This document shows, in pieces, positions 1 through 64,000 of a stretch of 64,000 nucleotides of DNA. The notes under the pieces were generated by a model. That model was not told the origin of the DNA. It saw only the letters and a program-made list of their open reading frames with translations, and did no database searches. Position numbers and translations under genes: made by a program. Origin of the DNA: Sphaerolaimus hirsutus (taxonomy: Eukaryota; Nematoda; Chromadorea; Monhysterida; Sphaerolaimidae). The stretch lies in assembly GCA_964036195.1 (NCBI GenBank), contig OZ038451.1, positions 10,544,529-10,608,528 on the forward strand. The letters are read 5' to 3'. Numbering within the stretch: position 1 is the first letter of the stretch; every line of letters begins with the position of its first letter.

Positions 1-470
1 TGCGCGACGACAACTACTGTATCGAACTGCGAGCAGTGTTTTTGTAGATTTTGAAACTCGCGGGGCTTCATATGGATAATAATTCGCTCCTTCGTAGGGA
101 TAGATAGCCGAAAAAAAATGTTGGGGGGGGGGGTTCGCGGCGGCGTTACCAAAGTATATAAGAAAGAAAAGGGAAAAAATGGTTAAAAGTAGGTCACAAA
201 TCGCTAAAAATTGGCATATAAGTAAATATATATAGCACGCAAAATATTGGGGCAAAATTACTTTTAAAAACTCCAGATAGGTAGATAGCTGGACGATTTG
301 GGGGGGGGGGGATGTTCAGTTGATAGTAGCAACAATTTTGCTTCCGGGATAGATAGATAGCTGAGCGGCATTTACCATAGACAGATACCTGTCGGATTTG
401 GGGGGTAACAACCCCGCTCAACCCCCTCTACAAAACCCCTGACTGCGAGTAATTAGCTTACGGATTAATC
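1..470 (+). repeat. Q-type hAT-like repeat, intronic
   Basis: This stretch before the first exon carries the signature of a repeat that recurs in the window: blocks of GATAGATAGCTG, runs of G near one end and CCCC near the other, and an end in ACCCCTGA-like sequence. Related copies lie near 8290-8697, 16430-16670, 20048-20352, 47110-47410 and 50424-50720, all within introns. The window starts inside the element, so its left end is not visible. No coding sequence was seen here. Confidence 0.55.
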
Positions 471-507
471 AAGTACCGCATAAATGCATGAATGTACTTG
501 GTCTCAG

Positions 508-717
508 GGCACGTCCAAGCCGACGCACTACTACGTGCTGCACGACGACCACAACTTCAAGCCCGACGAGCTGCAGCAGCTGGCCTACTCGCTGTGCTTC
601 ACGTACGCGCGCTGCACCCGCGCAGTGAGCCTGCCCGCGCCCGTGTACTACGCACACCAGATCGCCGCCCACGCCAAGTACCGGCTGCAGGGCAGCGGGC
701 TCGACCCGTTCGTTTAA
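508..717 (+). CDS. Argonaute PIWI-domain C-terminal exon (partial gene)
   Basis: The exon follows a good acceptor (GTCTCAG, ending at 507) and reads [14 protein letters not shown] at its start and [13 protein letters not shown] further on. This is the C-terminal end of an Argonaute PIWI domain. Argonautes load small RNAs and bind or cleave complementary RNA. In the slicing members the last residue of the DEDH catalytic tetrad is the His of the YYAH motif, and that His is present here. The three other catalytic residues would lie upstream of the window. The open frame ends at TAA 715-717 directly before a G run. That would cut the usual Argonaute tail, so the real exon probably ends earlier (a weak GT lies at 712) and joins the exon near 2269. 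Whether it is a siRNA- or miRNA-class Argonaute cannot be decided from 68 residues. Confidence 0.85.
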
Positions 718-1056
718 TTGGGGGGGGGGGGGGTTGTGGGGGTCTGGAAGTGTGTTAAGTGTGTATGTCTCATTGTAACTTGAGTTCAAACGGAATCAAC
801 TTCGATAGAAAAAGGTCTAAAAACACACCTGGATGTCAGAGAAGTGGCATCAAAGCACACTGAATGTTTCCATTCACATTTCCCAGTGCAAAAATTCATT
901 TTTCATTATTTTTTAATCAGTTTACTGATTTTTCCGGGATCGGGATCGGAGTCACAGGATCAGGATTAGGGTGTCAAAAATTTTTTTACGGAAAACAGAA
1001 AGAGACACATTTATCCTCCGGAAAGCGGAAACGGAAAGTTGAGACCCTATTGGATT
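718..1056. repeat. Fragments of TAGGGT-type elements
   Basis: The stretch starts with a G run. It contains an older element end (GTTCAAACGG near 787) and, from about 966, a short piece starting TAGGGTGTC with the TTTCCG-type core of the H family seen at 56488-57386. No exon was recognised. Confidence 0.4.
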
Positions 1057-2109
1057 TAGGGTTCAAACGGGATTGACTTTTCGGGATCGGGATTGTTTTT
1101 TTTGAGATTTCGGGATCGGGATCGGGATTGGCCGGGATTGGGGTCACGGGATCGGAATCGGGATCCGGATTGGCATTTTTTCGGGATCGGGATTGGGGTC
1201 TTGGGATAGAGATTTTGGCCAATGTTTTGGCATCCACAGTTGTTCATAAAGGTCTAAAAACACTGTTGGATGCCAGAAACGTGGCATAAAATGAACACTG
1301 GGGGTTTGCGTTCACATTTTTGCATGCAAAAACGTCGTTTTTTCACTTTTAATAATTTCCACTAATTTTTCCGGGATCGGGATCCCGGACTTTGGAGTTT
1401 CTCGGAATCGGGATCGGGATTTGAAAAGTTTCGGGATCGGGATCGGGACTGCTATGTGGGAGTGTGGAGTTATGCTCCTATAGATTGGGGCGTCTGTTTG
1501 TGCACTCGGGTCCAGTTATAGGTTTTTCGCCATATTGGATGTTTTAGGGGTCAAAGGCGTGTGTAAAAAATATCGCGTGCCTGTGTTATGAAACATTCTG
1601 CGTATGCGTGTAAAGTAGAACTGTTATGCTTGCATAATGCATATCAGCTGTTAAATCAGATCAGACTACTAGATTTAGACATATTTTATGATTAATTTCT
1701 TAATAAGACTGCTCAATTTGTTTGTTCTATATTTGTATGTACATGTCAATTTTCCATGTATTTCAAAATATGCTATCTCGGCTGTCGATTTTAGCCAACT
1801 TTGAATATGAATTTATCAAAATTTTAGATCCATTGACAGTGCGTATTCAAAAGTACATTCACTACAAACTTTAACCACGCTTGTTATGCAACCGCAACGG
1901 TTCCATTTCACACGCATACACAGAATGTTGCATAACATGGGCAAAAGCCACATTTTTCTGCACGCACCGATGAGACGCGCGATTCTGTGATGCGCGCGGC
2001 GGTCATCACGCGAAAAAAGCCAAGCTGGCATAGGAGCATAACTCCACAACGCCAAATCCCGGAATTTCACGTGATCCGGGATCGGGATCGGGATCCCGTT
2101 TGAACCCTA
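1057..2109 (+). mobile_element. hAT-like MITE, I family (GGGATC core), 8-bp TSD
   Basis: The termini are TAGGGTTCAAACGGG at 1057 and its complement ending in GAACCCTA at 2109. The flanking duplication is ATTGGATT (1049-1056 and 2110-2117). An 8-bp duplication fits the hAT superfamily. The interior is mostly degenerate repeats of GGGATCGGGATT. A second element is nested at 1454-2053. It codes for no transposase, so it is non-autonomous. Confidence 0.8.
1454..2053. mobile_element. Inverted-repeat element nested in the I-family MITE
   Basis: The ends contain GGAGTTATGCTCCTAT and its complement ATAGGAGCATAACTCC. The related I element at 5965-6376 has the uninterrupted sequence ACTGCTAAATCCC at this point, which places the insertion exactly between ACTGCT and AAATCCC. 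No clear TSD is visible and I did not classify it. Confidence 0.6.
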
Positions 2110-2268
2110 ATTGGATTGGGATTTTCCGATTTCGGAATCGGGATTGGGGCTTCGGAATCGGAATCGGGACCGCCGAATACCGAAAATAATCGGGATTCGG
2201 CATCGGGATCTCGTTTGAACCCCAATTGTAACGCATTCCAACAAGCGCACATTGCTTTGCCCTCGCAG
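2110..2268. repeat. Remainder of an outer I-family element
   Basis: GGAATCGGGATT-type repeats continue to CGTTTGAACCCC near 2225, an older I-family 3' end that encloses the younger insertion at 1057-2109. Confidence 0.5.
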
Positions 2269-2410
2269 CTCCATGTCGGACACCGTGTCGATGGCGTCGG
2301 GCGGCAGCGGCACGTCGCTCCTGACCGAGCAGCGCATAGCCGACATCCAGAGGCGCATCTGCGTCCGGTCGGACGGCCCCGGCACCGTGAACGGCATGTT
2401 CTGGCAGTGA
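2269..2410 (+). CDS. Probable last exon of the Argonaute gene
   Basis: A GC-rich open segment follows an acceptor (CCTCGCAG, ending 2268). In the frame that looks coding it starts SMSDTVSMASGG and ends PGTVNGMFWQ followed by TGA at 2408-2410. Animal Argonautes usually end in a short motif of the form M-Y/F-F/W plus one residue, which GMFWQ resembles, after a low-complexity linker. It lies 3' of the PIWI exon on the same strand with only transposon sequence between. Against this, the frame needs a phase-2 donor from the previous exon and I found no canonical GT in that phase, so an intermediate exon or a non-canonical donor is required. It could instead be a small unrelated exon. Confidence 0.42.
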
Positions 2411-2597
2411 ATCTCGCCCGCCGGCGGGGATTTTTTTCGTGGAAAAAGTACGGAAGCCGACTTTTTGATATCATGTGACTTTTGTACAGAGTTTTGATCG
2501 GATCCAAGGAAGTTTCCAGGGGGAGGGGGTGGTGGTTTATAGGAGGGTGTACTAATACGCACATCTGCCCGTTACGCACATTTGCCCGTTTTTTTAA

Positions 2598-2715
2598 CTT
2601 GACACTTTTTCAAGTGATTTTCAGATATGAGTGAAGTGAAAAAAAAGTTGCGCAATAACATAATGAACTTTTTTCACTTCACTCATATCTGAAAATCACT
2701 TGAAAAAGTGTCAAG
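2598..2715. repeat. Near-perfect 50-bp hairpin
   Basis: The left arm 2598-2649 and right arm 2666-2715 are complementary throughout, apart from a difference in A/T run length (8 against 6). The loop is about 16 bases. The arms begin CTTGACACTTTTTCAAGTG and end with its complement. The lack of mismatches suggests a recent foldback insertion. Confidence 0.85.
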
Positions 2716-2975
2716 TGAAAAACGGTGAAAAATGGCTAAACGGTCAAGTAAATATATGTGTCCACGAAATCATAATTTATTTTTATCGGCGAATCACCCT
2801 GCCCCGTGAAAACTTCCTAGATTTGTCGCCGATTGGATGGATGATTTTGGGTGTTTTTATTGTGTCAATAGTGTCAGGAGCTCTTTTACGCTGTTTCTGC
2901 TCTAGCTTTTGCATTTTTGGGTAAGAGTAACTAACACTGTAAATAAGCATTTTCAGTGCCTTCCCGAAAGTTATT

Positions 2976-3138
2976 AGGCCCACACACGCTAGTTGACATC
3001 GACACCAAATGTCAACTGGTGCCGATCCCGATTCAAAGCTTGCTGACGAGCCTACAAATGACGTTCAAATGCAATTTTTGATTTAGGAATGGAACCTGTT
3101 GACATTTGGTGTCGATGTCAACTAGCGTGTGGGGGGCC
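2976..3138. mobile_element. CTAG-type MITE, family A, TSD ATT
   Basis: The 17-bp termini end in CACACACGCTAG, followed by GTTGACATCGACACC, and the element is flanked by ATT (2973-2975 and 3139-3141). Each end also contains its own small hairpin (AGTTGACAT ... ATGTCAACT). The body is a long imperfect palindrome without coding capacity. The same family is at 3547, 9557, 11527, 15303 and 49826. Confidence 0.85.
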
Positions 3139-3546
3139 ATTGTACCTGAAAATATGCGCATTTGAATTGCGAATTTTGGGAAAATTGCAAAAAAATGAAA
3201 ATGGAAAACACAATAAAAGTATAGAAAGATTATCGGTGAGATTTCTCATTTGTTTGAAGAAGACTAATATTTTACCTGCATATTTTATCAGTATAATAGA
3301 ACCTGAGTCTTGTCAAAAAATCTATTTCAATGTAACTCTATTGGACAAAACAGATTCCTATTGTATATTCTAACCAGTTCCGAGGAATGTTGTAATTTGT
3401 AGTGTCATTTTTATGTCTCGTGCCAAGCGCATTTTATTTTGGTGATAATGTGTTTCGTTTAAATTGTCATTAGCATATAAATACGTGTATTACCATGGCG
3501 GTGTGAACGTAGGATGGCTCATATGGGGGTGTTTAGTTGGCCCATT

Positions 3547-3709
3547 GGGCCTCCACACGCTAGTTGATATCGACACCAAATGTCAACTGGTGCCGATCCC
3601 GATTCAAAGCTTGCTGACGAGCCGACGATCGACGTTCAAACGCAATCTTTGAATTGGGAACGGTACCAGTTGACATTTGGTGTCGATGTCAACTAGCGTG
3701 TGTGGGGCC
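3547..3709. mobile_element. CTAG-type MITE, family A, TSD ATT
   Basis: The termini are GGGCCTCCACACGCTAG and the complement of GGCCCCACACACGCTAG. Flanks are ATT at 3544-3546 and 3710-3712. The interior is very close to that of the copy at 2976-3138. Confidence 0.85.
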
Positions 3710-3712
3710 ATT

Positions 3713-4809
3713 TTCCCGCAAAGTGAGTGTTTTGGAGACTTGTTAGATCAAGATATTTAAGTATGAATTTTTGTAGGTAGCAAAGCATTTCTAGATGTTT
3801 GCCAGCCTATTTTCACCCATTTACTCGTATTTTCTAATGTTCGGAAAACACATCGAGTTCGATTCAATAGCTGTAAAATAGGGGCTTAGATAGCTGTAAA
3901 TTAGGATTTTTCGGGGATAGATGACAAGGAAGTTCAGAGCGGGATAGATAGGTAGTATTGGGTGGAAAGTACCCAGTCTTAACCCATTTTTCGTGCACTA
4001 CTGGTTTATGTAAATAAATAAGTAACTAACGTGAAATAACGTTTTTGTAAAGTTGTAAATTGTATTTTACAAAATTTTGTAAATTTGACTTTTTGACGAT
4101 TGTCTAAAATTAATCGCTATGCCTAACTGATTAAGGTGATATTTTACGCATTAATCGGTACTGTTAATTTTTTTGTCCACCATGTTATGATCGGACAAGT
4201 ATTGTTGCAATTTTTTCGGAATTCTAGTTGTCTTGTGTTTTGATGGCGGTACCCGACTTTGTAAAATGTCGTATTTAAAAAATTTTTTGTTATGTCATAA
4301 AAATACCACGCTATAACGCGAGAATGCCGCGCAATGTTCAGCGATAATTTATCTTTTTAATATTTTTTTTCTTCATTTTACAGGGTCTGTTGCCGCCTGG
4401 AATGCTTTTTACCCGGTTCTGTGGTTGTAATTTTCGTGTTACGTTTTCGGTGCAGGCTTGTTGAAGACGGTTTTCTATTAATTACTCTTTGCTTGCATGC
4501 TGTTGTAAATACAAATCCTTGAATAAAATTCTGCAAAACGTTTGTGGTCGAATGGCTGCCATAACAATCTTATCAGTCATCGCATGAATCAGCCGCGGGC
4601 CGCATCATATTTACTTGTCAAAGTGATGTAAAAACTGTAAAATAACAGCTAAGTATGATCTGAACAAGGTGGAGATTTCTGTCGTGTTGACACATTGAAA
4701 ATATTTACATACATGCACAAATGTATGCGTTTTCGTTTTTACATTGACCTAACAGTAAATCAACCAGTACTTGCTGGGTAAATTTACATACTAGGTCCTC
4801 GAAGGGCTC
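3713..4809. other. AT-rich intergenic stretch, nothing recognised
   Basis: No ORF resembling a known protein, no RNA gene and no clear element boundary was seen. A short GATAGATGA-like piece near 3910-3950 may be a worn Q-type repeat. Confidence 0.5.
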
Positions 4810-5586
4810 ACGCTACTAATTGACATCGAAATTCGTGTCAACTGAATTTCGATTAAATGTTATTTCAACTTTCCTAAATTAAGTGTGACACTAGGGTTGG
4901 CACTTGATTTTTTTAACTGATTTTTTAAATTCAAAATCTGATCTGGGGTAAACTGATTTTAATTTTAAAAAATCAAAAGGCAAAATTTCTGGTAGACTTG
5001 CACTAGGTATTTTGCAATTTTTCATGCACATTGCCATTGGTGGTGTTTTCATGGGTTTTGGGGTATTTTTAGTGTAAAAGCTTACATTTATTCATGTTAC
5101 CGTGTAATTATAAGCCGTGCTATGCTAGTGTAGTATATAATATGCAGCCAATGTGCTCCCACATACTTCTACAGTGTGAAACATCACTGTCAATGTATTA
5201 GCCTTCTATTATAACATTATTTAAGCACTATTCCATGCTGAACCTCACTTGAAGTCACGAACGTCCGCCAAAAGGCGATATACGTAATAAGTCTACATAA
5301 AAATGGATATTTTTTAAAGAAATCACTGCTTATAATGCTATCCCATGACTCCACAGTCATAATATGACCACAATAGACATAAAAATACATTGTCTGACAC
5401 TTAACATACACATTTTTTCTCAATACCCCCATTTCGGACGATTTAAAAAAAATCTGATTTTAATTTTTAAAAATCAAGGCGTTTAAAAAAAATTAATTTT
5501 TTTCCAACCCTATGTGACACCATAAAAAACTTTTGGTATTTTCTAGTTGACCATCGAATTGACACGAATTCGCGATGTCAACTAGG
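4810..5586. mobile_element. CTAG-type MITE, family A-like, split by a younger element
   Basis: The left end reads CACGCTACTAATTGACATCG and the right end GCGATGTCAACTAGGTAG, with internal arms of AATTCGTGTCAACT type. The interior is mostly a nested J-family element (4892-5512). It ends less than 80 bp before the VPS33A start codon. Confidence 0.6.
4892..5512. mobile_element. hAT-like MITE, J family (T/A-run core), TSD TGTGACAC
   Basis: The termini are TAGGGTTGG and CCAACCCTA, flanked by TGTGACAC at 4884-4891 and 5513-5520. The subterminal cores are runs of T and A (TTTTTTAAATTC and similar). The 8-bp duplication fits hAT. Confidence 0.8.
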
Positions 5587-5663
5587 TAGTCCGTTTAAGC
5601 CCAAACCACCCCACCCACCCCCCCCCCCAACCAATCCCAGCCAGCTCTAAGCTCCGCCCAGCC

Positions 5664-8600
5664 ATGCTCACGCCCATGGGGCACCTGATGGACGTGGTGC
5701 GCTGCGCCAACGAGCGCGCCGTGTTCGACCTGCTCGACTCGTACGACGGCACCAAGGCGCTCGTGTGGCAGCCGGAGCTGATGAAGCCGTTTGGTTTGGT
5801 CGCCAAGGCCAGCGATTTGCAGCGGCGCCAAGTGCCGCACATGTATAAGCTGGAGGTGCGTTCCTGGGGGGGACTTAACAGAGATGTCCAGAATGCCAGG
5901 GCTTTGGCGCCAAGCGCCATGGCGCTTTGGCGCTGGCGTCGGCGCCAGGAAAAATAGCGCCAAGTAGGGTTCAAACGGGATTGACTTTTCGGGATCGGGA
6001 TTGTTTTTTTGAGATTTCGGGATCGGGATTGGGGTCACGGGATCGGGATTGGCATTTTTTCGGGATCGGGATTGGGGTCTTGGGATAGAGTATTTGGCCA
6101 ATGTTCTGGCATTCACAGTTGTTCATAAAGGTCTCAAAACACTGTTGGATGCCAGAAAAGTGGCATAAAATGAACGCTAGGGGTTTGCGTTCACATTTTT
6201 GCATGCAAAAACGTCATTTTTTCACTTATGATAATTTCCTCTAATTTTTCCGGGATCGGGATCCCGGACTTTGGAGTTTCTCGAGATCGGGATTTGAAAA
6301 TTGTCGGGATCGGGATCGGGACTGCTAAATCCCGGAATTTCACGGGATCCGGGATCTGGATCCCGTTTGAACCCTAGCGCCAAGCGGCATGGCGCTTTTC
6401 GCTTTGGCGTTATGAGTGCTCCACTTGCCGCTTAAGGTAATTTTAAATCTGACTCGGTACGTTGATCGCAGTCACTTCCGTTGGGCTCTTATTATTGGGT
6501 AGGTAGGTATACGTTTTCAGCGTAAGGTGTTATTTAATTTTTTACAAATATTGGTTCGCCGTACCGTATTTGGTAACAATATCAACATCGAAAAGTCCTT
6601 CGCCACAACCGCACCGCGGGTCTGTGCCGGTGCGCATGTAGGCTCGGTGCCCGTGTGTTTCTACCCGGTGCCTATGTAGACCCGGTGCGCATGTTATTCA
6701 ACCGTACATGCGCGTCGGTCTACATGGGCACCGGGTTTATATGCATGGGGTCTACATGTGCACCATGCCCATCTACGAGTACAATGCAATGCTGTTAAAA
6801 TAGTGGTATTTTTGAAAAACGTAAACGTAAACATAAATACCTTTTCCAAATACATGGGCACCGAGTTTACATGCACGCGGAGTCCTCACCACCCATTCTC
6901 CCTCCATCAATCCCCCCCTCAGGTGGGCATGTCGGTGCCGCAGTGCAGCGTGGACCACGTGCTGTTCGTGCTGCGGCCCGAGTTGGGCGCCGGCCAGCTG
7001 CTCGTGGAGGCGGTGCAGCGCCACCTGCTGCAGCAGCGAGCGGCCAACGTCCGCCTGCACTTGGTGCTCGTGCCCGGCGCCGACGCCGTCTTCGAGCAGA
7101 TGATGGGCGATGCGGCTGATGGGAGACTTCTTTCCGCTTTCAAGTTTGTTCACTGTTTTTTTCTCCAGGAAGCAGTCCCAGTCCCTGTAAAATTCCCTGT
7201 AAAATGTCAAATGTCATGCAAAGTGTCAAAAATCATGTAAAATGCCCGGTAAAATGGCAAACACGTTTGCCATTTTGTCGGGCATTTTACATGACTTTTG
7301 ACACTTGGCGTGACATTTGACATTTCACAGCGCTTTTTAAAGGGTCTTGGACTGGTACCAGGTGCCAACCCCAAACCCTGTAAAGTGTCAAATGTCATGT
7401 AAAATGTCATGCAGTTGTCAAGTGTCAATTGTCCTGACAAATGTAAAGTAAAGTGTGAATTGTCATGCAAAGTTCAGTAATTATTTTGTTTTTGATTGAC
7501 ATTTTACATGACATTTGACACTTTACATGGTCTGGTTCAGGGACGTAGCCAGGATTTTTGAGCGGGGGGCGGATTGTATACGGAGCCCGGCGAACGGGGG
7601 GGGCGGCGCCCCCCCTAAAATTTTACCCCTGTAGTAGGGGAATGGCGCCATGGCGCCGGCGCCATTCGTTGGCGCCACGCCATGGCGCCACTGGCGTTGG
7701 CATTGGCGCCAAAACAGCAGTATATGTCTGTATTTTACAGGCATATACAGCGACATGGACACGAATTGAGTCCATTTTAACTGGTTTTGAGGCCGCGGTG
7801 ACCGGTCAGCCGAAAATGTTGTGAAGGGAAAATGCGCGCTTGCGCGCAAAAATTTTTCAAACTGTCAACAAAATCGTCTTCTGAAAGTGCCAATTCTGGC
7901 ACATTTTTTGGTCCGGCCCGGGAAGGGGGGGGCGGCCGCCCCCCCCGCCCCCCCCCCCTGGCTACATCCTTGGTCTGGTTCTGCCGCCATTGGGAGCCTC
8001 CACTTATTTGATGTACGTCGTTCTCAGAACGACGAGCGACCTGCCGTTGCGCGTGCTGCCGCTCGACAGCGACTTGGCCACGCTCGACATGGACTCCATT
8101 CTGCAGAGTTTGCTCGTGTTCGGCGACTGGTCCGTGTTGCACGCGGTCGCCCAGGCCGTGATACAAATGCAGCGACTGTTTGGCCCCGCTAAAATGTGCC
8201 ACTACAAGGGCGACTGGGCTAAGTGGGTGCGTTCGGACGGAAAGAAATTGGCCACGATTCACATTTTACCCCAGGGGTTGGCTCAATTTTAACCCTCCGA
8301 GGGTTGGCACAACGCTTCTGCGGACGGATAGATAGCTGAAAATGGGGGGGGGGTTGTCGGGTTTCAATACATTCAAGGAATGGAGAATGGAGAAAAGGGA
8401 GAAAAATGGCTACAAGTAGTTGAAAAAAGCTCAAAATTAGTATATAAGGACAAATAGTATAAAACATAGCTGATAATAGGCAGTAAGACGCATGAGCTAG
8501 TGATTTAGCTAGGTGAAGATCTATAAAATCAGCGATTTTCATAAAAAATTTGTGTATATTTTCTCAAACATCGCTCTCAATTGCTCAAAAATCCGTTTGG

Positions 8601-11600
8601 GGGGGGGGGTGGTCTCAGGAGATAGTAGTCTCCGGGATAGATAGACAGCTGAGATGGTTACCCCCTAAACCCCCTTTCCTACCCCTGTTTTGTCCCCCAA
8701 AATGTTCGTATGCCTTCTAGGTACACCGACTGGTGCAAATGGATCAGCGGCAACAAAATGATTCAGGGAGCCAGCACAAACCGCCGCCCAGCGCAGAAAA
8801 CCTGCAGCATTTGTTGATTATTGACAGAACAGTGGACTTGGTCACTCCTCTACTCACACAGCTCACTTACGAGGGGTTGATCGACGAGTTCTATGGGATT
8901 AATTACGGTTAGTGATGCGAGATTATTGCATCCATTTTGCATCTTTTGGAATCTTGCCAGATTTCACTGCTGTTGTCGGGCGCGGCTGTAAAAGTCAGCC
9001 AACGATCCTGGTTTGGTCCCTGAAAAGTTTATTTTTGTTTGTATTGGGTTTCGTTCGACGATTAAGTATGCAGGGCTTTTAACGTCTGATTGAACCAAGG
9101 ACGTAGCCAGGGGGGGGGCGGGGGGGGCGGCCGCCCCCCCCTCTTTCCCGGGCCGGATGAAAAAATGTGCCAGAAATGGCACTTCCAGAAGAGGATTTTG
9201 TCAACAGTAGAAAGAGTTTTGCGCGCAAGCGCGCATTTTCCCATCATGCAACGTATATTTTCGGCTGACCAGTCTCCGCAGCCTCAACCGCAGCCAGTGA
9301 AAATGGACTCAATTCCTGTCCATGTCGCTGTATACGCCTGTAAAATACAGGCATATACGGCTGATTTGGCGCCATGTCGTGGAGCCTACGAATGGCGCCA
9401 GCGCCATTCCCTTACTACAGGGGTAAAATTTTAGGGGGAGGCCCCCGTTCGCCGGGCTCTGTATACAATCCGCCCCCCCCCGCTCAAAAATCCTGGCTAC
9501 GTCCCTGGATTGAACCATTGGGGCGTGTAATGCAGGTGTTTTGAAGGCGCTGACATTGCGCCGCGCACACGCTAGTTAACATCGCACCAAATGTCAACTG
9601 GTGCCGATCCCGATACAAAGTTTGCTGACGAGTCAACGAACGACGTTCAAACGCAAGCTTTGAATTGGGAACGGAACCAGTTGACATTTGATGTCGATGT
9701 CAACTAGCGTGTGTGGGGCCTTTGTAACTAACCCAGCACAAAACGGTTTTATTGAACGTTAACTTCCAATTTGAAACTTCGCGAACGCTAGATAGCCACA
9801 ATGATGAAAATACATCATTGAATTTAACTCCACACTGCATTTTCCATATTTTCAGCGTCGACAAAGCTGCCCGCGTCGCCGTCGGCCAGCACGGACTCGG
9901 CGGCGAGCTCGAGCGGCACGGCGCCGAACGAGAAGAAGGGCATCAGCTTGGACAGCAGGGACGAGTTGTTCGCAGAGCTGCGCGATCTGCTGTTCAGCGC
10001 CGTCGCGACGCATTTGAGTAGGCGGATCAAGGCGCTCGCGCAATTTGAGGACGTCAGTTTTAGTGTCACTTTTTTCGTTCATGTTTTCGCTTGTTGCCGC
10101 GCGTTCGAATCTTTTCGGATGAGTTTGAATGGCGTTCGAATGTTGAAATAGCGTTTGAATTTGCGCCATCCGGTTTTCCAACTTCCGGTTTTTGGATTGC
10201 GGGTAATATTTATAAAGCGCGCGCGCTCTGACGACGCAGTGTTATTCCCGCTTTCGGCTTTTGTATGTTTTATTTGTTAAATTTATTGTTGCAATCCACT
10301 GTGACGGTCATTGTTTATTTTGACCAGACCAGAATTCCGGTGATATTTCACACTATTGGCCACATTACTCTACCGTGACCACTACTTAATTAATGATTTA
10401 CGCAATTCGAATCCATAAACAATTGTATGTACGTGGGTGTATTGCGACGTTCCCCGGTTCCCTTTGCCCGGCCGCTGTGACGCCGTGACGGCTAAGGCAC
10501 TTGTGAACGTCACCATGCCCCGCGTCACAAAACCGGAGTCTCAATTTGTGCTCGCGTAGAGCTAAAGCCATCAGTGCCATGGGATGTCGGCGCCGAGCGC
10601 CAAGATCGCAATGGCACTTTTCGCTTTTACTCTAGCACCACATTCGGAAGTTTTTAGTACGCGACTGAATGCAGTACGCAACTTGTCAACTGATATGCTG
10701 TTGAGTGAGTGTTAGTGTTCAAACGGGATCCCGATCCAGAAAATTTCCCGTCCAGCGCGGATAATGCAATCCCGTGACCTCTATCCCGATTCAGGAACTC
10801 AATCGCGATCCCGGAAAATCTGACAAGTTGAAAAGTGACTGCACCACAAAATTTGAACGGAAACCTCCGGTGTCCAATGTATACTACTTTTATGGCATCC
10901 AGGTGTCTTTTTAGACGATTTTTTTGTAACAAATCAAAGAAAAACCTCTAGAATTGACCAGAATCCCGATCCCGAAAAGTCGATCCCGTTTGAAGCCCCA
11001 ATGAGTGCATGACCATCCAACCCCCCCCCCCCCCGCAGTCTCGCCACAGTGCAACGTCGGTGCGGGAGATGGCCGACTTCGTGCGTCGTCTGCCGGCGCA
11101 CGCGCAAGCCAAAGCGGCCGCCGCGCAGCACACCACCGTGGTGGAGGGGTTGCGCGCGCGCGTCCAGGCGCCCCGCTTCATGCACACCCTCCAGTGCGAA
11201 AGGGGTGCGTTGGTAGTGGTTTGTGGATGGGAGTTGTGTTGTGGGGTGGGGCTGTTTATTTGCCAGGCGCTAAATAGTGTGCGAGCGAGGTTTGGAAAAC
11301 TCGTCGATCAACTTTGAGCCGCGAGGCACCTCTGGACTCCACCTTCCAAAATTTTGAACCAATTTGGATAGCCAACCCAAATCACCTAATTAAATTTCCA
11401 GAGCGGGGATAAAAGTTCCCCATTCCGACCCCACATATCTATCTATTTTCAGCTATATTTAGGTGTATGGCAATGACTTTTTATTTGAATGAATGGGTAA
11501 GATTTATGTTGAATGAATGTCACATAGGCGCCACACACGCTAGTTGACATCGACGCAAATGTCAACTGGTTCCGCTCCCAATTACAAGCTTGCTGGCGAG

Positions 11601-14391
11601 CCAACGAAAGACTTTCAGATGCTACCTTGGAATCGGGATCGGAACCAGTTGACATTTGTGTCGATGTCAACTACGTGTGTGGGGCCATAGGTGGGACAAA
11701 ATATATAACACAAATTGAATAAGTGTTTTGAAACAATTCAATTCTCAAAAAAGTCAACTCCAACAAGATGCAACGGGGCGCCGATGCAACTCCTCGCCCC
11801 TTGAACGTATTCTAGTTTACTAGAATGATGTGTCCGCCAACTAGTTTATGGAAATAAAGATTTTTTTAATTACTTGTTCTAGTAAACTCTGCGTCAAATC
11901 TGATTTATGAATATTCTAAATTTCGGTTGTAAAGTAGTGTAGGCAGATTGTCAGTCGTCAAGGCACCTCCGTTTATATTTTACTTTTCGATCACAAAAAA
12001 CACTTCAGACATCCTGCACGCGGTCGATACCGAGCGCACATTGGCCCACATCGACAACAGCACCGCCCGCGCTGCCCCTTACTTGCAGGTTAATTTTCCG
12101 TGCTATTTTCATTGTTGCCGCTCTTAGGGTTCAAATAGAATTGACTTTTCGGGATCGGGTAACCGGATTGCTTTTTTGAATTTCCGGGATGGGAATTTAG
12201 GAAAATCTTATATACATTTTTGATTTTCACAACAAAAAAAATAGATAAAACATTTATATGCCAGAGGAGAAGCATAAAATGCACATTGGAGCTTTCCGTT
12301 CACATTTCTCAGTGAAAAAAGTCCTTTGACACATTTTCTGGGATCTCTGTAATTATGGAATTTTTTAATATTGGAATTTCAAAAGATCGGGGTTGATGTT
12401 TCGAAATACGGTTGAACCCTAGCCGCTTTTCTAAATGCACTGTTTCATTCAGGTGCTCCGGCTGATGTGCCTTCAATCGTTGATCGGCGACGGGCTCAAA
12501 ACCAAAGTGCTCGATTCCTACCGAACCAAATTCGTGCAGGTGGCTGCACTTTTCAATCATCAATGGCGACCCACGCAGTAGTTGACACATGTGTGTCAAC
12601 TTGTTTGTGTCAACTCAGATTTCAGCTCCGCGTGTCACAGCGATCTTCCAATGCACGTGCCGTAATATTTATGTGTCAACATTGCCGCATGTGCATTTGG
12701 AGATCGCTCTGCGACACGCGTAACCGAAACCTAAGTTGACACAAACCAGTTGACATGTGTCAACTAGTGTGTTCTCCACCAACAGCCAACAACACCCCCT
12801 TCAATTTACCCCCCCCCCCCCTGCAGAGCTACGGCTACGAACTGGTAGATGACCTTATCAACCTGCAGCGGGCGGGTATACTGCGCGAGCGCGCCGCCGC
12901 CCCCAAAAGCATGCCCTTCAGCTACCCCTCCCTGAACGATTCCGGCCCAGCCAGGAAGGGGGATAGTTCGCCGGTTTGTGGAGTGGGTCAGGTGAAGAAA
13001 CAGTTGCGACTGCTTGTTGAGGGGGTTGATGAACAGGTGTGTTTTTGTTATGTGTAGTCTATCAAACTTTTCGCTACTCAACAAACTAGGCAATTAAGCA
13101 TGATTTCAATGTTCTGGTGCCATTCCCGCACCTTGTAATGTGTTAAATGTCTCACAAATTAATTTGCCATTTGTCATGCAAAGTGTCAAAAGTTCAGTAA
13201 TGATATTTTTCACTTTGATTGACACTTGACAGGGTGCGTCACTGCTCCCTGTTTTGCCATGACACTATCAACCATGCCAATGTACACATTTATATCCCTG
13301 ATCACGGGTTCAAACGGGACCACTTTTTCGGACCGGGACCGCGACCAGAAATTTTCTAATGTCGGGACCGGGACTGGGGTGTCGGGACCCCCCCCCCTGT
13401 CCCGACTTTTTGCCGAACCATGTACAGGGACCCGTTTCAATGCCCCCATCTGCGGCACGCAGAAGCCGACCGACTGCGCGTACTCGTACAGCGGGTGGGC
13501 GCCGGTGCTGGGTCGGCTGCTGGAGGCGCTGCTGGGCGGCTGGTCGCAGCCGCACCTGCTCGACGCCGTCAAGTCGCTGCCCGGCGCCATGGAAGTCAAC
13601 TTGCGTCGGTTGTTGTGTGTGTGTGCGCATTGGTGTGGGTGGTTGCCCGAATTGGTTCGGTTGGCACCTGGCTACTGATTTGCATTGAAAAACTCTTTTG
13701 GGAGCTTTATATTTTAAAAAAACGTTAGAAAAAAATCGTCAGATTTTTTTTCTGTTGATTTTTTATTTTTGCCAGAATTTTCAGATTTACTTAATTATAT
13801 CTTCATTTTGAGTGATTTTCTGCGATGAAAAAAATCACATTTTATGTATTTATATTTATTTTTCCGACTAGAGTTGATTATATTTTCTCAAAATCACCCT
13901 ATCCTATCAATGCTACTACCTATATTTGATTTTCTTGGAAGCGACAGTATCAATCCCTGATTTTTTAAGTGAAAATTTTACTTTTCACATTTTACCCTTA
14001 CTATAAAGACTTTGAACTTCCACACCGCCCCACATTTCAGCTTGCGAAAGCGACACCGCAAGCAAATCGGTCCCAGATCCCGGTGCCTCGGAGCGCCGGC
14101 CGTCTGTGCTCATGATCGTGATCGGTGGGATCACATTTGGTGAGATGTCCGCGCTACGAATGGTTGCCAGGCAGAGGGGTGAGTCGACGGATCGTGTCCC
14201 TGTAGTCATGTAAACCCGCCAGTCATGTATTTTTTTTTGGGGGGGGGGGGGTAGCAACGATGGAGGAAACTTTTTTATGACCATTTCGCTGTTTCGCAGG
14301 ATTCAATTTGATGGTAGTAACGACGAGCGTGATAAATGGGGAGCGATTTTTGGAACAGTTTCACACGTTGCCGCCGGATGGTATGATGTGA
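5664..14391 (+). CDS. VPS33A: VPS33A, complete 12-exon gene
   Basis: This encodes the Sec1/Munc18 subunit of the HOPS/CORVET tethering complexes, which act with VPS16 and SNAREs in fusion at late endosomes and lysosomes. Exons: 5664-5855, 6923-7143, 8028-8226, 8721-8907, 9856-10052, 11039-11204, 12009-12088, 12453-12539, 12827-13036, 13463-13604, 14041-14178 and 14300-14391. All junctions are GT-AG and in phase, giving 636 aa against about 596 in human. Family landmarks in order: [17 protein letters not shown] (exon 1), [11 protein letters not shown] (2), [18 protein letters not shown] and [13 protein letters not shown] (4), [10 protein letters not shown] (8), [13 protein letters not shown] (9), [18 protein letters not shown] (10), [17 protein letters not shown] (11) and the stop (12). 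The exon 2/3 junction (CAA|GTTTGT to CTCAG) is the least certain. An untranslated or short 5' exon may precede 5664. Nearly every intron holds a MITE. A 5'-truncated second copy is at 40853-42901. Confidence 0.93.
5965..6376. mobile_element. hAT-like MITE, I family, in VPS33A intron 1, TSD GCGCCAAG
   Basis: It runs from TAGGGTTCAAACGGG to GTTTGAACCCTA, with GCGCCAAG at 5957-5964 and 6377-6384. The core is GGGATCGGGATT repeats. It sits inside a GGCGCC-rich repeat (about 5895-6410) that has its own family elsewhere (54796, 58793). Confidence 0.85.
7169..7990. mobile_element. Two tandem F-family elements in VPS33A intron 2
   Basis: The first unit (7169-7358) lies between CAG 7166-7168 and CAG 7359-7361. 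The second starts GTGCCAACCCC at 7362 and runs to about 7990, interrupted by the hAT-like element at 7538-7972. The interiors are repeats of TGTCAAATGTCATG and TGTAAAATG in both orientations. The family duplicates CAG/CTG and starts with GTG. Confidence 0.65.
7538..7972. mobile_element. hAT-like MITE, G family, TSD GTCTGGTT
   Basis: The ends are CAGGGACGTAGCCAGG and CCTGGCTACATCCTTG, with GTCTGGTT at 7530-7537 and 7973-7980. The interior has G and C runs at opposite ends and GGCGCCA repeats in the middle. Other copies are at 9097-9508, 26841 and 56438-57748. Confidence 0.85.
8290..8697. repeat. Q-type repeat filling VPS33A intron 3
   Basis: It has GATAGATAGCTG near both ends, a G run at about 8346 and a C-rich end (CCCCTAAACCCCC, TACCCCTG). 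It occupies nearly all of the 494-bp intron between exons 3 and 4. Confidence 0.55.
9097..9508. mobile_element. hAT-like MITE, G family, TSD ATTGAACC
   Basis: It is flanked by ATTGAACC at 9089-9096 and 9509-9516, with ends AAGGACGTAGCCAGG and CCTGGCTACGTCC. It is in the opposite orientation to the copy at 7538-7972. It lies in VPS33A intron 4. Confidence 0.85.
9557..9720. mobile_element. CTAG-type MITE, family A, in VPS33A intron 4
   Basis: The termini contain CACACGCTAG and CTAGCGTGTGTGGGGCC. The flanks are ATT on the left and TTT on the right, so the duplication is imperfect. The interior matches family A at 2976. Confidence 0.7.
10712..11002. mobile_element. I-family hAT-like MITE in VPS33A intron 5
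   Basis: It runs from GTTCAAACGGGATCCC to GATCCCGTTTGAAGCCCC with GATCCCG-type repeats. The termini are degraded and the duplication is not clean. An adjacent GGCGCC-type fragment lies at 10575-10632. Confidence 0.55.
11527..11686. mobile_element. CTAG-type MITE, family A, TSD ATA
   Basis: It is flanked by ATA (11524-11526 and 11687-11689), with left terminus GGCGCCACACACGCTAG. It lies in VPS33A intron 6. Confidence 0.8.
12125..12421. mobile_element. hAT-like MITE, I family, in VPS33A intron 7
   Basis: It runs from TAGGGTTCAAATAG to GTTGAACCCTA. Flanks are GCCGCTCT (12117-12124) and GCCGCTTT (12422-12429), a TSD with one change. The 5' end of the segmental duplication lies about 13 bases before this element. 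In copy 2 it starts at 40546 and has lost its 3' end. Confidence 0.75.
12560..12776. mobile_element. CTAG-type MITE, family D, in VPS33A intron 8
   Basis: The ends read AGTAGTTGACACATGTG and CATGTGTCAACTAGTGTG, with GTGTCAACTCAGATTTC inside. The same element is in copy 2 at about 40968-41175. Related to 16797-16989. Confidence 0.65.
13117..13248. mobile_element. F-family element in VPS33A intron 9, TSD CTG
   Basis: It starts GTGCCATTCCCGCACC after CTG (13114-13116) and ends before CTG (13249-13251). The interior has TGTCAAA-type repeats. The copy 2 counterpart is at about 41758-41899. Confidence 0.65.
13304..13449. mobile_element. I-family MITE with GGGACC core, copy 1 only
   Basis: GGGTTCAAACGGGACC and GGACCCGTTTCAATGCCC bracket repeats of GGGACCGGGAC. 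The equivalent intron in copy 2 lacks it. It has the family I termini but a GGGACC motif in place of GGGATC. Confidence 0.6.
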
Positions 14392-14901
14392 TATTTGACT
14401 TAGTTCGTTAAGTATTAATGTTATCGTTGGCAAATGTACAAATGGGCACGCCAATTGGCCTTACTGTGGTTTCAGTGTCGGTTTGTGCACCGCTGCGCAT
14501 GTGAGCCGTTGCAACTGCATGTTACTTGCTAAATTTCATTACAGCGATCTATGATTGAAAGGCTGTGATATTCCTTCTTTTCCCGCATACGAGTGTGCTG
14601 AAAAATATATACCTAGGTGCCTGCCCTATTTTACTTTGTTTTATGAAGATTATATTTGTATTTGATTTTATTATCGACGAAATATCTGCTTAATCTAAAT
14701 ATTTATATATTGATACATTGAATTTTTGTTATCGATTACAATACGATAATAATATGAATGATCGCTACTTCAGACAAGTAAATATGTTTATATTTGGCAA
14801 TTAAATAGTTTGCGTTTTATATCGCTGCACTCTGTCTGCTTATCATGTAACCTCCAATCATTTTCCCCTCTGTTCAAATGAAAAATGTGCAGAAGCCAAA
14901 A

Positions 14902-17900
14902 ATGAGCATGGAAACTGATTTGGCGCTGCTCATGAAGCGCTACGGCTACCAAGCGACCAGTGGCCCCGAAACTCAGAGATTGATCCAGCAATATGTGTGT
15001 GGTTGTTTTGTTTTTATATTTTTGTCCTTTGGCTGTCTCCGCCCTTTGTGTAATGGGTGTAAACGTGGTAATTTTTCAAGTGTTTTTGAAGATGATATTT
15101 TAAGATTAAGTAGTTTTCGATATTTTCCTAGTCCATTTTCGATTTTTTTTCTGCCAAATTATGGATATATCCTTATGCTTACCGGCCTTCTGCGGTACCG
15201 TAAACATACCAAACATGCGCCACAGAACTTTAAAATCTGCCACCCTAAAATAGGCTTCCATTTTCATTCGCATCTTGACCGTTGCTCAACAACGAGTCTA
15301 TAGGGCCTACACGCTAGTTGACATCGACACCAAATGTCAACTGGTGCCGATCCCAATACAAAGTTTGCTGACGAACGACGTGCAAACGTAATCTTCGAAT
15401 TGGGAACGGAACCAGTTGACATTTGGTGTCGATGTCAACTAGCGTGTGTGGGCCCATTGATTACGCTCGCGCATGTGCTTATCACTGACCTGCTCGCATG
15501 AAATTCCTCATTGTGAGTTCCTACGTCATTTGATTGCATTTTCAGTTGAGCCGGCCCGTGGATCATGCTCTTGTGGCGGCGAATCTGCGTCGGGTGCTGC
15601 TGCGATGCATGGATAAAGCCAGGGAAAGCGTGCAGGCTGCCGACCAGACCGCCGTTAGTCCACCGTCCCCCGATTTGCGCGCCAATGGGCTCCCACACAC
15701 TAGTTGACATCACAAATAAATGTCAACTAAAAAACATGAAAAAAATTTTAAGGCATGACATTTTACAGAAACAATGAAAATTAAGTGTCACGATTTTGTA
15801 TTAACAATATTCTAACAAATAGGGAGTCGAAATCAAATAATTAACCAAAATTTAGTTGACATCGATTTTGATGTCAACTAGAGTGTTGGAGCCCAATGGC
15901 CCTACACACACTAGTTTTCACCGTGACCATTATGAAAACTGAAATGGCGACATGGCGACATCCAGCGTACTCTTTTTGTATGCTATGTGTTTTAGTTTTA
16001 AAAATTTTAAATTTTAACTTTCATTCATTTACATTCCAATTAATATAAAATAAAATCATTCAACCGTGTTCATTAATTTGCATTTGAAAAATTTTCAGTT
16101 TTCACACGAAGTCACGGTGAAAACTAGTGTGTGTAGGCACAATCTGCCGTATTTATTCGAGCGGCGCTCGCAGGCGACGGCGGCTCTGCACCAGCGCATG
16201 CGCGAGCAGGAGACGCTCATCTCCAAGCAGGAGGAGGACTTGTCGTCGTTGCGCAAGCAGTTGGCACAGTGCCAACGCGAACTGCACACCAAGCAGCAGA
16301 TCGCCGACGCGGCGCACGCCGACCAGACCGCCGCGTCGCGCGACGGCCCCGACTTGGAGAAGTGGAAGGAAAAGTATGAGGTTGGGTTGCGCATTTAGAA
16401 TATCATGCTGAAAATATGCCATAAGTCACGTCAACTAGTTATTTTGAAGGTGCAAATTGACAAAAGGTAGTTTTATTAGCGATTTTGAGCAAAAGTTGGG
16501 ATGAAATTTCTCAAAAATCGTTTCAGGTGGCTAAATACTGGCCGATTTAGGGGTGTTAAAAAAGGAAGCTAAAACTTTTCACTCTGGGAAAGGTAGATAG
16601 CTGGGCGGCCTCCGGGAAAGATGGATAGATAGCTGGGCGATTTTGGTTGTAACCCCCCCTTATAATGCGTGTGTTACACAGAGCGCTCAGAGCACCCTGA
16701 AGCAGTACCAGGACAAGACTGAGCAGCTGAGACACGATCTGCACGCTGCCAATTCGGGACGCAGGGCTGTGGAAGATAAATGCAAGGTGCTCTATTGGCG
16801 GACCACACACTAGTTGACACACGCGTGTCAACTGGCCTGTGTCAACTCAGATTTCGGTTTCACATATCGCATGACGACCTTCCAATGCACTTTCCGTAAT
16901 ATTTTTTCAACATTGCAGAATGTGCATTTGGAGGTGAAGCCGAAATCTGAGTTGACATCAATACTGTGTAAACTAGTGTGCGGGCCGCCATGATTTTGTT
17001 ATTTTGATAATTATTTAGGTCAACTTAATCATGACGTTATTTAAAAAATTTGTACGTACCTAGACACTACAAAGCGATTTGCTCGCCATGAAGCGTCGAT
17101 TGGATGCGGTCGAGGGTCGAGCATCTGAGTTGACACTGTTGAAAAATGCTCTGCGAAAATGGCAGCACGCTGGCGCTCAATTTTGTTAGCTAAGCAATTC
17201 CTACAAATTTGCCAAGGTTTACCTACTACAAAAGTGGTGGACAAACTCGCAACGTTTCATTTCGCAGTGGAGAAGCTGGATTATCACCGCTTGGCTCCGC
17301 CCACTTTCTACCTGGCAGCGAAGCGGTGCGCTTTGACCACTAGCACGGCACTTTCGTCGGCGCCGAAACGCGTCAGGTGTCAATCCCAGACCCTGTAAAA
17401 TTCCATGTAAAATGTCAAGTGTCATGCAAAGTGTCCAAAGTCATGTAAAATGCCCTGGAAAATGGCAAACGCACGTTTACCATTTTTCAGTGCATTTTAT
17501 ATGACTTTTGACATTTTACATTATATTTTACGTTTTACATGACTTTTGACATTTTACATTATATTTTACGTTTTACATGACATTTGACATTTTACAGGGC
17601 ATTTTACAGTGTCTGGGACTGCGCCCAGGACAACGTCACGCAACAGCGTCGACGTGTCGCTGGACGCCGCGCAGGAGGAGCACGCGGTCGCTTCAAAATC
17701 CGATGCGCACATTAAGCTGACCGCGCCGGCGGCCAGTGCGGACAAGTCCATGCAGCGTATTTTGGTTGGTGTTGGAAAATAATTTTTTTCAAATGATTAT
17801 CATATTTTTTAAATTGATGTTTTTTTTAAATTACCGTGGACATTGATCTTTTTTTAATCAAGGCGTTTGAAAAAAAAGGATTTTTTCAACCCTAGAGTTA

Positions 17901-20900
17901 GGGTGGCAGACGGTACGGGCTTGCGGTAAACCGTACGGTACGGTAAATTTTCTCTTTTGCGGTAAATGGTATGGTACGGTAAATCTTCAATTTTGCGGTA
18001 AACGGTACGGTACGGTAAATCTGAAAAGTGCGGTTCGCGGTACGGTACGGTACGGTACGGTAAATTTTTGCTCGTCAGAAATGTACCAATGCCGGACTAC
18101 AGACAACGTTTACTTCATGAATTGACACTAAATTGAATTATGCAAAGTGTTAATGGACTTTAGAACACAATAACAGTGTGATAACATAGAATTACATTAA
18201 CCACAATGCAGTGGTTCAATATATAGGCTTTTTCAAGGTTTAGATGACAGAAATGGAGAAAAATTGCTAAAAGTGGGTGAAAAATTGCCAAAAGTGGGTG
18301 AAAATGGTAAAAAAGTATATAAGTGCACATGGCAATGAGCCATGAATTCCATGTAAAGCCATGTAAATGAAGAGTTGCAGCTAGGGTTGGAAAAAAAACG
18401 TTTTTTTTAACTCGATGTTTTTTTAAAAAAAACGTTTTTTTTAAAAAGCTCCCAGATATGACCTAGTGTCAACATATATAGGTATATCAGACACTGGCAA
18501 TACTCTGTGATGTTAAATATGACCATATAATGGCTGTGGAGCCATGGGATAGCATTATAAGTGGTGATTTGTGTCAAAAATATCCATTTTTCGTCGACAT
18601 ATTGTTCGTATATCGCCTTATAGTCGAATGTTCGTGACTTCAGGTAAAGTTTGGCACAGAATGGTGATCAAACAAGGTTATAAAAGGAGGTTGTTACTTT
18701 GGGAGTGAAGTTACACACTGTGGAGGTACATGGAAGCACATTACCTCAATATTATATATTACAGCAACATATGTCGGCTTATTCACCCATGGTAGCACAT
18801 AGAAATGGATGTTTTGATACTAAAAATGCAACAAAACCAAGAAAACAACCACCAATGTCAATTTGTGTGTGAAATTGCGCGCATGCGCGCAAAAATTTTG
18901 CAAAATACCTAGTGCTTAGTACTAAAAATTTTAGCCGATGTTTTTAAAATAAAAAAAACATTTCGGACGTCATGTTTTTTAAAAAAAAACAACGTTTTTT
19001 TTTAAAAAAAACGTTTAAAAAAACATCGGCCAACCCTAGTTGCAGCCATATTGCATGTGGAAATGGAAGAGCTTCAAATCAGTCAAAACAATGTTGTCAA
19101 ATTTGCGCGCTTGCGCGCAAAAAATTTTCAGAACACCACATTTTAAAGTAAATTTTAAGGTGCATATTTAAAGTCAATCTGAGTAAAATTTACCACATTT
19201 TCCGCGGTAAATGAGTGCGGTACGCGGTACGGTACGGTAAATTTTGGAAAATGCGGTACGCGGTACGGTACGGTAAATTTCTAAAAGTGCGGTAAACGGT
19301 ACAGTACGGTACGGTAATTTTTCCAAAAATGCGGTACGGTACGGTACGGTACAGTAAATTCTGCCACCCTACCTAGAGTCATCCTACCTTGACTTAAAAT
19401 ATGTGCCCCTAAAAGGTGTCCACGCAGGCGCTATGTGCGAGTGCGCAACGAGTCGTCCACGGGCGTCCACAAGCAACAATGTTCAGCGGCACAAACAGAT
19501 TGAAACCGTCGCCCAAGAAGCGCGCCCGTTTGAAGTCGCCGCCCAAACCAACTCCAGTGGTGCCAAGCGGACCAGCTCTTCCTGCATCCACCGGTGCAGT
19601 TGCAGCCGCGGCGGCAAATCAATGCTCTGCTTCCAGTTCGGACGCGCCGGCTGGTGCTTCTCCCAGACCCTGTGAAATGCCCTGTGAAGTGTGAAATGTC
19701 ATGTGAAGTGTGTAAAATTATGTAAAATGCTCTGGAAACTGTGAAAGTTTTCTATCTCACCGGGCATTTTACATGACACTTGACACTTTGCACCACACTT
19801 GACACTTTACATGGCATTTTCCAGTGTCTGTGAGTGCCCCCTGGTCTTGCCGCCGTGGCCGGCGACGCGGCGCTCACCGCGAGACTGGGCGCTATGACGC
19901 AACACTGCAGGGCGCTGTCGCCGCTCAGAAAGGCCGGCGCGGCGCTGCGGCAGCCGCTCAGTGGGGCGGCAGCGGCGGGGGTGGGTCAGCCTGCGGCTGC
20001 AAAGTCGCCCACGTGTGTGAGTGGGGGGAATGTGGGAGAGTGTGTGATGCGGGGGTATCTTGAATTTTGACGCCCCGGGGGTTGGATGGATGGGAAATCG
20101 CTCCTCCGAAGGGATAGATAGCTGGAAAAAAAATTTTTGATGGGGGGGGGTCGATATATAGGTTTTTTAAGGTGAAGAATGAAGAAAATCGCTAAAATTA
20201 GGGGAAACATTGCTTAAAAAAAGGTTTACAAGCACATATAGCCAAAAATAGCTGAAAAGTGGCAATAATTTGCCGCTGGGACAGATAGATAGCTCGGCGA
20301 TTTGGGGGGTTTCCCGTCCGAAACACCACCCCCCCCCCATTCGAAACCCCTGATGTGATGGAATTGGTGTGCTGTAGCAAAACGTGTTTCTCTATTTTGC
20401 AGGCCTCTCGCCCCCTCGTCCCGACTCGAGCTGCCAGGTCCAAAACTGCGGGTCTGCCTAAACAAGCAAAAACGTTGGTTGATATTCTGCACAGTTGTTA
20501 AAATGTACGTACATTTACTCAAAAAATACGCGTACGCGAGTACGCGTTAAATACATTTACCGTATTACCTCGAATTATCCCCCCCTTGAATTAACCCCCC
20601 CCCCCTCGAATTAACCCCCCCTCAAAATGGGCTGGGGAAATAATAACCCCCCCCTCGAAATACCCCCCCCCTCCGGAATGATGTACGTCATGTACATAAT
20701 AAATACGTCATGTATGCAATGTACATGATGTATATTACTGTTTATTTGTATTGCAGCTACACATGGGCATGTTTGTGTAGCTAATCTACGTTTTTATGTC
20801 CAAATATATCTTGTTTGGACACATTTATTACCTGTTTTGGGCATGCAAATGCCTACTATTTACTACGATCCTTACGAAAATTTGTGACGAAATAATAAGA

Positions 20901-23900
20901 CCCCCCTCGAATACCCCCCCCCCCCTCGAATTAACCCCCCCTCAAATTTTGCTGGCGAAATAATAAACCCCCATGGGGGTATTTCGAGGTAATACGGTAC
21001 ATATACTTTTTTAAAGTAATGTACTCACTTTTACGCGTACATTTTAAAAGTGCACGCGTACAGAGAAAATGTATTTTGTTGTTAAAATCCCACTTTTCTG
21101 TTGCTAAAATAAGAAAATTTTGAAGAAATCATCATTTTTCTAGAAAATACTAAGTAATCACTAAAAAAACGACATCTATTATGCCTTCCAGTGTAAAACT
21201 CACTCTCTAGTATAAAACTCACTATAAAAGGTAGTAGGTTTTTAGGGGTGAAAGTACTCGCTTTTACATTTTCCTGGGAAAAAAAGTATTTTACTCACAT
21301 TTACGCATGAATACGAGTTAAAAAAGTATTTTACATTTTCTATACTTTGTGGTGAGTAAAAAATAAATACTTACATTTACACATACTTTTGAAAAAAGTT
21401 AAGTAATTCTAACAAGTCTGATATTCTGCCGTTTTCGTTTTCGCACACACGTTATGAAGATATTTAACGAATTTTTTCGTTTGCATTTTAAGGCGCGCAG
21501 TTCAAAAGCCAGCTGCGGCACCGGTCAGCAGAAATGGGTCCGCAGTTTCTGATAACGTGGATCAAAGTGTAATTGCGCATCAGCTCAGTGCCGAACAGCA
21601 GGCTGTGAAAGAGGAATTCAAAAAGAAGCGACTGAAGGTTCTGGGCGAGGCGACAGAATTCTTCCATGAACTGCTGCAACTGCAGCATGCATTCATTGAA
21701 CCGCTGCCCATGATGTTCCGTAAAATCGTGGGTGTTTCTTATTTCTTAGAATTTGTAAAATAATAATTTGAATTTTAAACAAATTAAACTTTGAACACTT
21801 TTTATGGAACCATGACAGAAAACAGATGCGTCAACAAAAAAAATATCCACGCAGTGTTCGACCGAGGAACGACCACCAGACAAGTCTGCACCAGTGAAAC
21901 CAGTGGCAACCAGTGAAAAAGTACCATCCGTTTCAGCTACAAATCAGTCACGTCAAACGGACACACCAATGGACAAGCAAAGCACCAGTGGTGTTACTGC
22001 CGTGAAAAAAGAGCCGGCAAAAAATTCTGGCGCTATGATCATTGGCACAGATCCAAATTCGGACGAGTCGGATGATTCTGATGCGGATGGACCCAGATGC
22101 GTTATTGCCGATTCGGTGGAGACTGTAAAACAGGCGCCAAAGCCACGAGAGAAGAAACTGCCCGCGGCCCGGCAGGTTGAAATTCCCCCTAGCGATGCGA
22201 TGGTGTGTGTGCAAGTGCTTTTTGGCCAACCCTAGTTATTGGCAGGTGTTCTATATCCGACCACAAATCCACTAGAATTTCACATTTGTCCTGTACAGTC
22301 TGAAATTCCATCACGGTTTATCAAGTAAAATCACTTTTCTATTTTCCCTCTGACGGTGATAAAGTAGATGTTTCATTGAAGTAGGCGTAGGCCTACTAGT
22401 CATCTTAACCCGCTAGTCATGTAGACACGCTAGTCACGTATTGTAACCCGCTACTCATCTATGTCCTAATTTTGGGGTATAGATGACTAGCGGGGTGATA
22501 AGCGGGTTTAAGTGGTTAGTAGGCCGCAGTGCGTGTGCTCTACAGTAGTAAATGCGTGAGCCCTTTTTCTGGCACTTTTCCATCACTAATTCGGAGCCAT
22601 CACGCGCAGACAACGGATAATGACCCAATGAGTGTGGACCAAGCTTCGCTGTACTTCAACCGGACGGTGAACGCTATCTGCGTGGCCGGTCTCCGCGCGG
22701 TGCTGGACAAAAGTTGGTCGGGTGCCTGCCACTCATGACTCTGTCAAATGTAAAATGACAGGCAGAGTGTAAAAAGCTATGTAAAATGTCCTGAAAAATT
22801 GCAAAAGTTTGCAATTTTGCAGGCATTTTACATGACTCTTGACACTGCGTGAAATTTGACATTTTACACGGCATTTTACATCACTTTTCACACTTTACAT
22901 GCCGTTTGACATTTTACACGGCATTTTACAGGGTCGAGTGCCCCCAGTAAGACCTCTGCGCCATTTACGAACCTGTAAAATACATATGTGCCGTGCAACG
23001 CAGAGTCGGCAACTGCGTTGGACGAGTCGCACGCGTACGTGCGCGAACTGGACGCGGCGTGGCGCGGCTACAGCTGCGTGGACGGCGGCAGGCACGCCAC
23101 CGCCGCCCTGGCCAACATGGCCGTCGAGCTGGTCGACTCGGTGGAAAAGCTGGTCGCTCCCAGTGAAGGTTGTTCTTTGCTTCATAGAACATTTTGGCTC
23201 TGCTTACTTTTGAGTTCCTCGCGGGTCTCTGGGAAATGTAGATTTTAACAATATTTCTTGTTATAATTCTCGGACTGCACAGTTTACATCCCATCTGAGC
23301 GAAAAATGACAAACAAATTCTCTCGTGAGTTACATTGCTTTCACTATCGGTGGGCTTGGTGCACAATTTTTCACATAACTTTAGTTGTTGCAGGCTTTTT
23401 GAGATGTACAAAAAAAGTAAAAAATCGATAAAAAAATTACTGAAAATCGGTATATAAGCGCACATAAATACTACAAAAAATAGCTGAAAATAAACAATAA
23501 AACACATGAACTAGTGATTTTGAATGAAAATTAGGGTCTACATGCACACCGGGTTTACATGCGCAGCAGGTTTCAGTCATAATCTATCCTCTAAACACCG
23601 CCATCATATCTAGACGGCAGCGAGCTGGTGTGGGTAGGCGACTCGGCCGACCCGACGGTGCCCAAGCGCTTTGCTGTTCTTCTGGTGGTGCTGTCTCGGT
23701 TCTGGCGCCAGCTGCTCGCCGCCATGGACACCATAAACCACGCCGCCAGGCACGAACTGCAGAAGGTTGTTGCGGGGTGGGGATTTGGGTACTTTTGATG
23801 AACCATTTTGAAATACGTTTTAAGGTACCTGGTAGGGTGTCAGATGCGGTGGGGTAAATTTCGGAAAATGCGGTGCACGGTACGGTACGGTAAATTTTTC

Positions 23901-24440
23901 ACATTTGCGGTACGGTACGGTAAATTCTGTCACGCCAGTACCTGGTGTGAAATTTTATTACCCATCCAGACAGTAAAAGCTGCCAAACATGCCGAATGGC
24001 GTTCGTTTGAACGTCTATTCTTTTGAACAATTTCTTTTTTTAATTTAGAGGTGCTTTCCGTTCGTGTATAGAGCAAGCATCACTGATAGTGATTTGACGC
24101 GCACTGGATTTGACGAACATGTCAGTTACAGGCTTTAGGCGATCTCGACGAGACAGTGCAAGATCTTCACACATTTTTCGGCCAGGGTTCGCAGTCCGGC
24201 CGCTCGACCACCAAACAAACAGTTGCCGCGGCTGTGTCCATTGCTCGGCTGCGCTTGGCGCCCTTTTCTTATGGCGCCTGGCGCTCTGTTTTTGAAATGC
24301 GCCTTGGCGTATGGCGCCCATTTCCCGTGGCGCACTTGGCGCCTGACACCTTTTTTCTGGCGCTTTTCCATCACTACGCAGATCATAAATTTTTAGTTGA
24401 TGTGCTACGCAAACTAGTGCAAATGCACATGGCAATGTAA
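14902..24440 (+). CDS. Unidentified coiled-coil, probably nuclear protein; copy 1, altered 3' end
   Basis: Coding segments: 14902-14994, 15546-15686, 16144-16380, 16682-16786, 17064-17184, 17268-17376, 17629-17764, 19428-19653, 19835-20016, 20403-20493, 21501-21727, 21855-22202, 22610-22712, 23004-23168, 23614-23765, 23970-24012 and 24139-24440. Phases agree throughout. I do not recognise the family. The product has an N-terminal helical region, a coiled coil (REQETLISKQEEDLSSLRKQ and on), a basic stretch (KPSPKKRARLKSPPKP) that could be a nuclear localisation signal, a charged helix (QQAVKEEFKKKRLKVLGEA), an acidic run (DPNSDESDDSDADGP) and helical C-terminal exons (RFAVLLVVLSRFWRQLL). Segments 2 and 3 are one host reading frame split by two transposons. 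The native C-terminus (copy 2: AREKMKSD) is replaced here: after SIAR at 24248 the frame runs about 60 codons into GGCGCC-repeat sequence to TGA/TAA near 24440. The exon 16/17 junction is the least certain. Confidence 0.78.
15303..15455. mobile_element. CTAG-type MITE, family A, copy 1 only
   Basis: It lies between ATA (15300-15302) and ATT (15456-15458). Copy 2 has the empty site at about 44028-44040 (GAGTCAATTGATTACG). This proves mobility after or around the duplication, or allelic presence/absence. Confidence 0.85.
15687..15894. mobile_element. CTAG-type MITE, family B, inserted in coding sequence, TSD AAT
   Basis: The left terminus is GGGCTCCCACACACTAG and the right is the complement of GGGCTCCAACACTCTAG, with AAT on both sides (15684-15686 and 15895-15897). 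The host codons before it are CGC GCC AAT. Each end holds a small AGTTGACAT...ATGTCAACT hairpin. Present in copy 2 at 44262-44469. Confidence 0.88.
15898..16140. mobile_element. CTAG-type MITE, family C, inserted directly after family B, TSD AAT
   Basis: The termini are GGCCCTACACACACTAG and the complement of GTGCCTACACACACTAG, then TTTTCACCGTGAC. AAT lies on both sides (15895-15897 shared with the previous element, and 16141-16143). The host frame resumes at 16144 as CTG CCG TAT. It contains a strong acceptor-like TTTTCAG (ending 16098). Copy 2 is at 44473-44713 with a 2-bp shorter right terminus. Confidence 0.88.
16430..16675. repeat. Q-type repeat in second-gene intron
   Basis: GATAGCTGGGCG and GATAGATAGCTGG blocks and a C run before the acceptor fill most of the 301-bp intron 16381-16681. 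Confidence 0.5.
16797..16989. mobile_element. CTAG-type MITE, family D
   Basis: The termini are GGCGGACCACACACTAG and the complement of GGCGGCCCGCACACTAG. Left flank ATT (16794-16796), right flank ATG. The subterminal part is GTTGACACACGCGTGTCAAC. It sits 10 bp inside an intron of the second gene. Confidence 0.75.
17377..17625 (+). mobile_element. F-family element that constitutes an intron (introner-like), TSD CAG
   Basis: The element runs from GTGTCAATCCCAGACCCTG to CAGTGTCTGGGACTGCGCC. CAG stands at 17374-17376 and again at 17626-17628. The annotated intron 17377-17628 equals the element plus the second CAG: GT is its first two bases and the acceptor AG comes from the duplicated target. 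Splicing gives GTC AGG ACA ACG, the frame expected without the insertion. Copy 2 has the same arrangement at 45952-46165. Confidence 0.8.
17899..19371. mobile_element. hAT-like element, K family (GGTACGGTA core), TSD CCTAGAGT, copy 1 only
   Basis: It runs from TAGGGTGGCAGA to TCTGCCACCCTA, with CCTAGAGT at 17891-17898 and 19372-19379. Copy 2 retains the empty site CCTAGAGT near 46431. Both ends consist of repeats of GGTACGGTAAAT. A J-family element is nested at 18382-19038. No transposase ORF. Confidence 0.9.
18382..19038. mobile_element. hAT-like MITE, J family, nested, TSD GTTGCAGC
   Basis: It runs from TAGGGTTGG to CCAACCCTA, flanked by GTTGCAGC at 18374-18381 and 19039-19046. The ends are AAAAAACGTTTTTT-type runs. 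Confidence 0.88.
19654..19840 (+). mobile_element. F-family element forming most of an intron, TSD CTG
   Basis: It begins GTGCTTCTCCCAGACCC after CTG (19651-19653) and ends GAGTGCCCC before CTG (19841-19843). The donor GT is its first two bases. Because the target is CTG and not CAG, the duplicated target cannot supply AG. The acceptor that fits the frame is TGTGAG (ending 19834) inside the element, adding exactly nine bases to the mRNA. Confidence 0.7.
20048..20352. repeat. Q-type hAT-like repeat in second-gene intron
   Basis: It runs from CGGGGGTATC to AAACCCCTG. Flanks are GTGTGATG and ATGTGATG (7 of 8 identical), suggesting an 8-bp duplication. It contains GATAGATAGCTGG blocks. Confidence 0.6.
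20490..21420. mobile_element. hAT-like element, M family (GTATATGTAAA core), TSD ATATTCTG
   Basis: It runs from CACAGTTGTTA to TAACAAGTCTG, with ATATTCTG at 20482-20489 and 21421-21428. The core resembles repeats of AAAGTATATGTAAA. The frame-consistent donor of the preceding exon (CACA|GTTGTT) lies four bases inside the element. Present in both copies; an L element is nested in copy 1 only. A related M-like piece is at 24961-25130. Confidence 0.8.
20560..20997. mobile_element. L-family MITE (C-run core), TSD TA, copy 1 only
   Basis: It runs from CCGTATTACCTCGAATTA to GAGGTAATACGG between TA 20558-20559 and TA 20998-20999. Copy 2 has the empty site CATTTACATATAC. The core is CCCCCCTCGAATTAA-type. 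Related pieces lie at 25270-25690, 53894-54216, 55450, 57890, 59885-60300 and 62881. Confidence 0.8.
22731..22945. mobile_element. F-family element in second-gene intron
   Basis: TGTCAAATG, TGTAAAATG and their complements fill most of the intron 22713-23003. The ends resemble GTGCCTGCCACTC and GAGTGCCCCCAG. The duplication is not clean. Confidence 0.6.
23833..23937. mobile_element. Short K-family hAT-like MITE, TSD GTACCTGG
   Basis: It begins TAGGGTGTCAG and ends CTGTCACGCCA, flanked by GTACCTGG at 23825-23832 and 23938-23945. The core is GGTACGGTACGG. It makes up half of the 204-bp intron 23766-23969. Present in both copies. Confidence 0.8.
24249..24410. repeat. GGCGCC-type repeat (O family) fused to the second gene in copy 1
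   Basis: Repeats of TTGGCGCC and ATGGCGCC end in TTTTCCATCACTA. The complete element in copy 2 is at about 58793-58984. In copy 1 the left part is missing and the remainder abuts the coding exon. Confidence 0.6.
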
Positions 24441-26799
24441 ATTCCTTTTCGGCTTAGCCGCATGAGCACATGAAAATTATCCTGTTACCTACCGTATTAG
24501 TCATCCTTATTAGGATGAGTCATTCTTGATCTCTATCAACTGTAGTTGACAATCACCTGACTCTAGAAAACTCAAATGAATCCACAGCTAATTTAAGTGT
24601 TTTTGAAGTTTTGGTTGAAAACTGGTGTGCGCAGGCAGAATAGTGATTTTTCTTAAGTGATTTTTGATATTTTCTAAAATTCAGGATGTGAATGTGGTGT
24701 TTTGAGAGAAAGTGCACCATTTCTGCATCATTTTACAGTTCGTTACATTTACACAAAATGGCTCTGTGTACAAGGGTTTTCAATCAAAACGTTGAAGACT
24801 CAAAAATCAGCTTCAAACTCATTTGATGTTTCTAGAATGAGTCATTCTTCATCTCTATCAACTGTAGTTGACAGGCACCTCATTCTAGAATGCTCAAATG
24901 CATTCAAAGATATGTAAACGTATTTACTCAGTACTTGAGTGAATATGATGTTTTAAGCAGAGTTGTTAAAATTGTCATACTTTTTTCAAAGTATATTTAA
25001 ATATAAAGTATTTATTTTTACTCACCCCTGAGTACAGAATATGTAAAGTAATTTTTTAACTCGTGAGTAAACATGAGTAAAATACTTTTTTTTCTCAGAA
25101 AATGTAAAAGTGAGTATTTTTAGGAATTTTGGCCCAATTTTCACTCAAAATCACTAATTTTCGTACCTCTTTGACCATTTTTACCTTCAAATTCACTAGT
25201 TTATGTGTTATGTGCCTATTTTCAGCTATTTTTTGACATTTTTTCCCTGTTTTTCATTTTTTCTCCCTTTTTCTATCTACTGTATTTCCTCAAAATACCT
25301 CCCCCCCCTCAAAATACCCCCCTCGTTTGACCCCCCCTCTCGAGACCACTATGAAACAATCACCCCCCTCAAATACCCCCCCAGATTGAGTGTAAAGCTA
25401 ACGTACATGACAAATATCGCAGTTTGTGTTCTGCGTAGTGCAGAAAACACGTTTAAACAATGCTGGAATCACGTTAGAACAGTGTTTATACCATCTACTT
25501 ACTAATATTACTCTACAGGAGTCTATACATGTCAGTTATTGGTGCAATTTCCTACCCCAGTGTACATCGCAAACGACGGTTTTGTACTAGGATTTGAAAA
25601 AATTTCTGGCAAAATAATACCCCCCCTTCTCGGGAGCACTATGAAACAATCACCCCCACGGGGGTATTTCTAAGAAATACAGTATGCTTTTGGTAAAGCC
25701 TAGCACAAAGCCTATCTGATATACCTTTTCTGTACTCGAGTACTTTCAAAAAGTATATGTAAAAGCGCCTACATGTTCTTTTTCAAAGTATATGTAAATG
25801 TATTTACTCGGTACATGAGTATACATACTTTTTGAGTAGATGTAAATACGTTTTTAAGTAGATTTTTAATAGTTTCCAAAATACAGGATGTGAATGTGCT
25901 GTTTTAAGAGAAAGTGCACCATTTCTGCATCATTTTACAGTTTGTTACATTTGCACAAAATGGCTCTGTGCACAATGGTTTTCAATCAAAACTTTGAAAA
26001 CTCAAAAATCAGCTTCAAACTTATTTGATGTTTCTAGAATGAATTATCTCAGCTTCTAGAATGAATTCTTAGCTCAACTGAACCAACAAAAAAAATAATG
26101 AAAAGTAGCAAAAGTACACTACAACAACCATAAGAATTTAGCAAAAGTGAACTTTGATGTATCTGAACAGTAAAAAGTATACTCAGCAGACTGCAAAGTA
26201 TGTGTCCAAAATTACTTTGTGTTTTTTACAGATTTGGATACAGATAAAAATTATGAACGACACAAGAACCTGGAAGTAAAAAACACCATAGTGAAAAAAG
26301 ATAAATACAGATTGGAAAAATAATGGAAAAATGCCAGAAAACTGAAAATCGAGCCAGAAAATGGAAAATGGAAATGGAAAGGTAAAAATTTTTCAGCTGG
26401 AAAACGAAAAAATGGGCCGGAAAAACAGAAACGGAAAGGTAAAAAATTTTCAGCTGCCGGAAAATGGAAAACGGAAAGGTAAAAATTTTTCAGCTGCTGG
26501 AAAATGGAAAACGGAAAGGTAAAAAAATTTTCCTGCGGAAACAGAAACGGAAATTTGATACCCTAAGTTAACAGTCACCTCATTCTAGAAGGCTCATCAA
26601 AAGCATACAAAGATAATTGAAATCTTGGTTCAAGATATTGAAGTGTTTTTGGAATTTTGGTTGAAAACTAGTGTGTGTAGGCAAAATAGTGATTTTTCTA
26701 AAGTTATTTTTGATATTTTATAAAATAAAGGACCATTTTTACACAGAAATCTCATCTTCATATAGGTAACATTTTAACATAGGTAGGTAGGTTATTTTT
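24441..26799. repeat. Gene-free repeat stretch after the second gene
   Basis: It holds TGAAAACTGGTGTGCGCAGGC and TGAAAACTAGTGTGTGTAGG (family C-like ends, near 24620 and 26660), M-like GAGTTGTTAAAA sequence (24961), L-like CCCCCCTCAAAATA sequence (25280-25690) and an H-like block with GGAAAACGGAAAGG repeats (26340-26575). No gene was recognised. The same stretch is at 59050-61416 in copy 2. Confidence 0.6.
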
Positions 26800-26840
26800 T
26801 TTTTTTTTGGGTGTGAAAATTTTGTTCTGCCTTGAGGCAA

Positions 26841-27250
26841 GGACGTATCCAGGGGGGGGGCGGGGGGGGGCTGCAGCCCCCCCCCCTTCCCGGGGTGAGA
26901 CCTAAAATCTCCCGGAAAATGCATCTTTTCCTATATATTTTTCGATCTTTCTTAAAAATTTTGCGCGCAAGTGTGCAATCTTTTCCCCACGCGTGGTATT
27001 TTCAGCGGATCGCTCCCTGTAGACCAATATTCTTCAAAATCAACACATTTTTGCGACTTTCGTTGTATATGTATGCATATTTACATACATATAAAGCGGT
27101 TTCTGGCGCTGGCGCCAACGCCAATGGCGCCATGGCGTGGCGCCTATGTATGGCGCCAGCGCCAAAACGCCTTCCCGTCCCTATATAGGGAAAAAATTTA
27201 GGGGGGGGCGCTGAGCCCGCACCCGCCGCTCGCCCGCGCCGCCTTCCATC
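26841..27250. mobile_element. G-family hAT-like MITE, 3' end degraded
   Basis: It starts CAAGGACGTATCCAGG with a G run, contains ATGGCGCCAT repeats near 27120, and ends in a GC-rich part without the expected complement of the left terminus. Confidence 0.55.
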
Positions 27251-27655
27251 CTGTACAAACTACAAAATGCATAGGTCTATTACACACCCGTACCGAAATT
27301 CCGTATGTGTCGGTGAGTTATGTCGACGATATATTGCGAACCTACTGAACGTATTTATGAGTCTCTCTTCAAAATCAGATCCATTCAATGAATCGCGTGT
27401 AGTTGACTACGATATCGCTGGTATCAGCCACAATATTTTATTTGGACATAATTTTGACAGTAATTTTCGTTGTGAGTACGACAACAGTTGCAGAAAGAAA
27501 AAACGGAGACGAAAACGTATTACAAGTTGGCAGCTGGCCAAAAGTTTCGAAATCGTAATAAATGCAAAAAATTGTAAAAATAAAATAGACTAAAAATCGG
27601 TATATAACCTGTATATTGACAAAATTAGTAATTATGAAGGTGAAAATCAACAAAA

Positions 27656-27835
27656 TTAAATGTGAGAGTGCGCGAAGCTGCAAATGTGAGAGTGTGCAAA
27701 GCTGCAAATGTGAGAGTGCGCGAATCTGCAAATGTGAGAGTGCGCGAATCTGCAAATGTGAGAGTGTGTGAATCTGCAAATGTGAGAGTGCGCGAAGCTG
27801 CAAATGTGACAGTGCGCAAAGCTGCAAATGGCCAA
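27656..27835. repeat. 24-bp minisatellite array (GTGAGAGTGCGC type)
   Basis: It consists of 24-bp units, each GTGAGAGTGCGC followed by a GAAGCTGCAAAT-like half. Because the unit is a multiple of three, all frames stay open and give repeating pseudo-peptides. No start, splice or codon signal supports coding. Confidence 0.85.
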
Positions 27836-29129
27836 GTTGTTGCTTATTTTTAAAAAGGCTGCTTTTGTGCTCAATTGAGAGTTCATGGTGCGGCTTATGC
27901 TCTTTTGGGCACAATATATAGGTTTTTTAAAAAGCGGCGCAGCGCTAGTGCTAAATGGGTCAAAGGTGTCTATAAGCTCCCCATATATTTGTGTATACCT
28001 AAATGCATTGAATACTTGAATTAGAGTATATACACGTTAAATTCTTTCATATTTATTATTATTTGTCAAATAATAAATCGTTCCGATAAACATGACACAT
28101 TTAAATATTTAACAGTTTAGAAAAAATTCCGTATTTTTTGAATAATTTTGCTGGGAAACAAACTTTTTTAGCATGATTATTTAAATAAATTGGACCGTTT
28201 TGGCAGGGGTTAAAATTCCACAAAATGTTTATCTTCACATTTCACATTGTTATAAAAAACACTGTTCATGTGTTACATTTGCTCAAAATGGTATTTGAAA
28301 TTAGGTAATAATCATTACAGTTGTTAAAAGTAACCAAATTTATGCAAAGTATATGTATAAGTGATTAGTATTAATATTTATGATAATAGAGTTGTTTACA
28401 ATTAATATACATACCTTTGACAAAAATTAAATTATTTATTTTATTCTTTTATTCATTTTTATCAGCTTAGAACATGAAAAAATGTTCAGAAAACATAATC
28501 AATGACATACATTTTGCCCATTTTTGCATTCAGATTCACTAGTCCCAGTAAAATTCAAAGTTTTTTGTCCCTGTAAAATGTTACATTGGCTGTTGAATTA
28601 GGTATGGTGTGAAGTGGCATTTCTCAAGTGGCTTTTCTCAAGTGTTTTCTGCTGGCACAAATATAATATCAATTTTACTTTTGGAGTTTTCACAAAGAAA
28701 TTTCAAATGAAATGTGCATATTTTGCATCAATATTACAGCATGTTATTACATTTGCACATAATGCTCATTTTTAGTTTCATGACAAAAATTTCCTTTACA
28801 GTATTGTTTCTTGACATTTTGTCTAAAATTGAATGGTTTTTAATAACCATTCCCAGGTTCACTGGTGACTCTGGTGCAGAGTTGTTAAAAGTATCAAACT
28901 TTTTCTAAGTATACATAAACATAAAGTATTTATTTATTACTCAGCCCTGAGTGAGTACAGAAAATGTAAAGTAAAATTTTATACTTTTACTCATGAGTAA
29001 ACATGAGTAAAATACTTTTTGAACCACAAAATTCTAATCAAAGATTATTGACCAATTTTTCCTATCAAAGCCAAGCCTATCAAAAATGCATTTTTTACGA
29101 AAATGAATGAAATGTCATGATAGGATACT

Positions 29130-30222
29130 GCGTGAAATGGAGAATCTGAGACTGTGCGAAATGAAGAATCTGAGACTGTGTGAAATGGAGAATCTGAGAC
29201 TGTGCTAAAAGGAAGAATCTGAGACTGTGCAAAATGAAAATCTGAGACTGTTTGAAATGAAAATCTGAGACTGTGAAATGAAAATCTGAGACTGTGTGAA
29301 ATGAAAATCTGAGACTGTGCGAAATGAAAATCTGAGACTGTGCAAATGAAGAATCTGAGACTGTGCGAAATGAAGAATCTGAGACTGTGCGAAATGAAGA
29401 ATCTGAGACTGTGCGAAATGGAGAATCTGAGACTGTGCTAAAAGGAAGAATCTGAGACTGTGCAAAATGAAAATCTGAGACTGTTTGAAATGAAAATCTG
29501 AGACTGTGCAAAATGAAAATCTGAGACTGTTTGAAATGAAGAATCTGAGACTGTGTGAAATGAAAATCTGAGACTGTGTGAAATGAATAATCTGAGACTG
29601 TGTGAAATGAATAATCTGAGACTGTGCAAAATGGAGAATCTGAGACTGTGCGAAATGAAGGATCTGAGACTGTGAAGTGTGAGGATCTGAGACTGTGTGA
29701 AATGGAGAATCTGAGACTATGCGAAATGGAGAATCTGAGACTGTGCTAAAATGGAAGAATCTGAGACTGTGCAAAATGAAGAATCTGAGACTGTGTGAAA
29801 TGGAGAATCTGAGACTGTGTGAAATGAAAATCTGAGACTGTGTGAAATAAAAATCTGAGACTGTGCGAAATGAAAATCTGAGACTGTGCAAATGAAGAAT
29901 CTGAGACTGTGCGAAATGAAGAATCTGAGACTGTGCGAAATGAATAATCTGAGACTGTGCGAAATGAAAATCTGAGACTGTGTGAAATGAATAATCTGAG
30001 ACTGTGTGAAATGAATAATCTGAGACTGTGCAAAATGGAGAATCTGAGACTGTGCGAAATGAAGGATCTGAGACTGTGAAGTGTGAGGATCTGAGACTGT
30101 GTGAAATGGAGAATCTGGGACTATGCGAAATGGAGAATCTGAGACTGTGCTAAAATGGAAGAATCTGAGACTGTGCAAAATGAAGAATCTGAGACTGTGA
30201 AGTGTGAGGATCTGAGACTGCG
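29130..30222. repeat. 23-bp minisatellite array (CTGAGACTGTGC type)
   Basis: About 48 units of 22-24 bp, each CTGAGACTGTGC followed by GAAATGAAAAT or variants. It passes directly into GTGAGAGTG-type units at 30222, and the two motifs are recognisably related. Confidence 0.88.
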
Positions 30223-30436
30223 TGAGATGGAGATGTGAGAGTGCGCGAAGCTAGAAATGTGAGAGTGCGCGAAGCTGTAAACATGAGAGTGAGCACAATG
30301 GTAAAAATGTAAGAGTGAGCAAAATGGTAAATGTGAGAGTGAGCAAAATGGTAAATGTGAGAGTGAGTGAAATGGTACATGTGAGAGTGAGCGAAATGGT
30401 ACATGTGATACATTTACACATAGACATGTGAGAGTG
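30223..30436. repeat. 24-bp minisatellite units with AAATGGTA variants
   Basis: GTGAGAGTGAGC units followed by AAAATGGTAAAT-like halves, ending at the conserved spacer with ACGTGACAATTCC. Confidence 0.8.
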
Positions 30437-30480
30437 TGCAAAACGTGACAATTCCAAATTCATACGTCATCTGTTTTTTT

Positions 30481-31413
30481 TAGGGTTCAAACGATATATC
30501 GTATCGAATATCGAATATCGGATATCGACCATTTTTTAATATCGAATGTCGAATATCGATATCGAAAATTTTGAAAAAATATCGAATATCGAATATCGAT
30601 ATCGAAAATTTTGAAAAAATATCGAATATCAAATATCGATATCGAAAATTTTGAAAAAATATCGAATATCGATATCGAATATCGACCATATTTTCGATAT
30701 ATCAAACCTGTATAATGTCCTTAATTAAGTTATTATTTTTGTTTTGAGATATTTGTGATTAATTTGATTTGCTTATAGTATCTAAGTTGATGAGTAAAAG
30801 TAAAGTATTTAATGTTATCTTTGTTGGAGTGCTTACTCCACATTTCTTGTATTTGGTTGGCCACATACCTACTGAACTACCTACCTCATATTTGAAGCCA
30901 GAAAATGCTGATATGCTGCTTTTTTGCAACATGCCCTTAAACAATTGGGTTATAAGTATGAATTGTTATATCTACCAATTTTGGTTTGTCTGATACAATT
31001 TGATTCGTCATGTTTTTTCTTCGATTTTTTCATTCTGACCATTGTAAACCTTGTTAAAATCAATTGTACTTTTCAGTAAAGAGATAATCAACCATGTTTG
31101 CAACCATATGAAAATACAACATGCTGCTTGAAATATGCCTTGCTATACCAAAAGCTAAATATCGAATATCGAAAATATCGAAATATCGATATCGAATATC
31201 GACCATTTTTTAGTATCGAATATCGAATATCGATATCGAGGGTCCATACCGTATCGAATATCGATATCGAAAATTTCGAAAAACTATCGGATATCGAATA
31301 TCGATATCGAAAATTTTGAAAAAATATCAAATATCGAATATCGATATCGAAAATTTTGAAAAAATATCGAATATCGAATATCGATATCGAAAAGTGATAT
31401 CGTTTGAACCCTA
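30481..31413. mobile_element. hAT-like MITE with I-family ends and ATATCG core, TSD GTTTTTTT
   Basis: It runs from TAGGGTTCAAACGATAT to ATATCGTTTGAACCCTA, flanked by GTTTTTTT at 30473-30480 and 31414-31421. Arrays of ATCGAATATCGATATCG occupy about 200 bp at each end. The middle (30710-31155) shows no recognisable gene. The homologous positions at 31915, 32415 and 38085 are empty. Confidence 0.88.
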
Positions 31414-31420
31414 GTTTTTT

Positions 31421-33345
31421 TTGCTTATTTTCAGCTATTCTTGACATTTGCACAAAATGCCAAATTTTTTCACACTTTGATGACATATGACTCACTTACA
31501 GTATGTATAAAAAGTGAATTTGTGAAGTGAAGTGAATTAGTTAAGTTAATTAAATGTGAGAGTGTGCGAAGCTGCAAATGTGAGAGTGCGCAAAGCTGCA
31601 AATGTGAGAGTGCGCGAAGCTGCAAATGTGAGAGTGCGTGAAGCTAGAAATGTGAGAGTGTGCCAAGCTGTAAACATGTGAGAGTGCGCGAATCTGCAAA
31701 TGTGAGAGTGCGCGAAGCTGCAAATGTGAGAGTGCATGAAGCTAGAAATGTGAGAGTGTGCCAAGCTGTAAACATGTGAGAGTGAGCGAAATGGTACATG
31801 TGAGAGTGAACAAAATGGTAAATGTGAGAGTGAGCGAAATGGTACATGTGATACATTTACACATAGACATGTGAGAGTGTGCAAAACGTGACAATTCCAA
31901 ATTCATATGTCATCTGTTTTTTTTGCTTATTTTCAGCTATTCTTGACATTTGCACAAAATGCCAAATTTTTTCACACTTTGATGACCTATGACTCACTTA
32001 CAGTAGGTATAAAAAGTGAATTTGTGAAGTGAAGTGAATTAGTTAAGTTAATTAAATGTGAGAGTGTGCGAAGCTGCAAATGTTAGAGTGCGCAAAGCTG
32101 CAAATGTGAGAGTGCGCGAAGCTGCAAATGTGAGAGTGCGTGAAGCTAGAAATGTGAGAGTGTGCCAAGCTGTAAACATGTGAGAGTGCGCGAATCTGCA
32201 AATGTGAGAGTGCGCGAAGCTGCAAATGTGAGAGTGCATGAAGCTAGAAATGTGAGAGTGTGCCAAGCTGTAAACATGTGAGAGTGAGCGAAATGGTACA
32301 TGTGAGAGTGAACAAAATGGTAAATGTGAGAGTGAGCGAAATGGTACATGTGATACATTTACACATAGACATGTGAGAGTGTGCAAAACGTGACAATTCC
32401 AAATTCATATGTCATCTGTTTTTTTGTGCTTATTTTCAGCTATTCTTGACATTTGCACAAAATGCCAAATTTTTTCACACTTTGATGACCTATGACTCAC
32501 TTACAGTAGGTATAAAAAGTGAATTTGTGAAGTGAAGTGAATTAGTTAAGTTAATTAAATGTGAGAGTGTGCGAAGCTGCAAATGTTAGAGTGCGCAAAG
32601 CTGCAAATGTGAGAGTGCGCGAAGCTGCAAATGTGAGAGTGCGTGAAGCTAGAAATGTGAGAGTGTGCCAAGCTGTAAACATGTGAGAGTGCGCGAATCT
32701 GCAAATGTGAGAGTGCGCGAAGCTGCAAATGTGAGAGTGCATGAAGCTAGAAATGTGAGAGTGTGCCAAGCTGTAAACATGTGAGAGTGAGCGAAATGGT
32801 ACATGTGAGAGTGAACAAAATGGTAAATGTGAGAGTGAGCGAAATGGTACATGTGATACATTTACACATAGACATGTGAGAGTGTGCAAAACGTGACAAT
32901 TCCAAAGTCATACATCATCTGTTTTTTTGCTTATTTTCAGCTATTCTTGACATTTGCACAAAATGCTAAATTTTTTCACACTTTGATGACCTATGACTCA
33001 CTTACAGTAGGTATAAAAAGTGAATTTGTGAAGTGAAGTGAATTAGTTAAATGTGAATAGTTAAATGTTAGTTAAAAGTTAATTAAATGTGAGAGTGCGC
33101 GAAGCTGCAAACGTGAGAGTGCGCGAAGCTGCAAACGTGAGAGTGCGCGAATCTGCAAATGTGAGAGTGCGCGAAGCTGCAAACGTGAGAGTGCGCGAAG
33201 CTGCAAACGTGAGAGTGCGCGAATCTGCAAATGTGAGAGTGCGCGAGGCTGCAAATGTGAGAGTGTGCGAAGCTGCAAACGTGAGAGTGCGCGAATCTGC
33301 AAATGTGAGAGTGCGCGAATCTGCAAATGTGAGAGTGTGCGAAGC
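31421..33345. repeat. 502-bp higher-order tandem repeat
   Basis: Units start at GCTTATTTTCAGCTATTC at 31423, 31925, 32428 and 32929, so the period is 501-503 bp. Each has a non-repetitive spacer followed by about 12 GTGAGAGTG units. The first three are nearly identical; the fourth has a different order of short units. Confidence 0.9.
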
Positions 33346-33885
33346 TGAATTTTTTCACACTTTGATGACCTATGACTCACTTACAGTAGGTATAAAAAGT
33401 GAATTTGTGAAGTGAAGTGAATTAGTTAAATGTGAATAGTTAAATGTTAGTTAAAAGTTAATTAAATGTGAGAGTGCGCGAAGCTGCAAATGTGAGAGTG
33501 TGCGAAGCTGCAAACGTGAGAGTGCGCGAATCTGCAAATGTGAGAGTGCGCGAAGCTGCAAATGTGAGAGTGCGCGAATCTGCAAATGTGAGAGTGCGCG
33601 AAGCTGCAAATGTGAGAGTGTGTGAAGCTGCAAATGTGAGAGTGCGCGAAGCTAGAAGTGTGAGAGTGTGCGAAGCTGTAAACATGAGAGTGAGCACAAT
33701 GGTAAAAATGTAAGAGTGAGCAAAATGGTAAATGTGAGAGTGAGCAAAATGGTAAATGTGAGAGTGAGTGAAATGGTACATGTGAGAGTGGGCAAGATGT
33801 TAAATGTGAGAGTGCACAAAATAGTAAATGTGAGAGTGAGCAAAATGGTAAATGTGAGAGTGAGCAAAATGGTAAACAGTAGGGG
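33346..33885. repeat. Partial spacer and 24-bp minisatellite array
   Basis: A truncated spacer (TTTTTTCACACTTTGATG) is followed from 33468 by GTGAGAGTGCGC units and then AAAATGGTAAAT-type units. Confidence 0.8.
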
Positions 33886-34773
33886 GAGTTGTTTGAGGGA
33901 AGGGGCAAAAGGGTAAATACATTTTCCTGGAAAAAAAAGTTGTTTTTAGCTATTCTTGACATTTGCACAAAATGCCAATTTTCACACTTTGATGACCGAT
34001 GACTCACTCACAGTGGGTATTAAACGGGAATTACACAAACGTTCAAAAGAATGGATGATTTTCAGAAAATAAAATTAATTATAATGTTATACAATCTCTA
34101 AAAGTAAAAATTTCATTCATTAACCTCTAAAAACCGCAGGAAAATAGCAATAAGTATCAATAATTTAGCATATGATTTATTATTTCACATTGGTCACATT
34201 TATTACATAACATCAGCTTCTTGTGACCATTGTGTAAAACGTGTGATGCAGCTAGTAAATTTAAATGATAAATACAAAACGTAAATGTGTAAATTCTTTA
34301 GTACAGTGAAGGGTGGGGGACCTTTGCCCCCACAGCTACTCAGTAGTGGTTTGGCAGACCTCCGAAAATACTGAACAACTTTTTTAGCCGGTGCCTCGCA
34401 CCACTGTATAAGCGCTTGGCCCTCCAACGCGCTCAAGCCACTCAAAATGTAAAGTAAAAAAGTCAGATCATTGATCATTGTGACGTTTAAATTCACTAGT
34501 TTGTGTGTGTTTTGCCTGTTTTTTTTTGCCTATTTTTTTCAACTTTTTCCAATTTTTAGCTTTTCTCCATTTTCTACCCATCTATGCCTTGAAAAAGCAT
34601 ATACTGTATTTCCTCGATGCACTGTTAGCGAAAAAATTTTGTCCTGTAAAATGTCAATTTTAAATAAAAAGGAGAAGTTTTTTTGACTGAAATTTTGACA
34701 CTATCTATGACAATTGACAATTTCTTAGGACATGAATCTAGATGAATGTTGGCACTTGCCCCTGCACGTAGCT
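33886..34773. other. AT-rich spacer, nothing recognised
   Basis: It contains one more ACACTTTGATGACC spacer fragment near 33985 and otherwise shows no gene, RNA or clear element boundary. Confidence 0.5.
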
Positions 34774-36045
34774 AAATATTATTTACACTGGCAGCAGTCC
34801 CCGCTAGCTTTTTGTGTGTATTTTCTTTAAGTTGGGTAGAAACACCAATCTGACTAAAATAATTATATCTACTTTTTCTTTTCTGTTCTTGTTCTTTTCA
34901 CAAAAGCATTGAAAAACATGTTATTGAACATTTCTGAGCAAAAGTAGACTTGGTGCCAACAGTTGTGTAAGTATTTTCCAAACAAATTTATTGTGCGACA
35001 TTTGCACACAATGGCAAAATGTTTGCAAAATACAGAAAAATCGCTGGCGCCAAGGCTACTTTTGTTCAAAAATGTTCCATAACATGTTTTACAATGCTTT
35101 TGTGCAAAAAAACAGACAGCAAAAACAAATATAAATATTCTAAACGGTTGCAGTTTTATTATGTTTTAAAAAAAATACTGGAACATTTTCAAGTGAATGT
35201 GGCCTTGGCACCAGCATTTTTGTTACTGTTTTCTTGAAAACTTAAAGAAACCACAATTGATAAAAATATATATTTTTATCTACCTATTTTTTGTTGTCTG
35301 TTTTTTTGCACAAAAGCATTGAAAATCATGTCATAGAACATTTCCAAGCAAAAGTAGACTTGGCGCCAGCATGTTTATGAGTATTTTCTTCAAGACAGAA
35401 AGAAATGGCAGTTGACCAAAATATTTATAATTATTTTTGATGTCTGTTTTTTTGCACAAAAGCATTGAAAAACATGCCATGAAAGATTTCCAAGCTAAAG
35501 TAGTTTTGGCGCCAGCATTTTTGTGTGTATTTTCTTTAAGTCGGGTAGAAACACCAATCTGACTAAAATAATTATATCTACTTTTTGTTTTCTGTTTTTT
35601 TTTTCTTCACAAAAGCATTGAAAAACATGTTATTGAACATTTCTGAGCAAAAGTAGACTTGGTGCCAACAGTTGTGTAAGTATTTTCCAAACAAATTTAT
35701 TGTGCGACATTTGCACACAATGGCAAAATTTGCAAAATACAGAAAAATGCTGGCGCCAAGGCTACTTTTGTTCAAAAATGTTCCATAACATGTTTTACAA
35801 TTTTTGTGCAAAAAAAAGACAACAAAAACAAATATAAATATTCTAGATGATTACGATTTCTTTCCATCTTGAAGAAAATTCTCACATTTTTTTCACATTG
35901 CTCACATAGCATTTGCGATCAAAAATACAGGCAATTGCAAAGGAAAATGAAGGGGCACTGCGAACGAAAATTCTGGGGGCTCTGCGAACGAAAATTCTGG
36001 GGGCTCTGCGAACGAAAATTCTGGCAAATTGCACTATAACGCGGG
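34774..36045. repeat. Repeat block R2: satellite with units in both orientations
   Basis: Units of roughly 150 bp contain GCATTGAAAAACATG and GTAGACTTGGTGCCAAC in one orientation (34905, 35310, 35460, 35610) and their complement (TGGCGCCAAGGCTAC) at 35045 and 35750. It ends with three 24-bp units around TCTGCGAACGAAAATTC. Repeated at 38375-39665. Confidence 0.8.
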
Positions 36046-38174
36046 CTGCAAATGGCCAAGTTGTTGCTTATTTTTAAAAAGGCTGCTTTTGTGCTCAATT
36101 GAGAGTTCATGGTGTGGCTTATGCTCTTTTGGGCACAATATATAGGTTTTTTAAAAAGCGGCGCAGCGCTAGTGCTAAATGGGTCAAAGGTGTCTATAAG
36201 CTCCCCATATATTTGTGTATACCTAAATGCATTGAATACTTGAATTAGAGTTTATACACGTTAAATTCTTTCATATTTATTATTATTTGTCAAATAATAA
36301 ATCGTTCCGATAAACATGACACATTTAAATATTTAACAGTTTAGAAAAAATTCCGTATTTTTTGAATAATTTTGCTGGGAAACAAACTTTTTTAGCATGA
36401 TTATTTAAATAAATTGGACCGTTTTGGCAGGGGTTAAAATTCCACAAAATGTTTATCTTCACATTTCACATTGTTATAAAAAACACTGTTCATGTGTTAC
36501 ATTTGCTCAAAATGGTATTTGAAATTAGGTAATAATCATTACAGTTGTTAAAAGTAACCAAATTTATGCAAAGTATATGTATAAGTGATTAGTATTAATA
36601 TTTATGATAATAGAGTTGTTTACAATTAATATACATACCTTTGACAAAAATTAAATTATTTATTTTATTCTTTTATTCATTTTTATCAGCTTAGAACATG
36701 AAAAAATGTTCAGAAAACATAATCAATGACATACATTTTGCCCATTTTTGAATTAAGATTCACTAGTCCCAGTAAAATTCAAAGTTTTTTGTCCCTGTAA
36801 AATGTTACATTGGCTGTTGAATTAGGTATGGTGTGAAGTGGCATTTCTCAAGTGGCTTTTCTCAAGTGTTTTCTGCTGGCACAAATATAATATCAATTTT
36901 ACTTTTGGAGTTTTCACAAAGAAATTTCAAATGAAATGTGCATATTTTGCATCAATATTACAGCATGTTATTACATTTGCACATAATGCTCATTTTTAGT
37001 TTCATGACAAAAATTTCCTTTACAGTATTGTTTCTTGACATTTTGTCTAAAATTGAATGGTTTTTAATAACCATTCCCAGGTTCACTGGTGACTCTGGTG
37101 CAGAGTTGTTAAAAGTATCAAACTTTTTCTAAGTATACATAAACATAAAGTATTTATTTATTACTCAGCCCTGAGTGAGTACAGAAAATGTAAAGTAAAA
37201 TTTTATACTTTTACTCATGAGTAAACATGAGTAAAATACTTTTTGAACCACAAAATTCTAATCAAGTATTATTGACCAATTTTTCCTATCAAAGCCAAGC
37301 CTATCAAAAATGCATTTTTTACGAAAATGAATGAAATGTCATGATAGGAGACTGCGTGAAATGGAGAATCTGAGACTGTGCGAAATGAAGAATCTGAGAC
37401 TGTGTGAAATGGAGAATCTGAGACTGTGTGAAATGAAAATCTGAGACTGTGTGAAATAAAAATCTGAGACTGTGCGAAATGAAAATCTGAGACTGTGCAA
37501 ATGAAGAATCTGAGACTGTGCGAAATGAAGAATCTGAGACTGTGCGAAATGAATAATCTGAGACTGTGCGAAATGAAAATCTGAGACTGTGTGAAATGAA
37601 TAATCTGAGACTGTGTGAAATGAATAATCTGAGACTGTGCAAAATGGAGAATCTGAGACTGTGCGAAATGAAGGATCTGAGACTGTGAAGTGTGAGGATC
37701 TGAGACTGTGTGAAATGGAGAATCTGGGACTATGCGAAATGGAGAATCTGAGACTGTGCTAAAATGGAAGAATCTGAGACTGTGCAAAATGAAGAATCTG
37801 AGACTGTGAAGTGTGAGGATCTGAGACTGCGTGAGATGGAGATGTGAGAGTGCGCGAAGCTAGAAATGTGAGAGTGCGCGAAGCTGTAAACATGAGAGTG
37901 AGCACAATGGTAAAAATGTACGAGTGAGCAAAATGGTAAATGTGAGAGTGAGCAAAATGGTAAATGTGAGAGTGAGTGAAATGGTACATGTGAGAGTGAG
38001 CGAAATGGTACATGTGATACATTTACACATAGACATGTGAGAGTGTGCAAAACGTGACAATTCCAAATTCATACGTCATCTGTTTTTTTTGCTTATTTTC
38101 AGCTATTCTTGACATTTGCACAAAATGCCAAATTTTTTCACACTTTGATGACATATGACTCACTTACAGTATGT
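36046..38174. repeat. Repeat block R1, second copy, running into the gap
   Basis: Homologous to 27821-30480 and then to 31423-31506 without the ATATCG-core element. The 23-bp array is at 37340-37843. It stops at the N run. Confidence 0.88.
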
Positions 38175-38374
38175 NNNNNNNNNNNNNNNNNNNNNNNNNN
38201 NNNNNNNNNNNNNNNNNNNNNNNNNNNNNNNNNNNNNNNNNNNNNNNNNNNNNNNNNNNNNNNNNNNNNNNNNNNNNNNNNNNNNNNNNNNNNNNNNNNN
38301 NNNNNNNNNNNNNNNNNNNNNNNNNNNNNNNNNNNNNNNNNNNNNNNNNNNNNNNNNNNNNNNNNNNNNNNNNN
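38175..38374. other. Assembly gap of exactly 200 N
   Basis: The left edge matches position 31506 and the right edge position 34774 of the first repeat unit. If the second unit has the same structure, about 3.3 kb are missing and 200 is a placeholder length. Confidence 0.95.
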
Positions 38375-39665
38375 AAATATTATTTACACTGGCAGCAGTC
38401 CCCGCTAGCTTTTTGTGTGTATTTTCTTTAAGTTGGGTAGAAACACCAATCTGACTAAAATAATTATATCTACTTTTTCTTTTCTGTTCTTGTTCTTTTC
38501 ACAAAAGCATTGAAAAACATGTTATTGAACATTTCTGAGCAAAAGTAGACTTGGTGCCAACAGTTGTGTAAGTATTTTCCAAACAAATTTATTGTGCGAC
38601 ATTTGCACACAATGGCAAAATGTTTGCAAAATACAGAAAAATCGCTGGCGCCAAGGCTACTTTTGTTCAAAAATGTTCCATAACATGTTTTACAATGCTT
38701 TTGTGCAAAAAAAACAGACAGCAAAAACAAATATAAATATTCTAAACGGTTGCAGTTTTATTATGTTTTAAAGAAAATACTGGAACATTTTCAAGTAAAT
38801 GTGGCCTTGGCACCAGCATTTTTGTTACTGTTTTCTTGAAAACTTAAAGAAACCACAATTGATAAAAATATATATTTTTATCTACCTATTTTTTGTTGTC
38901 TGTTTTTTTGCACAAAAGCATTGAAAATCATGTCATAGAACATTTCCAAGCAAAAGTAGACTTGGCGCCAGCATGTTTATGAGTATTTTCTTCAAGACAT
39001 AAAGAAATGGCAGTTGACCAAAATATTTATAATTATTTTTGATGTCTGTTTTTTTGCACAAAAGCATTGAAAAACATGTCATGAAAGATTTCCAAGCTAA
39101 AGTAGTTTTGGCGCCAGCATTTTTGTATTTTCTTTAAGTCGGGTAGAAACACCAATCCGACTAAAATAATTATATCTACTTTTTGTTTTCTGTTTTTTTT
39201 TCTTCACAAAAGCATTGAAAAACATGTTATTGAACATTTCTGAGCAAAAGTAGACTTGGTGCCAACAGTTGTGTAAGTATTTTCCAAACAAATTTATTGT
39301 GCGACATTTGCACACAATGGCAAAATTTGCAAAATACAGAAAAATGCTGGCGCCAAGGCTACTTTTGTTCAAAAATGTTCAATAACATGTTTTACAATTT
39401 TTGTGCAAAAAAAAGACAACAAAAACAAATATAAATATTCTAGATGATTACGATTTCTTTCCATCTTGAAGAAAATTCTCACATTTTTTTCACATTGCTC
39501 ACATAGCATTTGCGATCAAAAATACAGGCAATTGCAAAGGAAAATGAAGGGGCACTGCGAACAAAAATTCTGGGGGCTCTGCGAACGAAAATTCTGGGGG
39601 CTCTGCGAACGAAAATTCTGGGGGCTCTGCGAACGAAAATTCTGGCAAATTGCACTATAACGCGG
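38375..39665. repeat. Repeat block R2, second copy
   Basis: Homologous to 34774-36045, with four instead of three of the TCTGCGAACGAAAATTC 24-bp units at its end. Confidence 0.85.
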
Positions 39666-40532
39666 GATTGAATCCCGTTCAAATCCTTAGAGGGATCAAA
39701 TCTCGTTCGAATCACTAGAGGGATCGAATCCCATTGAAATCCTTAGAGGGATCGAATCTCGTTTGCGCCCTTTTTTCTGTCGCTTTTAAATCACTAGACA
39801 CCTGGGGGCAGTTCCGCTGAGACGAAATTGCATCATTTATGCGTCAATTTTACTGTTCTCTACATTTGCACACAATCGCTCTGCGCATGCTAGTTTGCAG
39901 CTGAAATTTATTGGAGTTAGGGATTGTGTTTGACAGGCTGCAGCTTTTTCCAGGGGCCAGTCCTGCACCCTGTGAACATAATGTAAATGTTGACTGTCTA
40001 GAATTTGTCAAAAATTGAATACATTTTACAGTGTCTTTTACATGACATTTGACACTCTACAGGGTTTATTACATCATGACATATGACATTTTACAGGGTC
40101 TTTTACACTTTACAGGGTTCAATACATTTTACAGGGTCTTTTACATGACATTTGACACTTTACGGGGTTTATTACATCATGACATATGACATTTTACAGG
40201 TTTTTTTACACTTTACAGGGTTCAATACATTTTACAGGGTCTTTTACATGACATTTGACACTTTACAGGGTTTATTACATCATGACATACCGTATTTCCT
40301 TGAAATACCCCCCCCAGATTGCCTTTTTTCTCCCTTTTTCCTTCTAAAGCTTGAAAAACTCCATATAGGTATTGAACCCCTACGACCCCCCCTCCAAAAA
40401 CATCAAATATACACATGATTTGTGATGGAATGGCGCCATTTGAGGGCGCCAAAGTAAGCCGCACCATGGCGCCCTTCTACTACTTTTGCTACTTGTTCAC
40501 CGGGTTGTCTTGTGCACCGACACACCCCCTTT
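39666..40532. repeat. Unique spacer, F-like array and GGCGCC fragment before copy 2
   Basis: Short repeats of GATCGAATC type (39665-39760) are followed by TTTTACAGGG and TTTGACACTTTACAGGG repeats with a period near 110 bp (40010-40285), an L-like CCGTATTTCCTTGAAATACC (40290) and a GGCGCC piece (40430-40475). No gene was recognised. Confidence 0.55.
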
Positions 40533-40852
40533 TTGTTGCCGCTCTTAGGGTTCAATCAGAATTGACTTTTCGGGATGGGGATTGGGGTCACGGGATCGGG
40601 ATTACTTTTTTGAATTTTCGGGATGAGGATTTTTGAAAACCTTCAAATATACATATTTGATTTTTCACAAAAAAATGAAAACATACTTGGATGCCAGAGG
40701 AGAAGCATAAAATTCACATCTGAGCTTTCCGTTCACATTTCTCAGTGAAAAATATCCTTTGACAATTTTGACAAATTTTACTGGGATCGCCGTGATCATG
40801 ATTATGGAATTTTGTCACTATAACCGCTTTTCTAAATGCAACGTTAATTCAG

Positions 40853-42901
40853 GTGCTCCGGCTGATGTGCCTTCACTCGTTGATCGGCGACGGGCTCAAA
40901 GCCAAAGTGCTCGATTCCTACCGAACCAAATTCGTGCAGGTGGCCGCACTTTTCAATCATCAATGGCGACCCACGCAGTAGTTGACACATGTGTGTCAAC
41001 TTGTTTGTGTCAACTCAAATTTCGGCTCCGCGAGTCGCGCTGCGATCTTCCAATGCACGTGCCGTAATATTTATGTTTCAACATTGCTGCATGTGCATTT
41101 GGAGATCGCTCTGCGACACGCGTAACCGAAACCTAAGTTGACACAAACCAGTTGACATGTGTCAACTAGTGTGTTCTCCACCAACAGCCAACAACACCCC
41201 CTTCAATTTACCCCCCCCCCCCCTGCAGAGCTACGGCTACGAACTGGTAGACGACCTTATCAACCTGCAGCGGGCGGGTATACTGCGCGAGCGCGCCGCC
41301 GCCCCCAAAAGCATGCCCTTCAGCTACCCCTCCCTGAACGATTCCGGTCCATCCAGGAAGGGGGATAGTTCGCCCGTTTGTGGAGTGGGTCAGGTGAAGA
41401 AACAGTTGCGACTGCTTGTTGAGGGGGTCGATGAACAGGTGTGTTTTTGTTATGTGTTCGTTTTTTTGCATATGCAGTTGATTGTGGTGGGAGCGGTGTT
41501 TGTTGCAGATGTGGTCAACTGAAACGCGTTTTACAGTGAAATTACCATATCCCATCTGAATAAAAATCTAAGATTTTTTCTCTATATTTGCATTGCTCCA
41601 TTTATTGGGGCGTTTGGTATACAATTATACAGGTTATTCTATTCAGCAAACTACGGTCCCATTCTTTCTTTATTAAATTTTCATACGTTCAGTGTGGTCT
41701 TTCAAACTTTTCGCTACTCAATAAACAAGGCAAGTAAGCATGATTTCAACCATTCTGATGCCAGTCCCGCACCTTGTAAAGTGTCAAAGGTCGTGTAAAA
41801 TGTCGCATATTGTGTAAACTGTCGCGCAAACTGTCTATTGTCATTCAAAATGTCAAAAGTTCAGTAATGCAATTTTGTATTTTTATTGCCGCTTGACAGG
41901 GTGCGGCACTGCTCCCTGGTTTGGCGTGACACTCTCAACCATGCCAATGTACACATCTATAACCTGCATCTGCCATGCCCGCAGAAGCCGACCGACTGCG
42001 CGTACTCGTACAGCGGGTGGGCGCCGGTGCTGGGTCGGCTGCTGGAGGCGCTGCTGGGCGGCTGGTCGCAGCCGCACCTGCTCGACGCCGTCAAGTCGCT
42101 GCCCGGCGCCATGGAAGTCAACTTGCGTGGGTTCTTGTGTGTGTGTGTGTACATTGGTGTGGGTGGTTGCCCGAATTGGTTCGGTTGGCACCTGGCTACT
42201 GATTTGCATTGAAAAACTCTTTTGGGAGCTTTATATTTGAAAAAACGTTAGAAAAAAAATCGTCAGATTATATTTTTATTTGCCAGAATTTTCAGATTTA
42301 CTTAATTATTCTTCATTTTGAGTGATTTTCTGAGATTAAAAAAATAACATTTTTATGTATTTATATTTATTTTTCCGACTAGAGTTGATAATATTTTCTC
42401 AAAATCACCCTATCCTATCAATGCTACTACCTATATTTGATTTTCTTGGAAGCGACAGTATCAATCCCTGATTTTTTTAAGTGAAAATTTTACTTTTCAC
42501 ATTTTACCCTTACTATAAAGACTTTGAATTTCCACGCCGCCCCACATTTCAGCTTGCGAAAGCGACGCCGCAAGCAAATCGGCCCCAGATCCCGGTGCCA
42601 CAGATCGCCGGCCGTCCGTGCTCATGATCGTGATCGGTGGGATCACATTTGGTGAGATGTCCGCGCTACGAATGGTTGCCAGGCAGAGGGGTGAGTCGAC
42701 GGATCGTGTCCCTGTAGTCATGTAAACCCGCCAGTCATGTATTATTTTTTTTGGGGGGGGGTAGCAACGATGGAGTAAACTTTTTTATGACCATTTCGCT
42801 GTTTCGCAGGATTCAATTTGATGGTTGTAACGACGAGCGTGATAAATGGGGAGCGATTTTTGGAACAGTTTCACACGTTGCTGCCGGATGGTATGATGTG
42901 A
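40853..42901 (+). pseudogene. VPS33A: VPS33A 3' fragment (exons 8-12), 5'-truncated duplicate
   Basis: Exons 40853-40939, 41229-41438, 41985-42126, 42553-42690 and 42810-42901 match exons 8-12 of the full gene in length, phase and splice sites, including the stop. The first seven exons are absent: upstream of 40533 the sequence is unrelated repeat. Alone it would lack the N-terminal SM-domain parts, so it cannot make a normal protein. The reading frames are intact, which suggests either a recent duplication or that this is the other haplotype joined at an assembly junction. Confidence 0.88.
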
Positions 42902-43211
42902 TATTTGACTTATTTCGTTAAGTATTAATGTTATCGTTGGCAAATGTACAAATGGGCACGCCAATGGCCTTACTGTGGTTTTAGTGTCGGTTTGTGCACC
43001 GCTGCGCATGTGAGCCGTTGCAACTGCATGTTAATTGCTAAATTTCATTACAGCGATCTATTATTGAAAGGCTGTGATATTCCTTCCTTTCCCGCATTCG
43101 AGTGTGCTGAAAAATATATAGGTGCCTGCCCTATATATACTTTGTTTTATGAAGATTATATTTGTATTTGATTTTATTATCGACGAAATATCTGCTTAAT
43201 CTAAATGTATT

Positions 43212-43439
43212 GGCGCTGCGCACACTAGTTTACCAAATTCTTAGTTTACCGTTAGTAAACTCATTTTTCAGCTTCTGAGTGCATCTGAGTTTACTGGAAT
43301 GTGTTATTTTTCATCAACAATCTCCATCAACTGTAGTTGACGAACAGCTCATTCCGGTAAACACAAATGCGCTTAGAAGCTGTAAAATGAGTTTACCAAT
43401 TTCTTAGTTTACCGTTAGTAAACTAGTGTGTGCAGCCGC
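43212..43439. mobile_element. CTAG-type MITE, family E, copy 2 only, TSD ATT
   Basis: The termini are GGCGCTGCGCACACTAG and the complement of GCGGCTGCACACACTAG, with ATT at 43209-43211 and 43440-43442. Copy 1 has the empty site ATATATTGATACATTG near 14713. Each end has an AGTTTACC...GTAAACT hairpin. Confidence 0.88.
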
Positions 43440-43632
43440 ATTGATACATGGAATTTTTGTTATCGATCACGATACGATAATAATATGAATGATCGCTACT
43501 TCAGACAAGTAAATATGTTAATATTTGGCAATTAAATAGTTTGCGTTTTATATCGCTGCACTCTGTCTGCTTATCATGTAACCTCCAATCATTTTCCCCT
43601 CTGTTCAAATAAAAAATGCGCAGAAGCCAAAA

Positions 43633-46600
43633 ATGAGCATGGATACAGATTTGGCGCTGCTCATGAAGCGCTACGGCTACCAAGCGACCAGTGGCCCCGA
43701 AACTCAGAGATTGATCCAGGAATATGTGTGTGGTTGTTTTGTTTTTATATTTTTGTCCTTTGGCTGTCTCCGCCCTTTGTGTAATGGGTGTAAACGCGGT
43801 AATTTTTCAAGTGTTTTTTAAGATGATATTTCAAGATTAAATAGTTTTCGATATTTTCCTAGTCCATTTTCGATTTTTTTTCTGCCAAATTATGGATATA
43901 TCCTTATGCTTACCGGCCTTCTGCGGTACCGTAAGCATACCAAACATGCGCCACAGAACTTTAAAATCTGCCACCCTAAAATAGGCTTCCATTTTCATTC
44001 GCATCTTGACCGTCGCTTAACAACGAGTCAATTGATTACGCTCGCGCATGTGCTTATCACTGACCTGCTCGCATGAAATTCCTCATTGTGAGTTCCTACG
44101 TCATTTGATTGCATTTTCAGTTGAGCCGGCCCGTGGATCATGCGCTTGTGGCGGCGAATCTGCGTCGGGTGCTGCTGCGATGCATGGATAAAGCCAGGGA
44201 AAGCGTGCAGGCTGCCGACCAGACCGCCGTTAGTCCACCGTCCACCGATTTGCGCGCCAATGGGCTCCCACACACTAGTTGACATCACAAATAAATGTCA
44301 ACTAAAAAACATGAAAAAAAGTTTAAGGCATCACATTTTACAGAAACAATGAAAATTAAGTGTCACGATATTTTATTAACAATGTTCTATCAAATAGGAA
44401 GTCGAAATCAAATAATTAACCAAAATTTAGTTGACATCGATTTTGATGTCAACTAGAGTGTTGGAGCCCAATGGCCCTACACACACTAGTTTTCACCGTG
44501 ACCATTATGAAAACTGAAATGGCGACATGGCGACATCCAGCGTACTCTTTTTGTATGCTATGTGTTTTAGTTTTAAAATTTTTAAATTTTAACTTTCATT
44601 CATTTACATTCCAATTAATATAAAATCAAATCATTCAACCGTGTTCATTAATTTGCATTTGAAAAATTTTCAGTTTTCACACGAAGTCACGGTGAAAACT
44701 AGTGTGTAGCTACAATCTGCCGTATTTATTCGAGCGGCGCTCGCAGGCGGCGGCGGCTCTGCACCAGCGCATGCGCGAGCAGGAGACGCTCATCTCCAAG
44801 CAGGAGGAGGACTTGTCGTCGTTGCGCAAGCAGTTGGCGCAGTGCCAACGCGAACTGCACACCAAGCAGCAGATCGCCGACGCGGCGCACGCCGACCAAA
44901 CCGCCGCGTCGCGCGACGGCCCCGACTTGGAAAAGTGGAAGGAAAAGTATGAGGTTGGGTTACGCATTTAGAATATCATGCTGAAAATATGCCATAAGTC
45001 ACGTCAACTAGTTATTTTGAAGGTGCAAATTGACAAAAGGTATTTTTTTAGCGATTTTGAGCAAAAGTTGGGATGAAATTTCTCAAAAATCGTTTCAGGT
45101 GGCTAAATAGCTGGTCGATTTAGGGGTGTTAAAAAAGGAAGCTAAAACCTTTCCCTCTGGGAAAGGTAGATAGCTGGGCGGCCTCCGGGATAGATAGCTG
45201 GGCGATTTTGGTTGTAACCCCCCCCCCCTTATAATGCGTGTGTTTCACAGAGCGCTCAGAGCACCCTGAAGCAGTACCAGGACAAGACTGAGCAGCTGAG
45301 ACACGATCTGCACGCTGCCAATTCGGGACGCAGGGCTGTGGAAGATAAATGCAAGGTGCTCTATTGGCGGACCACACACTAGTTGACACACGCGTGTCAA
45401 CTGGCCTGTGTCAACTCAGATTTCGGTTTCACATGTCGCATAACGACCTTCCAATGCACTTTCAGTAATATTTTTTCAACATTGCAGAATGTGCATTTGG
45501 AGATCGCCCTGCTTCAGGTGAAGCCGAAATCTGAGTTGACATCAATACATGTGTAAACTAGGGCCGCCATGATTTTGTTATTTTGATAATTATTTAGGTC
45601 AACTTAATCATGATGTTATTTTAAAAATTTGTACGTAGACACTACAAAGCGATTTGCTCGCCATGAAGCGTCGATTGGATGCGGTCGAGGGTCGAGCATC
45701 TGAGTTGACACTGTTGAAAAATGCTCTGCGAAAATGGCAGCACGCTGGCGCTCAATTTTGTTAGCTAAGCAATTCCTACAAATTTGCCAAAGTATACCTA
45801 CTACAAAAGTGGTGGACAAACTCGCAACGTTTCATTTCGCAGTGGAGAAGCTCGATTATCACCGCTTGGCTCCGCCCACTTTCTACCTGGCAGCTAAGCG
45901 GTGCGCTTTGACCACTAGCACGGCACTTTCGTCGGCGCCGAAACGCGTCAGGTGTCAATCCCAGACCCTGTAAAATGCCATGTAAAATGTTAAGTGTCAT
46001 GCAAAGTGTCCAAAGTCATGTAAAATGCCCTGGAAAATGGCAAACGCACGTTTGCCATTTTTCAGGACATTTTATATGACTTTTGACATTTTACATTATA
46101 TTTTACGTTTTACATGACATTTTACATTTTACAGGGCATTTTACAGTGTCTGGGACTGCGCCCAGGACAACGTCACGCAACAGCGTCGACGTGTCGCTGG
46201 ACGCCGCGCAGGAGGAGCACGCGGTCGCTTCAAAGTCCGATGCGCACATTAAGCTGACCGCGCCGGCGGCCAGTGCGGACAAGTCCATGCAGCGTATTTT
46301 GGTTGGTGTTGGTAAATAATTTTTTTCAAATGATTATATATTTTTTAAATTGATGTGTTTTTTTAAAAATTACCGTGGACATTGGTGTTTTTTAATCAAG
46401 GCGTTTGAAAAAAAAGGATGTTTTCAACCCTAGAGTCATCCGACCTTGACTTAAAATATGTGCCCCTAAAAAGTGTCCACGCAGGCGCTGTGTGCGAGTG
46501 CGCAACGAGTCGTCCACGGGCGTCCACAAGCAACAATGTTCAGCGGCACAAACAGATTGAAACCGTCGCCCAAGAAGCGCGCCCGTTTGAAGTCGCCGCC

Positions 46601-49600
46601 AAAACCAACTCCAGTGGTGCCAAGCGGACCAGCTCTTCCTGCATCCACCGGTGCAGTTGCAGCCGCGGCGGCAAATCAATGCTCTGCTTCCAGTTCGGAC
46701 GCGCCGGCTGGTGCTTCTCCCAGACCCTGTGAAATGCCCTGTAAAGTGTGAAATGTCATGTGAAGTGTGTAAAATCATGTAAAATGCCCTGGAAACTGGG
46801 AAAGTTTTCTATCTCACCGGGCATTTTACATGACACTTGACACTTTGCACCACACTTGACACTTTACATGGCATTTTCCAGTGTATGTGAGTGCCCCCTG
46901 GTCTTGCCGCCGTGGCTGGCGATGCGGCGCTCACCGCGAGACTGGGCGCTATGACGCAACACTGCAGGGCGCTGTCGCCGCTCAGAAAGGCCGGCGCGGC
47001 GCTGCGGCAGCCGCTCAGTGGGGCGGCAGCGGCGGGGGTGGGTCAGCCTGCGGCTGCAACTTCGCCCACGTGTGTGAGTGGGGGAAATTTAAGGGGTGTC
47101 TTGAATTTTGACTCTTGAACAGATTCATAATTTGACCCTCCGGGGGTTGAGTAGATGGCAAATCGCTACTCCGAAGGGATAGATAGCTGGAAAAAAATTT
47201 TTTGATGGGGGGGTCGATGTAAATATTTTTAAGGTGTAGAATGAAGAAAATAGGGAAAAATCTCTAAAAAAATAGGTGAAATATTGCTTAAAATAGGTGT
47301 ACAAGCACATATAGTCAAAAATAGCTGAAAAGTGGCAATAATTTGCCTCTGGGAAAGATAGACAGCTGGGCGGCTTGGGGGGTTTACCCCCCCCCCATTC
47401 GAAACCCCTTATCTGATGGAATGGGTGTGCTGTAGCAAAATGTGTTTCTCTATTTTGCAGACCTCTCGCCCCCTCGTCCCGACGCGAGCTGCCAGGTCCA
47501 AAACTGCGGGTCTGCCTAAGCAAGCAAAAACGTTGGTTGATATTCTGCACAGTTGTTAAATGTACGTACATTTACTCGAAAAATACGCGTACGCGAGTAC
47601 GCGGTAAATACATTTACATATACTTTTTCTAAAGTAATGTACTCACTTTTACGCGTACATTTTAACAGTACACGCGTATAGATAAAATGTATTTTCGTTG
47701 TTAAAATCCCACTTTTCTGTTGCTAAAATAAGAAAATTTTGAAGAAATCATATCATTTTACTATAAAATACTAAATAATCACTAAAAAACGACATCTATT
47801 ATGCCTTCCAGTGTAAAACTCACTCTCTAGTGTAAAACTCACTATAAAAAGTAGTGGCTTTTACGTTTTCCGGGGGGAAAGTACTCGCTCTTACATTTCC
47901 CTGGGGAAAAAAAAGTATTTTACTCACATTTACGCATGAATACGAGTAAAAAAAGTATTTTACATTTTCCATACTTTGTGGTGAGTAAAAAATAAATACT
48001 TACATTTACATATACTTTTGAAAAAAGTTAAGTAATTCTAACAAGTCTGATATTCTGCCGTTTTCGTTTTCGCACACACGTTATGAAGATATTTGACGAA
48101 TTTTTTTGTTTGCATTTTAAGGCGCGCAGTTCAAAAGCCAGATGCGGCACTGATCAGCAGAAGTGGGTCCGCAGTTTCTGATAACGTGGATCAAAGTGTA
48201 ATTGCGCAACAGCTCAGCGCCGAACAGCAGGCTGTGAAAGAGGAATTCAAAAAGAAAAGACTGAAGGTTCTGGGCGAGGCGACAGAATTCTTCCATGAAC
48301 TGCTGCAACTGCAGCATGCATTCATTGAACCGCTGCCCATGATGTTCCGTAAAGTCGTGGGTTATTCTTATTTGTTAGAATTTGTAAAATAATAATTTGA
48401 ATTTTAAACAAATTAAACTTTGAACACTTTTTATGGAACCATGACAGAAAACAGATGCGTCAACAAAAAAATATCCACGCAGTGTTCGACCGAGGAACGA
48501 CCACCAGACAAGTCTGCACCAGTGAAACCAGTGGCAACCAGTGAAAAAGTACCATCCGTTTCAGCTACAAATCAGTCACCTCAAGCGGACACACCAATGG
48601 ACAAGCAAAGCACCAGTGGTGTTACTGCCGTGAAAAAAGAGCCGGCAAAAAATTCTGGCGCTATGATCATTGGCACAGATCCAAATTCGGACGAGTCGGA
48701 TGATTCTGATGCGGATGGACCCAGATGCGTTATTGCCGATTCGGTGGAGACTGTAAAACAGGCGCCAAAGCCACGAGAGAAGAAACTGCTCGCGGCCCGG
48801 CAGGTTGAAAAACCCCCTAGCGATGCGATGGTGTGTGTGCAAGTGCTTTTTGGCCCACCCTAGTTATCGGCAGGTGTTCTATTTCCGACCACAAATCCAC
48901 TAGAATTTCACATTTGTCCTGTACAGTGTGAAATTCCATCACGGTTTATCAAGTAAAATCGCTTTTCTATTTTCCCTCTGACGGTGATAAAGTAGACGTT
49001 TCATTGAAGTAGGCGTAGGCCTACTAGTCATCTTAACCCGCTAGTCATGTAGACACGCTAGTCATGTGTTGTAACCCGCTACTCATCTATGTTCTAATTT
49101 TGGGGTATAGATGACTAGCGGGGTGATAAGCGACAGCCGGGTTTAAATGATTAGTAGGCCGCAGTGCGTGTGCTCTACAGTGTTAAATGCGTGAGCCCAG
49201 TTTCCGGCACTTTTCTATCACTAATTCGGAGCCATCACGCGCAGACAACGGATAATGACCCAATGAGTGTGGACCAAGCTTCGCTGTACTTCAACCGGAC
49301 GGTGAACGCTATCTGCGTGGCCGGTCTCCGCGCGGTGCTGGACAAAAGTTGGTCGGGTGCCTGCCACTCATGACTCTGTCAAATGTAAAATGACAGGCAG
49401 AGTGTAAAAAGCCATGTAAAATGTCCTGAAAAATTGCAAAAGTTTGCAATTTTGCAGGCATTTTACATGACTTTTGACACTGCGTGTAATTTGACATTTT
49501 ACACGGCATTTTACATCACTTTTCACATCACTTTTCACACTTTACATGCCGTTTGACATTTTACACGGCATTTTACAGTGTCGAGTGCCCCCAGTAAGAC

Positions 49601-51477
49601 CTCTGCGCCATTTACAAACCTGTAAAATACATATGTGCCGTGCAACGCAGAGTCGGCAACTGCGTTGGACGAGTCACACGCGTACGTGCGCGAGCTGGAC
49701 GCGGCGTGGCGCGGCTACAGCTGCGTGGACGGCGGCAGGCACGCCACCGCCGCCCTGGCCAACATGGTCGTCGAGCTGGTCGACTCGGTGGAAAAGCTGG
49801 TCGCTGCCAGTGAAGGTTGTTCTTTGGCCCCACACACGCTAGTTGACATCGACACCAAATGTCAACTGGTTCCCTTCCAAATTCAAAGCTTGCGTTTGAA
49901 TGTCGATCGTCGGCTCGTCAGCAAGCTTTGAATCGGGATCGGCACCAGTTGACATTTGGTGTCGATGTCAACTAGCGTGTGTGGACCCTTTGCTTCATGA
50001 AATATTTTGGTTCGGCTTACTTTTGAGTTCCTCGCTGTTCTCTGGGAAGTGTACATTTTTAAGTGTTTCTTTTTATAGTTCTCTGACTGCACACTTTATA
50101 AATATACTGTATCCCATCTGAGCTAAAAACAAAAATATTCTCATAAAATTACATTGCTTTCGCTATCGGTGAGCTTTGGTGCACCACTTTTCACATGACT
50201 TAGTTGTCGCAGCTCAGTCGACAATGCTGCGGCAACATACATATTTTAAATGCCTATAACTTATAAACCACGAGTTCAAATTATTATTAGTACAACTTGA
50301 CACGTATGCTTCACTACTTTTTTCACAAATACGCAAGTTTTTCCTCGAAATATGAAACATAAAAAAATGTCATCACTAATTTATGAGCATGTGCCTCTGT
50401 GCATGTTTACCCGCTGTGCATGTCAGGGGTATTCTAGATTTTTATCCTCCAGGGGGTTGGATAGATAGCTAATCGCTCCTCTGGATAGATAGCTGGGAAA
50501 AAATTTTTGGGGGGTTTGCGAGGGTTCAATATATAGGCTTTTTGAGATGTAGGAAAAAAAAGTATAAAAATCGATAAAAAAATTACTGAAAATCGGTATA
50601 TAAGCACATATAAATACAACAAAAAATAGCTGAAAATAAACAATAAAACACATGAACTAGTGATTTTGAAGGTGAAAATCTATAAAAATGTATAAAAATT
50701 AGAGCTTTTGAGTGAAAATTAGGGTCTACATGCACACCGGGTTTACATGCGCAGAAGGCTTCGGTCCCAATTTATCCTCTAAACACCGCCATCATCTAGA
50801 CGGCAGCGAGCTGGTGTGGGTAGGCGACTCGGCCGACCCGACGGTGCCCAAGCGCTTTGCTGTTCTTCTGGTGGTGCTGTCTCGGTTCTGGCGTCAGCTG
50901 CTCGCCGCCATGGACACCATCAACCACGCCGCCAGGCACGAACTGCAGAAGGTTGTTGGGGGGTGGGGACTTGGGGACTTTTGATGAACCATTTTGAAAT
51001 ACGTTTTAGGTACCTGGTAAATGCGTCAAATGCGAATGCGAATGCGAAGGTGTCAAATGCGGTGGGGTAAATTTCGGAAAATGCGGTGTACGATACGATA
51101 AATTTTTCACATTTGCGGTACGGTACGGTGAATTCTGTCACGCCAGTACCTGGTGTGAAATTTCATTACCCATCCAGACAGTAAAAGCTGCCAAACATGC
51201 CGAATGGCGTTCGTTTGAACGTCTATCCTTTTGAACAATTTCTTTTTTTAATTCAGAGGTGCTTTCCGTTCGTGTATAGAGCAAGCATCACTGATAGTGA
51301 TTTTACGCGCACTGGATTTGACGAACATGTCTGTTACAGGCTTTAGGCGATCTCGACGAGACAGTGCAAGATCTTCACACATTTTTCGGCCAGGGTTCGC
51401 AGTCCGGCCGCTCGACCACCAAACAAACAGTTGCCGCGGCTGTGTCCATTGCTCGGGAAAAAATGAAATCTGATTGA
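43633..51477 (+). CDS. Unidentified coiled-coil, probably nuclear protein; copy 2, complete
   Basis: Coding segments: 43633-43725, 44121-44261, 44717-44953, 45251-45355, 45639-45759, 45843-45951, 46166-46301, 46485-46710, 46892-47073, 47461-47551, 48130-48356, 48483-48830, 49245-49347, 49651-49815, 50800-50951, 51178-51220 and 51347-51477. They total 2610 bases, 869 aa plus stop, counting segments 2 and 3 as directly joined. The domain order is as in copy 1. The C-terminus is native here: AAVSIAREKMKSD then TGA at 51475-51477. The start is the MSMDTD methionine; an upstream ATG usable in copy 1 is absent. The two tandem MITEs between segments 2 and 3 (44262-44713) must be spliced out for a full product. 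I have no family assignment. Confidence 0.8.
44262..44713. mobile_element. Tandem CTAG-type MITEs (families B and C) in coding sequence, copy 2
   Basis: B is 44262-44469 and C is 44473-44713, separated and flanked by AAT (44259-44261, 44470-44472 and 44714-44716). In this copy a donor inside B (CACTA|GTTGAC) and an acceptor inside C (AACTAG) give an in-frame join. In copy 1 a 2-bp difference breaks that combination. Confidence 0.8.
45952..46162 (+). mobile_element. F-family introner-like element, copy 2
   Basis: It starts GTGTCAATCCCAGACCC after CAG (45949-45951) and ends GACTGCGCC before CAG (46163-46165). It is 38 bp shorter internally than copy 1, yet the splice sites and the frame are the same. 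Confidence 0.78.
49826..49988. mobile_element. CTAG-type MITE, family A, copy 2 only, TSD TTT
   Basis: It lies between TTT 49823-49825 and TTT 49989-49991. Copy 1 has the empty site GTTCTTTGCTTCAT near 23170. The termini are GGCCCCACACACGCTAG and the complement of GGGTCCACACACGCTAG. Confidence 0.92.
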
Positions 51478-52117
51478 TTATATTTATTTGTTTTTTTTGT
51501 TTTTTTAAGTGCTTTATCTGAGGCAGATCGACCTGTAGTTTCAGTTTTGGTTGATATTTACCTCTGTTTTTATTTTTGCAGTAGTAATGCTAATCGGATC
51601 CAGAGATATTTGTAGAAACGTTGGCAGTGTTGCTCTTGCTTGATTTTTGGCAACTGATTTTTTGTAGCACATCAATATTTATATGCTAACTCTGATATTT
51701 AATTCTGTGAGCATTTCACTGCTACTTATTGTAAAAATATGATATTTTATTTCTGCCGTTTTTTATAAAAGTCAGAAATAAATGTTCGTCAGAAATACAC
51801 ATAAATTCGTAAACACCCAGGGGCGGTGCCATCTGGGCCATTGATTTCACGTGTTATGCACATTTTGTTCGCCTCTACTCGATTGCGTCATTCAGTTGCT
51901 TTAAATGATTGGCTGTTAAATACCCGTCTTTCGTTTGGATCATTTCCCTCGTGCACGTGATTAGTGATCAAAAAGCGCCAGGATATTGGCGCCAAGCGCC
52001 ATGGCGCTTTTTCGATCCCAAGCTCCATGTCGCTTTTTGCATTGGCGCTGGCACTAAGCGTCAGCGCCAAGTAATGTTGTCGCGTAAAAATTTCGCCATG
52101 GCGCTTTTACAGAGAGT
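51478..52117. other. 3' flank of the second gene, unique to copy 2
   Basis: An AT-rich stretch probably contains the 3' untranslated region. A GGCGCC-type repeat lies at about 51970-52110. No further gene was recognised. Confidence 0.5.
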
Positions 52118-53459
52118 ATAGCGATCGGTAACCTTCCCGATCGGTAAGCTCTCGATCGGTAAGCCAAAGTATGTCGATGGGTAAGCCAAAGTGTGTCGAT
52201 GGGTAAGCCACACAAAGTCTAACAAAGTATCTCGATTGGTAACCCATGGTATATCGATTGTAAAGCCAATGTTTCGATCGGTAAGCCGCAATACAAACGT
52301 AGCACACGCATACATACATACATACGTATGGAGTAATTAGATGCGGCGGCAAGATAGTAGACTTTTCGGCGATGTGACCACACGCACATGTGGACACTCT
52401 GGATGGAGAAATGAAGTGGATCAAGGATAATTTGGTCTTACAAAGGGATGTAGGGAAACAAGCGTGGGGCCATCTAATGCATGAAAAAAGCAGGTTTGTT
52501 ATTCATTTGTTATTCAATAGCTCGTTGCATCATTTTTATTGTGTTTCGCATTTGTTACATATTTTTGTTGAATCTATTTACCCCCCCCCCCCCATTTCAT
52601 CAGCTATGGCTGCTGCAACTTTTGGTAAAATAACTGATGAGCACATCATCCATGGCCTGTCAACACAACAAGCCAATCCTTTTTATCAGAAGTGAGCGTC
52701 ACCCACAGCACTACTACAAACTTAACCTGCAAAATACAAAAGCGGGAAGTAAATACTACACATGTGCACAGTGCAAACAAATCGCAAGACGGACTGGAAC
52801 ATCTTCCGCTCCCATCATTCGCATTGTGTGAGTTACTATTTCAACCTTCAAACCTTCAACTACTTTCAACCCATCAAACTTCAAAATTTCAACCCGGGTC
52901 CAATTTCGGGTCATGTTCCGGGTCGCATTCTGGGTCCAAAAAATATAAAAATCTAGATATTTTTCAATATATGACCCGGAACATGACCCGAAATTGGACA
53001 TTTTACACTTTGCATGACATTTGACATTTTACAGGGCTTTTTACATGTCTTTTGACACTTTGCAGGACATTTTACAGGTATAAATTTATCATTTTACACT
53101 ACCTCTACATATTTATAAACTTTTTTTAGTATATTTGCGCACGCGTGATTATTAATAATGCTTATGTACACATTGGCGCCGCATATTTTTACTTCTTTCT
53201 TCGCAGTTTGTACATTTGATGAAAGGCGCCCAGTCATAATTGCCTCATGTATTGTTTGTACATATTTACCTCAGTAATTATTCCATGTATTACACGTATG
53301 TACGCTCGTGGCTTACCAATCGAGATAGTCGGGTTAACAATCGATACACTGTGGCTTACCGATCGAGTCAAAAATAAAAATTGCCTGCGGCTAACCCATC
53401 GACATACTTTGGCTTACCGATCGAGAGCTTACCGATCAGGAACGTTACCGATCGGGATT
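52118..53459. mobile_element. 1.3-kb element with GATCGGTAAGCC inverted ends and a zinc-finger-like ORF remnant
   Basis: Both ends are arrays of CGATCGGTAAGCC and GTCGATGGGTAAGCC in opposite orientation (about 52118-52290 and 53308-53459). Inside, 52637-52831 encodes HYYKLNLQNTKAGSKYYTCA followed by a CxxC pair (CAQC) and SSAPIIRIV, which resembles the small Cys/His fingers carried by some transposons. A second frame (52605-52694) reads MAAATFGKITDEHIIHGLS. The interior also has an F-like piece at 52985-53080. I cannot assign a superfamily. Confidence 0.55.
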
Positions 53460-53893
53460 CCCTCCTTTTACACGTGATCCCCCATTCAAGCAGATTGGCG
53501 TTTCGACTGCTCGCCTGTTTTGCTCGCAGTTATTGCTGCGATTTTTCTATGCGCTGGCCTGGTTTTGCATGTTGAATTCCCGCGTATATAAACATGTAGC
53601 GGAAGATTTCCTGTTTACTTGTCATTTCAGAAAAAAACTACTAAGGAAAACGTTTGATGATTTCATGAGAAACCACCACGTCACACACACACACACACAC
53701 AGTGTAACACTACAAACAAATTTGTACGACTTAAGACAATCACTGAGAAACGGGACTGGCCACTGGTATTTTTACATCGATGCTTCACATTATAATGAGG
53801 GAAAACAGAAAATGTATATATCATTCTTGTAATCGTTTGAATTTGTATGTTTTTCCATCCTTTTACAATCTCCCAGTAATTCACAAATCCAAA

Positions 53894-54216
53894 TACCGTA
53901 TTACCTCGAAATACCCCCATGGGGGTTTATTATTTCGCCAGAAAATTTTTTGTGGAATTCGTAGTAAAGAATACGCTATTTCTTACACAAAAACGGTAAT
54001 AAATGTGAGAATATAGGTTATATTGGGGCTATAGATGTACATCTGTACACAAATGAGCGTATAAGAGTAGCTGCGATGCAAATAAGTAGTAATAAATACA
54101 TCATGTACATTGCATACATGATGTACATCATTCCGGAGGGGGGGGGGGGTTATTATTTCCCCAGCCCATTTTGAGGGGGGTTAATTCAAGGGGGGATAAT
54201 TCGAGGTAATACTGTA
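53894..54216. mobile_element. L-family MITE
   Basis: It runs from CCGTATTACCTCGAAATACC to GGTAATACTGTA, with CCCCATGGGGG and G runs inside. Confidence 0.65.
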
Positions 54217-56437
54217 GTACCATTGCTTATTTGGAACCTACAAAAAATGCCCAGTAAAAAGTTCATGCCTATTCCCTTCGAGTTTGCTGACACAGGCTGG
54301 GTAATCTGGTGACTGTTCTGCAACAGGCAAAGTAAAATATTAAATGATAAAAGCATCATAATTTGCTAAAGCGGCGTTTACACTGCGAGCTGTGCCAGCA
54401 AACTTTTTTCTGTCGGCAATGGACATTTTGTCACGACAACGCACAAATTTTTCAAAAATTTCGCGTGTGCCGACAAAAAAGCCTTGTTATCGGTGTTTGT
54501 CGGTTGGGTCTCGTTGAATGATTTGCTCCTGACTGTTGTCGTCACAGAAAAACCGTTCACAGCTTGTGACGGCAACGTGACGACAAACAGTCGCATGATC
54601 GACGCGACCACTGTCATTTTCGCTCAATTTGTCGGTTTGGGTCTCGTTAACGAGACCCGAACCGACAAATACATAAAATACCCAAAAAATTGTTGTACCT
54701 TGCTAGATTCTGATGCCGTTCGAGTATGTTGGGGTTTGGGATCTGGGCTAAAATGGGTTGTTTTGGTTTCCCTGAATAAACCCCCAGTCCCGAGTAGTGA
54801 TGGAAAAAGCGCCAAGATTTTGGCACCAAGCGCCAAAAGCGTCATGGCGCTTTTCCGCCTCCAGCGCCAAGCACCAATGGCGCCAGAGCAAAATGGCGCC
54901 TAGCGCCAAACATGTATAATGCAATTTATTGGTAGTATAGTATGTACATAGATGTGACATTTATACCATAGTTGTTATAACGTATTGACTTTTACTCAAT
55001 AAATACGTATACTCAAGTACAGTGTAAATATGTTTACGTTTTTTCCAAAAAAAGTTCCTGTACTTGCTTTTACATATACTTTTTGAAAGTATTTGAGTAC
55101 AGAAAATGTATTTCTGGTAAGTGTTTTATATCGACTTTTTGAAGGAATAGAAGGGAAAAAGGGAGAGAATATGTTAACAATAGGGGAAAATGGTCGGAAA
55201 TGTGTCTACACACACATATCTATCTGAAAATTACTTTAAACAGTCAAAAAGTTATGAAAATTAATGATTTTGAGTGAAAATTGGGGTAACATTTCTCAAA
55301 AATACTCATGAGTAAAAGTAAAAAAATTTACTTTATGTTTTCTGTACTCAGGCGACGAGTAAAAAAAAAAACTTTACGTTTACGTATACTTTGAAAAAAG
55401 TTCAGTACTTTTAACAACTCTGATTGATACCTGTACCCTGTCGTGTTGACTTGCCGTATTTCCTTGTGCCGTATTTCCTCAAAATACCCCCCGGGGGTTG
55501 ACTGTTTCAGAGTGATAATTTTGAGTGGGGATTATATGAGGGGGGGGGCTTATTACTTTTTTTTGAATTTTTTTGGACTTCCAGTGCTAATTTGTTGTCT
55601 GTTAGGCCGGAATTAGAGCTCAGCGTCGATTCGACGTGAAATGATGACGTGAAATGTTTTCGTGAAATTAATTACACGAGTGTGGATCATGCTACGGGTC
55701 TACAATTTTCTAAGGATAATATATGAATCAATACCTTAATCGTGTCCAATACTGAGTGTTATCAGCCACAACTAGAGCGAATTGAAAAATTCAATTTTTA
55801 TCATTTCACGTCATCATCATTTCACGTCACAGTGTCAGGGAACAACTTGACATTTCACGTCAGACTATTGCAAGCAAAAGATTTGAAAGTGGATCCAGTA
55901 ATAATTTATCTATCAGAAATGTCCAAAACTCAACATGCATGGTCCATCTTTTGTGGAGTTCTTTTCAATGAAATTTTGATGTAAAAATATTTGGAAACAT
56001 GTGGTATTATCCACTGTTGTGTAATCTCTTTTCTCAGTAAAAATTTATGCTTGAATGTTTTGTGTAGCTGTAATTCCAGCTTATATACCCCAGCTGAAAC
56101 TTCAACGGTGCAGGACAATCCAACGGAGGATGGTACAGAAATGAGAGAACTTTAGATGGCCAACTTTAAATTTAGAACCAACAGCCCAATAGATAATATA
56201 AACACTGTTCTCACATAACACAGTCATGGTTTTTAACATGTATTTACCATATCTCCTCGAAATACCCCCTCAGCATTTATTTTTTCAGAGTGAGTATTTT
56301 GAGGGTATTTCGAGGGGGTGTATTTCTAGGGGGGTTTGTTACTTCGCCAGAATTTTTTTTTTGAAAACCCAGTACTAATTTGTAGTTTGTAACGTATGCA
56401 GATGTAGATAAATGCAACATAAATACCCATATATAAG

Positions 56438-57748
56438 CACGGCCGTATCCAGGGGGGGGGGTGCAGCCCCCCTTCCCGGGGTGTGACTAGGGTGTCAAAT
56501 TTCTGTTTCCGTTTTCCGTTTCCGCCTTTCCACAGGAAAATTTTTTACCTTTCCGTTTTCCATTTTCCGGCAGCTGAAAATTTCTTACCTTTCCGTTTTC
56601 TGGCAGCTGAAAAATTTTTACCTTTCCGTTTCCGTTTTTCGGGCCCATTTTTTCGTTTTCCGGCTGAAAAATTTTTACCTGTCCGTTTCCATTTTTCCAG
56701 GCCATTTTTCCATTTTCTGGCTCGATTTTCAGTTTTCTGGCATTTTTCCATTATTTTTCCAATATGTATTTATCTTTTTTCACTATGGTGTTTTTAACTA
56801 CCAGGTTCTTGTGTCATTCATAATTTTTATCTGTATCCAAATCTGTTAAAAACACAAAGTAATTTTGGACACATACTTTGCAGTCTGCTGAATATACTTT
56901 TTACTGTTCAGATACATCAAAGTTCACTTTTGCTAAATTCTTATTGTTGTTGTAGTGTACTTTTGCTACCTTTTGATGGTTTTTTGTTGGTTCAGTTAAG
57001 CTTGAACTACAAGTTAAGTTACTGGCATGATTTATAGTTGCAGAATGTACAGCTACCACAATCAAAGCCGAACAGGCAAACTTGCATGCAGGTTTTTCTC
57101 CTGCAAATTTGTCCATTTCTGTGCAAAGTTCACTTTATTTTTTTCGTTTTAGTTAGTTTTACTTTCCGTTTTCTGTTTTCCAGCATTTCATTTTTCCGTT
57201 TTCCGTTTTCCGGCCGATAATTTTTTTTACCTTTCCGTTTTCCGTTTTCTGCTGAGTGAAATTTTTTTACCTTTCCGTTTTCCGTTTTCCGGCCAATAAT
57301 TTTTTTTACCTTTCCGTTTTCCGTTTTCCGTAAATATAAAAAATTTTCCCTTCCGTTTTCCTTAAAAAAATTTTTTTGACACCCTAGGTGTGACCTAGAA
57401 ATGCCACTTTTTCAATGTCAGCGTACAAATTTTTTGCACGCAAACGCGCATTTTTCACCAGCCATGATGTGTTATCAGATTTGCTCCCTGTGGTAGAAAA
57501 CGTAATAAATATACTCAATTGTGTGCTGTTTGCTGTATTTGTATGTATATTTACATACATATACAGCATTCCATGGTGCTCTGGCGCCAACGCCAATGGC
57601 GCCATGGCATTGTGCCTACTAGTGGCGCCAGCGCCATGGCGCCATTCCACCACTCTGTAGGTAAAATTTAAGGGGTGGCTGAGCCCCCCCCTCGCCGGCC
57701 TCCGTAAACAAGCAGCCCCCCTGCTCAAAAATCCTGGATACGTCCCTG
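56438..57748. mobile_element. G-family hAT-like MITE, TSD TATATAAG
   Basis: It runs from CACGGCCGTATCCAGG to CCTGGATACGTCCCTG, with TATATAAG at 56430-56437 and 57749-57756. An H-family element is inserted at 56488. Confidence 0.85.
56488..57386. mobile_element. hAT-like MITE, H family (TTTCCGTTTTCC core), TSD GGTGTGAC
   Basis: It runs from TAGGGTGTCAAATTTC to TTGACACCCTA, with GGTGTGAC at 56480-56487 and 57387-57394. Both ends are arrays of CCTTTCCGTTTTCC. The middle (56760-57140) has no recognised gene. Confidence 0.88.
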
Positions 57749-58792
57749 TATATAAGAGTCTACAGACTTCAACAAGTAAATATATCAATGGTATAAACAA
57801 CATTATAACATAACACAGTCATTGTTTTTAACGTGTGTTATGCATTGCCAGTTCATAAAATGCACCTTTTGTCATGTACGTTCTATTTACACTCAATTGG
57901 GGGGGTATTTCGAGGGGGGGGTATTAATTCATAGTGACCATTTTGAGGGGGGTGGGGTATTTCGAGGAAATACGGTATTCTACATAGCCAGGATGACAAA
58001 CTGCAACTGTCATTTACGTTCTCTATACACTCAATTTATACACATTTAAAATTTAAAAATTTACTAATTGTTGTCACAAAAAACACGTTCGCAGCTCTAT
58101 GAGGACAAGCAAAAACAAAAATCAAGCTCGCTCGATGACATCGTGTCTCGTGTGACGACAAGCGCTCATTGTCGCATTGTCGCCAATCAAAAGCTTGTGC
58201 CAACAACAACATTTTTTCGATCCAAAAAAGCGAACCGACAACGCAAAATTTTTCAAATGCTTATAACTATGAAACGTAAAGACCGATTTATCTGAAATTT
58301 GGCATGTGAGTGCACCTAACTAGTGAGTATACTTCACTGTTTTTTCTCGCAGATATGGAACTTGATTCTGGATTTATGGAACTTTTTCACTTTTTGATTT
58401 GTCAGCACATTTTGCAGTGTAAACGCCGCTTAAGTGGTAAGTCAAGAGGCAAGTAAAAACTTAAGAGACAAATGGCAAATAACAAGAAAATGTACATAAT
58501 CTTATAATAAATGCACTGCTTCAATGACTGTCCTGAGGATTTCGGTGGACTGTGCCATTTTTTTCATTTTTATTACATTTTCTTGTCATTTGCCATTCGT
58601 CTCTCAACATTTGAGTTTCCTCTTACGTTTTACTTCACTCTTAACTCGATCTTAACACACTGGATGTCAACTGTTTCGGTGTCAACTCGATTTTAGTTCA
58701 AATTATGTCGCAGGACAACTTTCAAGTGCACGTACGGCGAAGTCGACGAGGATGTATTGCAATGTGCCTTTTAACATGGTTTCGCAGATCTA

Positions 58793-58984
58793 GTAATGGG
58801 CGCCATGGCGCTAGCGCCCTTTGAGGGGGCCAAGGGACGCCGCGCCATGGCGCCATTGGCGCTTGGCGCCCTTTTCTTATGGCGCCTGGCGCTCTGTTTT
58901 TGGAATGCGCCTTGGCGTATGGCGCCCATTTCCCGTGGCGCACTTGGCGCCTGACACCTTTTTTCTGGCGCTTTTCCATCACTA
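58793..58984. mobile_element. GGCGCC-core MITE (O family)
   Basis: It runs from TAGTAATGGGCGCC to GCGCTTTTCCATCACTA. Related ends (TAGTGATGGAAAAAGCGCC) occur at 54796. The junction of the 7.4-kb segment missing in copy 1 falls inside it. Confidence 0.6.
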
Positions 58985-61416
58985 CGCAGATCATAAATTT
59001 TTAGTTTATGTGCTACGCAAACTAGTGCAAATGCACATGGCAATGTAAATTCCTTTTCGGCTTAGCCGCATGAGCACATGAAAATTATCCTGTTACCTGC
59101 CGTATTAGTCATCCTTATTAGGATGAGTCATTCTTGATCTCTATCAACTGTAGTTGACAATCACCTGACTCTAGAAAACTCAAATGAATCCAAAGCTAAT
59201 TTAAGTGTTTTTGAAGTTTTGGTTGAAAACTGGTGTGCGCAGGCAGAATAGTGATTTTTCTTAAGTGATTTTTGATATTTTCTAAAATTCAGGATGTGAA
59301 TGTGGTGTTTTGAGAGAAAGTGCACCATTTCTGCATCATTTTACAGTTCGTTACATTTGCACAAAATGGCTCTGTGTACAAGGGTTTTCAATCAAAACGT
59401 TGAAGACTCAAAAATCAGCTTCAAACTCATTTGATGTTTCTAGAATGAGTCATTCTTCATCTCTATCAACTGTAGTTGACAGTCACCTCATTCTAGAATG
59501 CTCAAATGCATTCAAAGATATGTAAACGTATTTACTCAGTACTTGAGTGAATATGATGTTTTAAGCAGAGTTGTTAAAATTGTCATACTTTTTTCAAAGT
59601 ATATTTAAATATAAAGTATTTATTTTTACTCACCCCTGTGTACAGAATATGTAAAGTAATTTTTTAACTCGTGAGTAAACATGAGTAAAATACTATTTTT
59701 TTCTCAGAAAATGTAAAAGTGAGTATTTTTAGGAATTTTGGCCCAATTTTCACTCAAAATCACTAATTTTCGTACCTCTTTGACCATTTTTACCTTCAAA
59801 TTCACTAGTTTATGTGTTATGTGCCTATTTTCAGCTATTTTTTGACATTTTTTCCCTGTTTTTCATTTTTTCTCCCTTTTTCTATCTACTGTATTTCCTC
59901 AAAATACCCCCCCCCCCTCAAAATACCCCCCTCGTTTGACCCCCCCTCTCGAGACCACTATGAAACAATCACCCCCCTCAAATACCCCCCCAGATTGAGT
60001 GTAAAGCTAACGTACATGACAAATATCGCAGTTTGTGTTCTGCGTAGTGCAGAAAACACGTTAAAACAATGCTGGAATCACGTTAGAACAGTGTTTATAC
60101 CATCTACTTACTAATATTACTCTACAGGAGTCTATACATGTCAGTTATTGGTGCAATTTCCTACCCCAGTGTACATCGCAAACGACGGTTTTGTACTAGG
60201 ATTTGAAAAAATTTCTGGCAAAATAATACCCCCCCTTCTCGGGAGCACTATGAAACAATCACCCCCCGGGGGTATTTCTAAGAAATACAGTATGCTTTTG
60301 GTAAAGCCTAGCACAAAGCCTATCTGATATACCTTTTCTGTACTCGAGTACTTTCAAAAAGTATATGTAAAAGCGCCTACATGTACTTTTTCAAAGTATA
60401 TGTAAATGTATTTACTCAGTACATGAGTATACATACTTTTTGAGTAGATGTAAATACGTTTTTAAGTAGATTTTTAATAGTTTCCAAAACACAGGATGTG
60501 AATGTGCTGTTTTAAGAGAAAGTGCACCATTTCTGCATCATTTTACAGTTTGTTACATTTGCACAAAATGGCTCTGTGCACAATGGTTTTCAATCAAAAC
60601 TTTGAAAACTCAAAAATCAGCTTCAAACTTATTTGATGTTTCTAGAATGAATTATCTCAGCTTCTAGAATGAATTCTTAGCTCAACTGAACCAACAAAAA
60701 AAATAATGAAAAGGTAGCAAAAGTACACTACAACAACCATAAGAATTTAGCAAAAGTGACCTTTGATGTATCTGAACAGTAAAAAGTATACTCAGCAGAC
60801 TGCAAAGTATGTGTCCAAAATTACTTTGTGTTTTTTACAGATTTGGATACAGATAAAAATTATGAACGACACAAGAACCTGGAAGTAAAAAACACCATAG
60901 TGAAAAAAGATAAATACAGATTGGAAAAATAATGGAAAAATGCCAGAAAACTGAAAATCGAGCCAGAAAATGGAAAAATGGAAACGGAAAGGTAAAAATT
61001 TTCAGCTGGAAAACGGAAAAATGGGCCGGAAAAACAGAAATGGAAAGGTAAAAAATTTTCAGCTGCTGGAAAATGGAAAACGGAAAGGTAAAAATTTTTC
61101 AGCTGCTGGAAAATGGAAAACGGAAAGGTAAAAAAATTTTCCTGCGGAAACAGAAACGGAAATTTGACACCCTAAGTTAACAGTCACCTCATTCTAGAAG
61201 GCTCATCAAAAGCATTCAAAGATAATTGAAATCTTGGTTCAAGATATTGAAGTGTTTTTGGAATTTTGGTTGAAAACTAGTGTGTGTAGGCAAAATAGTG
61301 ATTTTTCTAAAGTTATTTTTGATATTTTATAAAATAAAGGACCATTTTTACACAGAAATCTCATCTTCATATAGGTAACATTTTAACATTTTAACATAGG
61401 TAGGTAGGTTATTTTT
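58985..61416. repeat. Copy 2 of the repeat stretch 24411-26799
   Basis: Same order of C-like, M-like, L-like and H-like pieces as in copy 1, with few differences. No gene was recognised. Confidence 0.75.
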
Positions 61417-62613
61417 AATGTAGCTTGAACAATATTTATATATCAGAGTATCAATTTGCGATAGATGTGTGTTACAAAATTACAAGATACACGAGTACAA
61501 GGTAAAAATTACAACGATATGTGTTGAATACAACCCAATTGATATCATTCAGCAGATAGGGCATTTTAATATGGAAAAATATAACCATTTATCTCGGCAT
61601 CTTGGCGCCATTTCTGGCGCTATACAAAACAATGGCGCAGGGGGCCAAATTGGCGCCAGCGATCAATGGCGCCCAGGGCACCATGGCACTAGAGTTGGGA
61701 ATTTCAAAATTTTCGGGTTCGGGTATCGGGTCCTAAAAATTTCGGGTCAGGTATCGGGTATCGGTTCCAAAAATTTTGCAGGTGGTATTTGGAGGAAGGG
61801 GGGTTAATTCGGTGTAATACGGTAGTCCCTCGAACACCATTCCCCTGTTGAGTGGCGAAAAATGAACCCCCTCCCCATTTAATACTCGTTCTGTTGAACT
61901 TTTAATGATGAAAATACTTTAAAAGAATTTGATGACACATGATAAAAAGGCTAAAGATAACTACATCTGGTGTGAATCATTGAACACAGATCGATGAATT
62001 TTAGTCATATTAAGATAAATTTGTGGTCTTAAAATTTAACCAAATTTACAGTTATTTTGCCCGTATAACGTTGTTCATATTTACAATGAATTGATAATAT
62101 AAGTAGCAACATGTGTTGAAACTTCTGGAGAAAGCATTTTGAATACTTCCCCTCAACATATTGGTCCAGGGGAACTTTTGCAGGATTTACGGTATTTATA
62201 TTTTATTTGGTTAGCTAGACCAGATTTGGTTGCGCGGCAGCTCAAAACATAATTATAACTCTTAAAATATCAATCATTTTGATTTTTGATTTGTGTTCCA
62301 TAGATTCTCTGTTCATGTCGTGTCATAGACTCGTGTTTTTGGGAGTTAAATATTTATGATCTTAGATTTGAAAAATCCCTTATTTGGAAGCTCTCAGTTT
62401 TAGCTAATTTATGCGGCAACGTACCTTAACGTGGGGGTTTTCAAAAGCAAAATTAGCGGGGTATCATTCGAGGGAGGGGTATTTGGAGTAGCATTTTTGT
62501 TTTATCAACATCATCATCAAAAAGTCAATCAAAAATTTATTGCTTTACGTTCGACGCTCTATTCCGCCGCATTTCTATCGTCATTGAATATTCAGCCCAC
62601 GATAGTTTCCTGC
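61417..62613. repeat. Repeat remnants, no gene
   Basis: A GGCGCC piece (61600-61685), a TCGGGTATCGGG core (61720-61780) and an L-like GGTGTAATACGG (61810). The rest is AT-rich sequence in which I see nothing. Confidence 0.45.
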
Positions 62614-62621
62614 CAGCAAAC

Positions 62622-63412
62622 CAGAGTTGTTAAAATACCGGTATTTTTGGAAAGCGTAAGCGTAAATACAATTTCCAAATTTTCAGTATGGATACTGAAA
62701 GCTTAAGGTATTTTTAAAATACCTGGGAAAGCGTAAATAAAAGCGTAAGCGTAAAAATTTTTTAAGAGACGTTTTCTCGGTGAATTCTTTCCAAATCAAG
62801 CTCTCAGCGACATTTTTCGGATGTCCACTTAGTAGTCTGCCCTCATATGCTGTTTGGCAATTCATCGGCAGCGACACTTACCGTATTTCTTCTAATAGAA
62901 GAGCACCGTTCAATTTTTTGTCAACTTTATTTGTCTGTCATTCTATGGGAGGTGCCGTTCTATTGGAGGCTGCCGTTCTATTAGAAGAAACACGGTAAGT
63001 CATCTTTGTATCTTCCAACTTGGAGTTACTGCTGTCGACGGCGACAACAACGTCGTCGGAATCCATTTTCAGCCCATAATTTCGCATCTGAAGCCACGAT
63101 TTTGCTCGACGACACAGTATTAGCAAGACATTCATACTGCGACACAATTTGTAAATGTGCCACTATTTCCAGCACATTACTGCACACACGCAGTAAAATT
63201 TTGTCACTCTTTTTTGTGGTTTTATGCTTTTTCAAAAGTGTAAAACTGAACTGTGTGAAAAGCTTTTTTACGCTTTTAGTACCCGGGTATTTTGGCCGGG
63301 AAAGCGTAAAAAAGCGTACGGGTATTTTATGAAAGCGTAAGCGTAAGCGTAAGTATAAATACCCATTTACCCGGGTATTTCGGGTAAGCGTAAATACGCT
63401 TTCGCAACTCTG
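62622..63412. mobile_element. hAT-like element, N family (GCGTAAGC core), TSD CAGCAAAC
   Basis: It runs from CAGAGTTGTTAAAATACC to TTTCGCAACTCTG, with CAGCAAAC at 62614-62621 and 63413-63420. The ends are repeats of AAAGCGTAAGCGTAA. An L-type MITE is nested at 62881-62995. No transposase. Confidence 0.88.
62881..62995. mobile_element. L-related MITE, TSD TA
   Basis: It runs from CCGTATTTCTTCTAATAG to CTATTAGAAGAAACACGG between TA 62879-62880 and TA 62996-62997. The interior has CCGTTCTATTGGAGGC repeats. Confidence 0.75.
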
Positions 63413-63639
63413 CAGCAAACTAGAAATATAGTAAACTCGTAAATCAAATTTGAATGAATGGCATTTGTCTGGCTTAAGTTGGCTTTCAATGGCTCAAGTT
63501 CACTGGAACTAGATGTTCGTCAACTCCAGTTGACGGAGAATAGTAATTTAAAAAAATCTTGAGTGAACCATTGTGTGCATTTAGGGCATCACTTGAGCGC
63601 AATGCCATTTCTCGCAAATGGAATCTGGCCATAGGTGCC

Positions 63640-63840
63640 AGTCCCAAACCCTGTATAATATAAAATCAAGTGTCAAATGTCATACAAATTTGTCAATTGT
63701 CATGCAAAGTGTCAGGCAAAGTGTCAATTGTCATGCAAACTCCAGTGATAAAATCTTTTCCTTTTGTTTTGATTGACATTTTACATGACATTTGACACTT
63801 GACTTTACACTTTACAGTGCTTTGAATTTCCCCCAGGTCG
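63640..63840. mobile_element. F-family element
   Basis: It starts GTGCCAGTCCCAAACCCTG, has TGTCAAATGTCAT repeats in both orientations and ends near TTTCCCCCAG. The remaining sequence to 64000 shows nothing recognisable. Confidence 0.6.
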
Positions 63841-64000
63841 ACTGAAGCTTACTTTATTTTCTAATCACTGCGATATCTTCATGAGATAAATGCTCAATTA
63901 GTGCTCATGCTCAATATGCATTACTTTTATTCCCGGCGGAAATATTGCATGATGCATTTCACACGCAATCATAATAAATTTCGCACGCAATCAGAGTGAA

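Follow-up and report, generated by a model that had tools for sequence, protein, structure and literature searches.

A palindromic, CWG-targeting MITE family as a probable source of new introns in the nematode Sphaerolaimus hirsutus

Introduction

Introners that take one splice site from the transposon end and the other from the target site duplication are known from algae, as the original prediction for the locus studied here had correctly stated. According to the available parts of the respective paper, the introners of Chrysochromulina bring the GT with the element and gain the AG from the duplicated target (Gozashti et al. 2022, Fig. 2C, PMC9860276). The family described here, termed F, would share with them that it is non-autonomous and inserts into exons, and that insertion and removal together keep the length of the message (PMC9860276). 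In contrast to the 4-bp duplications and the missing inverted repeats reported in these parts for Chrysochromulina, F has 3-bp CWG duplications and an inverted repeat over its full length, and its host is an animal (PMC9860276).

Two further systems are closely related in one respect or another. In the sections of the NuwaI paper used here, the NuwaI group of the PHIS (PIF/Harbinger) superfamily is characterized by 5'-CWG-3' duplications and ends in GGG, and is restricted to animals; the term 'intron' occurs 0 times in this text (PMC4482050). Whereas the NuwaI inverted repeat begins with GGG, one end of F begins with GTGC (PMC4482050). The hairpin introners of the dinoflagellate Amoebophrya possess direct repeats of 3–5 nt at their borders and inverted repeats forming a hairpin that draws the exon borders towards each other, and F resembles them in both features, as far as the available text of that paper goes (PMC7789003). 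However, the borders in Amoebophrya are described there as mostly non-canonical and varied, with inverted repeats of 8–20 nt, whereas F is one family with fixed ends, a GT donor and a stem spanning nearly the whole element (PMC7789003).

The F family was found in a stretch of 64,000 nt from Sphaerolaimus hirsutus (assembly GCA_964036195.1, contig OZ038451.1, positions 10,544,529 to 10,608,528), referred to as the window. Intron birth by the route described above is known in algae; here we deal with an animal and with a palindromic, CWG-targeting family that has asymmetric ends and a class of copies with CTG duplications. The 2022 introner survey reportedly includes two animal groups, and a later one is said to have appeared in PNAS in 2025. 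Among the open-licence papers searched, a single one, on fungi, mentions both introners and Harbinger.

Results

On the forward strand, positions 17374–17631 of the window read CAG-GTGTCAATCCCAGACCCTG...CAGTGTCTGGGACTGCGCC-CAG-GAC. The F element itself, a miniature inverted-repeat transposable element (MITE), occupies 17377–17625 (249 nt); its 5' end GTGTC contains the GT donor and its 3' end is GCGCC. It is flanked by the two CAGs of a target site duplication at 17374–17376 and 17626–17628, the right one being the proposed AG acceptor. The predicted GT-AG intron thus consists of the element plus the right CAG (17377–17628, 252 nt). A putative upstream exon, its start set by an AG, extends from 17268 to 17376 with the left CAG at its end, and a putative downstream exon from 17629 to 17764 is followed by GT. 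The frame is open across the join; once 17377–17628 is removed, 82 open codons before it are connected to 51 after it, which agrees with the prediction that an intron made of the element and the second CAG keeps the frame. The exons are deduced only, because the gene has no clear family match; its product is coiled-coil-like. The gene upstream of it is VPS33-like, with a match to the Sec1 family at E 1.1e-4 that stays below the Pfam cut-off. A search of the window against Rfam gave 0 matches. The mitochondrial COX1 of the host genome, located on a contig of 14,754 bases, is open throughout with TGA read as Trp; its conserved residues are presumably restored with AGR as Ser and AAA as Lys, a code that we take to be typical of invertebrates.

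A second F copy at 45952–46162 (forward strand), with CAG at 45949–45951 and 46163–46165, is 38 nt shorter and represents the same insertion in a second copy of the gene. The window element matches ten places within 10.41–10.76 Mb of contig C2 (10412865–10754801, 0.35 Mb), where the coiled-coil gene occurs as an array of tandem copies. CAG is present on both sides in the six inspected array copies with a full 5' end (L001–L006); two further copies (L007, L008) lack part of the 5' end, and some gene copies in the array are truncated. Since the element at 45952 lies in this array together with the copied gene, both window copies go back to one insertion event. Among five array copies compared, the window element is 38 nt longer than the rest. 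This length change is not a multiple of three and hence fits an intron, not translated sequence. The flanking exon segments of these copies are free of indels, with 16 differences in 1,090 and 20 in 1,380 positions versus 40 in 2,140 for the element.

The same gene contains another F element at 19654–19840 (forward strand), flanked by CTG at 19651–19653 and 19841–19843 and with the 3' end GAGTGCCCC; this insertion recurs in the second gene copy at 46711–46897, again with CTG duplications. A reversed F element is found at 7169–7358 (reverse strand), with CAG on both sides when read on the forward strand. Directly after its CAG another F-like start (GTGCCAACCCCAAACCCTG) follows, which would fit the insertion of a further element into the duplication.

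The window holds several other repeats. At 15678–16145 and 44261–44713, two MITEs of another family (ends CACACACTAGTT...) follow one another, and their borders are marked by AAT. They lie between the halves of a coiled-coil frame, which would join as ...RAN-LPYLFERRS, and a GT-AG border is not evident. Long arrays of units of about 24 nt (CTGAGACTGTG... and related ones) occur at 27500–38200 in several duplicated blocks, and a run translated as X in the listed frames, at about 38174–38380, is an assembly gap or a withheld stretch.

For the family as a whole, the genome (348 Mb, 762 contigs) was searched. The 28-nt start GTGCCAGTCCCAGACCCTGTAAAATGCC occurs at 1,634 places with at most one mismatch, as compared with 0 for the reversed control; a 22-nt piece of the element gave 0 matches in the viral contigs. 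Short length, absence of coding sequence, inverted repeats, duplications and high copy number identify F as a MITE family. Copies in unrelated genes have a median nearest-neighbour identity of 89% (74 of 75 copies).

The target site was determined from 49 loci, i.e. the first 30 listed (all on contig C1) and 19 hand-picked along C2–C4. After subtraction of two repeats, 47 sites remained, including one more duplicate pair (L052, L053). The three nucleotides before the element are CAG at 26 and CTG at 17 sites (43 of 47), and those after it CAG at 23 and CTG at 13 of the 42 sites with a well-aligned 3' end (36 of 42), with background frequencies of 0.0172 for CAG and 0.0157 for CTG (about 3%). 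On C1, at least 39 elements have both ends exact, and 36 of these 39 carry identical duplications, at least 20 CAG/CAG and 16 CTG/CTG, counted with a list of 3' CAG ends that stops some 1.9 Mb short of the C1 terminus. As either CAG or CTG is duplicated at both ends, the target is CWG rather than CAG, the target originally proposed; the CTG-flanked element at 19654–19840 is a case in the window itself. In these duplications, in one GGGG end (the other being GTGC) and in its animal host F agrees with NuwaI as portrayed in the text available (PMC4482050).

Genome-wide, CAG precedes 850 and CTG 722 exact 5' ends (CTG 46%), and CAG follows 989 and CTG 732 exact 3' ends (CTG 43%, 732/1,721). Random orientation without selection would give equal numbers of CAG and CTG. 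The excess of CAG is moderate in size, with p values of 0.001 at 5' and 6e-10 at 3' ends; its share is 0.575 at 3' ends versus 0.541 at 5' ends (p = 0.054). Unequal duplications, among the C1 matches listed, comprise three exact CTG/CAG pairs and no CAG/CTG pair, and the 47-site sample contains three CTG/CAG rows (including the duplicate locus L052, L053) and one CAG/CTG row. A direction from CTG before to CAG after the element (three of three on C1, among the matches listed) is suggestive only.

A majority consensus built from 75 copies has a length of 189 nt. It is identical to its reverse complement apart from positions 2, 4, 186 and 188 and the centre. The inverted ends noted earlier are therefore present, but they form just the outermost portion of an inverted repeat that spans the whole element. 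The two consensus ends differ, with GTGC at one and CCCC (GGGG when read from outside) at the other. Since this consensus was built from copies selected for a GTGC start, the ends were checked separately. On C1, at least 39 pairs are GTGC/GGGG, GTGC/GTGC accounts for 2 of 170 ends, both copies of one locus, and GGGG/GGGG pairs for 0 of 162 ends. With at most one mismatch, GGGG starts are found 2,012 times in the genome, which is above the number of GTGC starts.

To what extent F insertions behave like introns was judged from the proteins. At each of 42 usable sites, the element and one duplication were removed and the sequence was translated across the join. In the sense direction, 11 of 30 peptides matched Pfam with E ≤ 0.01, seven of them at or above the Pfam cut-off (Oscp1, E1_dh, Calpain_III, Ldl_recept_a, Kelch_6, PDEase_I and Tetraspanin), while 19 had no match. 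The join lies within eight of these 11 matches; one of the eight (L057) is probably spurious. Three peptides of this set (L063, L065, L075) were translated with the join one base off, their right CAG being shifted. Antisense peptides from 28 of these sites gave no match (0 of 28; Fisher p 0.0003 versus sense), a comparison that favours sense somewhat, as sense frames were partly picked by eye, and length or codon score decided on the antisense frames. In all cases with a domain match, the GTGC end accordingly lies upstream on the sense strand. A codon model assigned 57 of 84 sites to sense and 27 to antisense; because it produced many near ties and misjudged AT-rich genes, Pfam was relied on for orientation.

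Several conserved proteins are restored precisely. When compared with proteins of solved structure, GRK3 (L013, GRK2/3; CAG/TAG, E 2.9e-14), BCKDHA (L036; CTG/CTG, E 2.3e-13), vinculin (L027; CAG/CAG, E 1.2e-8) and Argonaute-2 (L065; E 2.4e-5) align without a gap across the join. The aligned repeat of vinculin is weak in the best single stretch; an assignment of this locus to talin was rejected, as it is nearer to vinculin. In Oscp1 (L031, CTG/CTG), Pfam coordinates run from 7 to 48 and then from 48 to 89 around the join. The right CAG is located one base later than the consensus end in L065 and one base earlier in L075, and at both loci the protein is restored only with a cut after this CAG; the PDE4D score of L075 rises from 72.9 bits with the wrong join to 77.4 bits with the right one. 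A second BCKDHA site (CAG/CAG) lacks one residue four residues after the join, and calpain (L038) had no match in the PDB. The gapless alignments of GRK3, vinculin and Argonaute-2 bear out the proposal that the GT comes from the element and the AG from the target, and that the join restores the host sequence.

The same ends therefore coincide with the exon join in unrelated genes (Oscp1, E1_dh, GRK3, vinculin, Argonaute, tetraspanin and others), with borders predicted from the protein. In addition, F displays the signs of DNA transposition, duplications and inverted repeats, which are not seen in every introner family. That F merely resides in pre-existing introns, with borders near its ends by chance, is very improbable. 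Other MITEs of the window do sit in larger introns, e.g. between 12540 and 12826, but in proteins from unrelated families the join of the exons falls exactly at both ends of F, and the duplications reveal insertion at the join itself. Equally improbable is an inner acceptor, TTTTACAG, which would leave 19 nt of the element in the message. A TTTACAG is present near the 3' end in 64 of 75 copies and was judged a better-looking acceptor than CCCCCAG; with a GT donor at the border, however, 19 nt would shift the frame, and the protein alignments require the exact join.

The copies with CTG need separate consideration, as this duplication supplies no AG acceptor, and 13 of the 42 sampled right-hand triplets are CTG. 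The copies in Oscp1 (L031) and BCKDHA (L036) have CTG duplications and GACTGCCCC as their 3' end. Cutting them out exactly restores the protein and would yield GT...TG, the CAG copies giving GT-AG; all of these borders are predicted from the protein. Each of the two genes contains two F copies in the stretch retrieved, one with CAG and one with CTG. Either the CTG copies of L031 and L036 are removed with a TG border, or they are damaged alleles. A rescue by GAG (in-frame GGGAG-TGCCCCCTG, adding three residues) was also considered and showed no clear link, with GAG in 6 of 24 CTG/CTG and 5 of 32 CAG/CAG rows, which are not all independent.

It is quite conceivable, if somewhat short of an even chance, that CTG copies in coding exons are not spliced at all and represent recent harmful or heterozygous insertions, or dead genes. 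The missing canonical acceptor, the surplus of CAG over CTG and the three unequal exact pairs of C1, all with CTG before and CAG after among the matches listed, are consistent with this explanation. On the other hand, CTG still accounts for nearly half of the ends on either side, and the CTG copies of L031 and L036 have the sense orientation in conserved single genes in which CAG-type copies are present as well.

Alternatively, removal might be guided mainly by the hairpin, which would draw the two borders towards each other and mask the inner decoys GTAAAA and TTTACAG; an AG at the 3' border would then be dispensable, and copies with CTG would leave as GT...TG. We regard this as rather unlikely. 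The consensus pairs over its length except for the terminal bases and the centre, and the predicted RNA fold of 73 of 75 copies closes at its base no more than 15 nt from either end; at the median of these 75 folds, all bases of the inner GTAAAA and TTTACAG are paired. The gapless sense-strand CTG copies of Oscp1 and BCKDHA, which have no in-frame AG, point in the same direction. Precedents are the Amoebophrya hairpin introners, which have no fixed borders in the text available (PMC7789003), and TG as a usable 3' splice site in human genes (PMC2374985). The human GT...TG sites resemble what CTG-type F copies with their predicted borders would need, but according to the portion of that paper used here, TG serves only as an alternative to a nearby AG and never alone (PMC2374985). 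Moreover, 68 of the 75 predicted folds pair G1 and 36 pair T2, so the donor is not simply exposed. The stem positions (6,189 pairs) contain 478 single breaks, 109 paired double changes and 30 unpaired double changes. The stem thus decays mostly by single unpaired changes, selection on it is unsupported, and together with the pairing of G1 and T2 this means that a selected RNA hairpin is not demonstrated. Finally, CAG exceeds CTG at both ends, hence CTG is not fully equivalent.

Concerning the source of transposition, the transposase profile PF13359 matched the genome 163 times, with at least two PIF/Harbinger-like families among the matches listed. F ends were found around none of 13 scanned PF13359 loci (12 at up to two mismatches, L092 at up to three). 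One of the matches, L083, is a multi-copy PIF/Harbinger-like transposase element containing ...GGCCAATATACATT after CACTAGTTTACTGGCG-like repeats. As a partner of F it was rejected, since its end looks like that of the window's other MITE family and not like F.

Discussion

Judged from the genomic sequence, F is very probably an introner-type, NuwaI-like MITE in an animal, whose insertion at a CAG in an exon makes a predicted spliceable intron. According to our model, a non-autonomous palindromic DNA transposon with NuwaI-like 3-bp CWG duplications would land at CAG in a coding exon, oriented such that its GTGC end lies upstream in the sense direction. The original CAG would then become the exonic side of the 5' splice site (CAG-GTGCC), the GT being brought by the element, and the 3' splice site (CCCC-CAG) would be formed by the duplicated CAG, which follows the C-rich 3' end. 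Removal of the element and the second CAG by the spliceosome would leave the protein unchanged. Splicing at these borders and a recent origin of the introns are what we infer from the restored proteins and the copies. F resembles NuwaI by its target, and mobilization by a PHIS/NuwaI transposase, in this group a DDE enzyme with a Myb/SANT partner, is presumed on this likeness. The original claim that the family makes introns holds for intron-like insertions in many unrelated conserved genes; it does not extend to the roughly 43% of exact 3' ends that are followed by CTG and have no AG.

A more far-reaching reading assigns the decisive role to the asymmetry of the ends. Bases 2 and 4, which distinguish the GTGC donor from the CCCC tract, might have turned an animal NuwaI-type MITE into an introner. 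CAG and CTG would both be tolerated because the hairpin defines the borders; individual conserved genes would harbour both GT-AG and GT-TG introns, and CTG acceptors would later mutate to CAG. We put this forward tentatively and consider it doubtful as a whole.

F copies in genes, which are predicted to be removable as introns, indicate one way in which new introns may arise. A single animal genome holds over 1,600 recognisable starts of F, with insertions in conserved single genes and borders fixed by CWG, and the birth of introns would be traceable in it site by site. The natural contrast between CAG and CTG may serve to test how far the spliceosome needs AG, and a palindrome that is asymmetric only at its ends suggests how few changes may make a MITE an intron maker.
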